Positions 1 to 44,916 of a DNA stretch of 44,916 bases are shown in pieces. The position numbers were made by a program, and so were the translations under genes. Every line of letters begins with the position of its first letter. Position 1 is the stretch's first letter. Location of the stretch: assembly GCA_030838075.1 (NCBI GenBank), contig JAUTXJ010000182.1:1-44916 (forward strand), in the 5' to 3' direction. This stretch comes from Acidobacteriaceae bacterium (GTDB lineage Bacteria; Acidobacteriota; Terriglobia; Acidiferrales; UBA7541). Under the pieces are notes generated by a model that made no database searches, was not told where the DNA came from, and saw nothing but the letters and a program-made list of their open reading frames with translations.

Positions 1-133
1 TGTCAACGCTTCGACGCCGCCCTTGCGAGCGGCTCCGCATGACTCGGGGCCGATGTGGGTCGTTGATCCACTTTCGTATGACTTTTGCATTCACTACACC
101 TCGCCGGTTTAACCGGCGCACAGGAGAAACGTC

Positions 134-904
134 ATGAAAATAAATGGCAACACAATACTGATAACCGGCGGAGGCTCTGGTATCGGCCGTGGGCTCGCCG
201 AGGCTTTCCACGCGAAGGGCAATCAAGTGGTCATTGCAGGGCGCCGCAAGAACCTGCTCGATGAGACGGTCGCGGCCAATCCAGGGATGAAGGCGGCAGT
301 CCTGGACATTGAGAACAGTGAAACCATCCGCACTTTCGCGGAAAAACTGAAGAAGGACTTCCCCACCCTTAACGTCGTCATCCATAACGCCGGCATTATG
401 AAACCCGAGTCCTTGAAGGACGCCGCGGTTGCGGATGCCGAGGCTATGGTGACCACGAATCTGCTCGGCCCAATTCGCCTGAACGCAGCGTTACTGCCCT
501 TCCTTCTCAAACAGCCAAACCCGGTGATCATGACCGTTTCGTCCGGTCTGGCATTTGTACCACTGGCAATGACGCCGACCTATTGCGCTACCAAGGCCGC
601 GATCCATTCTTATACCCAATCGATGCGCTATCAGCTTAACGGCACCACAGCGCAGGTCCTCGAACTCATCCCGCCCTACGTGCAGACGGAATTGATGGGA
701 CCGAGAATGGCAAGCGATCCGAATGCCATGCCACTCAAAGATTTCATTTCCGAAACCATGAGCATCCTCGAGAACTCGCCGAACAGTACAGAGATCTGTG
801 TCGAGCGCGTGAAGCCCCTGCGCTTTGCCGAGGCGAGTGGACAGTACGATGCCTTTTTCAAGAACTTCAATGATGGGATGGCCGCTGCGGCGGCAGCACA
901 TTAG
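134..904 (+). CDS. SDR family oxidoreductase, DltE-like
   Basis: A 256-residue classical short-chain dehydrogenase/reductase, probably cytosolic and NAD(P)H-dependent. The Rossmann cofactor motif TGGGSGIG is at residues 11-18, NAG at 85-87, the structural Asn near 109, the catalytic Ser near 136, and the catalytic YxxxK pair at Tyr150 and Lys154. The overall sequence resembles the DltE/YdfG-like SDR group, whose substrates are mostly unknown. An AGGAGA-type ribosome site lies about 6 bases before the ATG. It stands alone: upstream is 133 bp without a gene and downstream it converges on glcF. Nothing in the sequence fixes the substrate. Confidence 0.9.
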   Translation: MKINGNTILITGGGSGIGRGLAEAFHAKGNQVVIAGRRKNLLDETVAANPGMKAAVLDIENSETIRTFAEKLKKDFPTLNVVIHNAGIMKPESLKDAAVADAEAMVTTNLLGPIRLNAALLPFLLKQPNPVIMTVSSGLAFVPLAMTPTYCATKAAIHSYTQSMRYQLNGTTAQVLELIPPYVQTELMGPRMASDPNAMPLKDFISETMSILENSPNSTEICVERVKPLRFAEASGQYDAFFKNFNDGMAAAAAAH

Positions 905-945
905 GACGGGCGCAGGTTGTTGTAAAGCCCTGACTACATGGATGG

Positions 946-962
946 TGCCAATTGTATTGGCA
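946..962. other. perfect hairpin between convergent genes
   Basis: TGCCAAT-TGT-ATTGGCA is a perfect 7-bp inverted repeat with a 3-base loop between the SDR stop and the glcF stop. No long T run follows on either strand, so it is at best a weak bidirectional transcription stop. Confidence 0.3.
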
Positions 963-966
963 TGAT

Positions 967-2250
967 TCAATTCAAAATGGCTTGGTCCAACAACTCGATC
1001 ACGTGCAAAACCTGCTGATTGCTTTGGTATATTTCCGCGCCCGCGCGCATCTGCAGCAGGCAGCCCGGATTTGACGTGGCGATCACCTGTGCACCGGTAG
1101 CCGAAGCGCAGTGCATTTTTTCCGCCAGCAACTCGAGAGACGCATCCGTCTGTGTAACGTTGTAAACGCCTGCAGATCCACAGCAAAGATCGGAGTACGG
1201 CAATTCCACCAGATCAAGCCCGGGAATAGCACGCAATAATTTTCGCGGAGCTTCGCGCACTTTTTGGCCGTGAAGCAAATGGCAAGAATCCTGATACGTG
1301 ACCCGCAGCGGCAGCGCCTTGAGCAGCGCGGACAAGCCTAGAGCGGTTAGAAATTCAGTGACGTCACGCGTCTTCTTGGCAAAGGCTGACGCTTGCCCGT
1401 ATTCAGGTTCGCCCGGAGTGAAAAGATGATCGTATTCCTTCAGTGTGGAGCCACACCCCGCTGCGTTCGTCACAACAGCATCCACATCATTCAAAAGGAA
1501 CGCGCGGAGATTATTGCGCGCCAACTCGCGAGCTACATCGCGAACACCCGCGTGGGCCGCAAGCGCACCGCAGCATAATTGCCCGTTGGGGACTACCACA
1601 TCACAACCATTCGCAGTTAACACGCGAATTGTTGCGGCGTTCAGCTCGGCAAAAGTTACGTTGGCCACGCAGCCCGCAAAAAACGCAACCCGGGCGCGCC
1701 GTTCGCCGGTAGCCGGAAATGTTTTGCCCAGGCGATCGTAGAAGAAATTACTATCAACACGCGGAAGCAGCCGCTCGCGTTTATCCAGGCCAAAAAGTTT
1801 CAAAATGCCGGTGAACCTGGCTAGCGATTGTAGTCCGGAGCGCTGATAAAAACGCAGCAGGCGCGCCACAGTCGCGATGCGCTTTGGATAAGGCAGCAAC
1901 CGCCGATAGACCACGTCGCGAGCAACCCGCGATAATAACGGACGCCGGTAATCACGCTCGATGCGCGCACGAGCGTATTCCACGAGCTTTCCATACTCGA
2001 CCCCCGAGGGACACGCCGTTTCACACGCGCGACAATCGAGACACTTATCAATGTGATCGACGAACGAGTCGGTGACTGGAACTTCGCCTTGTTCCACGTG
2101 AATCATCTGATGGATTCGACCGCGTGGCGAGTCGGCTTCCAGATTCCAAAGCCGGTACGTCGGGCAAGCGTTCAGACAAAGCCCGCAATGAATACACCGC
2201 GCGTAATCTTCGTAAACGGGAATCAAGCCAGGAATAGGACTCAGTGCCAT
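967..2250 (-). CDS. glcF: Glycolate oxidase iron-sulfur subunit GlcF
   Basis: A 427-residue iron-sulfur subunit of membrane-associated glycolate dehydrogenase, passing electrons from the flavin subunits towards the quinone pool. The N-terminus has two 4Fe-4S motifs of ferredoxin type: CIHCGLCLNACP beginning at Cys19, and CLDCRACETACP near residue 69. Two cysteine-rich CCG domains follow, seen as CCGALAAHAG and CCGSAGVYN. Length and domain order match GlcF. It is the last gene of glcD-glcE-glcF, starting 82 bp after glcE. Related lactate or heterodisulfide-reductase-like subunits share these domains, but the adjacent glcD and glcE make GlcF the best reading. Confidence 0.92.
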   Translation of the reverse strand: MALSPIPGLIPVYEDYARCIHCGLCLNACPTYRLWNLEADSPRGRIHQMIHVEQGEVPVTDSFVDHIDKCLDCRACETACPSGVEYGKLVEYARARIERDYRRPLLSRVARDVVYRRLLPYPKRIATVARLLRFYQRSGLQSLARFTGILKLFGLDKRERLLPRVDSNFFYDRLGKTFPATGERRARVAFFAGCVANVTFAELNAATIRVLTANGCDVVVPNGQLCCGALAAHAGVRDVARELARNNLRAFLLNDVDAVVTNAAGCGSTLKEYDHLFTPGEPEYGQASAFAKKTRDVTEFLTALGLSALLKALPLRVTYQDSCHLLHGQKVREAPRKLLRAIPGLDLVELPYSDLCCGSAGVYNVTQTDASLELLAEKMHCASATGAQVIATSNPGCLLQMRAGAEIYQSNQQVLHVIELLDQAILN

Positions 2251-2332
2251 GAGCGCTCAGTCCATGATAATGCCCATCGCAGCGACGTCTTCAAACAAAG
2301 CGAAACCGTTGCGCTATTGAGTCGAATTGCGA

Positions 2333-3718
2333 TCAGATCCCGGCTACGAATCGTCCCGGAGCAAAACAATTTTCAGGATCGAAGGCATTCTTGACGCGGC
2401 GCATCAAAGCAGAGTCGTTCCTTGCGGGTCCCCAAACATTGACAACGCGTTTTAAGGACGTCGGGCAGAAGAGGATGGATGCGGAGCCGTCGTGCTCGGC
2501 CGCATATTCAAATACGCCTGAAGCAATGTGCGCCAGCGAGCCGATCGTTTTATCGTTCAAATCGCCGGGCTGTAGCGCGAAATATAACGGACCGGATGAA
2601 CTCGCAAAAATGCGACACGAAATCGAGAACTGCTGCGCCAGTGCGTGTAGATTTATGACGTCTGGCGTGAAGCCAGGAAAAGCATTGATCTTAAAGATGG
2701 TCGCCGCCGGGCCGGACCAAGACAGCAGATTAAGCAACTCCCGCAATGCGCCACCGAGAGCTTTGTCGTCGGACTCCTGCAGCAAATGGTAATTACTTGC
2801 GCCGCATTGTTGCGCGTATTGCGCGAGTTCGGAAGAATATCGGCGAAGAATCGTTTCCGTGCCTTCAAATCCGACGCACACATGCCACTCTCCACGCGTG
2901 AACCAGGAAGGCAATGGTGAATCACGATCGTCTTTGAATTCCGCGACAGTTTGCGCGGCCTCGGGTCCGAGAATGTTAAAAGTGCTCGGCGCCAGCGGCG
3001 ATTTGGAAACCATGGCTTGAAACCGCTCGACGGAATCGACGGACGAAAAAGCGCCCACCAGATGGCCGTAACCTTCCGGCAACGGAAATGTCCGAAAATT
3101 GAGGCGCGTGATGGCTCCCAGAGTCCCGAGCGATCCAATCAACAATTTATGCAGATCGTAGCCGGTGACGTTTTTCACTACGCGCCCGCCGCTTTTTGTA
3201 AAAGTACCAGCGCCGTTTACGAATTCCGCCCCCAGCAAAAAATCTCGCGCCGAACCATAGCCGGGCTGCAGAGCGGAGCCAATGTTCGACGCGATCGTTC
3301 CGCCAACTGTGCACTCGTCAAAAAAAGGAACAGCGAGAGGAAGGAATTGTTTTTGTTGAGCAAGCGCTTCGGCCAATTGCGCCAAATTCATTCCGGCGTC
3401 AACGCTCAGAGTGAGATCAGCAGGGTCGTAATATGCAATTTGGTTCAATCCGGTCATGTCGATCGCGATGTCGTAACGCGTAGGCGGAATTCCGATGCCC
3501 AGTTTCGTGCAAATGCCACATGGGATGAGCGCCAATTTTTCGCTCTTCGCGAAGCGTACGATCTCCACTACTTCCGCAGACGAAGCTGGCCTGGCAACAA
3601 CCGAGGGAGCTACCCCATCGACGGCAAACTTTGTGCAAGAGTCTGACCCGCCGTTGACACGTTCAGCGTCGATAACAGTCTCGAGCCGCGCAGCAACGTT
3701 CGTTGCCACAGTGCTCAT
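2333..3718 (-). CDS. glcE: Glycolate oxidase FAD-binding subunit GlcE
   Basis: A 461-residue FAD-binding protein of the PCMH (vanillyl-alcohol oxidase) fold, the second flavin subunit of glycolate dehydrogenase. The FAD-binding half includes PCGICTKLGIG near residue 65 and the TVGGTIASNIGSALQPGYG segment; the C-terminal half ends in the family signature NAFDPENCFAPGRF. I chose the ATG at 3718 because it overlaps the glcD stop as ATGA, a standard translational-coupling arrangement, rather than an upstream in-frame start that would overlap glcD by 55 bp. Confidence 0.92.
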   Translation of the reverse strand: MSTVATNVAARLETVIDAERVNGGSDSCTKFAVDGVAPSVVARPASSAEVVEIVRFAKSEKLALIPCGICTKLGIGIPPTRYDIAIDMTGLNQIAYYDPADLTLSVDAGMNLAQLAEALAQQKQFLPLAVPFFDECTVGGTIASNIGSALQPGYGSARDFLLGAEFVNGAGTFTKSGGRVVKNVTGYDLHKLLIGSLGTLGAITRLNFRTFPLPEGYGHLVGAFSSVDSVERFQAMVSKSPLAPSTFNILGPEAAQTVAEFKDDRDSPLPSWFTRGEWHVCVGFEGTETILRRYSSELAQYAQQCGASNYHLLQESDDKALGGALRELLNLLSWSGPAATIFKINAFPGFTPDVINLHALAQQFSISCRIFASSSGPLYFALQPGDLNDKTIGSLAHIASGVFEYAAEHDGSASILFCPTSLKRVVNVWGPARNDSALMRRVKNAFDPENCFAPGRFVAGI

Positions 3719-5178
3719 AGCGGAACAGCTCGAACGGCCGCTTGCGCTCTGGGCGTAATTTCGCCGCAACCCTTATTCAGCGGAAAAATCTTGCCGGGGT
3801 TCAGCGCCGATCGTGGATTAAACGCATCATGAATTCGCCGCATCAAGCCAAAATCATCATCCGAAAAAAGCAGCGGCATCAATTCGCTTTTTTCCATGCC
3901 CACGCCATGCTCACCCGTCAGCGCTCCGCCAATTTCCACGCAATAACGAATGATCTCGGCAGAAGCTTCGATGGCTCGCTGATATTGCCCAGCATCGCGC
4001 GGATCAAACAGAACAATGGGATGCAGATTTCCGTCCCCAGCGTGAAAAATATTGCCGATCTTGAAATTATATCGTTCACCGATTTCCCGAATGCGCCGTA
4101 AGGCCTGGGGAATTTTCGATCTTGGTATGACGCCGTCGAGCACATAATTACTCGGTGCAATTCGCCCGAGCGCGCCAAAGGCATTCTTGCGCCCTCTCCA
4201 GAGCAGCTCGCGTTCCTGTTCATCGCGAGCTACACGCACTTCACGCGCATGATGCTCGAGACATACCTCTTCGACTGCTGCGACCTGCGCCGCTACTACC
4301 TCCGCCAGACCCTCAAGCTCAATCAACAGCACCGCGGCGCTGTCCAGCGGAAACCCGGCGTGAATGAAGTCTTCCACCGCTCGCAGCGTCCAACCATCGA
4401 GCATCTCGCACGCCGCCGGAGTAATCGCGCGCGCAGTTATCTCCGCGACTGTCTCCGAAGCACCGTCAACATCGTCAAAAATCGCCAGCAAAGTTTTTAC
4501 ATTTTCCGGTTTGCGTAAAAGCTTCACAGTAATTTCCGTGACCAACGCAAGCGTCCCTTCCGACCCTACAAAAAGGCCTGCCAGATCGTAGCCCACGGAA
4601 TCACCGTGCCGGCTCCCCACCCGACAAATCTCCCCGTCGGGTAACACCAACTCCAACGCAGTGACATGATTAGTGGTCACGCCATACGCGAGCGTGTGCG
4701 GCCCACCCGCATTTTCCGAAACGTTGCCGCCAATCGTGCACGATTTCCAGCTCGATGGATCCGGCGCGAAATAAAGTCCGCCAGCCTCCGCCGCGCGCGT
4801 CAATTCGTAATTGACCATGCCCGGCTGCACAACCGCGCGCTGATTTTCCAGATCGAGCTCCAGAATTCGATTCATGCGCGCAAACACAATCATGACGCCT
4901 CCGGTGCGCGCCAGCGCGCCCCCGGAAAGCCCCGTACCGGCGCCGCGCCCGATGACCGGAACATCGTGTTGCGCGGCTAACCGCACCACCTGCGACACCT
5001 CTTGCGTTGTCGTAGGAAAAACCACCGCACCGGGCCGGCCTTTTTCCACCGAGCCATCATATTCATAGAGCAACAAATCTTCCGGCCGGTGAAGCACCAT
5101 GGAAGCGCCGAGAATGTTTTGCAACCCGCGAATAACGTCGCGATGCAAAGGTTTTCGAGCGGTGTTTTCCGCTGGCAA
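3715..5178 (-). CDS. glcD: Glycolate oxidase subunit GlcD
   Basis: A 487-residue FAD-dependent catalytic subunit that oxidises glycolate to glyoxylate; the D-lactate dehydrogenase (Dld/GlcD) family is homologous. Visible marks are the FAD motif GRGAGTGLSGGALA, CTIGGNVSENAGG, the HAGDGNLHP metal/substrate motif and GEHGVGMEKSELM near the C-terminus. I prefer the TTG at 5178 because a full AAGGAGG ribosome site lies 8 bases upstream (5187-5193). The frame is also open up to a GTG/ATG pair at 5241/5238, which would add 20-21 residues without a comparable site. First gene of glcDEF, divergent from the hydroxyacid dehydrogenase gene; glcE overlaps its stop. Confidence 0.9.
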   Translation of the reverse strand: MPAENTARKPLHRDVIRGLQNILGASMVLHRPEDLLLYEYDGSVEKGRPGAVVFPTTTQEVSQVVRLAAQHDVPVIGRGAGTGLSGGALARTGGVMIVFARMNRILELDLENQRAVVQPGMVNYELTRAAEAGGLYFAPDPSSWKSCTIGGNVSENAGGPHTLAYGVTTNHVTALELVLPDGEICRVGSRHGDSVGYDLAGLFVGSEGTLALVTEITVKLLRKPENVKTLLAIFDDVDGASETVAEITARAITPAACEMLDGWTLRAVEDFIHAGFPLDSAAVLLIELEGLAEVVAAQVAAVEEVCLEHHAREVRVARDEQERELLWRGRKNAFGALGRIAPSNYVLDGVIPRSKIPQALRRIREIGERYNFKIGNIFHAGDGNLHPIVLFDPRDAGQYQRAIEASAEIIRYCVEIGGALTGEHGVGMEKSELMPLLFSDDDFGLMRRIHDAFNPRSALNPGKIFPLNKGCGEITPRAQAAVRAVPL

Positions 5179-5319
5179 GTACGTAACCTCCTTCCCCACT
5201 ATAGTGAGGCTCGCGTCGCCCTTGCAATCAACATGCATCACTCGCTTGCACGTAAATGCAGACGCCCCGTCGCGCTAGACCTGTGCTAGTGTATTTTTCC
5301 TGTCGTAAAAGGATGATGG
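5179..5319. promoter_or_regulatory. divergent promoter region, glcDEF / D-glycerate genes
   Basis: This 141-bp stretch separates the glcD TTG start from the dehydrogenase ATG and must hold promoters for both directions. I see the glcD ribosome site (AAGGAGG) and the AAAGGA site before 5320, but no clear operator palindrome. Shared control of glycolate oxidation and glycerate entry is an inference from the layout. Confidence 0.4.
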
Positions 5320-6303
5320 ATGCCCAGGCCAACAGTTCTCGCCACAAGACCGCTCTTCGAAGAAGCACGGCGCATCTTGCAAGAAAAATGTCAGGTGGAA
5401 TATTGGTCTGAGCCGGAGCGTATCCCAAAAGAGGAGCTTTTCGCCCGCGCACAGGACAAACAAGGCCTAGTGTGCCTGCTCACGGAACGCATCGACGAAG
5501 CATTCCTCCATGCCGCGCCCCACCTTCGCATCGTCGCCAACGTGGCTGTGGGCTTCGACAATATTGACGTCCCGGCTTGCACCAAGCGCGGAGTCGTTGC
5601 AACCAATACGCCCGGCGTCCTGGACGAAACCACCGCGGACTTTGCATGGACATTGATGATGGCCGTGGCGCGCCGTCTCGGTGAAGGTGAAGCTCTCGCG
5701 CGCTCCGGCAAATGGACAGGTTGGGACCTGGATCAACTGGTGGGTACCGACGTGTGGGGAAAAACCCTCGGCTTGGTTGGCTTCGGCCGCATCGGGCGCG
5801 CCGTGGCGCGCAGAGCAAGTGGATTCAAAATGAAAGTGCTGTATACCGACGTTGTACATGTTTCCGAAGATACCGAAAAGCAACTGAACGCCGAATATCG
5901 CGATATGGATACATTGCTGGCGCAATCCGATTTCATCAGCGTGCACGTGCCGCTGCTCCCGGAAACCCAAGGATTGTTTACCACCGCAAAATTTGCGCGC
6001 ATGAAGCCGACCGCCTTTTTCATCAACACGGCGCGCGGTTCCGTGGTCGACGAAGCTGCGCTGGTGCAGGCACTGGAAACCAAAAAGATCGCGGGAGCGG
6101 CTTTGGACGTTTACGAAAAAGAACCGGTCATTCATCCCGGGCTAAACCGCGCGAATGTTGTGCTAGCGCCACACCTGGCCTCCGCGTCGCTCGAGACACG
6201 CACGAAAATGGCGTGCATCGCCGCAACCAACGTGCGAGATTTTTTTGATGGCAAGCGCCCACCAAATATTTTGAATCCCGAAGTTTTGAAAACCACCGGG
6301 TGA
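5320..6303 (+). CDS. D-2-hydroxyacid dehydrogenase (glyoxylate/hydroxypyruvate reductase)
   Basis: A 327-residue NAD(P)H-dependent D-2-hydroxyacid dehydrogenase of the glyoxylate/hydroxypyruvate reductase (GyaR/GhrB) type. It has the Rossmann motif GLVGFGRIGRA near residue 150, the substrate-binding VAVGFDNID loop near 75, catalytic Arg in NTARGSVVDE near 230, the Glu region in YEKEP, and catalytic His in LAPHLASAS. Length is typical. It starts the plus-strand pair that ends with glycerate 2-kinase, 16 bp apart, so its likely job is reduction of hydroxypyruvate or glyoxylate to D-glycerate or glycolate. Divergence from glcDEF supports this. Which substrate dominates cannot be read from sequence. 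Confidence 0.9.
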   Translation: MPRPTVLATRPLFEEARRILQEKCQVEYWSEPERIPKEELFARAQDKQGLVCLLTERIDEAFLHAAPHLRIVANVAVGFDNIDVPACTKRGVVATNTPGVLDETTADFAWTLMMAVARRLGEGEALARSGKWTGWDLDQLVGTDVWGKTLGLVGFGRIGRAVARRASGFKMKVLYTDVVHVSEDTEKQLNAEYRDMDTLLAQSDFISVHVPLLPETQGLFTTAKFARMKPTAFFINTARGSVVDEAALVQALETKKIAGAALDVYEKEPVIHPGLNRANVVLAPHLASASLETRTKMACIAATNVRDFFDGKRPPNILNPEVLKTTG

Positions 6304-6319
6304 GGCAGTAAATTCCCCT

Positions 6320-7660
6320 ATGGTGGATCTAAAGCAACTCGCCCGCCGTATCTTCCACGAAACTTTGGCGGCTATCAACATCCCGCTCACCATGCAACGA
6401 AACTTGCTGCATGAAGGGTCACTGCTGCGTTGTGGAGCGTTATCCATTGATCTATCGCAATTCACAAAAGTACGCGTAGTGGCCGTCGGAAAAGCTGCTC
6501 ACGCAATGTTGGACGGTCTTAGAGTTTCCTTGCCGCGTGACGTTTCCTTCGCTGGCATTGCCTCGGCCCCCGTCGCTCCCGCGAACCCGCACCCCGACAT
6601 TCAATACTTTGTTGGCGGACATCCGATCCCCAATGAAGACAGTTGGAATGCCGCGAAAGCAATCCTGGAAATGTTGTCGGCTTGCGACAACCAGACTCTG
6701 GTTTTCTTTCTGTTGTCTGGCGGAGGCTCGGCCCTTGTTGAATTGCCTCTCGACCCACTGCTTACTTTGGCGGACATGCAGCAAATTCACCGTGTGTTGA
6801 TCGGTTGCGGCGCCCCCATAGAAGCCATCAATACGGTGCGCAAGCATATTTCAGCGGTAAAAGGCGGCCGCTTAGCCACGGCGGCGAATCTCGCCACAAA
6901 AATTACTCTCGCAGTCAGCGATGTTCCCGCCGGAAAAGAATGGGCGCTCGCAAGCGGCCCCACGCTGCCCGACCCAACCAGGTTGTCTGACATGGAAAAA
7001 GTTCTCGACGAATATGCCTTGCGCGATAAATTTCCGGATGCGTTTCATCGCTGGGTTGCGCGAAGCGCTCTCACAGAAACTCCCAAAGCGGGTGATCCGG
7101 CTTTTGAGAACGCACACTTCTCGATTTTGCTGGGACTCGATAATTTGTTTCATCCTGCGCATGGCGCGGCGGAAGGCGCCGGCTGCATAACCTGTTGCGA
7201 TAACGCCACCGATGACTGGTCTGTCGAGCGCGCCGCGGAATACCTGCTGGCACAGCTAGAAGAATTGCACGTCAATAATCCTAGGCGATGTGTAGCGGTG
7301 ATCGCCGATGGCGAAGTGAGTTCACCAATCACTGGGAATGGAATCGGCGGTAGAAATGCCGCGTTTGTGCTTTCTTGTGTTGAGAAAATCGCGGGCAAAA
7401 ACATCGTTGTGCTCAGCGCCGGAACGGACGGTATCGACGGAAACAGCCCCGCTGCCGGCGCTGTCGCCGACGGTGAAACACTGGCCCGGGCTCACGCGCT
7501 CGGCCTCGACCCTCGCAATGCGTTTCAGCGCAGCGACGCCTACACCTTTTTCAACCGGTTGGACGATGCAATCATTAGCGGACCGACAGGAAATAATTTG
7601 CGGGACTTGCGCGTCTTAATCGCCGCGCCCGACGCGGAAGCTTTTTCTGGGGAAATTTGA
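6320..7660 (+). CDS. Glycerate 2-kinase, MOFRL family
   Basis: A 446-residue kinase of the GckA/TtuD (DUF4147 plus MOFRL) family, which phosphorylates D-glycerate to 2-phosphoglycerate. N-terminal marks are VAVGKAAHAM near residue 55, GGHPIPNEDS near 98, and the glycine-rich FFLLSGGGSALVELP near 130. The C-terminal MOFRL domain shows SAGTDGIDGNSPAAGA and the ending SGPTGNNLRDL. It follows the dehydrogenase gene by 16 bp and is probably co-transcribed. With glcDEF this gives glycolate, glyoxylate, glycerate, 2-phosphoglycerate; no glyoxylate carboligase or aminotransferase is present in the window. Sometimes annotated as hydroxypyruvate reductase from an old misnaming. Confidence 0.9.
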   Translation: MVDLKQLARRIFHETLAAINIPLTMQRNLLHEGSLLRCGALSIDLSQFTKVRVVAVGKAAHAMLDGLRVSLPRDVSFAGIASAPVAPANPHPDIQYFVGGHPIPNEDSWNAAKAILEMLSACDNQTLVFFLLSGGGSALVELPLDPLLTLADMQQIHRVLIGCGAPIEAINTVRKHISAVKGGRLATAANLATKITLAVSDVPAGKEWALASGPTLPDPTRLSDMEKVLDEYALRDKFPDAFHRWVARSALTETPKAGDPAFENAHFSILLGLDNLFHPAHGAAEGAGCITCCDNATDDWSVERAAEYLLAQLEELHVNNPRRCVAVIADGEVSSPITGNGIGGRNAAFVLSCVEKIAGKNIVVLSAGTDGIDGNSPAAGAVADGETLARAHALGLDPRNAFQRSDAYTFFNRLDDAIISGPTGNNLRDLRVLIAAPDAEAFSGEI

Positions 7661-7688
7661 CTCCCCAGTTCCTGGACACAAATCTTGA

Positions 7689-10370
7689 CTAGTGTTTTTC
7701 CGTTGGCAGCCGTGTTTCGATGGTCTTCAAACGGTCATTCATTTCTTGGATAAGATGTTCAAGCTTATCAAGACGCTCGGCGACGACGGTTGTGTTCCCG
7801 TTACTGCTGGGATTACTGTCGCCGTTTGCCTCGTCGTCGTCATCGTCGGCGCCAGCCGTGGCATGGCTATCCCTTTTTTCTTTCGCAGGCCGTTTCAAGT
7901 GCGCGATTTGCTGTTTGATCATCGGAGCAAACTCGATGCTCAGATCATCGCTTTTCAGCAATTGCTCGAGAGCAGGAATCGCCGAAGCATCTCCGCGCGC
8001 GCCTAACGCGGACACCGCCGCCATTCGAACGCCGAAGTGCGGCTCCGGCAAATACGAAGCGATCTGCGTGGTAATTTCTTTGTTATCTTTTTGCAGCCGC
8101 GCCAGGCTGAATATCGCCGCCTCGCGTGTCTCCATCGGTTTCCCGGGAACAACCCACTCGCGAAGAACCGGCACAGCTTTCTCGTCACCCAGTGCGCCTA
8201 ACGAACGCAATGCGGCATTGCGAAGAAAATCGTCCGGCGAATCCGCGGCGATCGCTGCGCTTAGAATTGCAAACGCATTCGGAGCTTTTAATTTGCCGAG
8301 CGCTTGCAGCGCCGCGGCCCGGGCGCGATAAGAGGAGTCCTGCTCCGCGACGTTTTGTAACTTCGCCAGAACATCTTTGTCATCTTTGAAATTCCCCAGG
8401 GCCGCTACCATACGCGCCCGCAGCCACGGTTCTTTCGCAGAGTCCAAAGCCGCAAGCAATTTCTTAGCGGCAACTGGCCCCCCAAGCTCGCCGAGACTCT
8501 CGGCCGCCACGGCTCGCACGCCCCAGGCTTTATCGTTGCTCGCCGAATCCGCCAGCGCCGTAATCACGTCTTCGTTCTTCGCTTCGGCCTTGCCATCCGT
8601 ATCTTCTTGCAGATTTCGCAGCGCCACAGCAGCATCCGCGCGATCTGAAAAATCGGCGGCATTCTTAAGCTGGTACAACCACTCCTTTTTTTCTTTGTGA
8701 AATTCTGCCTTTTTCAGGATGTTGCCGCCCTTATCAAACAAGACCATCAACGGCGCAGAGCTGGCAGGCAACGAAAATGTCTCCGGCTGCTTCGACACCA
8801 CGATTGGATAAAGGCGCGCCCCGGCTGCGGTCGTAATTTCTACCTCTGCAGGAACACGGAAAAGCCCCACGCGGCCTTCGATTTTCTGCACTTGTTTCAC
8901 GGTAAGGGCAACTTGATGCTTACTATCGTCATACGCGTAGCTGATATCGAACCTGGGCGCTCCCGCTCCATACACCCACTGATTGAAGAATTGATCCACG
9001 TCCGAGTTTGTTGCCTCCTCGACAGCCTTAACAAAATCAGCGGTAACCACATTTTTGCCGTGGTTTACCTCCAGATAATGTTTCAGCGCACGATCGAAGC
9101 CCTCTTCGCCCAACTGGTGCCGCAACATATAAAGCACCCAGCCGCCTTTGGTGTAGGCATTGCCGTCAAATTCGCTGGAGTCGTCAAAATCGTAACGGAC
9201 GATAGGCTTGCTATACAGATTCGTCGAAGCAAACCAATGCCGCGCATCCGTCCAGCGTTGGTATTCACTTTGATCTTTCGGGAAATGATTTTCGGTCCAC
9301 AGGGTTTCCCCAAACGTGGCGAAGCCCTCATTCAACCAGATATTTCCCCAGTCTTTGCAGGTCACGTAATCGCCAAACCATTGGTGCGTCAACTCGTGTG
9401 AAATCAAATCATCCTGGCCGGTGGCGTATTCGGCGGCTAGTTTTGGGTTCACCAACGAGGAGCTCGTATTCGTCGTAGCGCTGGAATTCTCCATGCCGCC
9501 GGCAACGAAATCGTCCACCATCACTTGCGCATACTTTTCCCACGGATAGTCCACGCCATATTTTTTGTTGAAAAGCTCGATCATCGCCGGCGTCCGCGAA
9601 TAATTAACGGCTAGCCGGTCGCCGCGGCCTTTAGGCGCGTAGTAAGTCACCGGCAAATTGCGCAAACTATCCTTCACTTCGTCAAATTCTCCAGCCACCA
9701 CGGTAATCAGATAGGTTGAGCTGGGAACGGATTCTCTCCACGTCCAGGTTTTCATGTTGTTGGCAGCGTTGGTCACGCCAATTAACTTGCCATTGCTCAC
9801 TGTCAACCACGAAGCCGGCACGGTGAGCACCGTCTCCGTCGTTAAACGGTCATTGGGATAGTCATAGGTGGGCAGGTAATAACGTGTATCCTCCGATTCG
9901 CCCTGCGTCCAGATTTGCGTCGGGCGATTGGGATATTCTTTCTCAGGCAAAATAAAATAGAGACCCTTGGTAGGCTTTCCCTCGTAGCGAATATCAATTT
10001 CAAATTTGTCTCCCACTTTGCCGGCAGTTACGGGAACGACCAATTTTTCAGCGGTGGTCTCGAAATTGGCCGCGGCCTTGTTCACCGTCACGCTCTGGAT
10101 TGTCAGCCCCACCGAATCGAACTCAATCTTCGAGGTGTCTTCGCGAAGAGTGGTCAGGGTATGAATGACCTCGCCAATTACTTTTTTCTGGTCCACGTCG
10201 AAGCGCAAAATAATCTTGGAATGTTGCAGATCGTAACTACGAGTGCGCGCGTAGGGCTCGTCAGCCTTCAGCAACACCACTGCGCCTAACACAATTACCA
10301 TCGCGGCCATAAGCCCGCGGCAGGAGCGGCCAAACTCCGCCTTTCGAATTTTGATGAACTTCCTGATCAT
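7689..10370 (-). CDS. M1 family metalloaminopeptidase with C-terminal HEAT repeats
   Basis: About 893 residues. An N-terminal hydrophobic segment (residues about 20-37) ends near LLKADEP, so the enzyme is probably exported or anchored. The gluzincin core is complete: GGMEN exopeptidase motif near residue 290, HELTHQWFGD near 325 and the second zinc-binding Glu in NEGFATFGE. It should release N-terminal residues from peptides. After the peptidase, residues about 580-830 form HEAT/PBS-lyase-like repeats (for example AVAAESLGELGG, AALQALGKL, AALRSLGALGD). An Asp-rich linker (ADDDDDE) and a short C-terminal coiled coil (ERLDKLEHLIQEMNDRL) follow. I chose the ATG at 10370, preceded by AAAGG, over an ATG 15 bases upstream. 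Convergent with glycerate kinase. Confidence 0.9.
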   Translation of the reverse strand: MIRKFIKIRKAEFGRSCRGLMAAMVIVLGAVVLLKADEPYARTRSYDLQHSKIILRFDVDQKKVIGEVIHTLTTLREDTSKIEFDSVGLTIQSVTVNKAAANFETTAEKLVVPVTAGKVGDKFEIDIRYEGKPTKGLYFILPEKEYPNRPTQIWTQGESEDTRYYLPTYDYPNDRLTTETVLTVPASWLTVSNGKLIGVTNAANNMKTWTWRESVPSSTYLITVVAGEFDEVKDSLRNLPVTYYAPKGRGDRLAVNYSRTPAMIELFNKKYGVDYPWEKYAQVMVDDFVAGGMENSSATTNTSSSLVNPKLAAEYATGQDDLISHELTHQWFGDYVTCKDWGNIWLNEGFATFGETLWTENHFPKDQSEYQRWTDARHWFASTNLYSKPIVRYDFDDSSEFDGNAYTKGGWVLYMLRHQLGEEGFDRALKHYLEVNHGKNVVTADFVKAVEEATNSDVDQFFNQWVYGAGAPRFDISYAYDDSKHQVALTVKQVQKIEGRVGLFRVPAEVEITTAAGARLYPIVVSKQPETFSLPASSAPLMVLFDKGGNILKKAEFHKEKKEWLYQLKNAADFSDRADAAVALRNLQEDTDGKAEAKNEDVITALADSASNDKAWGVRAVAAESLGELGGPVAAKKLLAALDSAKEPWLRARMVAALGNFKDDKDVLAKLQNVAEQDSSYRARAAALQALGKLKAPNAFAILSAAIAADSPDDFLRNAALRSLGALGDEKAVPVLREWVVPGKPMETREAAIFSLARLQKDNKEITTQIASYLPEPHFGVRMAAVSALGARGDASAIPALEQLLKSDDLSIEFAPMIKQQIAHLKRPAKEKRDSHATAGADDDDDEANGDSNPSSNGNTTVVAERLDKLEHLIQEMNDRLKTIETRLPTEKH

Positions 10371-10397
10371 TGGAACCTTTCCCATTAGGCAATAAAT

Positions 10398-10808
10398 TTA
10401 AGAAATCGCTTTAACTTCATGAACCGCATGCGCGGCATTACGAAGCGCAGTGATCGCTTCGCGCAATTGGCTGCACTGCACCAGCAGATAGTCCGTGTCG
10501 AACGTCGAAACCGCAAAAACACTCACGCCCACAGCAGCCAGCGGCGCCACTAGAGAAGCAAGCACTCCGACTTCAGACAAATCAAATGGCCCATGAACTT
10601 TCATCGCACGCCAAGTGACGTCCGTTCGCAATCTCGCCGGAACCAAAGCCTTCTCCGCGATGACGGAGAGCTCATCACTGGTCCGCGTAATCGAAAAGAA
10701 TTGCCCCTGCATGGCCCACTCCGGCACCGCGGCGTCAGCAGCAAGATGGCAGATCGTGAATGTCTCAGCGAGCAGGGAAAGTTCAAAACTGCGCTTGGCC
10801 ACAGGCAT
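10398..10808 (-). CDS. ACT domain-containing protein
   Basis: A 136-residue protein resembling the stand-alone ACT/CASTOR-like family that binds amino acids. Visible marks are the start MPVAKRSFELSLLAETFTIC, the strand FFSITRTSDELSVIA, and the glycine-linked LVAPLAAVGVSVFAVST followed by the TDYLLV segment typical of ACT_7 proteins. The ATG at 10808 lies 5 bases after the stop of the upstream SDR gene, with CAGGAG about 15 bases before it. An in-frame extension to 11051 reads through the SDR gene in another frame and is rejected. Probably co-expressed with the SDR; ligand unknown. Confidence 0.8.
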   Translation of the reverse strand: MPVAKRSFELSLLAETFTICHLAADAAVPEWAMQGQFFSITRTSDELSVIAEKALVPARLRTDVTWRAMKVHGPFDLSEVGVLASLVAPLAAVGVSVFAVSTFDTDYLLVQCSQLREAITALRNAAHAVHEVKAIS

Positions 10809-10813
10809 TGCAG

Positions 10814-11605
10814 CTATAGCAAACTCCTGACAATTCCGCCGTCCACAGCGAGCGAGACGCCGTTTACGTAACTGGCTCGCTCGGAAGCCAGAAACGTAAC
10901 CACCGCTGCAAATTCCTCCGGCGTCCCGATTCTTCCAGCTGGGATTTGCCGCTCCCATCCAGCGAACACTTCTTCGGGTTTCGCGCCAGTGCGTCCCGAA
11001 ATCGCATTTGCGAGATCGCCCAGGCGGTCTGTGCGCGTATATCCCGGGCACACGTTATTCACCGTAATGCCATGCGTTCCATACTCATTGGCCAACGTAC
11101 GCGCCAGCCCGGTAACCGCCGAGCGAATCGAGTTGGAAAGCAACAGTCCATCCACAGGCTGCTTTACGGCGTAAGAGGTGATGGTGATCAGCCGTCCCCA
11201 TTTGTTTTTCTTCATGCGTGGCAACGTTTCTCTGGCAAAAAACACGCAGCTCATCAAGAGCTGGTCTATAGCCGCTTGCCACTCCTCGTTGCCGGTGTCC
11301 TCAAATAACTTAGACGGCGGGCCGCCGGAATTGGTAACGCAAATATCGATTCGCTTAAAGCGAGCTTCCACCGCGGAAACAAAAGTTGCGACTGCTTTAG
11401 CGTCAGTCACATCCACGGCTTGGTGGAATACTTCGCGTCCGCTCGCGCGCTGGATCTGCGCCGCGGCGGACTCAAGATCATTGGCGGTGCGGGCGCAAAT
11501 CGCCACCTCCGCGCCCTCAAGCGACAATTCCTTTGCAACCGCGAAGCCCAACCCGGTACTGGCGGCAGCCACAATCGCTACCCGGCCCGTCAATCCCAGA
11601 TCCAT
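10814..11605 (-). CDS. SDR family oxidoreductase lacking the YxxxK pair
   Basis: A 263-residue SDR. The nucleotide-binding region is AAASTGLG at residues 13-20 (variant of TGxxxGxG), NSGGP is at 92-96, and the catalytic-Ser region ITITSYAV is near 144. At the place of the catalytic YxxxK the sequence reads SNSIR (residues 157-161), so Tyr and Lys are replaced by Ser and Arg. A subgroup annotated as 3-oxoacyl-ACP reductase-like has this SNxxR pattern. The C-terminal PEEFAAVVTFLASERASYVNGVSLAVDGG is standard. It may still reduce ketones by another route, or bind cofactor for a different role. First gene of a pair with the ACT-domain protein. Confidence 0.88.
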   Translation of the reverse strand: MDLGLTGRVAIVAAASTGLGFAVAKELSLEGAEVAICARTANDLESAAAQIQRASGREVFHQAVDVTDAKAVATFVSAVEARFKRIDICVTNSGGPPSKLFEDTGNEEWQAAIDQLLMSCVFFARETLPRMKKNKWGRLITITSYAVKQPVDGLLLSNSIRSAVTGLARTLANEYGTHGITVNNVCPGYTRTDRLGDLANAISGRTGAKPEEVFAGWERQIPAGRIGTPEEFAAVVTFLASERASYVNGVSLAVDGGIVRSLL

Positions 11606-11790
11606 TTGTGTCCCTCGATTCCATTGTCTCTTCTTCCAGATGTTGCATCAACACATCCAGCCGATCGGTTTTGTGCATGGCGTTGAGAAACACGGTTTTG
11701 CCAAGCTGAATCGGAACCGCACTCCCGCGCATCTAACGTGCGTTATTATGATCAGGTCGTATCCTATATTTTTTAACCGCGGGGTGTGAA

Positions 11791-12264
11791 ATGAACGAGA
11801 TTGCTACTTTTGGTGCTGGATGCTTCTGGGGAGTAGAAGAGACGTTTCGCCAGGTTCCCGGCGTGATCGACACCGCGGTGGGCTATTCCAACGGCCACAC
11901 CGTCAACCCCACATATAAAGATGTCTGCACCGACGAAACCGGACACGCCGAAGTCGTGCAAGTGACCTTTGATCCCGCTAAGGTGTCCTTCGAAGAGCTG
12001 CTCAATGTTTTCTGGAACGCTCACGACCCCACACAAGTAAATCGCCAGGGGCCGGACTTCGGCGCCCAATATCGCACCGCGATTTTCTTTCATTCGCCAG
12101 AGCAGGAAGCGGCCGCTAAAAAATCTGTGGTCGCCATGGCGGCAAGCGGAAAATTTAAGCGCCCGATCGCCACGGAAATTACCGCTGCAGGGCCGTTCTA
12201 CCGCGCTGAAGAGTACCACCAGAAATATCTTCAAAAGCGCGGCGCGCCGTCCTGTCACTTCTAA
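11791..12264 (+). CDS. msrA: Peptide-methionine (S)-S-oxide reductase MsrA
   Basis: A 157-residue MsrA, which reduces methionine-S-sulfoxide in oxidised proteins. The active site GCFWGVEE is near the N-terminus with catalytic Cys11. Further family marks are [30 protein letters not shown], the FWNAHDPTQ helix and QYRTAIFF. The C-terminus has Cys in SCHF, a plausible resolving cysteine. There is no signal peptide, so it is cytosolic. GGGGTG precedes the ATG. It stands alone after a minus-strand gene. Confidence 0.96.
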
Positions 12265-12321
12265 GCGGCGCGGCCTCAGCTAACACTCGCAGTAAAACTT
12301 TCTCGTGGGATAAGCGAGCCT

Positions 12322-12837
12322 ATGGAAAACAACCCAGAACCAATTAAAGAAATACTCGACGAACTATTTTCGTTGCTCGAATCCCTGGAAACTCAAACCC
12401 TGGCTGTGACGCAGTTCCTTAAAGATCAGGGAATCGCCACAGATAAAAAGTTGGCACCTTATCTAGACCAGGCCGGAAATGCCAGCAGCGTGAAATGGCG
12501 CGCGGCTCGCGCCAGAATGCACTATTTGCTTTCTCCCGTGGCGAAAAAAACAGACGACACGGAGAAAGACAAAAACAAAGACAAGAACAAAGAGCCGGAG
12601 AAGCCGCCAGCGGAAAAGCAATCAACCTCCGAGGCCCATAAGCCCAGCGCAGAAAAAGTCGCCACAGAAAAGCCGCCGAGAGAGCAGAACAAGCAGGAAG
12701 GATCGGACGGCGCTAAAGATTCAGCTCAAAATAAGGACACCAAGCCTGACAAAGCCTCCCAGCCGGCCGCACCAAATCCAACTGCCAAAGAAGGCCAAAA
12801 ACAGCCCGACACCCCTGAAAAATCAAAACGCGCCTAG
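12322..12837 (+). CDS. Hypothetical lysine/glutamate/proline-rich protein
   Basis: A 171-residue protein I cannot assign. Residues 1-70 look folded and helical (EPIKEILDELFSLLESLETQ, then QFLKDQGIATDKKLAPYLDQA and KWRAARARMHYLLSP). Residues about 72-171 are low complexity, dominated by Lys, Glu, Pro, Asp and Gln with short repeats such as DKNKDKNKEPEKPP, and are predicted disordered. No signal peptide is visible. It follows msrA by 57 bp on the same strand. The tail could bind nucleic acid or act as a spacer, but this is only a guess. Confidence 0.65.
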   Translation: MENNPEPIKEILDELFSLLESLETQTLAVTQFLKDQGIATDKKLAPYLDQAGNASSVKWRAARARMHYLLSPVAKKTDDTEKDKNKDKNKEPEKPPAEKQSTSEAHKPSAEKVATEKPPREQNKQEGSDGAKDSAQNKDTKPDKASQPAAPNPTAKEGQKQPDTPEKSKRA

Positions 12838-13030
12838 CCGGTTTTCCCAATTACTGGTGCGCCTGAGTCTCCCGCCCGTCAATATTGCCCACTTGCCGCC
12901 TTCGAAATCTACACATCACTCTCAGCGACTTCTTACTATTCGATTTGGTAGAATTATCGTTGGTCATTCGCGATAACTCTCAGCTCGCCAGTCTGGCACG
13001 GTAGAAAAATCGACCCCGTTAGAGGTTTTC

Positions 13031-14152
13031 ATGCCCCCGAGTCCGCTACCAAGCGCTCCTCCCAACTCTTGGAATATCCTCGCCGCCATCGTCGACTCTT
13101 CCGACGACGCCATCATCAGTAAAGACCTCAAAGGAAACATCACCAGTTGGAATATCAGCGCAGAGCGTGTGTTTGGCTACCGGGCCGACGAAATTATAGG
13201 CAAATCTATTATGTTGTTGATTCCGCCGGAACTACAGCATGACGAGGTTATGATTCTATCCAAGATTCGCGCCGGCGAAAGAATCGACCATTTTCAGACT
13301 GTTCGAATGAAGAAAAACGGCGAACGCATGGACGTTTCCTTGACCATCTCCCCTGTAAAAGATGAAAGCGGCACCATTGTTGGAGCCGCGAAGATTCTCC
13401 GCGACATTACCAGGCAAAAGAAATTGGAATCCATCGTACACACCAGCGAACGTCTGGCCTCCGTTGGCCGTCTGGCCGCTACGGTGGCCCACGAGATCAA
13501 CAACCCACTGGAAGCCGTCACCAACTATGTTTATTTAGCCAAACAACAACCGGATGTCCCGCCCAAGATCAAGCAATATCTGGATGCCGCCGACTCCGCT
13601 TTGGCGCGCGTTTCTCACATCGCTCAGCAAACTCTGGGATTTTATCGCGAGAATTTCCACCCCACCGAGCTCGTTATATCGGACGTCATCGCGGATGTGC
13701 TGGCTATCTACGAACGTAAGTTCAAATACAAGCAGTTGAATATTGACCGGCGCATCGACAGCGGCTTGACCATCTCCGGTTTCGAGGGCGAGATGAAGCA
13801 GATGATCTCTAACTTGGTAACTAACGCGTTCGATGCCTGCCGGGATGGCGGGAGGATAATTATAGCTGCCCGTTCTACCCGCCGATTCCCCTCCAACCGG
13901 CACGGAATTTGTCTAACAGTGGCGGACAATGGTGTCGGTATATCCGACCAGGATAAATTGAATTTATTTACTCCATTTTTCACAACCAAGGAAAATTTGG
14001 GAACCGGACTCGGTCTTTGGATTACCAAGGAGCTGTTAGAAAACAGAGAGGGGCGAGTTCGCTTCCGTAGCCGTACTTCTTCCCCCTCAGGTACGGTTAT
14101 GAGCCTTTACATTCCTGAAGCTTTGCAAGCTAATGAGGGAACAATCGGGTAG
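13031..14152 (+). CDS. Soluble PAS-domain sensor histidine kinase
   Basis: A 373-residue kinase without membrane segments, so it senses a cytoplasmic signal. A PAS domain with PAC motif covers residues about 14-135 (SDDAIISKDLKGNITSWN, FGYRADEIIGKSI, GAAKILRDITRQKK). The HisKA box AATVAHEINNPLEAV holds the phospho-accepting His near residue 157. The ATPase domain has the N box (NLVTNAFDAC), G1 (DNGVGIS), F box (FTPFFTTK) and G2 (GTGLGLW). It is followed directly by a receiver gene and is probably co-transcribed with it. Signal unknown. Confidence 0.92.
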   Translation: MPPSPLPSAPPNSWNILAAIVDSSDDAIISKDLKGNITSWNISAERVFGYRADEIIGKSIMLLIPPELQHDEVMILSKIRAGERIDHFQTVRMKKNGERMDVSLTISPVKDESGTIVGAAKILRDITRQKKLESIVHTSERLASVGRLAATVAHEINNPLEAVTNYVYLAKQQPDVPPKIKQYLDAADSALARVSHIAQQTLGFYRENFHPTELVISDVIADVLAIYERKFKYKQLNIDRRIDSGLTISGFEGEMKQMISNLVTNAFDACRDGGRIIIAARSTRRFPSNRHGICLTVADNGVGISDQDKLNLFTPFFTTKENLGTGLGLWITKELLENREGRVRFRSRTSSPSGTVMSLYIPEALQANEGTIG

Positions 14153-14166
14153 CCTTGGAGGAACCC

Positions 14167-14556
14167 ATGCAAACGGCATCCGAAACGCAGCGGGTACTCG
14201 TAATTGACGACGAAGCCGATATTGCCGATAGCCTGACGGATATTCTAATTCTCCACGGCTACGATGCGGTTGCCTTTCACGACGGTGTATCCGCAATCGA
14301 ATCTGCCCGCCAGCATTGTCCCCATATCGTGATTTCCGACGTGGTCATGCCAAAATTAAATGGCGTCGATACGGTTACCGCCATCCATGAATGCTGCCCG
14401 GCGGTTCGTATCCTTCTATTGTCAGGACAGGCGTTAACTTCCGACATTTTGGAAAGGGCTCGGGCATCCGGACACGAATTCGAGGTCCTTCCCAAGCCCA
14501 TTCATCCGTACCTGCTACTGAAGAAGATTTCACTCTTGACGTCGAGTCCGTCATAA
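14167..14556 (+). CDS. Stand-alone response regulator receiver
   Basis: A 129-residue receiver with no output domain. The acidic pair is in VLVIDDEAD, the phospho-acceptor Asp in IVISDVVMPK near residue 58, the Thr/Ser position in LLLSG and the conserved Lys in VLPKPIHP. The ATG at 14167 is chosen because GGAGG lies 5 bases upstream; a TTG at 14155 would place the ribosome site inside the gene. It starts 14 bases after the kinase stop and is the likely phosphorylation partner. Without an output domain it may act by protein contact or as a phosphate relay. Confidence 0.92.
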   Translation: MQTASETQRVLVIDDEADIADSLTDILILHGYDAVAFHDGVSAIESARQHCPHIVISDVVMPKLNGVDTVTAIHECCPAVRILLLSGQALTSDILERARASGHEFEVLPKPIHPYLLLKKISLLTSSPS

Positions 14557-14605
14557 CACCAACGTTTATTTCAAGCCCTTGACCGCCTCGGCCAACAGGC
14601 CAGAG

Positions 14606-14986
14606 CTAGGTTTCCGTAATTGTCCGCTGGCGATTTTTTTCTGCCATTATCTTTTTCACCGCGTGTAATAGCTGCTGAGCACCGCTCCCTTTAAGAATCC
14701 AACTGTTCGCAATTCCCACGCCTTCCCCCGGCAATTGCCCAAAGCCGGAAAGCATGATGATTGCCAAGTTGGGTTTCAGCCCCTTCATGTCCACCGCGAG
14801 CGCCAATCCGTTGGTGTCAGCTAAATAGTAATCGACGATCGCCAGGTCGATTTCTTCACTTTGCATTACGCGCAGAGCTTCGCGAGCCGAAAGCGCCTGC
14901 CAGACCTCATGTCCTTCGCTTTCCAAAACTTCCTTGCGGGAAGCCATCCCCTCGGCATCATCATCCACACACAATATCTTGGTCAT
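14606..14986 (-). CDS. Stand-alone response regulator receiver
   Basis: A 126-residue single-domain receiver convergent with the kinase/receiver pair. ILCVDDDAEG carries the acidic pair, LAIVDYYLAD the phospho-acceptor Asp near residue 52, IIMLSGFG the switch Ser, and SWILKGSG the Lys. The ATG at 14986 places the receiver fold directly at the N-terminus; an upstream extension is not needed. The 50-bp gap to the opposite receiver and the matching domain type suggest a local signalling cluster, but direct partnership is inferred only from position. Confidence 0.87.
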   Translation of the reverse strand: MTKILCVDDDAEGMASRKEVLESEGHEVWQALSAREALRVMQSEEIDLAIVDYYLADTNGLALAVDMKGLKPNLAIIMLSGFGQLPGEGVGIANSWILKGSGAQQLLHAVKKIMAEKNRQRTITET

Positions 14987-15216
14987 AATCGGGTGCGCAT
15001 AGTTTAGCGCACGATATGATACCCGCACCGCCCAACCGCGTAAATTTCATCCATTTACACGCCTCAGTGCTTCTTTTTTACCTCAATTTAAGCTGACCAG
15101 CCCCGTCGACCCGCTAACCCACCAAGCAAGCCGCCAAATCCCGCAAAATTTTATGAAACTATCCGGCCCCCTTTCACGTTCGTCTAAGAGAACATCCAAG
15201 CCGGAGGTCAGCTCTT

Positions 15217-17643
15217 ATGTGGAGTTTTTTACAGGACCTACGTTTCGCCTTCCGCCAATTCCGCAAGGCCCCGGGCTTCGTCCTAACCGCGGTTCTCTCC
15301 CTAATGCTGGGCATCGGCGCCACTACCGCCATCTTTAGTGTTGTCTACGGCGTCCTCCTCGATCCCTATCCCTATAAGAATAATGACCGCATGGTTCACG
15401 TCGAACTCAATGACAAAGATGGTCGCGGTCCGCTGCTCTTCACCAATGGCGCCGGCTTTTCCACCGTCCGCAACGCCTCTTCCGTCGAAGATGTTTTTTT
15501 TCAGCAAGGAGCACAGCAAAATCTAACCGGCGATCAAATCCCCGTTTCCGTTAACGTTGGTCTTTATTCGCCCAACTTGTTCGAGTTTATGGGCGTCCCT
15601 CCGATCCTTGGCCGCGAATTCTTCACTTCCGATGCGCCCGGCGGTAATCCTGCACCCGTTGCCGTCGTCAGCTACCTTTTCTGGCAACATCAATTTGGTG
15701 GCAGTCGCGATGTGATTAATAAATCGATCGAACTCGACCACAAGCTCTACACCGTCATAGGTGTAGTCCCTCCGCGTTTCACCTGGGGCGACTCCGACGT
15801 CTACTTGCCCGCTGTGCCAACGGGCGCCCAGCACGATTACTGGTTGGCGTTCGTCCGGCTCAAGCCGGGAGTCAAATTCCCTGCCGCCGCTTCAGAATTC
15901 CAGGTCATCGCCGACGAATTCGCGAAAAACGACAAGGAATATCCACAAAATCGGCGTGCCACGATCGTGACCCTCAATGAACAAATCCTCGGCAAATTCG
16001 CCGGAACTCTCGGTTTGCTCTTTGGCGCGGTGGTCACGCTGCTCATCATCGGCTGCGCCAACGTGAGCATCCTTCTTCTTGCTCGCGGCACGGCCCGGCA
16101 ACACGAATTTGCCGTACGCGCTTCTGTCGGCGCTGGCCCCAAACGCCTGGTACGACAACTTCTCACCGAGTCGGTTGTACTCTCAGTTACTGGAGCCTTA
16201 CTCGGAGTCGTCGCCGCCTACAAAGGCGTGACTTGGATCGTCGCCGCGCTCCCAATTTTTTCTTTTCCTCACGAAGCTGCCATCCACGTCAACGCCCCGG
16301 TCCTCATTTTCAGCGCCAGCGTCGCCATCCTCACCGGCATTCTCTTCGGCATCTCGCCCGCCTGGCAGCTTTCGACTCCTCAGGTCGGCGCACTGGTGCA
16401 AGCCGGCAGCTCCAAACGTACCGGCAGCGCCAGCAGCCGCAAAAGCCATCGCATCCTCATCGCCGGACAGCTAGCACTTACCCTGTTGCTGATCGCTTCC
16501 GCCGGTGCAGCGCTCAAGGCGTTCGAAGCGCGTCTGCACACTCCGCTCGGCTACGATCCGAAAAATGTTCTCTCGCTCAACGTCGGCTTCCCCAAAGGCG
16601 CCAATCCGACCTGGGAAGGCCGCCTCAATGCTCAGGAAGCCGTGCGTAAAGTCATCGCCGAAGTTCCCGGAGTGCAGGACGCCAGCATCTCCACCACCTG
16701 GTTTCCGGGCTTAGGGGGCTTCCGGGGCAAAATTGAAGTCCAGAGCAGGCCGCAGTTGGCCGACGCGCAAGCTATGCTCTGCGCCGTCAGCGCCCACGAA
16801 TTCGCCACACTGCACATACCCGTCATGTCTGGTCGTACCTTCGACGAATCCGAGACTTTGCGCGCCGCGCACTTCGCTGTCGTCAATCAAGCCTTCGTCA
16901 AAGAATTTCTGGCGGACACGAATCCCATCGGGCAGGCCGTGCGTAGTCCGATGCTTAAAGCCGAACTTCCCGAATTATTACTAGCGCAAAAACCGGATGA
17001 CTGGTTCCAAATCATCGGTGTGGTAGGTGACGCGCGCAACGACGGGCTCAATCGCCCCGTGAAGCCCGCCTTTTTCTTCCCCTACAGTTTCCTTTTGCCC
17101 ACCGACGTTTCGCTATTGATCAAGACCACCACAAATCCCGACACTATGTTGAACTCCTTTAAGGAACGCTTGCGCCAATACAATCCCGAGCTGATCACCG
17201 GCCGCCTGAACCGCACTTTGCTGTGGTGGCTTGATACGCAGGGTTGGGGCCAAGACCGCTTCATCGCTACACTCTTCGCGATGTTTGCAATATTCGCTTT
17301 GGCGCTAGCCGCCACCGGCCTCTACAGCGTTGTTTCCTTCGCGGTCTCGCAGCGCACTCAGGAAGTAGGCATCCGCATGGCTCTTGGTGCGCCGCGCACC
17401 AGCATCGTGCGCTTGGTGCTCGCCTCCACGTCCATGACCCTCGGCATAGGTTTAGCTCTCGGGTTAATCCTCAGCATCGCGCTGCATCGCGTGTTTTCGT
17501 CCTGGTCCGGAGGTAATTCCCGCGATCCCCTCACGCTGATGGCGTCCTCTTTGATTCTCGTTTTCGTCGCGCTCATCGCCTGCCTGGTCCCCGCGTGGCG
17601 CGCCGCCACTATCGATCCCATGCGCGCCCTGCGCACCGAATAG
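15217..17643 (+). CDS. ADOP-type ABC permease (MacB/FtsX duplicated, no ATPase)
   Basis: An 808-residue membrane protein of the acidobacterial duplicated orphan permease family. The N-terminal signature LRFAFRQFRKAPGFVLTAVL leads into membrane helix 1 (residues about 20-42), followed by a MacB-like periplasmic domain. FtsX-type helices then appear around residues 270-290, 325-345 and 380-395, the half repeats with a second periplasmic domain (about 440-670), and three helices close the protein (about 690-800). The motifs AVRASVGAGPKRLVRQLL and GIRMALGAPRTSIVRLVL are the duplicated FtsX loops. There is no adjacent ATPase gene, as is usual for this family. GGAGGT precedes the ATG. Function of the family is not established. 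Confidence 0.93.
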   Translation: MWSFLQDLRFAFRQFRKAPGFVLTAVLSLMLGIGATTAIFSVVYGVLLDPYPYKNNDRMVHVELNDKDGRGPLLFTNGAGFSTVRNASSVEDVFFQQGAQQNLTGDQIPVSVNVGLYSPNLFEFMGVPPILGREFFTSDAPGGNPAPVAVVSYLFWQHQFGGSRDVINKSIELDHKLYTVIGVVPPRFTWGDSDVYLPAVPTGAQHDYWLAFVRLKPGVKFPAAASEFQVIADEFAKNDKEYPQNRRATIVTLNEQILGKFAGTLGLLFGAVVTLLIIGCANVSILLLARGTARQHEFAVRASVGAGPKRLVRQLLTESVVLSVTGALLGVVAAYKGVTWIVAALPIFSFPHEAAIHVNAPVLIFSASVAILTGILFGISPAWQLSTPQVGALVQAGSSKRTGSASSRKSHRILIAGQLALTLLLIASAGAALKAFEARLHTPLGYDPKNVLSLNVGFPKGANPTWEGRLNAQEAVRKVIAEVPGVQDASISTTWFPGLGGFRGKIEVQSRPQLADAQAMLCAVSAHEFATLHIPVMSGRTFDESETLRAAHFAVVNQAFVKEFLADTNPIGQAVRSPMLKAELPELLLAQKPDDWFQIIGVVGDARNDGLNRPVKPAFFFPYSFLLPTDVSLLIKTTTNPDTMLNSFKERLRQYNPELITGRLNRTLLWWLDTQGWGQDRFIATLFAMFAIFALALAATGLYSVVSFAVSQRTQEVGIRMALGAPRTSIVRLVLASTSMTLGIGLALGLILSIALHRVFSSWSGGNSRDPLTLMASSLILVFVALIACLVPAWRAATIDPMRALRTE

Positions 17644-17745
17644 ACGGGCTCTGTTTATTGGCTAGACGTGACTGATTGCTGGTTACAAAAAAACCTAATT
17701 AGTACAGAAGATCAAAATAGCGGGCGATTAGGTGGGGCGTACAAA

Positions 17746-17991
17746 TTAGCGTGTTATCGGCCGATCGAGCGCTTGCCGGTAGCCGTCCAGAGTCCAACCA
17801 TCCTGTCCCTCATCGTGACGCAGCACGTAATAATTTCCGTCATTCGCTCGCACTCGGAAATACATCGCGCCAGGCGAATACCACTGATCGTCAACTTCCT
17901 CAACGTTGTATTCCCTATCGCGAATGGTAAACCGTGACGGACGTTCGTCAGCCCGATAGCCTGAGTAGCAGTGAACTCGAATCTCGCTCAT
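17746..17991 (-). CDS. Small conserved hypothetical protein
   Basis: About 81 residues from the ATG at 17991 (an in-frame ATG also occurs at 18018). It begins MSEIRVHCYSGYRADERP and continues with alternating beta-rich segments (RFTIRDREYNVEEVDDQWY, MYFRVRANDGNYYVLRHDE). The composition and phased charge pattern are protein-like, and I recall similar small unnamed proteins in acidobacterial genomes. No signal peptide or membrane segment. It lies alone between the ADOP permease and the efflux operon. Confidence 0.7.
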   Translation of the reverse strand: MSEIRVHCYSGYRADERPSRFTIRDREYNVEEVDDQWYSPGAMYFRVRANDGNYYVLRHDEGQDGWTLDGYRQALDRPITR

Positions 17992-18105
17992 GTCTCGCCC
18001 CGCAAACCGTTTCATCATAACCGAATGGGAGCGTGTTTTTAATATTGCGGTTCGAACGTAAATCGAATCCGCGCGAGACTTGCCCGCGATTCCTTGTAAG
18101 CAGGG

Positions 18106-19608
18106 TTACTTTAAATTGCTGGTCAGTTTGCCGCAGCATTCGGGACGGTCGGGCAAAGAAGCACGGTCCCATCCGCCGCCGAGGGCCTGCACCAGAGTCA
18201 CTGCATCCACCATGCGGCGCCCAAGAATGGTTACGGCGGTGAGCTCATCCGAGAGAGCCGCACTCTCAGCCGTTGTCACTTCCAGGTAACTCGTAACGCC
18301 ACCTGTGTAACGGGTATTGGCAAGTTCCAGGTACTTTTGCGCGGCGACCACTGCTCTTTCCTGAACCTGTGCTTCGTTCTCCAGGATACGCAAAGCGGCC
18401 AGATTGTCCTCGACCTGTTGAAAGCCGGTCAGCACCGTCTCGCGGTAGTTGGCGACGGTCTGGTCATAAAATGCGATGGCTTGATCCATGTTGGCCCTGC
18501 GGCGGCCAGCATCAAAAATGGGGGCTATCGCGGAGCCGCCCGCCGACCACAGCACGCTCGGGCCAGAAATGAGCGTAGTGATTACACCACTCTCGAAACC
18601 GCCGGTCGCTCCCAGACTGATGGTCGGATAATAAGCAGCTTTTGCCACTCCGATTTGAGCATTAGCCGATGCCATGCGTCTTTCTGCCGCCGCAATGTCC
18701 GGGCGGCGTTCAAGCAACTCGGAAGGAAGGCCAGCCGGAATCGGAGGAGGAGGCGTCGTTAGTGGAAGCGCAGCAAGACTGAAATCCGCGGGAGGTTTCC
18801 CAATTAAAATTGCCACGGCGTGTTCGAACTGCGCGCGGGCGACTCCGACATCGATCGCTTGCGCGCGGGTGGTCTCAAGCTGAGTTGTCGCCTGCTGGAC
18901 TTCCAGGTCGGAAGCAATGCCACCTGCATAGCGGTTCTCAATCAATTCCAGGGCTTGCTCGTACTGCGTGACGGTGGAATTCAGCAGTTGCTCCTCGGCG
19001 TCGAGAACGCGTGCCTGGAAATAAAACAGAGCGACCTGGGCATGCATGGAAAGATTCACGGTGGCGAGATCGGCGGCGCTCGCTTGTGCCTGCTCGCGAT
19101 AAGACTCAACAGTGCGGCGTACGCGTCCCCAGACATCCAGCTCGTAAGACAACTGAAAAGGAATTTGATAATCGGTATAGGTACGTCCATTGGTGGTGAA
19201 GCTCGGAGGCCGATTGTTAGATATTCTGTTGCGTGACGCGTCAGCGCCCGCGGTGATCGTTGGGAAATAAGCCGCCCGGTTGTAGCGGAGCAATGCACGA
19301 GCTTGAGTATATTGCGCCTCAGCCGCCTTCAAATTCTGGTTGGAGACATTGACCTGTGATTCGAGCGCGTTCAGTTGCGGGTCCTGAAACATCTCCCACC
19401 AGTTGCCGCCAAGATTCTGATCGTTTGGCTGAGCCTCTTTCCAATTGCCAAGCTCTTTGTAGGCTGTAGGAACTTCCGCGGTGGGCCGCTTATAATTTGG
19501 TCCCACGGTGCATCCGCATATCTGAAGCACGGCTATCGCTGGTAGAAATACGAGCCACGATATTTGCCGTTGCTTTCCGACCAACGCGCTTTGTGCAGCA
19601 CGCTTCAC
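18106..19608 (-). CDS. RND efflux outer-membrane factor, NodT/OprM-type lipoprotein
   Basis: A 500-residue TolC-like outer-membrane channel. The N-terminus has a lipoprotein signal with lipobox ICGC (lipid-bearing Cys33), then the family start TVGPNYKRPTAEVP. Two OEP repeats are visible; the second carries SSLGATGG-like sequence and the conserved LLERRPDIAAAERRM motif near residue 300. It forms the exit duct for the adaptor and permease upstream. The ATG overlaps the adaptor stop by 4 bases (ATGA), so it is co-translated with it. Last gene of the efflux operon. Confidence 0.94.
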   Translation of the reverse strand: MKRAAQSALVGKQRQISWLVFLPAIAVLQICGCTVGPNYKRPTAEVPTAYKELGNWKEAQPNDQNLGGNWWEMFQDPQLNALESQVNVSNQNLKAAEAQYTQARALLRYNRAAYFPTITAGADASRNRISNNRPPSFTTNGRTYTDYQIPFQLSYELDVWGRVRRTVESYREQAQASAADLATVNLSMHAQVALFYFQARVLDAEEQLLNSTVTQYEQALELIENRYAGGIASDLEVQQATTQLETTRAQAIDVGVARAQFEHAVAILIGKPPADFSLAALPLTTPPPPIPAGLPSELLERRPDIAAAERRMASANAQIGVAKAAYYPTISLGATGGFESGVITTLISGPSVLWSAGGSAIAPIFDAGRRRANMDQAIAFYDQTVANYRETVLTGFQQVEDNLAALRILENEAQVQERAVVAAQKYLELANTRYTGGVTSYLEVTTAESAALSDELTAVTILGRRMVDAVTLVQALGGGWDRASLPDRPECCGKLTSNLK

Positions 19609-20825
19609 TTGGAATCCCCCGGCAATGTCGCCTGAACAATTTGGACCTGCTGTCCGGTAATGATGGAGTCGGGTGGGTTGATAATGATCTGATCGTCCGA
19701 CTTGAGACCGGCGACGATCTCTATCTGATTGCCGAAATCGTGCCCAGGAGTCACGGCAGTAAGCGTAACTTTCTGATCCTTCACAACGCCCACACGCAAA
19801 CCCTCCGAGCGGAATATCAACGTGTTGACGGGAATAATGAACGTGGAAGACTGCGTGGGAACTTTCAAGTGGACTTCTGCATAAGAACCGGTGAGCAACG
19901 TGTTTGTGGGATTGGCCACATCAATTTCAATTAACAAGGTACGAGTCGTCATGTTGATGGCGTCAGCCGTGCGTACCAGGTTTCCCTGAAAGGTGCGGCC
20001 GGGAAACTCAGCGAGAGCAAGATCCGCGGTCATGCCCACTTTGACCCCCCGCGAGTATTCTTCCGGGACGTTTACGTAGACACGCAACATGCCGGGTTGA
20101 GCGATATGAAAGAGATCGGTTTTTACATTGGCGTTGCTACCAGAATTAATCAGGTCGCCAATATCGGTGTTGCGCGCCGTGATCACACCGTCGAACGGAG
20201 CGTAGACCTTTTCAAAAGATACCATTGCGGCGTACTGATCTACGGCGGCCTGGTCTGCCTGAACAATCGCTTTATTGGCGTTGTAAGTACCAACAGCGTT
20301 GTCGGAATCCTGCTGAGACACCGCATGCTTTTTCAAGAGCCCCTGGTATCGGGTCTTGGTGATAGTGGCGAGTTCAAGATTTGCCTGCGCGGTTAACAGA
20401 TTGCTGCGCGCCTGCTGAAGCTGTTGATCTACTTCCGGCGTTTCGATGACGGCAAGTAATTGACCCTTCTTGACGTGCGCGCCAATGTCGAAATACCACT
20501 TCTTCAAATATCCGTTGGTTCGCGCATAGACCGGTGAAGTGATGAATGGTTGTACGTTTCCCGGAAGGATGATCTCCTCGGCGGGCGCAGTTTGCTTTGG
20601 GGAAACAAGCGAAACAGCGGTTAGCGCCACTTGAGCGGTCTCCCCCTTCAGCTTTGTGCGGGCCCTGACACGGGACACGATGCCCGAGACCAACAGGGCG
20701 GCGACCACAACTACAGCGATGATCAGACCCAACCATCGCCGGGAAGGATGCTGCCTTCTTCCCGCATCGTTCGACGTCAGCGCTTGCCCGCCGGTTTGTT
20801 TTTTTTCTTCAGTTTGTTGCGACAT
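19605..20825 (-). CDS. RND efflux periplasmic adaptor (MFP/HlyD family)
   Basis: A 406-residue membrane-fusion protein. A positively charged leader precedes a membrane anchor at about residues 30-50 (WLGLIIAVVVVAALLVSGIV). The lipoyl/barrel-sandwich halves are IGAHVKKGQLLAVIETPE and FDGVITARNTDIGDL, with a helical hairpin between (QARSNLLTAQANLELA). Beta-barrel and membrane-proximal domains follow. It bridges the permease and the outer-membrane factor. It begins 22 bases after the permease stop and overlaps the next gene by 4 bases. Confidence 0.94.
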   Translation of the reverse strand: MSQQTEEKKQTGGQALTSNDAGRRQHPSRRWLGLIIAVVVVAALLVSGIVSRVRARTKLKGETAQVALTAVSLVSPKQTAPAEEIILPGNVQPFITSPVYARTNGYLKKWYFDIGAHVKKGQLLAVIETPEVDQQLQQARSNLLTAQANLELATITKTRYQGLLKKHAVSQQDSDNAVGTYNANKAIVQADQAAVDQYAAMVSFEKVYAPFDGVITARNTDIGDLINSGSNANVKTDLFHIAQPGMLRVYVNVPEEYSRGVKVGMTADLALAEFPGRTFQGNLVRTADAINMTTRTLLIEIDVANPTNTLLTGSYAEVHLKVPTQSSTFIIPVNTLIFRSEGLRVGVVKDQKVTLTAVTPGHDFGNQIEIVAGLKSDDQIIINPPDSIITGQQVQIVQATLPGDSK

Positions 20826-20847
20826 AGTGACTCCACACAGATTTTGC

Positions 20848-23800
20848 TTAGCTTTGGGCTTCCACTTGGGCTACCTGTTTACGCGAACCCTGCAGAACAC
20901 TGAAAAATGCCGGAACAAAAAACAGAGTCGAAACTGTAGCAAAGATAAGTCCGCCAATGACCGCACGGCCAAGAGGCGCATTTTGTTCGCCGCCGTCTCC
21001 CATTCCGAGGGCCATGGGCACCATCCCGATGATCATGGCCAGAGCGGTCATCAGCACGGGCCGAAAGCGCGTGAACCCAGCGTCCAGTGCGGCGCTGATG
21101 GAATCGCTTCCTGCCTCCATTTTTTCTGTCGCAAAGCTCACCACCAGGATGCTGTTGGAGGTGGCGACGCCCATGCACATAATGGCCCCCATGAGTGCGG
21201 GTACGCTGAGCGTCGTGTGCGTGATAAACAAAAACCACGCAATCCCGGCAAGCGCTGCGGGCAGCGCGGAAATCATGATGAAAGGATCCAGCCAGGACTG
21301 AAAGTTGACCACGATCAGCAGGTAAACGAGGATGATCGAGAACGCCAGGCCACTCAGAAGACCGACGTAAGACGCTCGCATAGTCTGAACCTGTCCGCGA
21401 ACAACGACTCGAGAACCACGAGGTAATTGCTGGCGACTAGCGTCAATGATTTTGTTGATGTCGCCAGCGACGCCGCCCAGATCGCGTCCTGTAACGGCGC
21501 CGAAGATGTCAATGACGGGCGCTACGTTGTAATGAGAAACCACGGCCATTCCGGAGCCTCGCTGGGTTGAAACTAAACTAGCCATGAGCGACGGGGGAGC
21601 ATTTGGGTCTGTGCCGGTGATAGGGATGTTCTGGACACCTTGCAGTGTGTCGGTGCGATACTGCGGCGTTTGGGTAGCAATTTGATAACTCACACGATTC
21701 TTGGGATCGACCCAGAACGTTGGCGAGGTTTGGAAGCTGCCACTCAGTGACACCAGAAGATTTTGCGCGATGTCGTGAGCAGTGAAACCAATTTGCTCGG
21801 CTTTGGTACGCTCGACCCGCATGCGCAGATAAGGCTCATCGAAGGGCTGCTGGATTCGCAAATCTGCTGTTCCAGTGACGTATTTCAACTTGACCAGCAG
21901 CGCATCTGCATAGCGCTGGTTTCCCTCCAGGTCGTTTCCCACGACTTGGACATCGATCGGGGCCGGCAGGCCAAAGTTCAGGATTTGGCTGACCATGTCG
22001 GCAGGCAAGAATGCGAACGTCGCGCCGGGAAATTGTTTTGGCAGTGTCAGGCGAAGTTGATGAATGTAGTCATCCGTAGGATGGTGCTTGGCGGCGAGCG
22101 TCACCAGAATGTCGGCGTCCGATGTGCCGACTGGAGCCGAGTTACTGTATGAAAGATTGATGCCGCTGTAGGGCAAACCTATGTTGTCAATAACATTCTG
22201 GAACTCGCTTGCTGGAATTTGCCCTCGAATGAAGCGCTCGACCTGATCGCAAAGATTGGCGGTTTCCTCGATGCGCATTCCCGTGGGCGCACGCAGATGA
22301 AGCTTGAAAGAGCCGCTGTCAACGCTGGGAAAAAAGTCCTGTCCTAGCCAGGGAATCAGTAGCGCGAGAGAGCCAAGACAGGTCGCAAAAAAGGCAATCA
22401 GGAAAGCACGCCGATGGTGCAGGCAACCTTCCAGCAATCCGCGATAGCTGTGATGGAATTTCTCGAATGCTGCTTCGAAGCCCTTCTGAAGCCGTACGAG
22501 CGGATTGCGGCTTGGGGATCCCGCTTCGTGTTTATCTCCCCGCAACAAATACTTGGCCATCGTCGGAACGATCGTCCGGGAAAGAAAGTAAGAAGCCAAC
22601 ATAGCGAACACCACTGCTTCCGCCAGCGGCACAAAGAGATACCGCGCCACACCAGACAACAAGAACATGGGAGCAAACACTATACAGATAGAAAGTGTAG
22701 ACACGAACGCGGGTGTGGCGATTTGGGATGCGCTGTCGAGGACAACTGCATCCATGTCCTTCTCGGGTTCCGCTTCACGGTTGCGATTTATGTTCTCAAC
22801 CTCAACGGTGGCGTCATCGACGAGGATGCCGACCGCCAGCGCAAGTCCGCCGAGGGTCATAATATTAATGGTTTCGCCAATAGCGCTAAACACGATGATG
22901 GAGCTCAGAATTGCCAAAGGGATGGAGGTGGCGATGATGAGCGTACTTCGCCAACTGCCCAGAAAAGCGAGAATCATGAATGCAGTCAGGCAGGCGGCGA
23001 TTAGCGTTTCGCGGACAACACCGCTGATCGCGCCACGAACAAAAATGGACTGATCCGCCAGCGGTGCGATATCGAGCTGCGGAGGAACGGTGGTCTTAAT
23101 TTGAGGCAGAAGGGCTTTAATGCCGGCGATCACGTTCAGCGTTGACGCGTTGCCGGTCTTTTGGATGGTCAGCAATACAGAGCGCTGGCCGTTGACGCGC
23201 ACGATGTTCGTCTGAGGAGGAAAGCCATCGCGCACCCACGCGACATCTTTGATGTAGATCGTAGTACCGCCAACCGTCTTGATGGGGATGCGGTTCAGGT
23301 CCGCAATCGTCTGCGGTGCCGCGTTGGGAATGGAGACATTGTATTCCCTGGAACCGATCTTGGACGTTCCGGTCGGCAGTATTAAATTTTGGACGCTGAT
23401 GGCATTGGTTACGTCCAGCGCTGACAGCCCCTTCGATTGCAGTGCGGTCGTATTCAGATCCACCTGCACCTGGCGCTGCTTTCCGCCATAGGGATAAGGC
23501 ACGGATGCGCCAGGCACGGTGATGAGCTGCGTCCGAATAAAATTCAAACCATAGTCGTTGAGTTCCTGCTCTGATAGGTTTTGCCCCGAGAGTGCCAACT
23601 GGAGAACCGGCACACTCGATGCGCTGTACGCAAGAATGAGAGGCGGTGTCGACCCTGCAGGCAACTGCTTGAGTTGGGTCTGGGAGACGGCCGTAATCTG
23701 CGCAATGCCTTGCTGAATGTTGGCGGTGGGCTGCAGAAACACTTTGACAACAGCAATTCCGTATAGCGATTGCGATTCGACGTGCTCGATATTATCAACG

Positions 23801-24021
23801 GTGGTGGTGAGCGATCGTTCTGTGATGCTAACGATACGGTCGGCCATGTCCTCAGGCACGAGGCCGTTATAGGTCCAGATAATGCTGACAACCGGAATGT
23901 CGATGTTCGGAAAAATGTCCGTCGGAGTGCGAAGGATCGCGAGCGCGCCCAGGAGCACAATGAGTATCGAGACGACCACAAACGTGTAAGGCCGGCTCAG
24001 TGCTAGTCTGACGATCCACAT
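20848..24021 (-). CDS. RND efflux permease (AcrB/MdtB-like HAE family)
   Basis: A 1057-residue inner-membrane proton-driven exporter. Membrane helix 1 lies at about residues 10-30 (FVVVSILIVLLGALAIL), two large periplasmic loops follow, and the TM4 proton-relay pair is in LAVGILVDDATVEVENINRN. The repeat in the second half has the cluster FSIILVYLLIVVNFQSWLDP and GVATSNSILVVSFA. The ATG at 24021 has GAGGGG 8 bases upstream; a GTG at 24030 is also open. It lacks the paired Lys/Glu changes that mark heavy-metal RNDs, as far as I can see, so organic substrates are more likely. First gene of the permease-adaptor-channel operon, behind a sigma-54-like promoter. Confidence 0.94.
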   Translation of the reverse strand: MWIVRLALSRPYTFVVVSILIVLLGALAILRTPTDIFPNIDIPVVSIIWTYNGLVPEDMADRIVSITERSLTTTVDNIEHVESQSLYGIAVVKVFLQPTANIQQGIAQITAVSQTQLKQLPAGSTPPLILAYSASSVPVLQLALSGQNLSEQELNDYGLNFIRTQLITVPGASVPYPYGGKQRQVQVDLNTTALQSKGLSALDVTNAISVQNLILPTGTSKIGSREYNVSIPNAAPQTIADLNRIPIKTVGGTTIYIKDVAWVRDGFPPQTNIVRVNGQRSVLLTIQKTGNASTLNVIAGIKALLPQIKTTVPPQLDIAPLADQSIFVRGAISGVVRETLIAACLTAFMILAFLGSWRSTLIIATSIPLAILSSIIVFSAIGETINIMTLGGLALAVGILVDDATVEVENINRNREAEPEKDMDAVVLDSASQIATPAFVSTLSICIVFAPMFLLSGVARYLFVPLAEAVVFAMLASYFLSRTIVPTMAKYLLRGDKHEAGSPSRNPLVRLQKGFEAAFEKFHHSYRGLLEGCLHHRRAFLIAFFATCLGSLALLIPWLGQDFFPSVDSGSFKLHLRAPTGMRIEETANLCDQVERFIRGQIPASEFQNVIDNIGLPYSGINLSYSNSAPVGTSDADILVTLAAKHHPTDDYIHQLRLTLPKQFPGATFAFLPADMVSQILNFGLPAPIDVQVVGNDLEGNQRYADALLVKLKYVTGTADLRIQQPFDEPYLRMRVERTKAEQIGFTAHDIAQNLLVSLSGSFQTSPTFWVDPKNRVSYQIATQTPQYRTDTLQGVQNIPITGTDPNAPPSLMASLVSTQRGSGMAVVSHYNVAPVIDIFGAVTGRDLGGVAGDINKIIDASRQQLPRGSRVVVRGQVQTMRASYVGLLSGLAFSIILVYLLIVVNFQSWLDPFIMISALPAALAGIAWFLFITHTTLSVPALMGAIMCMGVATSNSILVVSFATEKMEAGSDSISAALDAGFTRFRPVLMTALAMIIGMVPMALGMGDGGEQNAPLGRAVIGGLIFATVSTLFFVPAFFSVLQGSRKQVAQVEAQS

Positions 24022-24047
24022 AAATTGCACCCCTCAGAGCTGGAGGA

Positions 24048-24064
24048 TGCAGACTGGATGCCAC
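24048..24064 (-). promoter_or_regulatory. sigma-54-like promoter of the RND operon
   Basis: Minus strand reads TGGCATCCAGTCTGCA: GG-N10-GC spacing with TGGCA at -24 and TGCA at -12. The predicted start near 24037 leaves a short leader holding only the GAGGGG ribosome site. Activator-like sites lie 145-180 bp upstream. Confidence 0.6.
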
Positions 24065-24180
24065 GACGGAGATCCACGGAGAACTTCAGTAAGTGGTTGA
24101 TAACAGGAATGTTTCGAATTGGAGTCAGATACTACGGCGGCAGATGACGTCACGCAAAGAGTCCAGCACGGTGGACGGGA

Positions 24181-24219
24181 TGCCAATACTCTGACAGCGC
24201 GTGTCGACACTCCCGGACA
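24181..24219. promoter_or_regulatory. putative activator sites upstream of the RND operon
   Basis: 24181-24196 (TGCCAATACTCTGACA; reverse TGTCAGAGTATTGGCA) fits the shared pattern TGTC-N5-RTTGG. A looser dyad, TGTC-N9-GGACA, follows at 24202-24219. Both lie 145-180 bp upstream of the predicted sigma-54 start. Confidence 0.55.
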
Positions 24220-24251
24220 GCAAAACTAAATTGGACCGGTCGTCTTGCACC

Positions 24252-24277
24252 GCTTTAGGCCGCCACGATCCTAAAGC
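24252..24277. other. inverted repeat after the phosphatase gene
   Basis: GCTTTAGG and CCTAAAGC form a perfect 8-bp stem with a 10-base loop just downstream of the SpoIIE-type phosphatase stop. No T run follows on the minus strand, so it is not a clear intrinsic terminator. Confidence 0.3.
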
Positions 24278-24295
24278 TTGTTCTTGTGGATGAAG

Positions 24296-25471
24296 TTATG
24301 CGGGGAGGCCGTTGAAATTGCATTTGACTACGAGGATGGTGACATCATCGCCAAAGCCGACTTCTTTAGAAAAACTCGCCGCGCTACTGAAGATGTCGTC
24401 CATGAGCCCTTCCGCGGATAACGACGAGCCGCGCTGTACTACGGCGGAAAGCCGCTCCATACCGAATTCCTCAGCCAGAAGGTTCTCAGCCTCCGTAACT
24501 CCGTCGGTATAGAAAACCAACACGTCGCCTGAAGTAAGCTCAGCGGAGGCCAGTTCGCAAAACTCCACCGGATTTAGTCCGATGGGCGGGCAAGACGACT
24601 CCAGGCGCTTGAGTGTTCGCGTCTTTGCTTGAAACAGAAGCGCAGAATTGTGGCCACAGTTCACGTAGCGGATTCTACGTTTGTCCGTGTCGATTTCCGC
24701 AACCAGCAACGTCACGTAGCGTTCGGGATCTGAGACGGCACCGATCTCAGTATTCAACCTTTCCACTTGTTGCAGCATGTTTCGATCACGATTGGCCTCC
24801 AGCCGCATGGCTGCCGCCGTAGCGGACATCAACAGGGCCGCGGAAACTCCTTTTCCGGATACATCCCCAATGGCGATCTGAATGGTGTTCGCGTTGATAG
24901 GGATATAGTCATAATAGTCGCCGCCCACGCTCTTGAACGGTCGCATCATGCCGGCAATTTCAAGTCCGGCTATGACTGGCGTCCCCACCGGAAGAAACAT
25001 CCTCTGCACCTGTGCTGCGAGTTCCACGTCACGAAGAAGATCGTCTCGTTGTTTCTGTATCGTTTCGGCGAGCAGTTCCCTTTGCTCGATATACCGCTGG
25101 ATAAGGTAGACCACGAACCAGAAACACAAGAGTGCAAAGAGGTTGTCGAAGATTCGAACCGGTAGGTGGATAACCCGCGGTGACCAATAATCATGGAGCA
25201 GGATACAAAGCGGTACCAGACTGTAAGTCACTTCCTTGCGCAAGAGAATCGCGCTGATGCCAAGAGGAAAGATGTAGAGATACACCAGCGAAGTAGAGAC
25301 AACACGATGGTCAACATACGCGACCGCAGCAATCGCCCCCAGGACCAGCGCGACAGGGAGCCACGACGGCCCGATGGAAGCCACATCCTTCCGCAGCGGA
25401 GCCAGCAGCGGGATTTTCTTTTGTCGGTCGGGCAAGTTGGAAGCAATCAGTTCTCGACCCGGTGGATGCAT
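24296..25471 (-). CDS. Membrane SpoIIE/PP2C-type serine phosphatase (RsbU-like)
   Basis: About 391 residues. The N-terminal third has three to four membrane helices (VALVLGAIAAVAYV, LVYLYIFPLGISAIL, LFALLCFWFVVYLI). A coiled coil rich in Glu/Gln (EQRELLAETIQKQRDDL) follows. The C-terminal PP2C-SpoIIE domain shows VGGDYYDYI, IGDVSGKGVSAALLMS, FYTDGVTEAEN and GFGDDVTILVVK, the metal-binding aspartates of the fold. Such enzymes usually dephosphorylate anti-anti-sigma factors in partner-switching pathways; no RsbV or RsbW gene is in the window. I chose the ATG at 25471, 7 bases after the oxidase stop; a TTG at 25492 would overlap the oxidase. Last gene of Dps-oxidase-phosphatase. Confidence 0.88.
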   Translation of the reverse strand: MHPPGRELIASNLPDRQKKIPLLAPLRKDVASIGPSWLPVALVLGAIAAVAYVDHRVVSTSLVYLYIFPLGISAILLRKEVTYSLVPLCILLHDYWSPRVIHLPVRIFDNLFALLCFWFVVYLIQRYIEQRELLAETIQKQRDDLLRDVELAAQVQRMFLPVGTPVIAGLEIAGMMRPFKSVGGDYYDYIPINANTIQIAIGDVSGKGVSAALLMSATAAAMRLEANRDRNMLQQVERLNTEIGAVSDPERYVTLLVAEIDTDKRRIRYVNCGHNSALLFQAKTRTLKRLESSCPPIGLNPVEFCELASAELTSGDVLVFYTDGVTEAENLLAEEFGMERLSAVVQRGSSLSAEGLMDDIFSSAASFSKEVGFGDDVTILVVKCNFNGLPA

Positions 25472-25478
25472 CACATCA

Positions 25479-26969
25479 TCATTCAAAGACAATTTTGGCC
25501 ATCATCCCTTTGTCTTCATGATTTAGAAGGTGGCAGTGAAAGACCGACGTACCCTTAATCACCGGGTCGGTGAAGTCCATAATAACGTCGACCGAACCGC
25601 CGGTGGGAACATTCACGGTGTCCAGCCACATTGGTTCAGCTATTCGTCGGTCATTTTCCGCGTACGCCAAGAAGTGGACTTGATGGATGTGCATGGGATG
25701 CAATTCCCCCGATGCATTGACGATTCTCCAGTGCTGATAAGTCCCGACCTTCGCGCGCACCATGGGGGCCGCGTCAGGCGCAAATTTTTCTCCGTTAATG
25801 TAAAAGCCCTTCTTGTCTTCCGTGAATATCACGATGAATCGCGGCGGTGCCTTCTCTTCCTCATTCAGGTCCAATGTCTTGAGTTCAGGTTTGCGCGAGC
25901 TCTTCGACATCTTCGACGTTGACTCTCGTCCTGGTCGCGGAATGATGTCTGCTAACACCATCGCCGGATTCGGATCCCCATCCGGCCCGGTATCTACGCA
26001 GCGTGATATCAGACGCTTGGACACCCCGGCTGCTGGACCTGTAACAATAGCCTCAACCCTTCCTGCCGGTGGCAATAACACGTGATCGGCGCTTCGCGTT
26101 GGGTGATCGGGGTCATGCTGCGCGATGGGCATCCCGTCCATGGCAACGATTTCAAACGTTTGACCCTCAAGCTGAAGGTCGAGATAGCGATCTGCGGAAG
26201 CGTTCACAACACGCCAAAACTGGCGCTCGCCAGAAGCGATTTCTATTTGAGGCCGCACGGAACCATTCATCGTGAAGATTTCGTCTGGCATCTCTGGCTC
26301 CGCCCCACAGACGTCCGAACTGAGTTGAACGCGGTGCTTCAAATCAGCAGATTGAGGGTCGTTCTCAATGGAACGGCCACGCACAACGAGCACTCGCTCT
26401 GGCAAACCGGCTAAAGGCGGAAAATAAGATTCAATCCCTTCAATGACAATTGCGCCGGACATACCGTCAAGCGCTTGCCGGTGGCTCTCTCCGTGAGGGT
26501 GCGTATGGTACCAATACAGGCCAGGTGGATGATCTTTGGGAATCTGAACCGTGTAGTGAAGCGCTTGTCCAGGCGCCGCCATCATGTCCAAAACGTCGTC
26601 CTGAGGAGCGTCGGGTGAAACGGCCAGGCCGTGAAAGTGCAAATTGGTCATATCCATGCACGGCATAATCGCGCACTTCTCCTTGGCGTTGACCGGGAGA
26701 TCGTTGATGTAGGTGATCTTAAGTTGGTCTCCCGGTGAGAACCGCAAAGTTGGAGCGTTTGGTTGGCCATCGAAGTAGAAAGAATTCTTTCCATCACTTG
26801 CAATGCCCGCGTGCAAGGTTAACGACAGCGTATGGTGTGATGCGTGAACTTCCGGCGGAGTTGAAAGCAAGTCTGACGGACTCCCGGTCATTCCCAGCGT
26901 ACAGATCACTCCAGTTGCGATAATCGCAACGGCGGGGATTGCGGTTCGCAATGACGCAGTTCGTACCAT
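25479..26969 (-). CDS. Multicopper oxidase, three-domain type
   Basis: A 496-residue exported oxidase. The N-terminal hydrophobic segment AIPAVAIIATGVICTLGM acts as signal peptide or anchor. Copper ligands are complete: HFHG and YWYHTHPHGESH in the first domain, HPMHIHQVHF and FHCHLLNHEDKGMM in the last. It oxidises an electron donor (metal ion or phenol) with O2; CueO, CotA and laccase groups share this pattern and the sequence does not decide between them. I chose the ATG at 26969 because the longer frame would overlap dps by 56 bp. Placement directly after dps suggests a role in iron, copper or manganese handling (inference). Confidence 0.92.
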   Translation of the reverse strand: MVRTASLRTAIPAVAIIATGVICTLGMTGSPSDLLSTPPEVHASHHTLSLTLHAGIASDGKNSFYFDGQPNAPTLRFSPGDQLKITYINDLPVNAKEKCAIMPCMDMTNLHFHGLAVSPDAPQDDVLDMMAAPGQALHYTVQIPKDHPPGLYWYHTHPHGESHRQALDGMSGAIVIEGIESYFPPLAGLPERVLVVRGRSIENDPQSADLKHRVQLSSDVCGAEPEMPDEIFTMNGSVRPQIEIASGERQFWRVVNASADRYLDLQLEGQTFEIVAMDGMPIAQHDPDHPTRSADHVLLPPAGRVEAIVTGPAAGVSKRLISRCVDTGPDGDPNPAMVLADIIPRPGRESTSKMSKSSRKPELKTLDLNEEEKAPPRFIVIFTEDKKGFYINGEKFAPDAAPMVRAKVGTYQHWRIVNASGELHPMHIHQVHFLAYAENDRRIAEPMWLDTVNVPTGGSVDVIMDFTDPVIKGTSVFHCHLLNHEDKGMMAKIVFE

Positions 26970-27006
26970 ACAAACATCCCAGAAGTTCAGGCCCGGAACG
27001 GGCAGC

Positions 27007-27534
27007 TCAGGCAGTGCGCACGATCTCGGCCAGGAACCATGTTCTCCGCTCAGTTTGGTCAATCCAGACCTCGATCAGGCTCGCAGTAGCAACGTCGTTA
27101 TGGCGATCGCAGAGTTCGTGTGCGGCGCGCAGGAATTTCGTTAAACGCTGGTTGTCGGCGCAAAGTTCCGCCAGCATATTTCCGGGCGCGACAACTTCCT
27201 GGTCATTGTCTTTGAGACGTTGATGTTGAGCAATGTCACTAATGGAACGGATTGTAGTTCCGCCGATCTTACGCGCCCGCTCCGCGATGTCGTCCGTCAT
27301 GGCGAATATCTGTTCCCCGTGCTCGTCAAGGAGCAGGTGGTAATCGCGAAAGTGAGGGCCGCTCATGTGCCAGTGGAAATTCTTGGTCTTCACGTATAGC
27401 GCGAAAACATCGGCAAGTAACTGACGCAGGCTTGTCGATATTTCGCTGACGCCCTTTCGATCCAGATCCGTTGGCGTCTCTAGAGTATTTCTTTCGCGCA
27501 CATCCAATTGAGGAGCTGCAGCGGTCTTTGCCAT
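27007..27534 (-). CDS. dps: Dps-family ferritin-like DNA-binding protein
   Basis: A 175-residue Dps. Aligned by eye with E. coli Dps, the inter-subunit ferroxidase residues are His54 (NFHWHMSG), His66 (DYHLLLD), Asp81 and Glu85 (TDDIAER). The protein forms dodecamers that oxidise and store iron using peroxide and may coat DNA. The N-terminal extension of about 30 residues has few lysines, so DNA binding is uncertain. It is the first gene of the dps, multicopper oxidase, phosphatase run (37 bp and 7 bp gaps). A 257-bp upstream region carries a sigma-54-like promoter and an activator-like palindrome. Confidence 0.95.
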   Translation of the reverse strand: MAKTAAAPQLDVRERNTLETPTDLDRKGVSEISTSLRQLLADVFALYVKTKNFHWHMSGPHFRDYHLLLDEHGEQIFAMTDDIAERARKIGGTTIRSISDIAQHQRLKDNDQEVVAPGNMLAELCADNQRLTKFLRAAHELCDRHNDVATASLIEVWIDQTERRTWFLAEIVRTA

Positions 27535-27610
27535 TTTTTCTCCTTCGGCGTCTCAAACAGTTTTGCTTTGAAGAATTTGGATTTGTCCAAAGCGATCGAA
27601 CAATAAAGAA

Positions 27611-27626
27611 TGCACGTTGGTTACCG
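27611..27626 (-). promoter_or_regulatory. weak sigma-54-like promoter upstream of dps
   Basis: Minus strand reads CGGTAACCAACGTGCA. GG-N10-GC spacing and the TGCA part fit, but the -24 part is poor. It is included because the activator-like palindrome lies at a matching distance (about 150 bp upstream of the predicted start near 27600). Confidence 0.35.
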
Positions 27627-27741
27627 GGCTGAGCTGCGGGCTCTAAAATCACGTAAAGCACTGGAAATGAGCCTGATGCGACAAATACCCAGTCGCGAAA
27701 CGTGTCGGCGCCGGTGCCTGCGTGCGCCAAAAATCGGACAC

Positions 27742-27758
27742 TGTCAACCGGTTGGACA
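27742..27758. promoter_or_regulatory. putative activator site upstream of dps
   Basis: TGTCAACCGGTTGGACA: outer dyad TGTC...GACA with a fully palindromic CAACCGGTTG core. It fits TGTC-N5-RTTGG-ACA and is the most symmetric of the family. It lies in the 257-bp gap between the DUF2950 gene and dps. Confidence 0.6.
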
Positions 27759-27791
27759 ACCTCTCAGCGCATCGTGGTAATGAGCCGTTTC

Positions 27792-28748
27792 TTACTCGGC
27801 CTTGTGCCACGTCGAATCCGGGTCATACGCAGTCATCGCTTGCGCCAGCTTTGTCGTATTAGTACCGAGGTCCTTCTCGTAAATAGTCCCCGATTGGTCG
27901 ACGATAAAAGTCATTACACCTGACGAGCGGTATTCGACTGGATAGGCTACGAGGGCGAAGCCCCCGCTCATTTTCCCATTGACGATGTATTTCTTGGCGC
28001 CGCCCGGTGCATGTCCTCCCTGACGAGTGAGTATACGGAACATATATCCGTTGAACGGCACGTGCTGGCCAACCTGGTCCGTTGGAAGATTTTGCCGCGC
28101 GTACGCGATGAGCGGGTTGATTGGGCTATCAGCCTCATCAGCGGCACCCTGAAAGTACAGGCCGTTGTGCCCACCTTCATCGCTAACCAGTTTTTGGGCA
28201 TATTGCTTGGGATCGCCGGCCGGCGCACGCGTAAAGTATTGCTGTTGCGCTTCCACCAAATCGTGCAACGCACCCAAGGCTGCAACTTCATTTTTACCAA
28301 TACGGCGGAACAGAATCTCGTCTTTGCCCTCCGACGTGTCGAAATACCACGAACCGTGATTGTTCACCAAGGGAATTGGAAATGGCCAATTTTCGGCTCC
28401 GATAACCAGCGTCACCTTTCCGTCCGGTTCTGTCACGAATCGATGCATCTCCTGGTATTTGGTGACGAATCCAACGCGAGCATCCGAATCCTCTTCCGCG
28501 TCGCCGGACGAAAGCACATCCTTTCCGGCTGGCCCGAGGATCCGCAATGGCGCTTTTTCGTCCTGCCCCTGCATGGCGGCAAAGAACTCGCTGCCAGCTT
28601 CTTCAGCAGACGTAAAAGTTCGCTGCCCGGGCGCCTGGCCGAACGCTGGCCCAGAGATACAGCCCACAGAAAGTGCGAAGGCTGCTGATATTACCAATCG
28701 AATTAATTTGCGTTCAAGTCGTACGGCAATTGAAAAATTGTGCAGCAT
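27792..28748 (-). CDS. DUF2950 family exported protein
   Basis: A 318-residue protein with a basic N-terminus and signal segment (LIRLVISAAFALSVGCISGPAFG), then the DUF2950 fold: TFTSAEEAGSEFFAAMQ, SGDAEEDSDARVGFVTKYQEM, WPFPIPLVNNHGSWYFDTSEG, LVEAQQQYF and the C-terminal FALVAYPVEYRSSGVMTFIV. Family function is unknown; members are often next to DUF3300 genes, as here. I chose the ATG at 28748 because GGAGAAG lies 6 bases upstream; an ATG 15 bases earlier has a weaker site. Cys in the signal region (VGCISG) leaves a lipoprotein possible. Last gene of the envelope-protein run. Confidence 0.9.
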   Translation of the reverse strand: MLHNFSIAVRLERKLIRLVISAAFALSVGCISGPAFGQAPGQRTFTSAEEAGSEFFAAMQGQDEKAPLRILGPAGKDVLSSGDAEEDSDARVGFVTKYQEMHRFVTEPDGKVTLVIGAENWPFPIPLVNNHGSWYFDTSEGKDEILFRRIGKNEVAALGALHDLVEAQQQYFTRAPAGDPKQYAQKLVSDEGGHNGLYFQGAADEADSPINPLIAYARQNLPTDQVGQHVPFNGYMFRILTRQGGHAPGGAKKYIVNGKMSGGFALVAYPVEYRSSGVMTFIVDQSGTIYEKDLGTNTTKLAQAMTAYDPDSTWHKAE

Positions 28749-28804
28749 GATATTCTTCTCCATTTTTGAAATTCTCAATAAGCTCTACTCAACCAGCTGT
28801 GCGA

Positions 28805-29869
28805 TCAACGACGCCCACCGCCACCGTGGAAACCACCGCCATGGAAGCCACCGCCGCCAAAGCTCGACCGCCCACGGGAAGAAAAGCCTCGTGTATTGCC
28901 GCCGTGATCAAATCCACTAAATGCGCTGGAGCGCGTACCTGATTGAGCGTGAAAAGACGAGGACCCACCTCCGTGGAACGCATTGCCATGACTGACGCTG
29001 GCATGGCTGACGTTGCCGCGGTTGGAGCCGCCATGGTTAAGGTTGCCGCGGTTGAAGTTATTGCGGCTGAAGTTGTTGCGATTGACGATCGTTCGGCTAT
29101 GGGAGACGTACGTGTTGTGGTTATACATCACCGACCGCCCGTGCCAGTCGTATCCCCAGTGACCCCAGCCCCACCCAAATCCGCCGAAAAAGCCGATCCC
29201 GAAGCCGAGCCCAAATCCAATGCCCACTCCGGCCAAAAAGAGCCCCGGCTCGGGATACCAGCCGGGATATGCGACGATCGGCTCACCGTACACGAGCCAG
29301 GGATCGTACTGCGGCACGTAGACGACTTCAGGATTAGCCGGTTCAACGACGATGGTGCTGCCTTGAGTCGTTACCTTCTCCTGTTCGTTGCTATCCAGGT
29401 GGCCGTTCTTGTGAGCTTGCTGACGTAACGTTTGGACAGCGTCCGTCACATCCTGCTGCTGGTTAGCGTATGCGTCGCCAAGAGATGAAGTCCAAGAGAG
29501 GTTCTTGTCCATGTTTTCAAGAACCGCAGGAAATTGCGCCAGAGCCTTTACGCTCGGGTCCCAGGACTGTTTGTCGACTTCTTTTGCCAGCTCTTCCCCC
29601 TTGAGGTTCGAATGACTTTGCACCCAGCGGTCCGCCTCGACAATCTCCGCCGGATACGTTGACGCCGCCAGAATTTGTGCAACCAGAGCGTCCGGATACA
29701 AAGCGATCGGCGCGACGAGTTGCTGCAGTTCTTGCGGGGTCTGTTGCACGGTCGGCGTCGGCGCCTGTTCGCTAGATTGGCCCGTAGGCCCGAAAGACTC
29801 GGCCTGCGCAGTGAATTGCACAAGCAAACAACAAAGAAGTAAGGTCAAAATCTGCTTGGATAACTTCAT
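28805..29869 (-). CDS. DUF3300 family exported protein with Gly/Asn/His-rich tail
   Basis: A 354-residue protein with a cleavable signal (ILTLLLCCLLVQFTAQAES). The DUF3300 region covers about residues 40-215: QQLVAPIALYPDALVAQILAA, WVQSHSNLKGEELAKEVDKQ, WDPSVKALAQFPAVLENM and VYVPQYDPWLVYG. A glycine/tryptophan-rich hydrophobic stretch (about 215-245) precedes a repetitive tail of RNNF/RGN/HGG units ending in repeated FHGGG. The tail looks disordered and could bind metal or surfaces through His, which is inference. GGAG lies before the ATG. It sits 56 bp upstream of the DUF2950 gene. Confidence 0.9.
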   Translation of the reverse strand: MKLSKQILTLLLCCLLVQFTAQAESFGPTGQSSEQAPTPTVQQTPQELQQLVAPIALYPDALVAQILAASTYPAEIVEADRWVQSHSNLKGEELAKEVDKQSWDPSVKALAQFPAVLENMDKNLSWTSSLGDAYANQQQDVTDAVQTLRQQAHKNGHLDSNEQEKVTTQGSTIVVEPANPEVVYVPQYDPWLVYGEPIVAYPGWYPEPGLFLAGVGIGFGLGFGIGFFGGFGWGWGHWGYDWHGRSVMYNHNTYVSHSRTIVNRNNFSRNNFNRGNLNHGGSNRGNVSHASVSHGNAFHGGGSSSFHAQSGTRSSAFSGFDHGGNTRGFSSRGRSSFGGGGFHGGGFHGGGGRR

Positions 29870-29965
29870 GGCATATTCTCCAGTACAAAAAAATCAGATC
29901 ATTCATTGGTGTCAAACCCGTGTTGAAACAATTTCGTGAACCGTCGTCAACAGCATCGAAGAACG

Positions 29966-30475
29966 TTATTGGCCGCGCAGCGTCCCCGGCTGCATGTCAT
30001 TGCGGCGGGCCAAGTCTTCCAGTGCGTCTAGTTGCGTTTGTGTTTCACTTACTTGCTGCTGAAGGATTTCAATGCCGGCTTCGGGTGTGATGCCTATGTC
30101 GCCGTCATTCAGATTTATGCCGCCGGTCATGGTCTCAAGGCTCGTCGCGTCTTCGATCGCTTGACTGTATCTATCGAGTTCAGTCCGGCTTCGTTCGAGT
30201 TCATCGCGCAGTCTCGCTGACTCTTCCGCATACCACTCTGGGTCCTGGGTTTTGACGTATTCTGCAGGCAGAGTTGCTGGCTTTGGCTTCTCTTGATCAA
30301 TCTGACCTACAACGGAAATCAGGCCGAGACTGTGAAGTCTTGCCAAATCATCGTTGGTCCACAGCACCGTATTCTCACTGCCCGTTCCTACGTGCGGCCC
30401 ATTGGCCGCACGCAGCGGTAAGGCTACTAAAACGAACCCAAGAGTGACGGCATGCAAGTAGCGAATCATGGGCAT
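29966..30475 (-). CDS. Exported hypothetical protein with coiled coil
   Basis: A 169-residue protein I do not recognise. A signal peptide is likely (YLHAVTLGFVLVALPLRAAN). After it come WTNDDLARLHSLGLISVVGQ, then a long charged helix predicted as coiled coil (AEESARLRDELERSRTELDR), a Gly/Asp-rich turn and a second helix (IEILQQQVSETQTQLDALED). The ATG lies only 4 bases after the upstream DUF4136 stop, so it is co-translated with it. A structural periplasmic role next to the DUF4136 and DUF3300 proteins is plausible but unproven. Confidence 0.75.
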   Translation of the reverse strand: MPMIRYLHAVTLGFVLVALPLRAANGPHVGTGSENTVLWTNDDLARLHSLGLISVVGQIDQEKPKPATLPAEYVKTQDPEWYAEESARLRDELERSRTELDRYSQAIEDATSLETMTGGINLNDGDIGITPEAGIEILQQQVSETQTQLDALEDLARRNDMQPGTLRGQ

Positions 30476-30479
30476 GCCG

Positions 30480-31025
30480 TTATTTCTTTGAAGAGCCTGG
30501 AGGGAATTGCTTGAACATTTTCTCCACGCCCTTATCCAGATTCTTGATGTTCTTGTCGGATTTGTTGGAGAGGGTATCGCTGGTGGTACCTCTCCAGATC
30601 AGTTGCTTAGTCTTGGTATCGAATAGATCGACGACCACCGTGCCCACCTTGTATGTTTCCGTTGTGGTGGTAGCGTCTCCAAAACCTCCGCCTCCAAATC
30701 GCCGCCAACCCCAGCCTCCTCCAAAGCCGTCATAGAAGGTATTCAAAGTCTGCTGGTCGCGCGTCATTTCTACGGCTACGATGGAAACATCGCCGCCGGA
30801 ATCCACCTGGGTCCATCCTTTTGCGGCCAATGCGGTATTGACGGCACTCTTGATGCGATCGACATCCAGAGCGTCTTGCGTCTTAACGTGCTCCCATGAG
30901 TAGGTCTTGTATTGCGCGAAGTTAGCGCTGCGGTCGTAATCGGTCTTCACCTGCTGTGCCGACGCCTTGCCTGCGAACAACAACAAGAGCCCAATCAAAA
31001 CAACTACGATCTTTTGCATTTTCAT
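30480..31025 (-). CDS. DUF4136 family exported protein
   Basis: A 181-residue protein beginning with a signal peptide (MQKIVVVLIGLLLLFAGKASA). The DUF4136 body shows VKTDYDRSANFAQYKTYSW, VNTALAAKGWTQV, a Gly/Trp-rich loop (FGGGWGWRRFGGGG) and the end VVVDLFDTKTKQLIWRGT. Members are periplasmic or lipid-anchored and of unknown function; this one has no Cys at the signal end, so it is probably soluble. AGGAGG lies 5-6 bases before the ATG at 31025. It is followed at 4 bp by the coiled-coil protein gene. Confidence 0.9.
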   Translation of the reverse strand: MKMQKIVVVLIGLLLLFAGKASAQQVKTDYDRSANFAQYKTYSWEHVKTQDALDVDRIKSAVNTALAAKGWTQVDSGGDVSIVAVEMTRDQQTLNTFYDGFGGGWGWRRFGGGGFGDATTTTETYKVGTVVVDLFDTKTKQLIWRGTTSDTLSNKSDKNIKNLDKGVEKMFKQFPPGSSKK

Positions 31026-31114
31026 AATTCCTCCTTTTTTGAAATTCAGACTAACCATTCCGCGAGAGCGGACAATTTAGTTGCACTCCAGCAGGTTGTA
31101 GTTTTACCGAGCCG

Positions 31115-31612
31115 CTATTTCCCTTGTTTCTTGCCGTGGCGCGCCGATACGTGTGTCTGACCTTCCATGGCTGTTTGTTGACTGATTCTCTTTTCGTAGC
31201 CAGACTCGGAAACCTGGGCGCCGCTGGGGTTGCCTTCGTCAAACATCTTCGCAAGGAAATAGCGATTCCCGTATTTGTTGAAGAGCAATTCGGTTTTGGT
31301 CGGTTCTGAGTTGCTGTCCGCCTCACGGACTTGGAAGAGGGCTGAGACAGAGCCATCCATGCTGCTAATTTCCATCATTGTCAGATCGGAATTGTCCAAC
31401 ACGTGGATGCGGTACTCGCCCGCTGGAAACTTGGTGTTGCCAGCGTGGAACTGGAATGGGATTTTGGCTTCAAGATCGCCAATGATCTGTGCGTTTGCCT
31501 TGGTCGGGTAAATCGTCAATGCAAAAACCAAGCCGATGAGTAACGACAGTAAGTGACGGCGTCTTGTCGCCTTGTGGCTTGCAGTGACCTTGTTGATGAC
31601 TTCGGTGGACAT
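31115..31612 (-). CDS. Exported hypothetical protein, first gene of the envelope operon
   Basis: A 165-residue protein with a long basic leader and signal segment (HLLSLLIGLVFALTIYPTKANA). The mature part starts IIGDLEAKIPFQFHAGNTKF and PAGEYRIHVLDNSDLTMMEI, a beta-rich arrangement I recall in many unnamed secreted acidobacterial proteins. The C-terminus is charged and His/Lys-rich. GAGGAG precedes the ATG. A good sigma-54-like promoter lies about 56 bp upstream of the start codon. It is the probable first gene of the run to the DUF2950 gene (gaps 89, 4, 96 and 56 bp), with no clear terminator seen between them. Function unknown. Confidence 0.8.
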   Translation of the reverse strand: MSTEVINKVTASHKATRRRHLLSLLIGLVFALTIYPTKANAQIIGDLEAKIPFQFHAGNTKFPAGEYRIHVLDNSDLTMMEISSMDGSVSALFQVREADSNSEPTKTELLFNKYGNRYFLAKMFDEGNPSGAQVSESGYEKRISQQTAMEGQTHVSARHGKKQGK

Positions 31613-31679
31613 AGTAATTTCTCCTCATTTCTGTCGCCATCGAAAAGAATCCGTTCGCCGAGCGACACGACTCAGTTAC

Positions 31680-31696
31680 GCAACGCGGCTGCCAAA
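31680..31696 (-). promoter_or_regulatory. sigma-54-like promoter of the envelope-protein operon
   Basis: Minus strand reads TTTGGCAGCCGCGTTGC, matching TTGGCA at -24 and TTGC at -12 with GG-N10-GC spacing. Predicted start near 31668, 56 bases before the ATG at 31612. Confidence 0.6.
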
Positions 31697-31778
31697 GGTA
31701 TCCCTTGCGTAAGTGGTTGAAAGTACGGGGTAAATACAGGCACCAATGTGGTGTGCAATGCCAGCCAGCTAAACACGA

Positions 31779-31795
31779 CGTCCGAATGCCGACAG
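31779..31795. promoter_or_regulatory. degenerate activator-like site upstream of the envelope operon
   Basis: Reverse strand reads CTGTCGGCATTCGGACG: TGTC and GGAC at nearly the shared spacing, one base shorter, and TCGG in place of TTGG. It is about 110-127 bp upstream of the predicted start. The weakest member of the site family. Confidence 0.3.
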
Positions 31796-31859
31796 GCTCA
31801 GTGACAGTTATATTTTTTCAGGGTGTATCAGGCGATTTCGAATTCAGTCCGCAATTACG

Positions 31860-32489
31860 CTACTTTTTACCGGCTGGAAGTTCCAGTTTCGACGCCATTC
31901 GAACCAACTCTGCCACCGAGTCGGCTTGCATCTTCCGCATCACGTGACCGCGATGAATCTTCACCGTGATTTCGCTGATTCCCAGCTCAAAAGCTATCTG
32001 CTTATTCAGCATGCCAGAGACCACCAGGCCCATCACCTGTCGTTCGCGTTCGCTCAAGGTCTGGTAGCATTTCCGCAACTCACTGACGTCGCTTTGCTGA
32101 CGGCGCGCCGCTCGGTCACGATCCAGAGCCTGGTGGATCGCATCCAGCAACTCCTCATCCAGGAAAGGCTTAGTCAGGAACTCCACCGCACCGGATTTCA
32201 TGGCCTTAACGGTCATCGGAATATCTCCGTGACCGGTGATGAAGATAATTGGGATTCGAACGCCGGCGTCAACCAATTCGCGTTGCAAATCCAGACCATT
32301 GACTCCCGGAAGGGTCACATCCAGGACCAGGCAGCTGGGCCCGTCTGGCCGCTTGCTCCGCAGAAATTCTTCTGCCGTGCTGAAACATGTGGACCGTAAA
32401 CTCGCCGATTTCAGCAGTCCCTCGATGGACGCGCGCACACCGTCATCGTCATCGACGACGAACACCGTCGGCGCGTCGGTGCCCGTCAT
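31860..32489 (-). CDS. FixJ/TtrR-type response regulator
   Basis: A 209-residue two-domain regulator. Receiver: [15 protein letters not shown] with the acidic pair, phospho-acceptor Asp in [12 protein letters not shown] near residue 57, [13 protein letters not shown] and Lys in FLTKPF. The FixJ-style linker leads to a LuxR-type [23 protein letters not shown] and [17 protein letters not shown]. It binds DNA as a dimer when phosphorylated and probably works with sigma-70-type polymerase, so it is not the sigma-54 activator predicted for this region. The ATG overlaps the kinase stop by 4 bases. Confidence 0.94.
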
Positions 32490-34060
32490 TCAGGCGTCTC
32501 AGCGTTGGTGGGCAGCGTGAAATAAAAAATTGCGCCCCGCGGGGTGTTGTCCGCAGCCCACAAACGGCCGCCATGTGATTCGATGATGGAGCGGCTGATG
32601 CGAAGTCCCATGCCGGTCCCGTGCGGCTTGGTAGTAAAGAATGGATTGAAGATCTGTTCCGTCTGCTGGGCGGGCAGCCCCACGCCGCTGTCGGTGACGG
32701 ACACCACAACTTCCTGGGCTTGCGTTTTCTGCGACCGGATGGCGAGTTCGCCCATCCCATTTACGTCCTTCATCGCTTCAATGCCATTGATCATGAGGTT
32801 CATAAGCACCTGCTGCAATTGCACGCGGTCGGCCATGACCTGCGGAAGACCGGCCGCAAGTTCCGTCCCGACGAATATGTTGTATCGCGTGATCTCACCC
32901 CGCAGAAGAACAATCATCTCCCGAATAATCTCGTTTACGTCCAGGAACTCCCGTTGCGAAGTACCTTTCTTGAAGAGTTGCCGGACCCGATTGACAATCT
33001 CACCCGCGCGCTGAGCGTCTTTCGCGATTCTCATTGCCGCCGCACGCGCCTCTTCGATGTTTGGAGGGTCGTTATTGAGCCACCGCAAGCAAGTATTGGC
33101 GTTGGTGCTGGCTGCTGCGATTGGTTGATTCACTTCGTGCGCCAGAGAAGCGGTCAGCTCGCCCATGGTGGTCACCCGGCTGACGCGCGCAAGATCCGCT
33201 TGCGTCTGGCGTAAAGACTCTTCTCCCAGTCGTCGCTCTGTGACATCCATGGAAGTACCCACAAATTCCACCAAATTCCCGGATACGTCTAAAACCGGAT
33301 GACCGACGGTCTGAATGTATCTGAGCGTGCCGTCGGGAAGAAGGATCCGGAATTCCATTTGGTAATCCGACGCTTCTGCGATTGCCCGATCAATTTCTCC
33401 TGTCCACTTGGCTCGATCCTCCGGATGAACGCACTGCACTCGCTCGTCCCAGGCGGGCGGGCCCTTTTCTGGATCGAAGCCATATATGCGATACCACTCG
33501 TCGGACAAGTGCAACGCCTTCTTCCCCTCAACCCGCCAGGCCCAACTCCCCATATGGGCGAGCCTCTGTGCCTCCGCTAAATAACCTTCGCTCCGGCGCA
33601 ACGATTCTGCTGCGCGGTCACGCTCGCGGCTCGCTGCTTGCAGCACCTCGTTGGTCCTTTGGAGCTCTTGAACTGTCACTTTGAGCTCATCGCGCGAGTG
33701 CCGCAGCGACTCCGTCGCGTTTCTTTGAGCAACGGTCAGCAACCCAACAAACAAGGCCGAAACCATGAAAATTGCAAAGCGTGGAATTTCTTCCGGCTTT
33801 GCACCGATTGAATAGATCGGAGGCAGGAAGTAATAATAAAAAGCAAGCGCTGAGAGAGCCGTCGCGAACAGTCCGGGCCACGCTCCGCCGAACCACGCAC
33901 TCATTATGACCGCGCAAAGAAAAAGTGATACGGGAGCAGATTGCAAGTGAAGCATGGGCCACCGTGAAACGATCAGCGCGGCGGCAACCGCAACACCAGC
34001 AATCCAATAGCTCCAAATCGCCGGCAGCCTGGGCCACAGAAGAGGATTAAACTTCGCCAT
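32486..34060 (-). CDS. Membrane sensor histidine kinase (DUF4118, PAS, HisKA)
   Basis: A 524-residue kinase. Four membrane helices of a DUF4118/KdpD-like unit occupy about residues 15-115 (including [27 protein letters not shown] and [16 protein letters not shown]). A coiled coil, then a PAS domain with PAC (about 170-290; [21 protein letters not shown]), follow. The HisKA box [19 protein letters not shown] carries the His, and the ATPase domain has [17 protein letters not shown] and GTGMGL. This matches the FixL/TtrS-like kinases that pair with FixJ-type regulators. ATG at 34060 with GGGGG before it; the regulator gene overlaps its stop. Signal unknown. Confidence 0.92.
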
Positions 34061-34175
34061 TACCCCCGCTTTCAGCAAATCGCGCGCTGCACTCCGGGAA
34101 AATCTTAACATCAGGGTACGCCTGCACGTACGTAGGCGACCAAACTTCTGTGTTGGGGCAAGTCTTGTGGGCCAT

Positions 34176-34209
34176 CCAAATCCCTAGACAAACTGCCAAT
34201 ATCCCGACA
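34176..34209. promoter_or_regulatory. putative activator sites upstream of the ECF sigma gene
   Basis: 34194-34209 (TGCCAATATCCCGACA; reverse TGTCGGGATATTGGCA) fits TGTC-N5-RTTGG. A near-copy with one extra base lies at 34176-34190 (CCAAATCCCTAGACA). They are about 120-155 bp upstream of the predicted sigma-54 start, inside the 309-bp gap between the kinase and sigma genes. Confidence 0.6.
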
Positions 34210-34303
34210 ACTTGCCCGGAGTATGCCGACGCCAAAATGCGCTCAAACCATACATTCCCCCTTTCTTTCAGCTATTTGCCAGCCAGACTCGCACCGTTCA
34301 CCT

Positions 34304-34320
34304 TTGGCGCGCCTATTGCT
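34304..34320 (+). promoter_or_regulatory. sigma-54-like promoter of the ECF sigma gene
   Basis: TTGGCGCGCCTATTGCT differs from the consensus TTGGCACG-N4-TTGCT at a single position. Predicted start near 34331, about 39 bases before the GTG start codon. This is the best -24/-12 match I found in the window. Confidence 0.7.
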
Positions 34321-34369
34321 TTGTTCACTGGTGTCGGCCGTTAGGACAAATGGTGAGGAGGACGGGATC

Positions 34370-35011
34370 GTGGAAGACTTTCAAGCCTATGGGGTGGATA
34401 AACAATCTGAGGGCATGCTGGTGACTGCGGCAAAGCGGGGGAATGCGCCCGCGCTCGAAGAGTTGGTTCTTCGTCACGAGCGCAGAGTTTTTGCCGTGGC
34501 GCAACGAATAACGAATAATCGTGAGGATGCCGAAGATGTCGTGCAGGAAACGTTTCACAAGGTTTTCCTGCACCTCGACAGCTTCCAAGAAAAATCGCGG
34601 TTTTCTACCTGGCTGACGCGAATCGCCATGAATGAAGCTTTTATGCTGCTGCGTCGCAGGCGCGGAGTTTTCGAAGACTTGCCGGACAGCACTGACGAAG
34701 CCGCGAAGTCTGAATCAGAGATATTCGTCGACCAGCGTCCCAATCCCGAAGAAGCTTGCGCCCAACGCGAGCACACCCAACTATTGAGCGAGGCAATCAA
34801 TCGTCTGGGTCCTACGGTTCGAACAGCGATACTGCTTCGTGACATCCAAGAAAGGTCTGTCGAGGAAGCTGCTCAGATCCTAGGCACCACACGCAGCGCC
34901 GTAAAAGCACGCGTTTTTCAAGGGCGCCGGAAGTTACGTAGAATAGTAAATTCCGGACTCCTGTGGAAACCTTACGCATCGCCTCCGCGGCAAGCTCAGC
35001 GCTGCGGCTAA
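34370..35011 (+). CDS. ECF-type RNA polymerase sigma factor
   Basis: A 213-residue sigma factor. Region 2 covers LEELVLRHERRVFAVAQRIT, the core-binding DAEDVVQETFHKVFLHLD and promoter-recognition FSTWLTRIAMNEAFMLLRRR. A longer acidic linker leads to region 4: LSEAINRLGPTVRTAILLRD, SVEEAAQILGTTRSAVKARV and the final FQGRRKLRRIV. The GTG at 34370 is chosen because GAGGAGG lies 8 bases upstream; the frame also runs back to 34223 through non-protein-like sequence. No anti-sigma gene follows. It is divergent from the FixL/FixJ-like pair and sits behind the strongest sigma-54-like promoter of the window. Confidence 0.92.
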   Translation: MEDFQAYGVDKQSEGMLVTAAKRGNAPALEELVLRHERRVFAVAQRITNNREDAEDVVQETFHKVFLHLDSFQEKSRFSTWLTRIAMNEAFMLLRRRRGVFEDLPDSTDEAAKSESEIFVDQRPNPEEACAQREHTQLLSEAINRLGPTVRTAILLRDIQERSVEEAAQILGTTRSAVKARVFQGRRKLRRIVNSGLLWKPYASPPRQAQRCG

Positions 35012-35035
35012 TTCCGCCTCCGTTTTTCGTTTTTT

Positions 35036-35083
35036 GGTGAGATCTTCTCTCACCTTCTTGCGGCCATCGCGGATACCCGCGAT
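35036..35083 (+). terminator. two hairpins after the ECF sigma gene
   Basis: GGTGAGA-N5-TCTCACC (35036-35054) and ATCGCGG-ATAC-CCGCGAT (35066-35083) are perfect 7-bp stems within 75 bp of the sigma stop. A T-rich but interrupted stretch follows the second (to about 35103). A probable transcription end, though not a textbook one. They belong to the 310-bp gap 35012-35321. Confidence 0.4.
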
Positions 35084-35230
35084 AACTTTGCGAATTTTTC
35101 TTTGGACAAGCGCATGAAGCTAGATGCGCTGCACCGGATGATTTTGGATGAGTTGCTGGTGGAGTCTCGTGTTAGTGCGCTGAGCGAAGAAAGAAAAAAC
35201 ATTGGGACAGGCGGGAAATCTAAGACCCAG

Positions 35231-35302
35231 GTTCATAACTCAAATACTCACTCTGGGGCACCCGGCCATGTTCATAACTCAACTGCGCACATGGGGCACC
35301 CG
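35231..35302 (+). repeat. two-copy direct repeat with GGGGCACCC core
   Basis: Two units of 33-34 bases, at 35231-35264 and 35270-35302, both start GTTCATAACTCAA and end TGGGGCACCCG, with a variable middle. The spacer is 5 bases. I recall GGGTGCCCCA-type short intergenic repeats in acidobacterial genomes; whether this is a member is not shown here. An open frame (35102-35335) running through it is not counted as a gene. Confidence 0.6.
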
Positions 35303-35321
35303 CTAAGACCGGAGCGGGTGG

Positions 35322-35756
35322 CTACTGGGTCATGAAGGTTTTTAGGGGGCTGGGGACTTTGTCGCTGGCACCGCTGGCGTTGGCGGAGTCAACTTTGTAG
35401 TAGTAGGTGGTCTTGGGCGTGAGGCCGTCCACGCGCACGCGGAAGACGGTATAGGAATGGGCGGGGTTCAAGCGGATGTGAGATTTTGCGGTCTGGCTGA
35501 GATTTTTTGGATCTGTGCCGTAGTGCACTACGCCGAAGTGTTCGTCGGAGCCACCGGGGTTATTGCTGGTCCAGGTGAATATGGCCCAATCGCCATGAGC
35601 TGATTCAAGCGCGGGGCCTTTCGTAATATGGACGCGGCTGGTTTGTTTGGGCGATGAAGTTGCCTGAGCGGCTGCCTGCGGTGAGAAAAAAAAATTGCCG
35701 GTGGCGATAAGTGTCAGTGCAACCGTGGCTGTCGGTATCAGGAGCAGTCTATTCAT
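35322..35756 (-). CDS. Exported fibronectin type III domain protein
   Basis: A 144-residue protein with a signal peptide (LLLIPTATVALTLIATGNFFF, ending near AAAQA). The body is one fibronectin-III/purple-acid-phosphatase-N-like domain: KGPALESAHGDWAIFTWTSN, EHFGVVHYGTDPKNLSQTA, HSYTVFRVRVDGLTPKTTYY and YKVDSANASG. It probably has a binding or structural role at the cell surface. GAGG lies 10 bases before the ATG. A terminator separates it from the peroxidase-like gene upstream, so it is probably transcribed on its own. Confidence 0.85.
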   Translation of the reverse strand: MNRLLLIPTATVALTLIATGNFFFSPQAAAQATSSPKQTSRVHITKGPALESAHGDWAIFTWTSNNPGGSDEHFGVVHYGTDPKNLSQTAKSHIRLNPAHSYTVFRVRVDGLTPKTTYYYKVDSANASGASDKVPSPLKTFMTQ

Positions 35757-35810
35757 TTGCTGGCCTCGAAATTAATGTGGTCACACTTTTTGGTTAAGTA
35801 AAACGGTAGT

Positions 35811-35846
35811 AAAAAACGCATGAAGGCCGTGATCGGCCCCCATGCG
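35811..35846 (-). terminator. intrinsic terminator after the peroxidase-like gene
   Basis: On the minus strand CGCATG...GGCC...GGCC...CATGCG forms a strong interrupted stem, immediately followed by TTTTTT. It lies 52 bp after the stop of the di-haem peroxidase-like gene and fits a rho-independent terminator well. Confidence 0.8.
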
Positions 35847-35897
35847 TCTATTCTAGTTTTCACTCCTAGCTGGCATCCGCCGGTTAGCGTCTTCCGC

Positions 35898-37730
35898 TCA
35901 CGGAATTGGCATGGTGGGTAGAGGTGCGACGTCGCAGATGGCTGACGCACACGGCGGCAAAGGCGGAGTCGGAATAAGGACTTCATTACCCTGGGTTGCC
36001 GCCGAACCACCGCGGGCACACACCCCCGTAAACTTATTGATATCGGGATACGGAGTTGTGAAGCCATCGGTGAGCGTTTGGAGGAAGGCAACGATCTGGT
36101 TCTCCTCCGTCTCCGACAAGCCAAGTTTACCGATGGTCATGTCCTCGTTGTTTTTGACCTCGGGCCTGGGCCAGCAGTTCACTTTCTCAATCGTCCCTGA
36201 TGGGCAGTGGCCGGAAGTGACGTCGAAGGGATAGACATCTCGTGTGTTGTAGAAGTGCACGAGTTGCTTCAGGCTCTTGATGTAGCCGTTGTGAAAGAAC
36301 TCCTTCTGGAAGTAGGGGCCGGGAGCCTCGGTGGTGGGGCATTGTGGCGGAGTCATGGCCACGTTGCGCGCGGTGGATGTCTGCATTTGGCCGTCGGAAG
36401 TTGGCGCAAACGGTGTCCATGTATCATTCGGGTTTGGCCACGAGCCGGGGCCGCTTCGGAGGAACGTTCCCAATCCCAAATCTCTGAAGCCGAAGCCAAA
36501 GGGATTCGCGGTGAAGCCGAAGGAATCCGGCTTGTTCTGATAAAAGATGGCATCCCTCGGATTCAGGGGCAGTCCGAGATTTGACGATCCGAAGCAGGTG
36601 AAGGTCGGCCGCGTGCTTGCTTCTGCGCCAGTGTCTTCGCTGTTCGGAAGCTCCCCGTAGGGAGGCGGAGGCGTTGGCGCAGTCGATCTGCCATCCAGAT
36701 GGCAGGAGTTGCAGTTGGCTTTGCCACGGAAGAGCTTGTAACCAGCCATCTCGTCGGCGGTTAGGGTAGCCGCGTTTGCCAGAAACGCGTCGAACTTCGA
36801 CGAGTAAGCACTGACATCCGGTGAAGCTTCGTATTGATCGAGAGACTGTGCCCAGTGATCGTAGACGTCATTTGCTCTGGCGCGGTCCGAGGGAGATAAC
36901 TTAATTGGCATAGTGTCCGTTCCGAACACGCTAGCCCCTCCAGGAGTTTCGCAGATTTCCTCGGTGTCGTGCGGGAACTTGATGTCTAGCTCATCGCCCC
37001 ATATTGTCTCAAAGAAAGATTTATACGAGGCGCTCTCGAGCCGGAACGCGATGCAAGCCGTATCCGGTAACGCGTGTTCTTGTGTATCAACCGGAGGGCC
37101 CTGCGCCTGATGGGCGTCCGGGCTGCCTAGCAGGTAGCCGGTCGCTCTGGAATCCCAAAAGTTCCCGCCAAAAAAGGCAGCCTGGGTATCGTTGTGGTTG
37201 AGTACGGGAAACTCCGGGGCATAGGTGTAGCGCTGGGCAGTCCGTTTGCCGGCCCGGAATCTAACGGATCCGGGATACGCGACCATGGTCAGGTTTACCG
37301 AGGGGATCGGACCGCTAAAGCCGACATATGGCATATGGCAGAACGCGAAGGCCCTAGTCGCGAAGGGGGACATATTCTTGTCGAAATTCAGGACTTTGCC
37401 CAATAAGACGTTGGCCCTTTGTCCGGTGTGGGCCAATATTGGCGGCTGGCCGGTGAGCGTCGGAGGTGGCAATGCACGCAACTGCGCCAGCGCCTCGGCT
37501 TCGACATTGTCAACTTCGCGGATGACCCGGGCTATCTCGGAATCTAGATCGGAGGGAAGAATCCCTGGCGGGTACGGGTTGTAAATCGGCGGTGGTGTGT
37601 CGGGATCATGCTTCCCATTACCCTTCCCCGCAGCTTCATTTTTCGCTGATGAAAGCTGAGTAGATATCAGTAAGCTGGCCGCAACTGCTACACAGGCTAT
37701 CAGTAACGCTATCAGTCGTCTGTTTCTCAC
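35898..37730 (-). CDS. Di-haem cytochrome c peroxidase-like protein with altered first haem site
   Basis: A 610-residue exported protein (signal: LIALLIACVAVAASLLISTQ). It belongs to the CcpA/MauG superfamily: LGKVLNFDKNMSP, NHNDTQAAFFGGNFWDSRAT, and a C-terminal haem motif CNSCH at residues 340-344 followed by LDGRST. At the first haem site, where CxxCH is expected before MPYVGFSGP, the sequence reads FAFCH (128-132), so only one cysteine remains. The protein is longer than typical peroxidases (about 320-350 residues), as in related acidobacterial and planctomycete proteins. The GTG at 37730 has AAGGGGG 7 bases upstream. Likely periplasmic electron transfer or peroxide reduction; activity is uncertain given the altered site. 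Confidence 0.88.
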   Translation of the reverse strand: MRNRRLIALLIACVAVAASLLISTQLSSAKNEAAGKGNGKHDPDTPPPIYNPYPPGILPSDLDSEIARVIREVDNVEAEALAQLRALPPPTLTGQPPILAHTGQRANVLLGKVLNFDKNMSPFATRAFAFCHMPYVGFSGPIPSVNLTMVAYPGSVRFRAGKRTAQRYTYAPEFPVLNHNDTQAAFFGGNFWDSRATGYLLGSPDAHQAQGPPVDTQEHALPDTACIAFRLESASYKSFFETIWGDELDIKFPHDTEEICETPGGASVFGTDTMPIKLSPSDRARANDVYDHWAQSLDQYEASPDVSAYSSKFDAFLANAATLTADEMAGYKLFRGKANCNSCHLDGRSTAPTPPPPYGELPNSEDTGAEASTRPTFTCFGSSNLGLPLNPRDAIFYQNKPDSFGFTANPFGFGFRDLGLGTFLRSGPGSWPNPNDTWTPFAPTSDGQMQTSTARNVAMTPPQCPTTEAPGPYFQKEFFHNGYIKSLKQLVHFYNTRDVYPFDVTSGHCPSGTIEKVNCWPRPEVKNNEDMTIGKLGLSETEENQIVAFLQTLTDGFTTPYPDINKFTGVCARGGSAATQGNEVLIPTPPLPPCASAICDVAPLPTMPIP

Positions 37731-37957
37731 GTTGTAGCCCCCTTCTTTTGACTTTCGCCCCGGGCGAGTACGATGGACGCCGCTCCCCAATGGGCAGAGA
37801 AACGTCGCCCGTTAAGTAATGTATCGTTTGGCTCAGAAAAAAGTGAGTTCACGTCCTTAATTAGACTGCAAGAGCCGTAAATCGCATCATCTGAAACCCC
37901 GGGCTGGGGAACGACACCCTGTTTCGAGTCCGCCGTTTTTAACGGCGCTATGATCAT
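37727..37957 (-). CDS. Possible short upstream ORF coupled to the peroxidase-like gene
   Basis: A 76-residue open frame from ATG 37957 (a TTG at 37972 extends it). Its stop overlaps the GTG of the next gene as GTGA, an arrangement seen in coupled genes. The sequence (for example VSDDAIYGSCSLIKDVNSLF) is not repetitive, but I recognise no family and see no good ribosome site before the ATG. It could be a real small protein, a leader peptide or chance. Confidence 0.25.
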   Translation of the reverse strand: MIIAPLKTADSKQGVVPQPGVSDDAIYGSCSLIKDVNSLFSEPNDTLLNGRRFSAHWGAASIVLARGESQKKGATT

Positions 37958-38147
37958 CTTGTTTTTAGGCAATTGCTACGTCCGGGGCTATTTTTATTGG
38001 TGCAGTTTTTCCTGTCCCTTGCTCGCCATTCCCCGGACAGCAAATAAAAAACGAATGGAAACACCTAATGTGGCACACAAGTACCCGGACGATTTTGCAG
38101 TAATCAAAGCGAATGAGGATTTCTTCTCTCATCCGAAACTTCGGTTA
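37731..38147. other. intergenic region with inverted repeats
   Basis: A 417-bp gap between the peroxidase-like gene and the LuxR-type gene. It holds a perfect palindrome CGCCGTT-TTT-AACGGCG (37931-37947), a CTGTCC/GGACAG inverted repeat with a long spacer (about 38011-38041), and the short open frame listed separately. I found no convincing sigma-54 promoter here. The palindrome could be an operator for the peroxidase-like gene. Confidence 0.35.
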
Positions 38148-38786
38148 TCAATTTAGGAAAGAAGTGACTGCCAGGTTCCTGCGGTTCTCGATCCCTAGTT
38201 TTCTGAGAAGATTGGAGACATGGAATTTCGCGGTGCGTTCTCTAATGTTCAACTGACTCGCAATCTCTTTGTTCGTGAGACGTCGAAACAGAAGTTGGAA
38301 CACTTGACCTTCCCGCGCCGTTAGTGATTCACCTGCTAGAAGCTGCCTATCAAGTAACGCCTTCATCTGCGTAACGAAGCCGAGCAGCACTTGCGGAGGC
38401 ACCCAAACCCTGCCCCAAAGTAACGCATTGGTGGCTTTTGGAAGTTCTGTCTTCCAGTTTTTGTCCAGAGTCACGAAACCGTCGATTCCCCAATGAAATA
38501 GGAGCATCATCTCGCTCTCACTGCTTCTATCGGGGGGGAGAAGGGCCAGGAATTTGCTACCCGGTGAATTGGCGCGTAGCCGGGCGCCCAACGGCCCTAA
38601 TGCCAAATTTAAAGAGCAGCCGTCCAGCACAAAGAGGCGCGGGCAATTCGGACGCTTGAGTGGCTCTGCTTCGCCTGCCGCATGTGGCACGAGAAGTTTA
38701 CCAAGATCCTCGTGAACACAAAGCGCCTCTTCAATGTCGAGAGCGCCTAGATGGTGAGAACTCATGACCTGGACGACGAGAGCCAT
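38148..38786 (-). CDS. LuxR-type transcriptional regulator with degenerate receiver
   Basis: A 212-residue protein. The N-terminal 135 residues look like a receiver-type alpha/beta fold (PRLFVLDGCSLNLALGPL, KFLALLPPDRS, WGIDGFVTLD), but the usual acidic pair and the Lys are not evident. The C-terminal LuxR HTH is clear: LTAREGQVFQLLFRRLTNKE and RERTAKFHVSNLLRKLGI. It is probably a DNA-binding regulator not switched by classical phosphorylation. GGAGG lies 7 bases before the ATG. Its nearest downstream gene in the same direction is the peroxidase-like gene, a candidate target by position only. Confidence 0.88.
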   Translation of the reverse strand: MALVVQVMSSHHLGALDIEEALCVHEDLGKLLVPHAAGEAEPLKRPNCPRLFVLDGCSLNLALGPLGARLRANSPGSKFLALLPPDRSSESEMMLLFHWGIDGFVTLDKNWKTELPKATNALLWGRVWVPPQVLLGFVTQMKALLDRQLLAGESLTAREGQVFQLLFRRLTNKEIASQLNIRERTAKFHVSNLLRKLGIENRRNLAVTSFLN

Positions 38787-38942
38787 AAAGGTCCTCCGCC
38801 ACCTCGTTCCGAACGCTTCCTAACAATTCTCAACTTGGCCCAGTCGCCGCTTCTTCAAAGTACGAGGTGGGACCCTGCCTCTACGGCGCCTGGGCGGCCA
38901 GATTACTTCTTCGATAGTTATTTGTAACTAAAAATCAAGGGC

Positions 38943-39824
38943 TCAACCGCGCGTTGCAGCCATTGCGGGTACTCGCGATAGCTTTTCGTATTCTTCCTTG
39001 GACAAGGGCAAGGAAGCCGCTGCAACGTTCTGCTCAAGATGTTCGACCGAAGAAGTACCCGGGATGGGCAGCACGATCGGAGATCGGTGCAGCAACCAGG
39101 CCAGCGCTATCTGCGTGGGGCTCGCATTGCGTGCTTGAGCGATTCGGTTGAGCACTTCGCCGGCAACTTTACCCGCTCCCAGTGGGAACCAAGGTATAAA
39201 CGTAATTCCATTGCGCTCGCAATAATCCACTACGTAGTCCCATTCGCGGTCAGCAAAACTGTAGCGGTTTTGCACGGACACAATTGGAACAATTTTGCGT
39301 GCCCGTTCGATGTGTTCTTGGGTGACGTTGGACAGCGCCACAAGGCGAATCTTGCCCTCGTTTCGCAGTTGCGCCAGGGTTTCTACCGACGCCTCAAAGG
39401 GGATGACCGGATCTGGCATATGCAATTGATAAACGTCGATGCGCTCCAGGCGCAGACGCTTCAGGCTTCCCTCAATCGCCTTGCGAAGGTGATCGGGACT
39501 GGCGTCGTGCGTCCACTGATTCGGACCAGGGCGATTCCAGCCTCCCTTGGTGGCAATTACGAGCCCTGCAGGGTAAGGATAAAGCGCTTCGGCAATCAGC
39601 TCCTCGCTGACATGCGGACCGTAGGAATCCGCGGTGTCAATGAAATTGACACCAAGCTCCACGGCGCGGCGAAGAACAGCCAGTGCTTTATTGCGATCTT
39701 TCGGCGGTCCCCAAATGCCTTCGCCGGTTAGGCGCATTGCGCCGAACCCGAGACGATGTACGGAGATTTCTCCGCCCAGCGATACGCTTCCAGCCAAACT
39801 TGCAGAAACTTCTTTCTTATTCAT
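38943..39824 (-). CDS. Aldo/keto reductase
   Basis: A 293-residue cytosolic NADPH-dependent reductase of the AKR superfamily. Catalytic residues by motif: Asp in NFIDTADSYGPHVSE, Tyr in the same motif, Lys in VIATKGGWN, and His in VYQLHMPDP. The C-terminal cofactor part shows SPTQIALAWLLHRSP and VLPIPGTSSVEHLEQNV. It reduces aldehydes or ketones; substrate unknown. GGAGGA precedes the ATG. It follows a second aldo/keto reductase gene by 121 bp and may be the last gene of the reductase operon. Confidence 0.93.
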   Translation of the reverse strand: MNKKEVSASLAGSVSLGGEISVHRLGFGAMRLTGEGIWGPPKDRNKALAVLRRAVELGVNFIDTADSYGPHVSEELIAEALYPYPAGLVIATKGGWNRPGPNQWTHDASPDHLRKAIEGSLKRLRLERIDVYQLHMPDPVIPFEASVETLAQLRNEGKIRLVALSNVTQEHIERARKIVPIVSVQNRYSFADREWDYVVDYCERNGITFIPWFPLGAGKVAGEVLNRIAQARNASPTQIALAWLLHRSPIVLPIPGTSSVEHLEQNVAAASLPLSKEEYEKLSRVPAMAATRG

Positions 39825-39945
39825 GATTGTCCTCCAACGTTTTTTTCTTAACTAAATCCCGCGCTAACGCCCTTCGCTTAAGCCTTAACCGTTGAAACGC
39901 CAGCGCCAGAAAATTCTCAATACTGACAGTCACTATCTTCTTCTG

Positions 39946-41028
39946 CTAGCCAAGCCACTGCGGGTTGGCATAGGTGCCATCGAACCGGTGACTCGTCTTA
40001 TAAAGCTCAAACTGCCCCGCTTCCGCGGCTTTTGCCGTTTTCACCAGAAGCGCGCTAACTTCCGAAGAGTTCATCGGCTGAAAACTGCGAGCCGCTTGAA
40101 GCGCTTGCTGAAGAATCGGCAGCGAATCGCAGCCGGTAATAACCACACTCGTCGGAAGGCTCATCGCATAGCGCAAGCACTCCACCGGCGTGGCTGTTTT
40201 GCTCTCGAGAATCACGTGATCACCCATAGGCTTCATACCGAGAACGCCGATGTCACCCTTGAGCAGCACCGGCAAAACTTTCTGTTCGAAACTGTTGAAA
40301 TGCGCGTCCATTACGTTCAGCGGCATCTGAACCGCGTCAAACGTGAAGCCGTGCGTTGAAGCGGTGGCTAGCATTTTCAAATGGATGTCTGGACTCTTGT
40401 GTCCGGTGAAACCGATGAATCGGATCTTGCCCGCCTTTTGTGACTCCAGGACCGCCTCCATCGCTCCGCCTTCGGCAAATATGCGATCTGGATCGGTGTC
40501 GCGAATCACTTCGTGAAATTGAAGCAGGTCGATGCGGTCAGTCTGGAGCCGGCGCAGTGACTCATTGATTTGACCAGTTGCGGCTGTTTTGCTGCGCCCG
40601 TCGATCTTGGACATGAGAAACGCTTTTTGGCGATAACCGTCGCGTAGTGCGTTACCCATGCGGACTTCGCTCTCGCCATCGTTGTAGTCCCAGCAGTTGT
40701 CGAGAAAATTTACGCCCTCATCGAGGCCCGTTCGAATGATGCGAATGCTTTCCTGAGGATCTGCCTGTTTGCCAAGATGATAGCCACCGAGACCGACGAG
40801 CGAAACTTTCTCTTTGCTACGGCCCAAGGTGCGATAAGGAATGCCGTTCCTGGAGTCTGATCGTAGGGACTGCTGCCCTGCGTGCGCCAGAAGAATTGAT
40901 GCTGCCGCAAATCCGAGGAATCCTCGCCTGGACATGCTGTCGTCAGAGGCGTCGTGAGAAGTGGCAACTGACACGCGATCCGGGTGACGCGAGTCCTGTT
41001 GCCCATATTGATTATTTTTGTTTTCCAT
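39946..41028 (-). CDS. Tat-exported aldo/keto reductase
   Basis: A 360-residue aldo/keto reductase with a twin-arginine signal (SRRGFLGFAAA followed by SILLAHAG), so it should be exported folded, with cofactor bound. Catalytic residues: Asp and Tyr in NFLDNCWDYNDGES, Lys in LMSKIDGR, His in LLQFHEVIRD. The C-terminus lacks the usual long 4Fe-4S extension. The ATG at 41028 is chosen because GGGAGAA lies about 5 bases upstream; an extension to 41130 lacks a site and would overlap the monooxygenase gene. It differs from the neighbouring cytosolic reductase in both location and sequence, so they are not recent duplicates. Confidence 0.9.
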   Translation of the reverse strand: MENKNNQYGQQDSRHPDRVSVATSHDASDDSMSRRGFLGFAAASILLAHAGQQSLRSDSRNGIPYRTLGRSKEKVSLVGLGGYHLGKQADPQESIRIIRTGLDEGVNFLDNCWDYNDGESEVRMGNALRDGYRQKAFLMSKIDGRSKTAATGQINESLRRLQTDRIDLLQFHEVIRDTDPDRIFAEGGAMEAVLESQKAGKIRFIGFTGHKSPDIHLKMLATASTHGFTFDAVQMPLNVMDAHFNSFEQKVLPVLLKGDIGVLGMKPMGDHVILESKTATPVECLRYAMSLPTSVVITGCDSLPILQQALQAARSFQPMNSSEVSALLVKTAKAAEAGQFELYKTSHRFDGTYANPQWLG

Positions 41029-41126
41029 GTTTTCTCCCGAGCACTTTTTCAATAGCAAGGGGCAAATCACATTCTTGACGAAACCGTTGCCAACCCCTGA
41101 TTTCAATTTTCGCATCGCTGAAACTC

Positions 41127-41435
41127 TCACCTTGCAGCGGCGCCGGCCTGAATCGACTCCAAGATATTCACCTCGAAGGGCTCTTGTAGTACTCCCCCGG
41201 CAGTCTCCTCCAAGCGCTTAAAGTGAGGACTGGCTGCGTGCTTATCGAGCGTAGCTTGACTTTCCCATCTCTCGTAGAAATAGAAGCGCCCCTTCGTGTC
41301 GGACTCATAGAGTTCATACAATTTACATCCCGGTTCGGCGTGGGTAGGAGCCAACAAGCCCCGCAGGAGCTCCCTCAGTTGTTTTTCCTTACCCTTGCGA
41401 GCCGCAAATTTTGCAATCACACGTACTTCAGGCAT
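41127..41435 (-). CDS. ABM-domain monooxygenase (YgiN-like)
   Basis: A 102-residue dimeric alpha/beta-barrel protein of the antibiotic biosynthesis monooxygenase family. It starts VRVIAKFAARKGKEKQLREL, and has the conserved EPGCKLYELYES and FYFYERWESQATLDKHAASP His-containing helix. Members act on quinols or haem without a bound cofactor; YgiN is the model for quinol monooxygenases. AGGAGG lies before the ATG. Its place between an exported PPC-domain protein and a Tat-exported reductase suggests work on quinones or reactive carbonyls (inference). Confidence 0.92.
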   Translation of the reverse strand: MPEVRVIAKFAARKGKEKQLRELLRGLLAPTHAEPGCKLYELYESDTKGRFYFYERWESQATLDKHAASPHFKRLEETAGGVLQEPFEVNILESIQAGAAAR

Positions 41436-41490
41436 GGTTGTTCAGCCTCCTCTTTTTGTAGTTCCCTCGCAAACCAGACACGTTGCGATG

Positions 41491-42063
41491 TTATTTCAAA
41501 GCGGGATCAATCAACGTCAGATCCGTTGCCGGATCAAATCGCTTTTGCATCGTCACTGGATCGTCTGTAACCATTACTTCCAGCGTCGGTGACACATTCG
41601 CGTCGAGAACGTGACCGCCGAACGTTGTTCCATCTGGACTGCCCAGCACCATGTGGGTATGAACTACCGGTTTCCCTTTATAGAGCGCAATATCGCCGCT
41701 CATCCCAATCAATTCGTGCTGACCGTTAACGGGAATCTTCTTGTACATTTTTCGCTGGGGATCGAACCACCCGAGCGTTGCTCCATTCACGGCTCCGATA
41801 GCGGTGAAATGCGCGCTCGTAACGTGATACTTCTCGGCAAACTCCAGCAGTCCGGAGAAAGCCTCGTCTCCCTGGTAGAAAATAACCACATATTGCTTCG
41901 TCGCTTCTCCAGGGTTCAGCAATCGAACCTTCATCTTGGGCGCCTTGCCCTTAGGAGTAGCTTCGGACGGAGAAACATACTCGGTCGCCTCCTGCGAATA
42001 CCCCATCAAGCATGCGATTCCAATCAATCCCGCTATGCAGCCCAGTAGTTTCAGTTTAGACAT
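41491..42063 (-). CDS. Exported PPC/DUF296-domain protein
   Basis: A 190-residue protein. An N-terminal signal peptide (LLGCIAGLIGIACLMGYS) carries a possible lipobox near its end. The rest is a PPC/DUF296 domain: QYVVIFYQGDEAFSGLLEFA, SAHFTAIGAVNGATLGWFD, the metal-site motif VVHTHMVLG and TFGGHVLDANVSPTLEVMV. This trimeric fold is known from plant AT-hook proteins and from cytosolic prokaryotic proteins with a His-bound metal. Export makes a DNA-binding role unlikely here. GGAG precedes the ATG; the dehydrogenase gene ends 15 bp upstream. Confidence 0.88.
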   Translation of the reverse strand: MSKLKLLGCIAGLIGIACLMGYSQEATEYVSPSEATPKGKAPKMKVRLLNPGEATKQYVVIFYQGDEAFSGLLEFAEKYHVTSAHFTAIGAVNGATLGWFDPQRKMYKKIPVNGQHELIGMSGDIALYKGKPVVHTHMVLGSPDGTTFGGHVLDANVSPTLEVMVTDDPVTMQKRFDPATDLTLIDPALK

Positions 42064-42078
42064 AACGTGCTCTCCTAT

Positions 42079-42999
42079 TTATTTCTGCGCGTTGGCGGTG
42101 GAAGCCAAATGCGCGTATTTTTCCATTTGTAGAATTACCGCCGAAAAATCTTGCTCTGCTCCTTCGTCCGCTTGCCTCGCATTTATCTCGAAAGCAGCAC
42201 CCGCCGCGGGCATTCGCGCGCCAACGGCGGCGGCTAGATTTAGAATCAACCCGAAATCCTTGTTCATTAGTCGAATCGGAAATTGCGGGCTGTAATCGCT
42301 CTTGATCGCTTTTTCCAATTTGCCCACATGCGCCGGAGCCACTACCGCAGTCTCCGCAAGAACGTTCAATAAACGAGTGCGATCGAGCCCAGCTTTTTCA
42401 CCCAGCGCGACGGCTTCGGCAATCGCCTGCATTCCGATTCCGAGCAAGGTGTTCACCACCAGCTTCATCGTCGCTCCCGAGCCGCTCCGTCCCAGATAAA
42501 AATACTTCTTGGCGATCACCCGAAAGATGGACTCCACAGCGTCGAAGCACTGCTTGTCTCCGCCACCAAATAAAGTCAGCAATCCATTTTCAGCGGCCGG
42601 AGTACTCCCAGATATCGTCACGTCGAGAACTTCAACTCCACGCTCTGAGCCCAGCCTTGAGAGTTCCTGCGAGGTTTCGGGATATACCGTACTCGTGTCT
42701 ATGACTACCGAGCCGCTAACCGCATTGGCGAACACGCCGTCGGGTCCTCTATAAATGTCCAGCACCGCTTCATCGCTCGGAAGGCAGGACAACACGACGT
42801 TGCAGCGGGCGGCGAGTTCCGGAATGCTTTGCGCGACGGTGCCGCCATATCGCATTAACACTTCGGCCTTATCGTGGTCCCGGTCGTACGCTGTCAACTT
42901 GAAGCCAGATTCAAGTAACCTCCGCGCGATCGGCCGGCCCATGTAACCGACCCCCACAAATCCAAGCCTGCTATTTTCCTGCGTGATTGGTTTCATCAT
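42079..42999 (-). CDS. NAD(P)-dependent dehydrogenase of the 3-hydroxyisobutyrate family
   Basis: A 306-residue beta-hydroxyacid dehydrogenase. Rossmann motif GFVGVGYMGRPIARRLL begins near residue 13; SCLPSDEAVLDIY and VIDTSTVYPETSQ match the family; substrate motif DVTISGSTPAAENG near 130 and catalytic Lys in GATMKLVVNTLLG near 180; the C-terminal NKDFGLILNLAAA is also typical. Members include 3-hydroxyisobutyrate, tartronate-semialdehyde and succinic-semialdehyde (GLYR) reductases; the sequence does not separate these. A second ATG lies one codon in. It is the first gene of the reductase run ending at 38943, behind a sigma-54-like promoter. Confidence 0.92.
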   Translation of the reverse strand: MMKPITQENSRLGFVGVGYMGRPIARRLLESGFKLTAYDRDHDKAEVLMRYGGTVAQSIPELAARCNVVLSCLPSDEAVLDIYRGPDGVFANAVSGSVVIDTSTVYPETSQELSRLGSERGVEVLDVTISGSTPAAENGLLTLFGGGDKQCFDAVESIFRVIAKKYFYLGRSGSGATMKLVVNTLLGIGMQAIAEAVALGEKAGLDRTRLLNVLAETAVVAPAHVGKLEKAIKSDYSPQFPIRLMNKDFGLILNLAAAVGARMPAAGAAFEINARQADEGAEQDFSAVILQMEKYAHLASTANAQK

Positions 43000-43053
43000 G
43001 AATGCCGCCTTTAACTGCGCCGCGATTTCCTATTCAACTTCCTCATTGGTGAA

Positions 43054-43069
43054 AGCACGCTGTGTGCCG
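43054..43069 (-). promoter_or_regulatory. sigma-54-like promoter of the reductase operon
   Basis: Minus strand reads CGGCACACAGCGTGCT: GGCAC at -24, TGCT at -12, GG-N10-GC spacing. Predicted start near 43043, about 44 bases before the ATG at 42999. Confidence 0.6.
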
Positions 43070-43167
43070 TTCCACAAGTAACCGCCGAGAGTAGTTCAAG
43101 ACGCTGGCACGAAGCAGGATACGAAGTTAAACAGACAGGACTTCAACCTCAGTTGGCGAGCGTTGCC

Positions 43168-43203
43168 TGTCGAATCCGTGGACCACTGTCAATCTGTTGG
43201 AGG
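43168..43203. promoter_or_regulatory. tandem putative activator sites, proximal to the reductase operon
   Basis: 43187-43203 (TGTCAATCTGTTGGAGG) fits TGTC-N5-RTTGG; 43168-43185 has TGTC-N8-GGAC. The two stand head to tail, 19 bases apart, in the 474-bp gap between divergent operons. Confidence 0.5.
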
Positions 43204-43252
43204 ACGGATGTTTTTTCGTTTAGGCCGGGAGGTGTCGGAACCGCAGTCGCTA

Positions 43253-43269
43253 TGTCCAATATCCTGACA
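43253..43269. promoter_or_regulatory. putative activator site, proximal to the oxidase operon
   Basis: TGTCCAATATCCTGACA; the reverse strand reads TGTCAGGATATTGGACA, a full match to TGTC-N5-RTTGG-ACA. It lies about 100-115 bp upstream of the candidate promoter at 43341. Confidence 0.6.
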
Positions 43270-43340
43270 CGCGCATTCACCTCTCGTGACTACTTGCCCT
43301 TTAATTAACTCACTTGGAGCGACCTCGTACACATTTACTG

Positions 43341-43356
43341 TGGTATCAAAGGTGCC
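43341..43356 (+). promoter_or_regulatory. weak sigma-54-like promoter of the oxidase operon
   Basis: TGGTATCAAAGGTGCC keeps GG-N10-GC and TGC but departs from TGGCAC. A second GG-N10-GC candidate with a weaker frame of matches lies at 43431-43446. Either would serve ctaC. Confidence 0.35.
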
Positions 43357-43473
43357 TTTACTCGTGTCGTATCAGGTGGCCGGAATCGCCAGAACCGCGT
43401 CGAGGGCCGGAAACCGTTGCAATTAGCGACGGGCTGATGGCATGCTCCCGCGTGAATTGGAGAGGTAAGGTAA

Positions 43474-44529
43474 ATGCAAATTACAGGCTCCTCCAATCGG
43501 CCTGTGCGGTTGGCAGTGCCTCTGATCGTTTTCCTGTGTCTCCCACTAACCGTACTGGCTGATTCTGCGGGCCACGCTTTAAGTCCAACTAATATTTTTG
43601 CACCGGTGTCCACGCCGGCCCATTCCATCATGGGGCTCTCACTTTTTGTGCTTGCGGTCACCGCAGGCATATTCGCGATCGTCTTCAGCTTGCTGGTGTA
43701 CTGCGTCTTGAAATTTGGAAAGCCGGCAGACGATGATGGCCGCGAGCCTCCCCAGGTTTACGGCAGCAACCAGGTCGAACTGGCATGGACCGTGATTCCC
43801 ATTCTCATCGTCGTGGTTTTATTCTTAGCCACGGCCCGAGTGCTCGTCGGCATCCAGACATCTGCCCAGCCGCGCAACGCGATTCAAGTGATTGCCATCG
43901 GCCATCAGTTCTGGTGGGAGTACCGCTATCCGGGCCTAAAGGTTGTGACTGCAAACGAACTCCATGTGCCCGTGAGCGACCCGGCCGACCCTAGCCCAAC
44001 CTTTATCACCCTTCTCTCCGCGGACACGGATCACAGCTTCTGGGTCCCCCGTCTGGGCGGTAAGACCGACCTGATTCCCAATCACCCTAATTCCCTGTGG
44101 TTTGATCCACAGCAGACTGGTCTCTACCTCGGCCAGTGTGCGCAATATTGCGGAACGCAGCATGCCAAGATGCTCCTCCGCGTGTATGTGCAATCACGCC
44201 AGGATTTCGAAAACTGGGTTGCGCAACAAACTCAGTTGGCGCACACGAGCACATCCGTTTCTGAGGGGCAGCGCATTTTTGAGACAACCGCCTGTATCAA
44301 CTGTCATGCCGTGACAGGAACCGTGGCCAACGGGCGCTTCGGCCCGGACCTGACCCATCTGATGAGCCGCGAAACAATCGCTTCCGGAGCCGCGCCAAAC
44401 ACTCCCGAAAATCTGCGTCTATGGCTTCAAAATCCGGACAGCATCAAACCTGGCTCCAAAATGCCAGCTATGGGCTTGAGCGATCACCAGCTCGACGCTG
44501 TGACCGCCTACTTGGCGACGCTGCACTGA
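43474..44529 (+). CDS. ctaC: Cytochrome c oxidase subunit II with fused cytochrome c (caa3-type)
   Basis: A 351-residue subunit. A signal peptide (PLIVFLCLPLTVLA) is followed by two membrane helices: about residues 50-75 (IMGLSLFVLAVTAGIFAIVF) and 100-125 (VIPILIVVVLFLATARVLV). The periplasmic cupredoxin domain binds the CuA centre through Cys222, Cys226 and His230 (CAQYCGTQH) and an upstream His in DTDHSFWVP. A C-terminal cytochrome c domain has CINCH beginning at Cys274 and the axial Met in KMPAMGLS. It accepts electrons from a small cytochrome and passes them to subunit I. GGAGAGG precedes the ATG. First gene of the oxidase operon, with subunit I 20 bp downstream. Confidence 0.96.
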   Translation: MQITGSSNRPVRLAVPLIVFLCLPLTVLADSAGHALSPTNIFAPVSTPAHSIMGLSLFVLAVTAGIFAIVFSLLVYCVLKFGKPADDDGREPPQVYGSNQVELAWTVIPILIVVVLFLATARVLVGIQTSAQPRNAIQVIAIGHQFWWEYRYPGLKVVTANELHVPVSDPADPSPTFITLLSADTDHSFWVPRLGGKTDLIPNHPNSLWFDPQQTGLYLGQCAQYCGTQHAKMLLRVYVQSRQDFENWVAQQTQLAHTSTSVSEGQRIFETTACINCHAVTGTVANGRFGPDLTHLMSRETIASGAAPNTPENLRLWLQNPDSIKPGSKMPAMGLSDHQLDAVTAYLATLH

Positions 44530-44549
44530 GTGAGTTGAGGGAACACCCA

Positions 44550-44916
44550 ATGGCGACTGACGCAATTTCAACGTTCGGGCCCGATGCGGTCTCGCTTCCT
44601 CTTGTCGCCAGGCTTCACGATTGGGTAACCACTGTCGACCATAAGCGACTCGGCATCCTGTACATCTCTTATGCCTTGGTGTTTCTCATCATCGGCGGCA
44701 TCGAAGCGGCCATCTTGCGCATCCAGCTCATCCGTCCGCATAACAATTTCGTATCGCCCGACGTTTTCAATCGCATGTTCACCATGCACGGCACCACCAT
44801 GATTTTCTTCGTGGTCATGCCCATGTTGTTTGGATTTGCGAATTACCTCATCCCATTGATGATCGGTGCGCGGGATATGGCCTTCCCGCGTCTCAATGCC
44901 TTCAGCTTTTGGTTGA
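44550..44916 (+). CDS. ctaD: Cytochrome c oxidase subunit I (5' part, cut by window end)
   Basis: The first 122 residues of the haem-copper oxidase catalytic subunit; the frame runs off the window. It starts MATDAISTFGPDAVSL, then VDHKRLGILYISYALVFLI, the typical entry to helix 1. FNRMFTMHGTTMIFFVVMPM follows in helix 2, carrying the His that binds low-spin haem a, and then GFANYLIPLMIGARDMAFPR. GAGGGAA lies about 7 bases before the ATG. Together with the fused cytochrome c on subunit II it points to a caa3-type (A-family) oxidase. Confidence 0.95.
   Translation, partial: MATDAISTFGPDAVSLPLVARLHDWVTTVDHKRLGILYISYALVFLIIGGIEAAILRIQLIRPHNNFVSPDVFNRMFTMHGTTMIFFVVMPMLFGFANYLIPLMIGARDMAFPRLNAFSFWL

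Follow-up and report, generated by a model that had tools for sequence, protein, structure and literature searches.

The window analysed here, a whole contig of 44,916 nucleotides from an Acidobacteriaceae bacterium, carries a gene encoding an ECF sigma factor that has no anti-sigma gene next to it and lies behind a sequence resembling a sigma-54 promoter. This raises the question of how such a sigma factor is controlled. A sequence-only reading of the window had proposed that sigma-54 control stands in place of anti-sigma control and makes a sigma-to-sigma cascade. This proposal is supported by the conserved synteny of the locus, by an intact rpoN gene, by an ortholog of the sigma-54 activator (EBP) in the genome, and by the presence of a zf-HC2 gene beside related ECF genes and not beside those of the clade. 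It is likely that the ECF gene is transcribed via sigma-54 in a cascade running from a two-component system (TCS) through the EBP and sigma-54 to the ECF factor, without a linked anti-sigma factor. The features are listed in Table 1. The analysis works from sequence, mostly of fragmented metagenome-assembled genomes (MAGs); the MAG containing the window comprises 4.09 Mb in 447 contigs and is 83% complete.

Table 1. Features of the ECF locus, of other candidate sigma-54 targets in the window and of the receiver and EBP genes on contig C369.
Feature	Position	Strand	Remarks
RND efflux operon: AcrB-type pump, membrane fusion protein, outer-membrane factor	18106..24030	-	Predicted co-regulated target
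Candidate sigma-54 promoter TGGCATCCAGTCTGCA of the RND efflux operon	24048..24063	-	Similar sites before orthologous pumps
Second strong enhancer copy, one mismatch	24174..24197	+	Upstream of the RND operon
Candidate sigma-54 promoter TGGCAGCCGCGTTGCG of the 31612..27792 envelope-protein operon	31679..31694	-	
CAACCACTTAC block	31708-31722		Before the 31612..27792 operon
UAS-like CACTGAGCCTGTCGGCATTCGGAC	31780-31803		Before the 31612..27792 operon
FixJ/NarL-type response regulator, receiver + GerE	31860..32489	-	Overlaps the kinase gene; Pfam; syntenic in relatives
Histidine kinase, DUF4118-PAS-HisKA-HATPase	32486..34111	-	Divergent; Pfam; syntenic in relatives
Enhancer (UAS) palindrome GACAAACTGCCAATATCCCGACAA	34187..34210	+	94 bp upstream of the -24 element
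Conserved block, consensus CAGccACTTCC	34269..34282	+	Between enhancer and promoter; 12-locus alignment
Sigma-54-type promoter (-24/-12) TGGCGCGCCTATTGCT	34305..34320	+	One mismatch; kept in 12/12 orthologs
Shine-Dalgarno AGGAGG	34356..34361	+	Sequence
ECF sigma factor gene	34370..35011	+	GTG start, 213 aa; no adjacent anti-sigma; Pfam
Dehydrogenase/aldo-keto reductase operon: NAD-binding dehydrogenase, PCC-domain protein, ABM monooxygenase, two aldo/keto reductases	38943..42999	-	Pfam; syntenic in relatives
Candidate sigma-54 promoter CGGCACACAGCGTGCT of the dehydrogenase/aldo-keto reductase operon	43054..43069	-	Two mismatches
UAS-like GACAGTGGTCCACGGATTCGACAG	43167-43190		Spacing 97 to CGGCACACAGCGTGCT
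EBP gene, window genome	Contig C369, L074:11837-12838		46 bp after the lone receiver gene
Lone receiver gene, window genome	Contig C369, L074:12884-13261		

A solitary ECF gene

The ECF protein is matched in Pfam by Sigma70_r2 (70 bits) and Sigma70_r4_2 (51 bits), both far over the cut-off, and by the NCBIfam sigma70-ECF model (111 bits). It contains regions 2 and 4 only and has no sigma-3 domain, which is the composition of the ECF family. The sequence-only reading had placed the gene behind a near-perfect sigma-54 promoter and given it a normally spaced GTG start; both statements hold, with positions correctly given, a single mismatch in the promoter, an intact reading frame and a ribosome-binding site ahead of the GTG. 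The gene is solitary, the kinase gene being divergent upstream and the downstream gene (35322-35756) convergent.

Orthologs were taken from the same genus, the same family and GTDB contigs. The 12 ECF orthologs form a monophyletic clade in the maximum-likelihood tree (support 100/98). The clade is confined to one Acidobacteria gp2 family, where it was found in 10 of the 399 genomes of the class and on one GTDB contig; no clade ECF was detected outside the family among the 399 genomes (E<=1e-55).

In none of the 12 clade neighbourhoods was the ECF gene accompanied by an anti-sigma gene, in keeping with the class of transcription-controlled ECF factors without an anti-sigma, to which HrpL and SigE/CseBC belong. 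The earlier remark that no anti-sigma gene follows is borne out by the convergent orientation of the downstream gene and by a scan of 11 clade members, in which the 500 bp after the ECF gene contained no HxxxCxxC zinc-finger anti-sigma motif; at L062, one such motif is present on the opposite strand, in a stop-containing frame. ECF paralogs of the same family, 44-48% identical, overlap a 79-aa zf-HC2 gene by 4 bp, and the tree separates off each of the two groups, the sigma-54 clade and the zf-HC2-coupled one, as one side of a branch. This pattern fits the replacement of anti-sigma control by transcriptional control, a succession of events that we infer.

Some ECF factors are kept by unlinked anti-sigma factors, and the sigma-54 promoter could be real and yet set only the level of a factor that is also held by such a protein. 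A comparable division exists for E. coli sigma-E, where RpoN/QseF acts at one rpoE promoter while sigma-E is held by RseA, which still controls its activity. The incompleteness of the MAG leaves room for a gene of this kind, and the P2 promoter of E. coli rpoE is RpoN/QseF-dependent (PMC8103513). However, the clade loci contain no anti-sigma gene, that of the related ECF factors overlaps its partner by four base pairs, and the ECF gene of the clade stands alone, so that an additional unlinked anti-sigma factor seems unlikely.

The enhancer and the divergent operon

Sigma-54 control of the ECF gene without a linked anti-sigma factor presupposes an enhancer and an activator. In the alignment of the 12 ECF loci, the upstream palindrome has the consensus GACrGAgTGCCAACAnTCyGACAG and is separated from the -24 element by 94-97 bp in 11 of the 12 clade members, the contig of the twelfth ending short, while the rest of the upstream DNA shows an identity of only about 50%. 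The copy in the window, with three mismatches, is among the most diverged of the set. A pattern search of nine genomes showed that the enhancer pattern is rare elsewhere and that most of these genomes have their best match at the ECF locus. In the window genome, however, the ECF-locus copy is outscored by the copy upstream of the RND operon, and in G105 the copy is shifted by one base and was hence missed by the pattern. At other sigma-54 promoters, an IHF site is located between enhancer and promoter. The conserved block found in this position might likewise be an IHF-type bending site, and the window genome includes three IHF/HU-family genes. A decayed duplicate of the ECF locus was also observed (L084, contig C193 of genome G018), with a palindrome, a sigma-54 site and an ECF-like start that runs into an early stop; it adjoins an aldo/keto reductase gene.

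The synteny that bears on the sigma-to-sigma proposal is conserved in relatives, where the sigma-54 promoter, the palindrome and the ECF gene lie divergent from an operon for one or more histidine kinases, a FixJ-like regulator, a lone receiver (125 aa) and an EBP. The EBPs of the relatives are of about 335-370 aa, contain the GAFTGA motif and have no N-terminal sensory domain. In the window, the kinase and regulator genes are still at the locus, the receiver and EBP genes are not, and the divergent kinase is the probable signal input. A remnant of the receiver and EBP genes was sought between 31612 and 31860 in the window and none was found. Loss of the EBP from the window genome was considered and rejected, as the ortholog is present on contig C369. 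It is 78-85% identical to the EBPs of the relatives, begins 22 residues ahead of the AAA+ domain and has a Fis-type HTH at its C-terminal end.

Two further observations concern the composition of these loci. At L061 and L065, the second kinase of the divergent operon seems, as judged by eye, to have a MHYT-like membrane sensor at its N-terminus, ahead of PAS domains. Genome G079 contains two copies of the sigma-54-ECF locus (L066 and L073), only one of them with a linked EBP.

The window genome encodes about 12 EBPs, so the pairing of the ECF gene with the C369 EBP rests on synteny. With so many activators, and with the EBP situated here on another contig, a different EBP could use the enhancer and promoter, the syntenic operon for kinase, regulator, receiver and EBP being a neighbour with its own targets. 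However, the operon stays divergent to the enhancer across several genera, even where the driven gene has been replaced. G106, which has no clade ECF, possesses the same operon and palindrome and a perfect sigma-54 site at a spacing of 95 bp, and the gene driven there codes for a protein of 190 aa that matches nothing in Pfam; this arrangement indicates that enhancer and operon belong together. Besides, a full EBP ortholog (identity of at least 78%) is held by 8 of the 10 ECF genomes, and a ninth, G105, has a cut one. The use of another EBP is thus improbable. Close EBP orthologs (73% or more) were also found in five genomes that lack a clade ECF, so the EBP circuit is wider than the ECF arm. 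The ECF contig of G025 is cut.

The probable sigma-54 promoter of the ECF gene and candidate promoters of other operons

The promoter TGGCGCGCCTATTGCT has one mismatch to TGGCAC-N5-TTGCW and retains GG and GC. Judging it by the consensus alone was rejected, because 132 sites with at most one mismatch occur in the 4.09 Mb of the genome and 130 are found with the reversed pattern, so that about one site is expected per 45-kb window. The consensus match by itself is at chance level, and the site is significant because it is conserved in all 12 orthologs together with an enhancer at a fixed distance. A sigma-54 site with up to two mismatches within 300 bp upstream is present in 12/12 members of the ECF clade, in 13/134 other upstream regions of the same loci and in 1/24 paralogous ECF genes; for the first two, Fisher's test gives p=4e-11, a value inflated by the kinship of the 12 sequences, which makes the fixed enhancer spacing the stronger argument. 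Some of the 13 other genes with a site are in turn candidates for the same regulon.

The GG-N10-GC core and its flanks are conserved across the orthologs, the enhancer falls within the expected range of roughly 80-200 bp upstream, and the genome has both an EBP and an intact rpoN with the RpoN box RRTVAKYRE. That the match arose by chance and an ordinary sigma-70 or ECF promoter is used, as the near-equal number of reversed controls would allow, is highly improbable given the complete conservation, the constant enhancer spacing and the absence of a sigma-70-like site in the region searched between the kinase and ECF genes.

The sigma-54 site is located 63-72 bp before the start region in 8 of the 12 orthologs; in the other four it lies at about -270, with a small ORF between promoter and ECF gene. 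At L060, L061, L062 and L063, a conserved 33-codon ORF (M..SILDWYRILRAHHQWTIFQSIRYALWLAR) occupies this interval; most of its differences are synonymous (e.g. 10:1, 9:2), which makes a genuine small protein probable. This ORF was not found upstream of the ECF gene of the window.

Weaker copies of the enhancer/promoter layout precede the RND efflux operon and two other operons of the window. The palindrome copy of the RND operon is situated about 110 bp upstream of TGGCATCCAGTCTGCA; the pump was identified by Pfam (ACR_tran) and the other two genes of this operon were named by eye. Comparable sites precede the orthologous pumps of G018, G002, G105, G079 and G106, namely TGGCATCCGGGCTGCA (two genomes), TGGCATCCGGACTGCA, TGGCAGACGAGCTGCA and TGGCCACCCGGATGCA. 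The 31612..27792 operon encodes a secreted protein and DUF4136, DUF3300 and DUF2950 proteins, and its ortholog at L064 also has a sigma-54 site, TGGCCCCAGCATTGCT. Similar blocks are present upstream of the relatives' ortholog of a gene of the dehydrogenase/aldo-keto reductase operon, which is a predicted co-regulated target. A search for an ECF target promoter in the upstream regions of syntenic genes gave no convincing -35/-10 motif, and the conserved blocks met in it belonged to sigma-54 sites. In addition, more distant ECF genes at L071 and L072 lie close to STAS-like proteins and to an EBP of GAF-AAA-HTH type with about 700 aa (domains assigned by eye), and L072 also has a large RND-type gene cluster, another association of ECF, EBP and efflux genes.

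The proposed cascade and known systems

In the proposed cascade, RNA polymerase with RpoN (sigma-54) would transcribe the ECF gene from 34305-34320. A dedicated EBP with an AAA+ domain (GAFTGA) and a Fis-type HTH but no N-terminal sensory domain, represented by the C369 ortholog, would bind the palindrome about 105 bp upstream (34187-34210) and reach the polymerase through DNA looping. The divergent kinase and FixJ-like regulator, together with the lone receiver, would most likely set the amount or activity of the EBP. The regulated step would be the synthesis of the ECF factor and not its release, because there is no linked anti-sigma factor. It seems probable that the same EBP directly drives the RND efflux operon and two other nearby operons. 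We infer the binding of the EBP, the phospho-signalling, the absence of any unlinked anti-sigma and the targets of the ECF factor. There is perhaps an even chance that the complete cascade arose independently of the Hrp system of plant pathogens, with an EBP wired directly to an RND pump and to envelope and redox operons, and with the ECF factor as an amplifying arm added in one clade in place of an ancestral anti-sigma switch.

Most likely, one sigma factor here switches on another, which is of the stress type; until now plant pathogens have supplied the best-known examples of this design. A literature search on sigma-54 and ECF factors in Acidobacteria gave nothing relevant, and neither the word Acidobacteria nor the word ECF occurs in a large survey of sigma-54 regulons. 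For ECF factors that lack an anti-sigma, a review names HrpL as its sigma-54-transcribed example (PMC8999054). A second, distant case, if true, suggests that the chain of TCS, EBP lacking an N-terminal domain, sigma-54 and ECF factor is a recurrent switch design. It would also offer a natural comparison of related ECF factors with and without an anti-sigma, and give a family of soil Acidobacteria a predicted sigma-54 regulon (efflux, envelope, redox) with a concrete enhancer motif.

RpoS is not an ECF factor. In the Rrp2-RpoN-RpoS cascade of Borrelia, sigma-54 drives the gene of this other sigma factor through one EBP (PMC12655853), whereas the Acidobacteria locus is predicted to drive an ECF gene. 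An ECF gene with an RpoN promoter and the EBP QseF is known in E. coli, namely rpoE with its P2 (PMC8103513). That promoter is one of several, whereas the Acidobacteria ECF gene is notable for having no linked anti-sigma. The zf-HC2-coupled ECF factors, which come from the same genus and family as the window ECF, differ in their overlapping anti-sigma gene, and 23 of the 24 paralogs examined have no sigma-54 site.

A close parallel is the HrpXY-HrpS-RpoN-HrpL system of Erwinia, Pantoea and Dickeya, comprising a TCS, a sigma-54 EBP, a UAS, IHF and an ECF factor free of an anti-sigma, and its counterpart HrpRS-RpoN-HrpL of Pseudomonas syringae, where HrpL is ECF32 (PMC2494611, PMC2698875, PMC5263251, PMC8999054, PMC8103513). 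The Acidobacteria locus differs in belonging to another phylum, in the extra lone receiver, in an operon divergent to the ECF gene and in its linked predicted targets (an RND pump, envelope proteins and oxidoreductases). Among the annotated proteins of the window and flanking loci, none for type III secretion was seen. Like the Hrp cascade, it has a TCS, an EBP, a UAS/IHF-like layout, a sigma-54 promoter and an anti-sigma-free ECF factor, and TCS, EBP, promoter and ECF gene form one conserved locus. Without claiming membership in Hrp/ECF32, it can be proposed by analogy that the Acidobacteria locus works like HrpXY-HrpS-HrpL.
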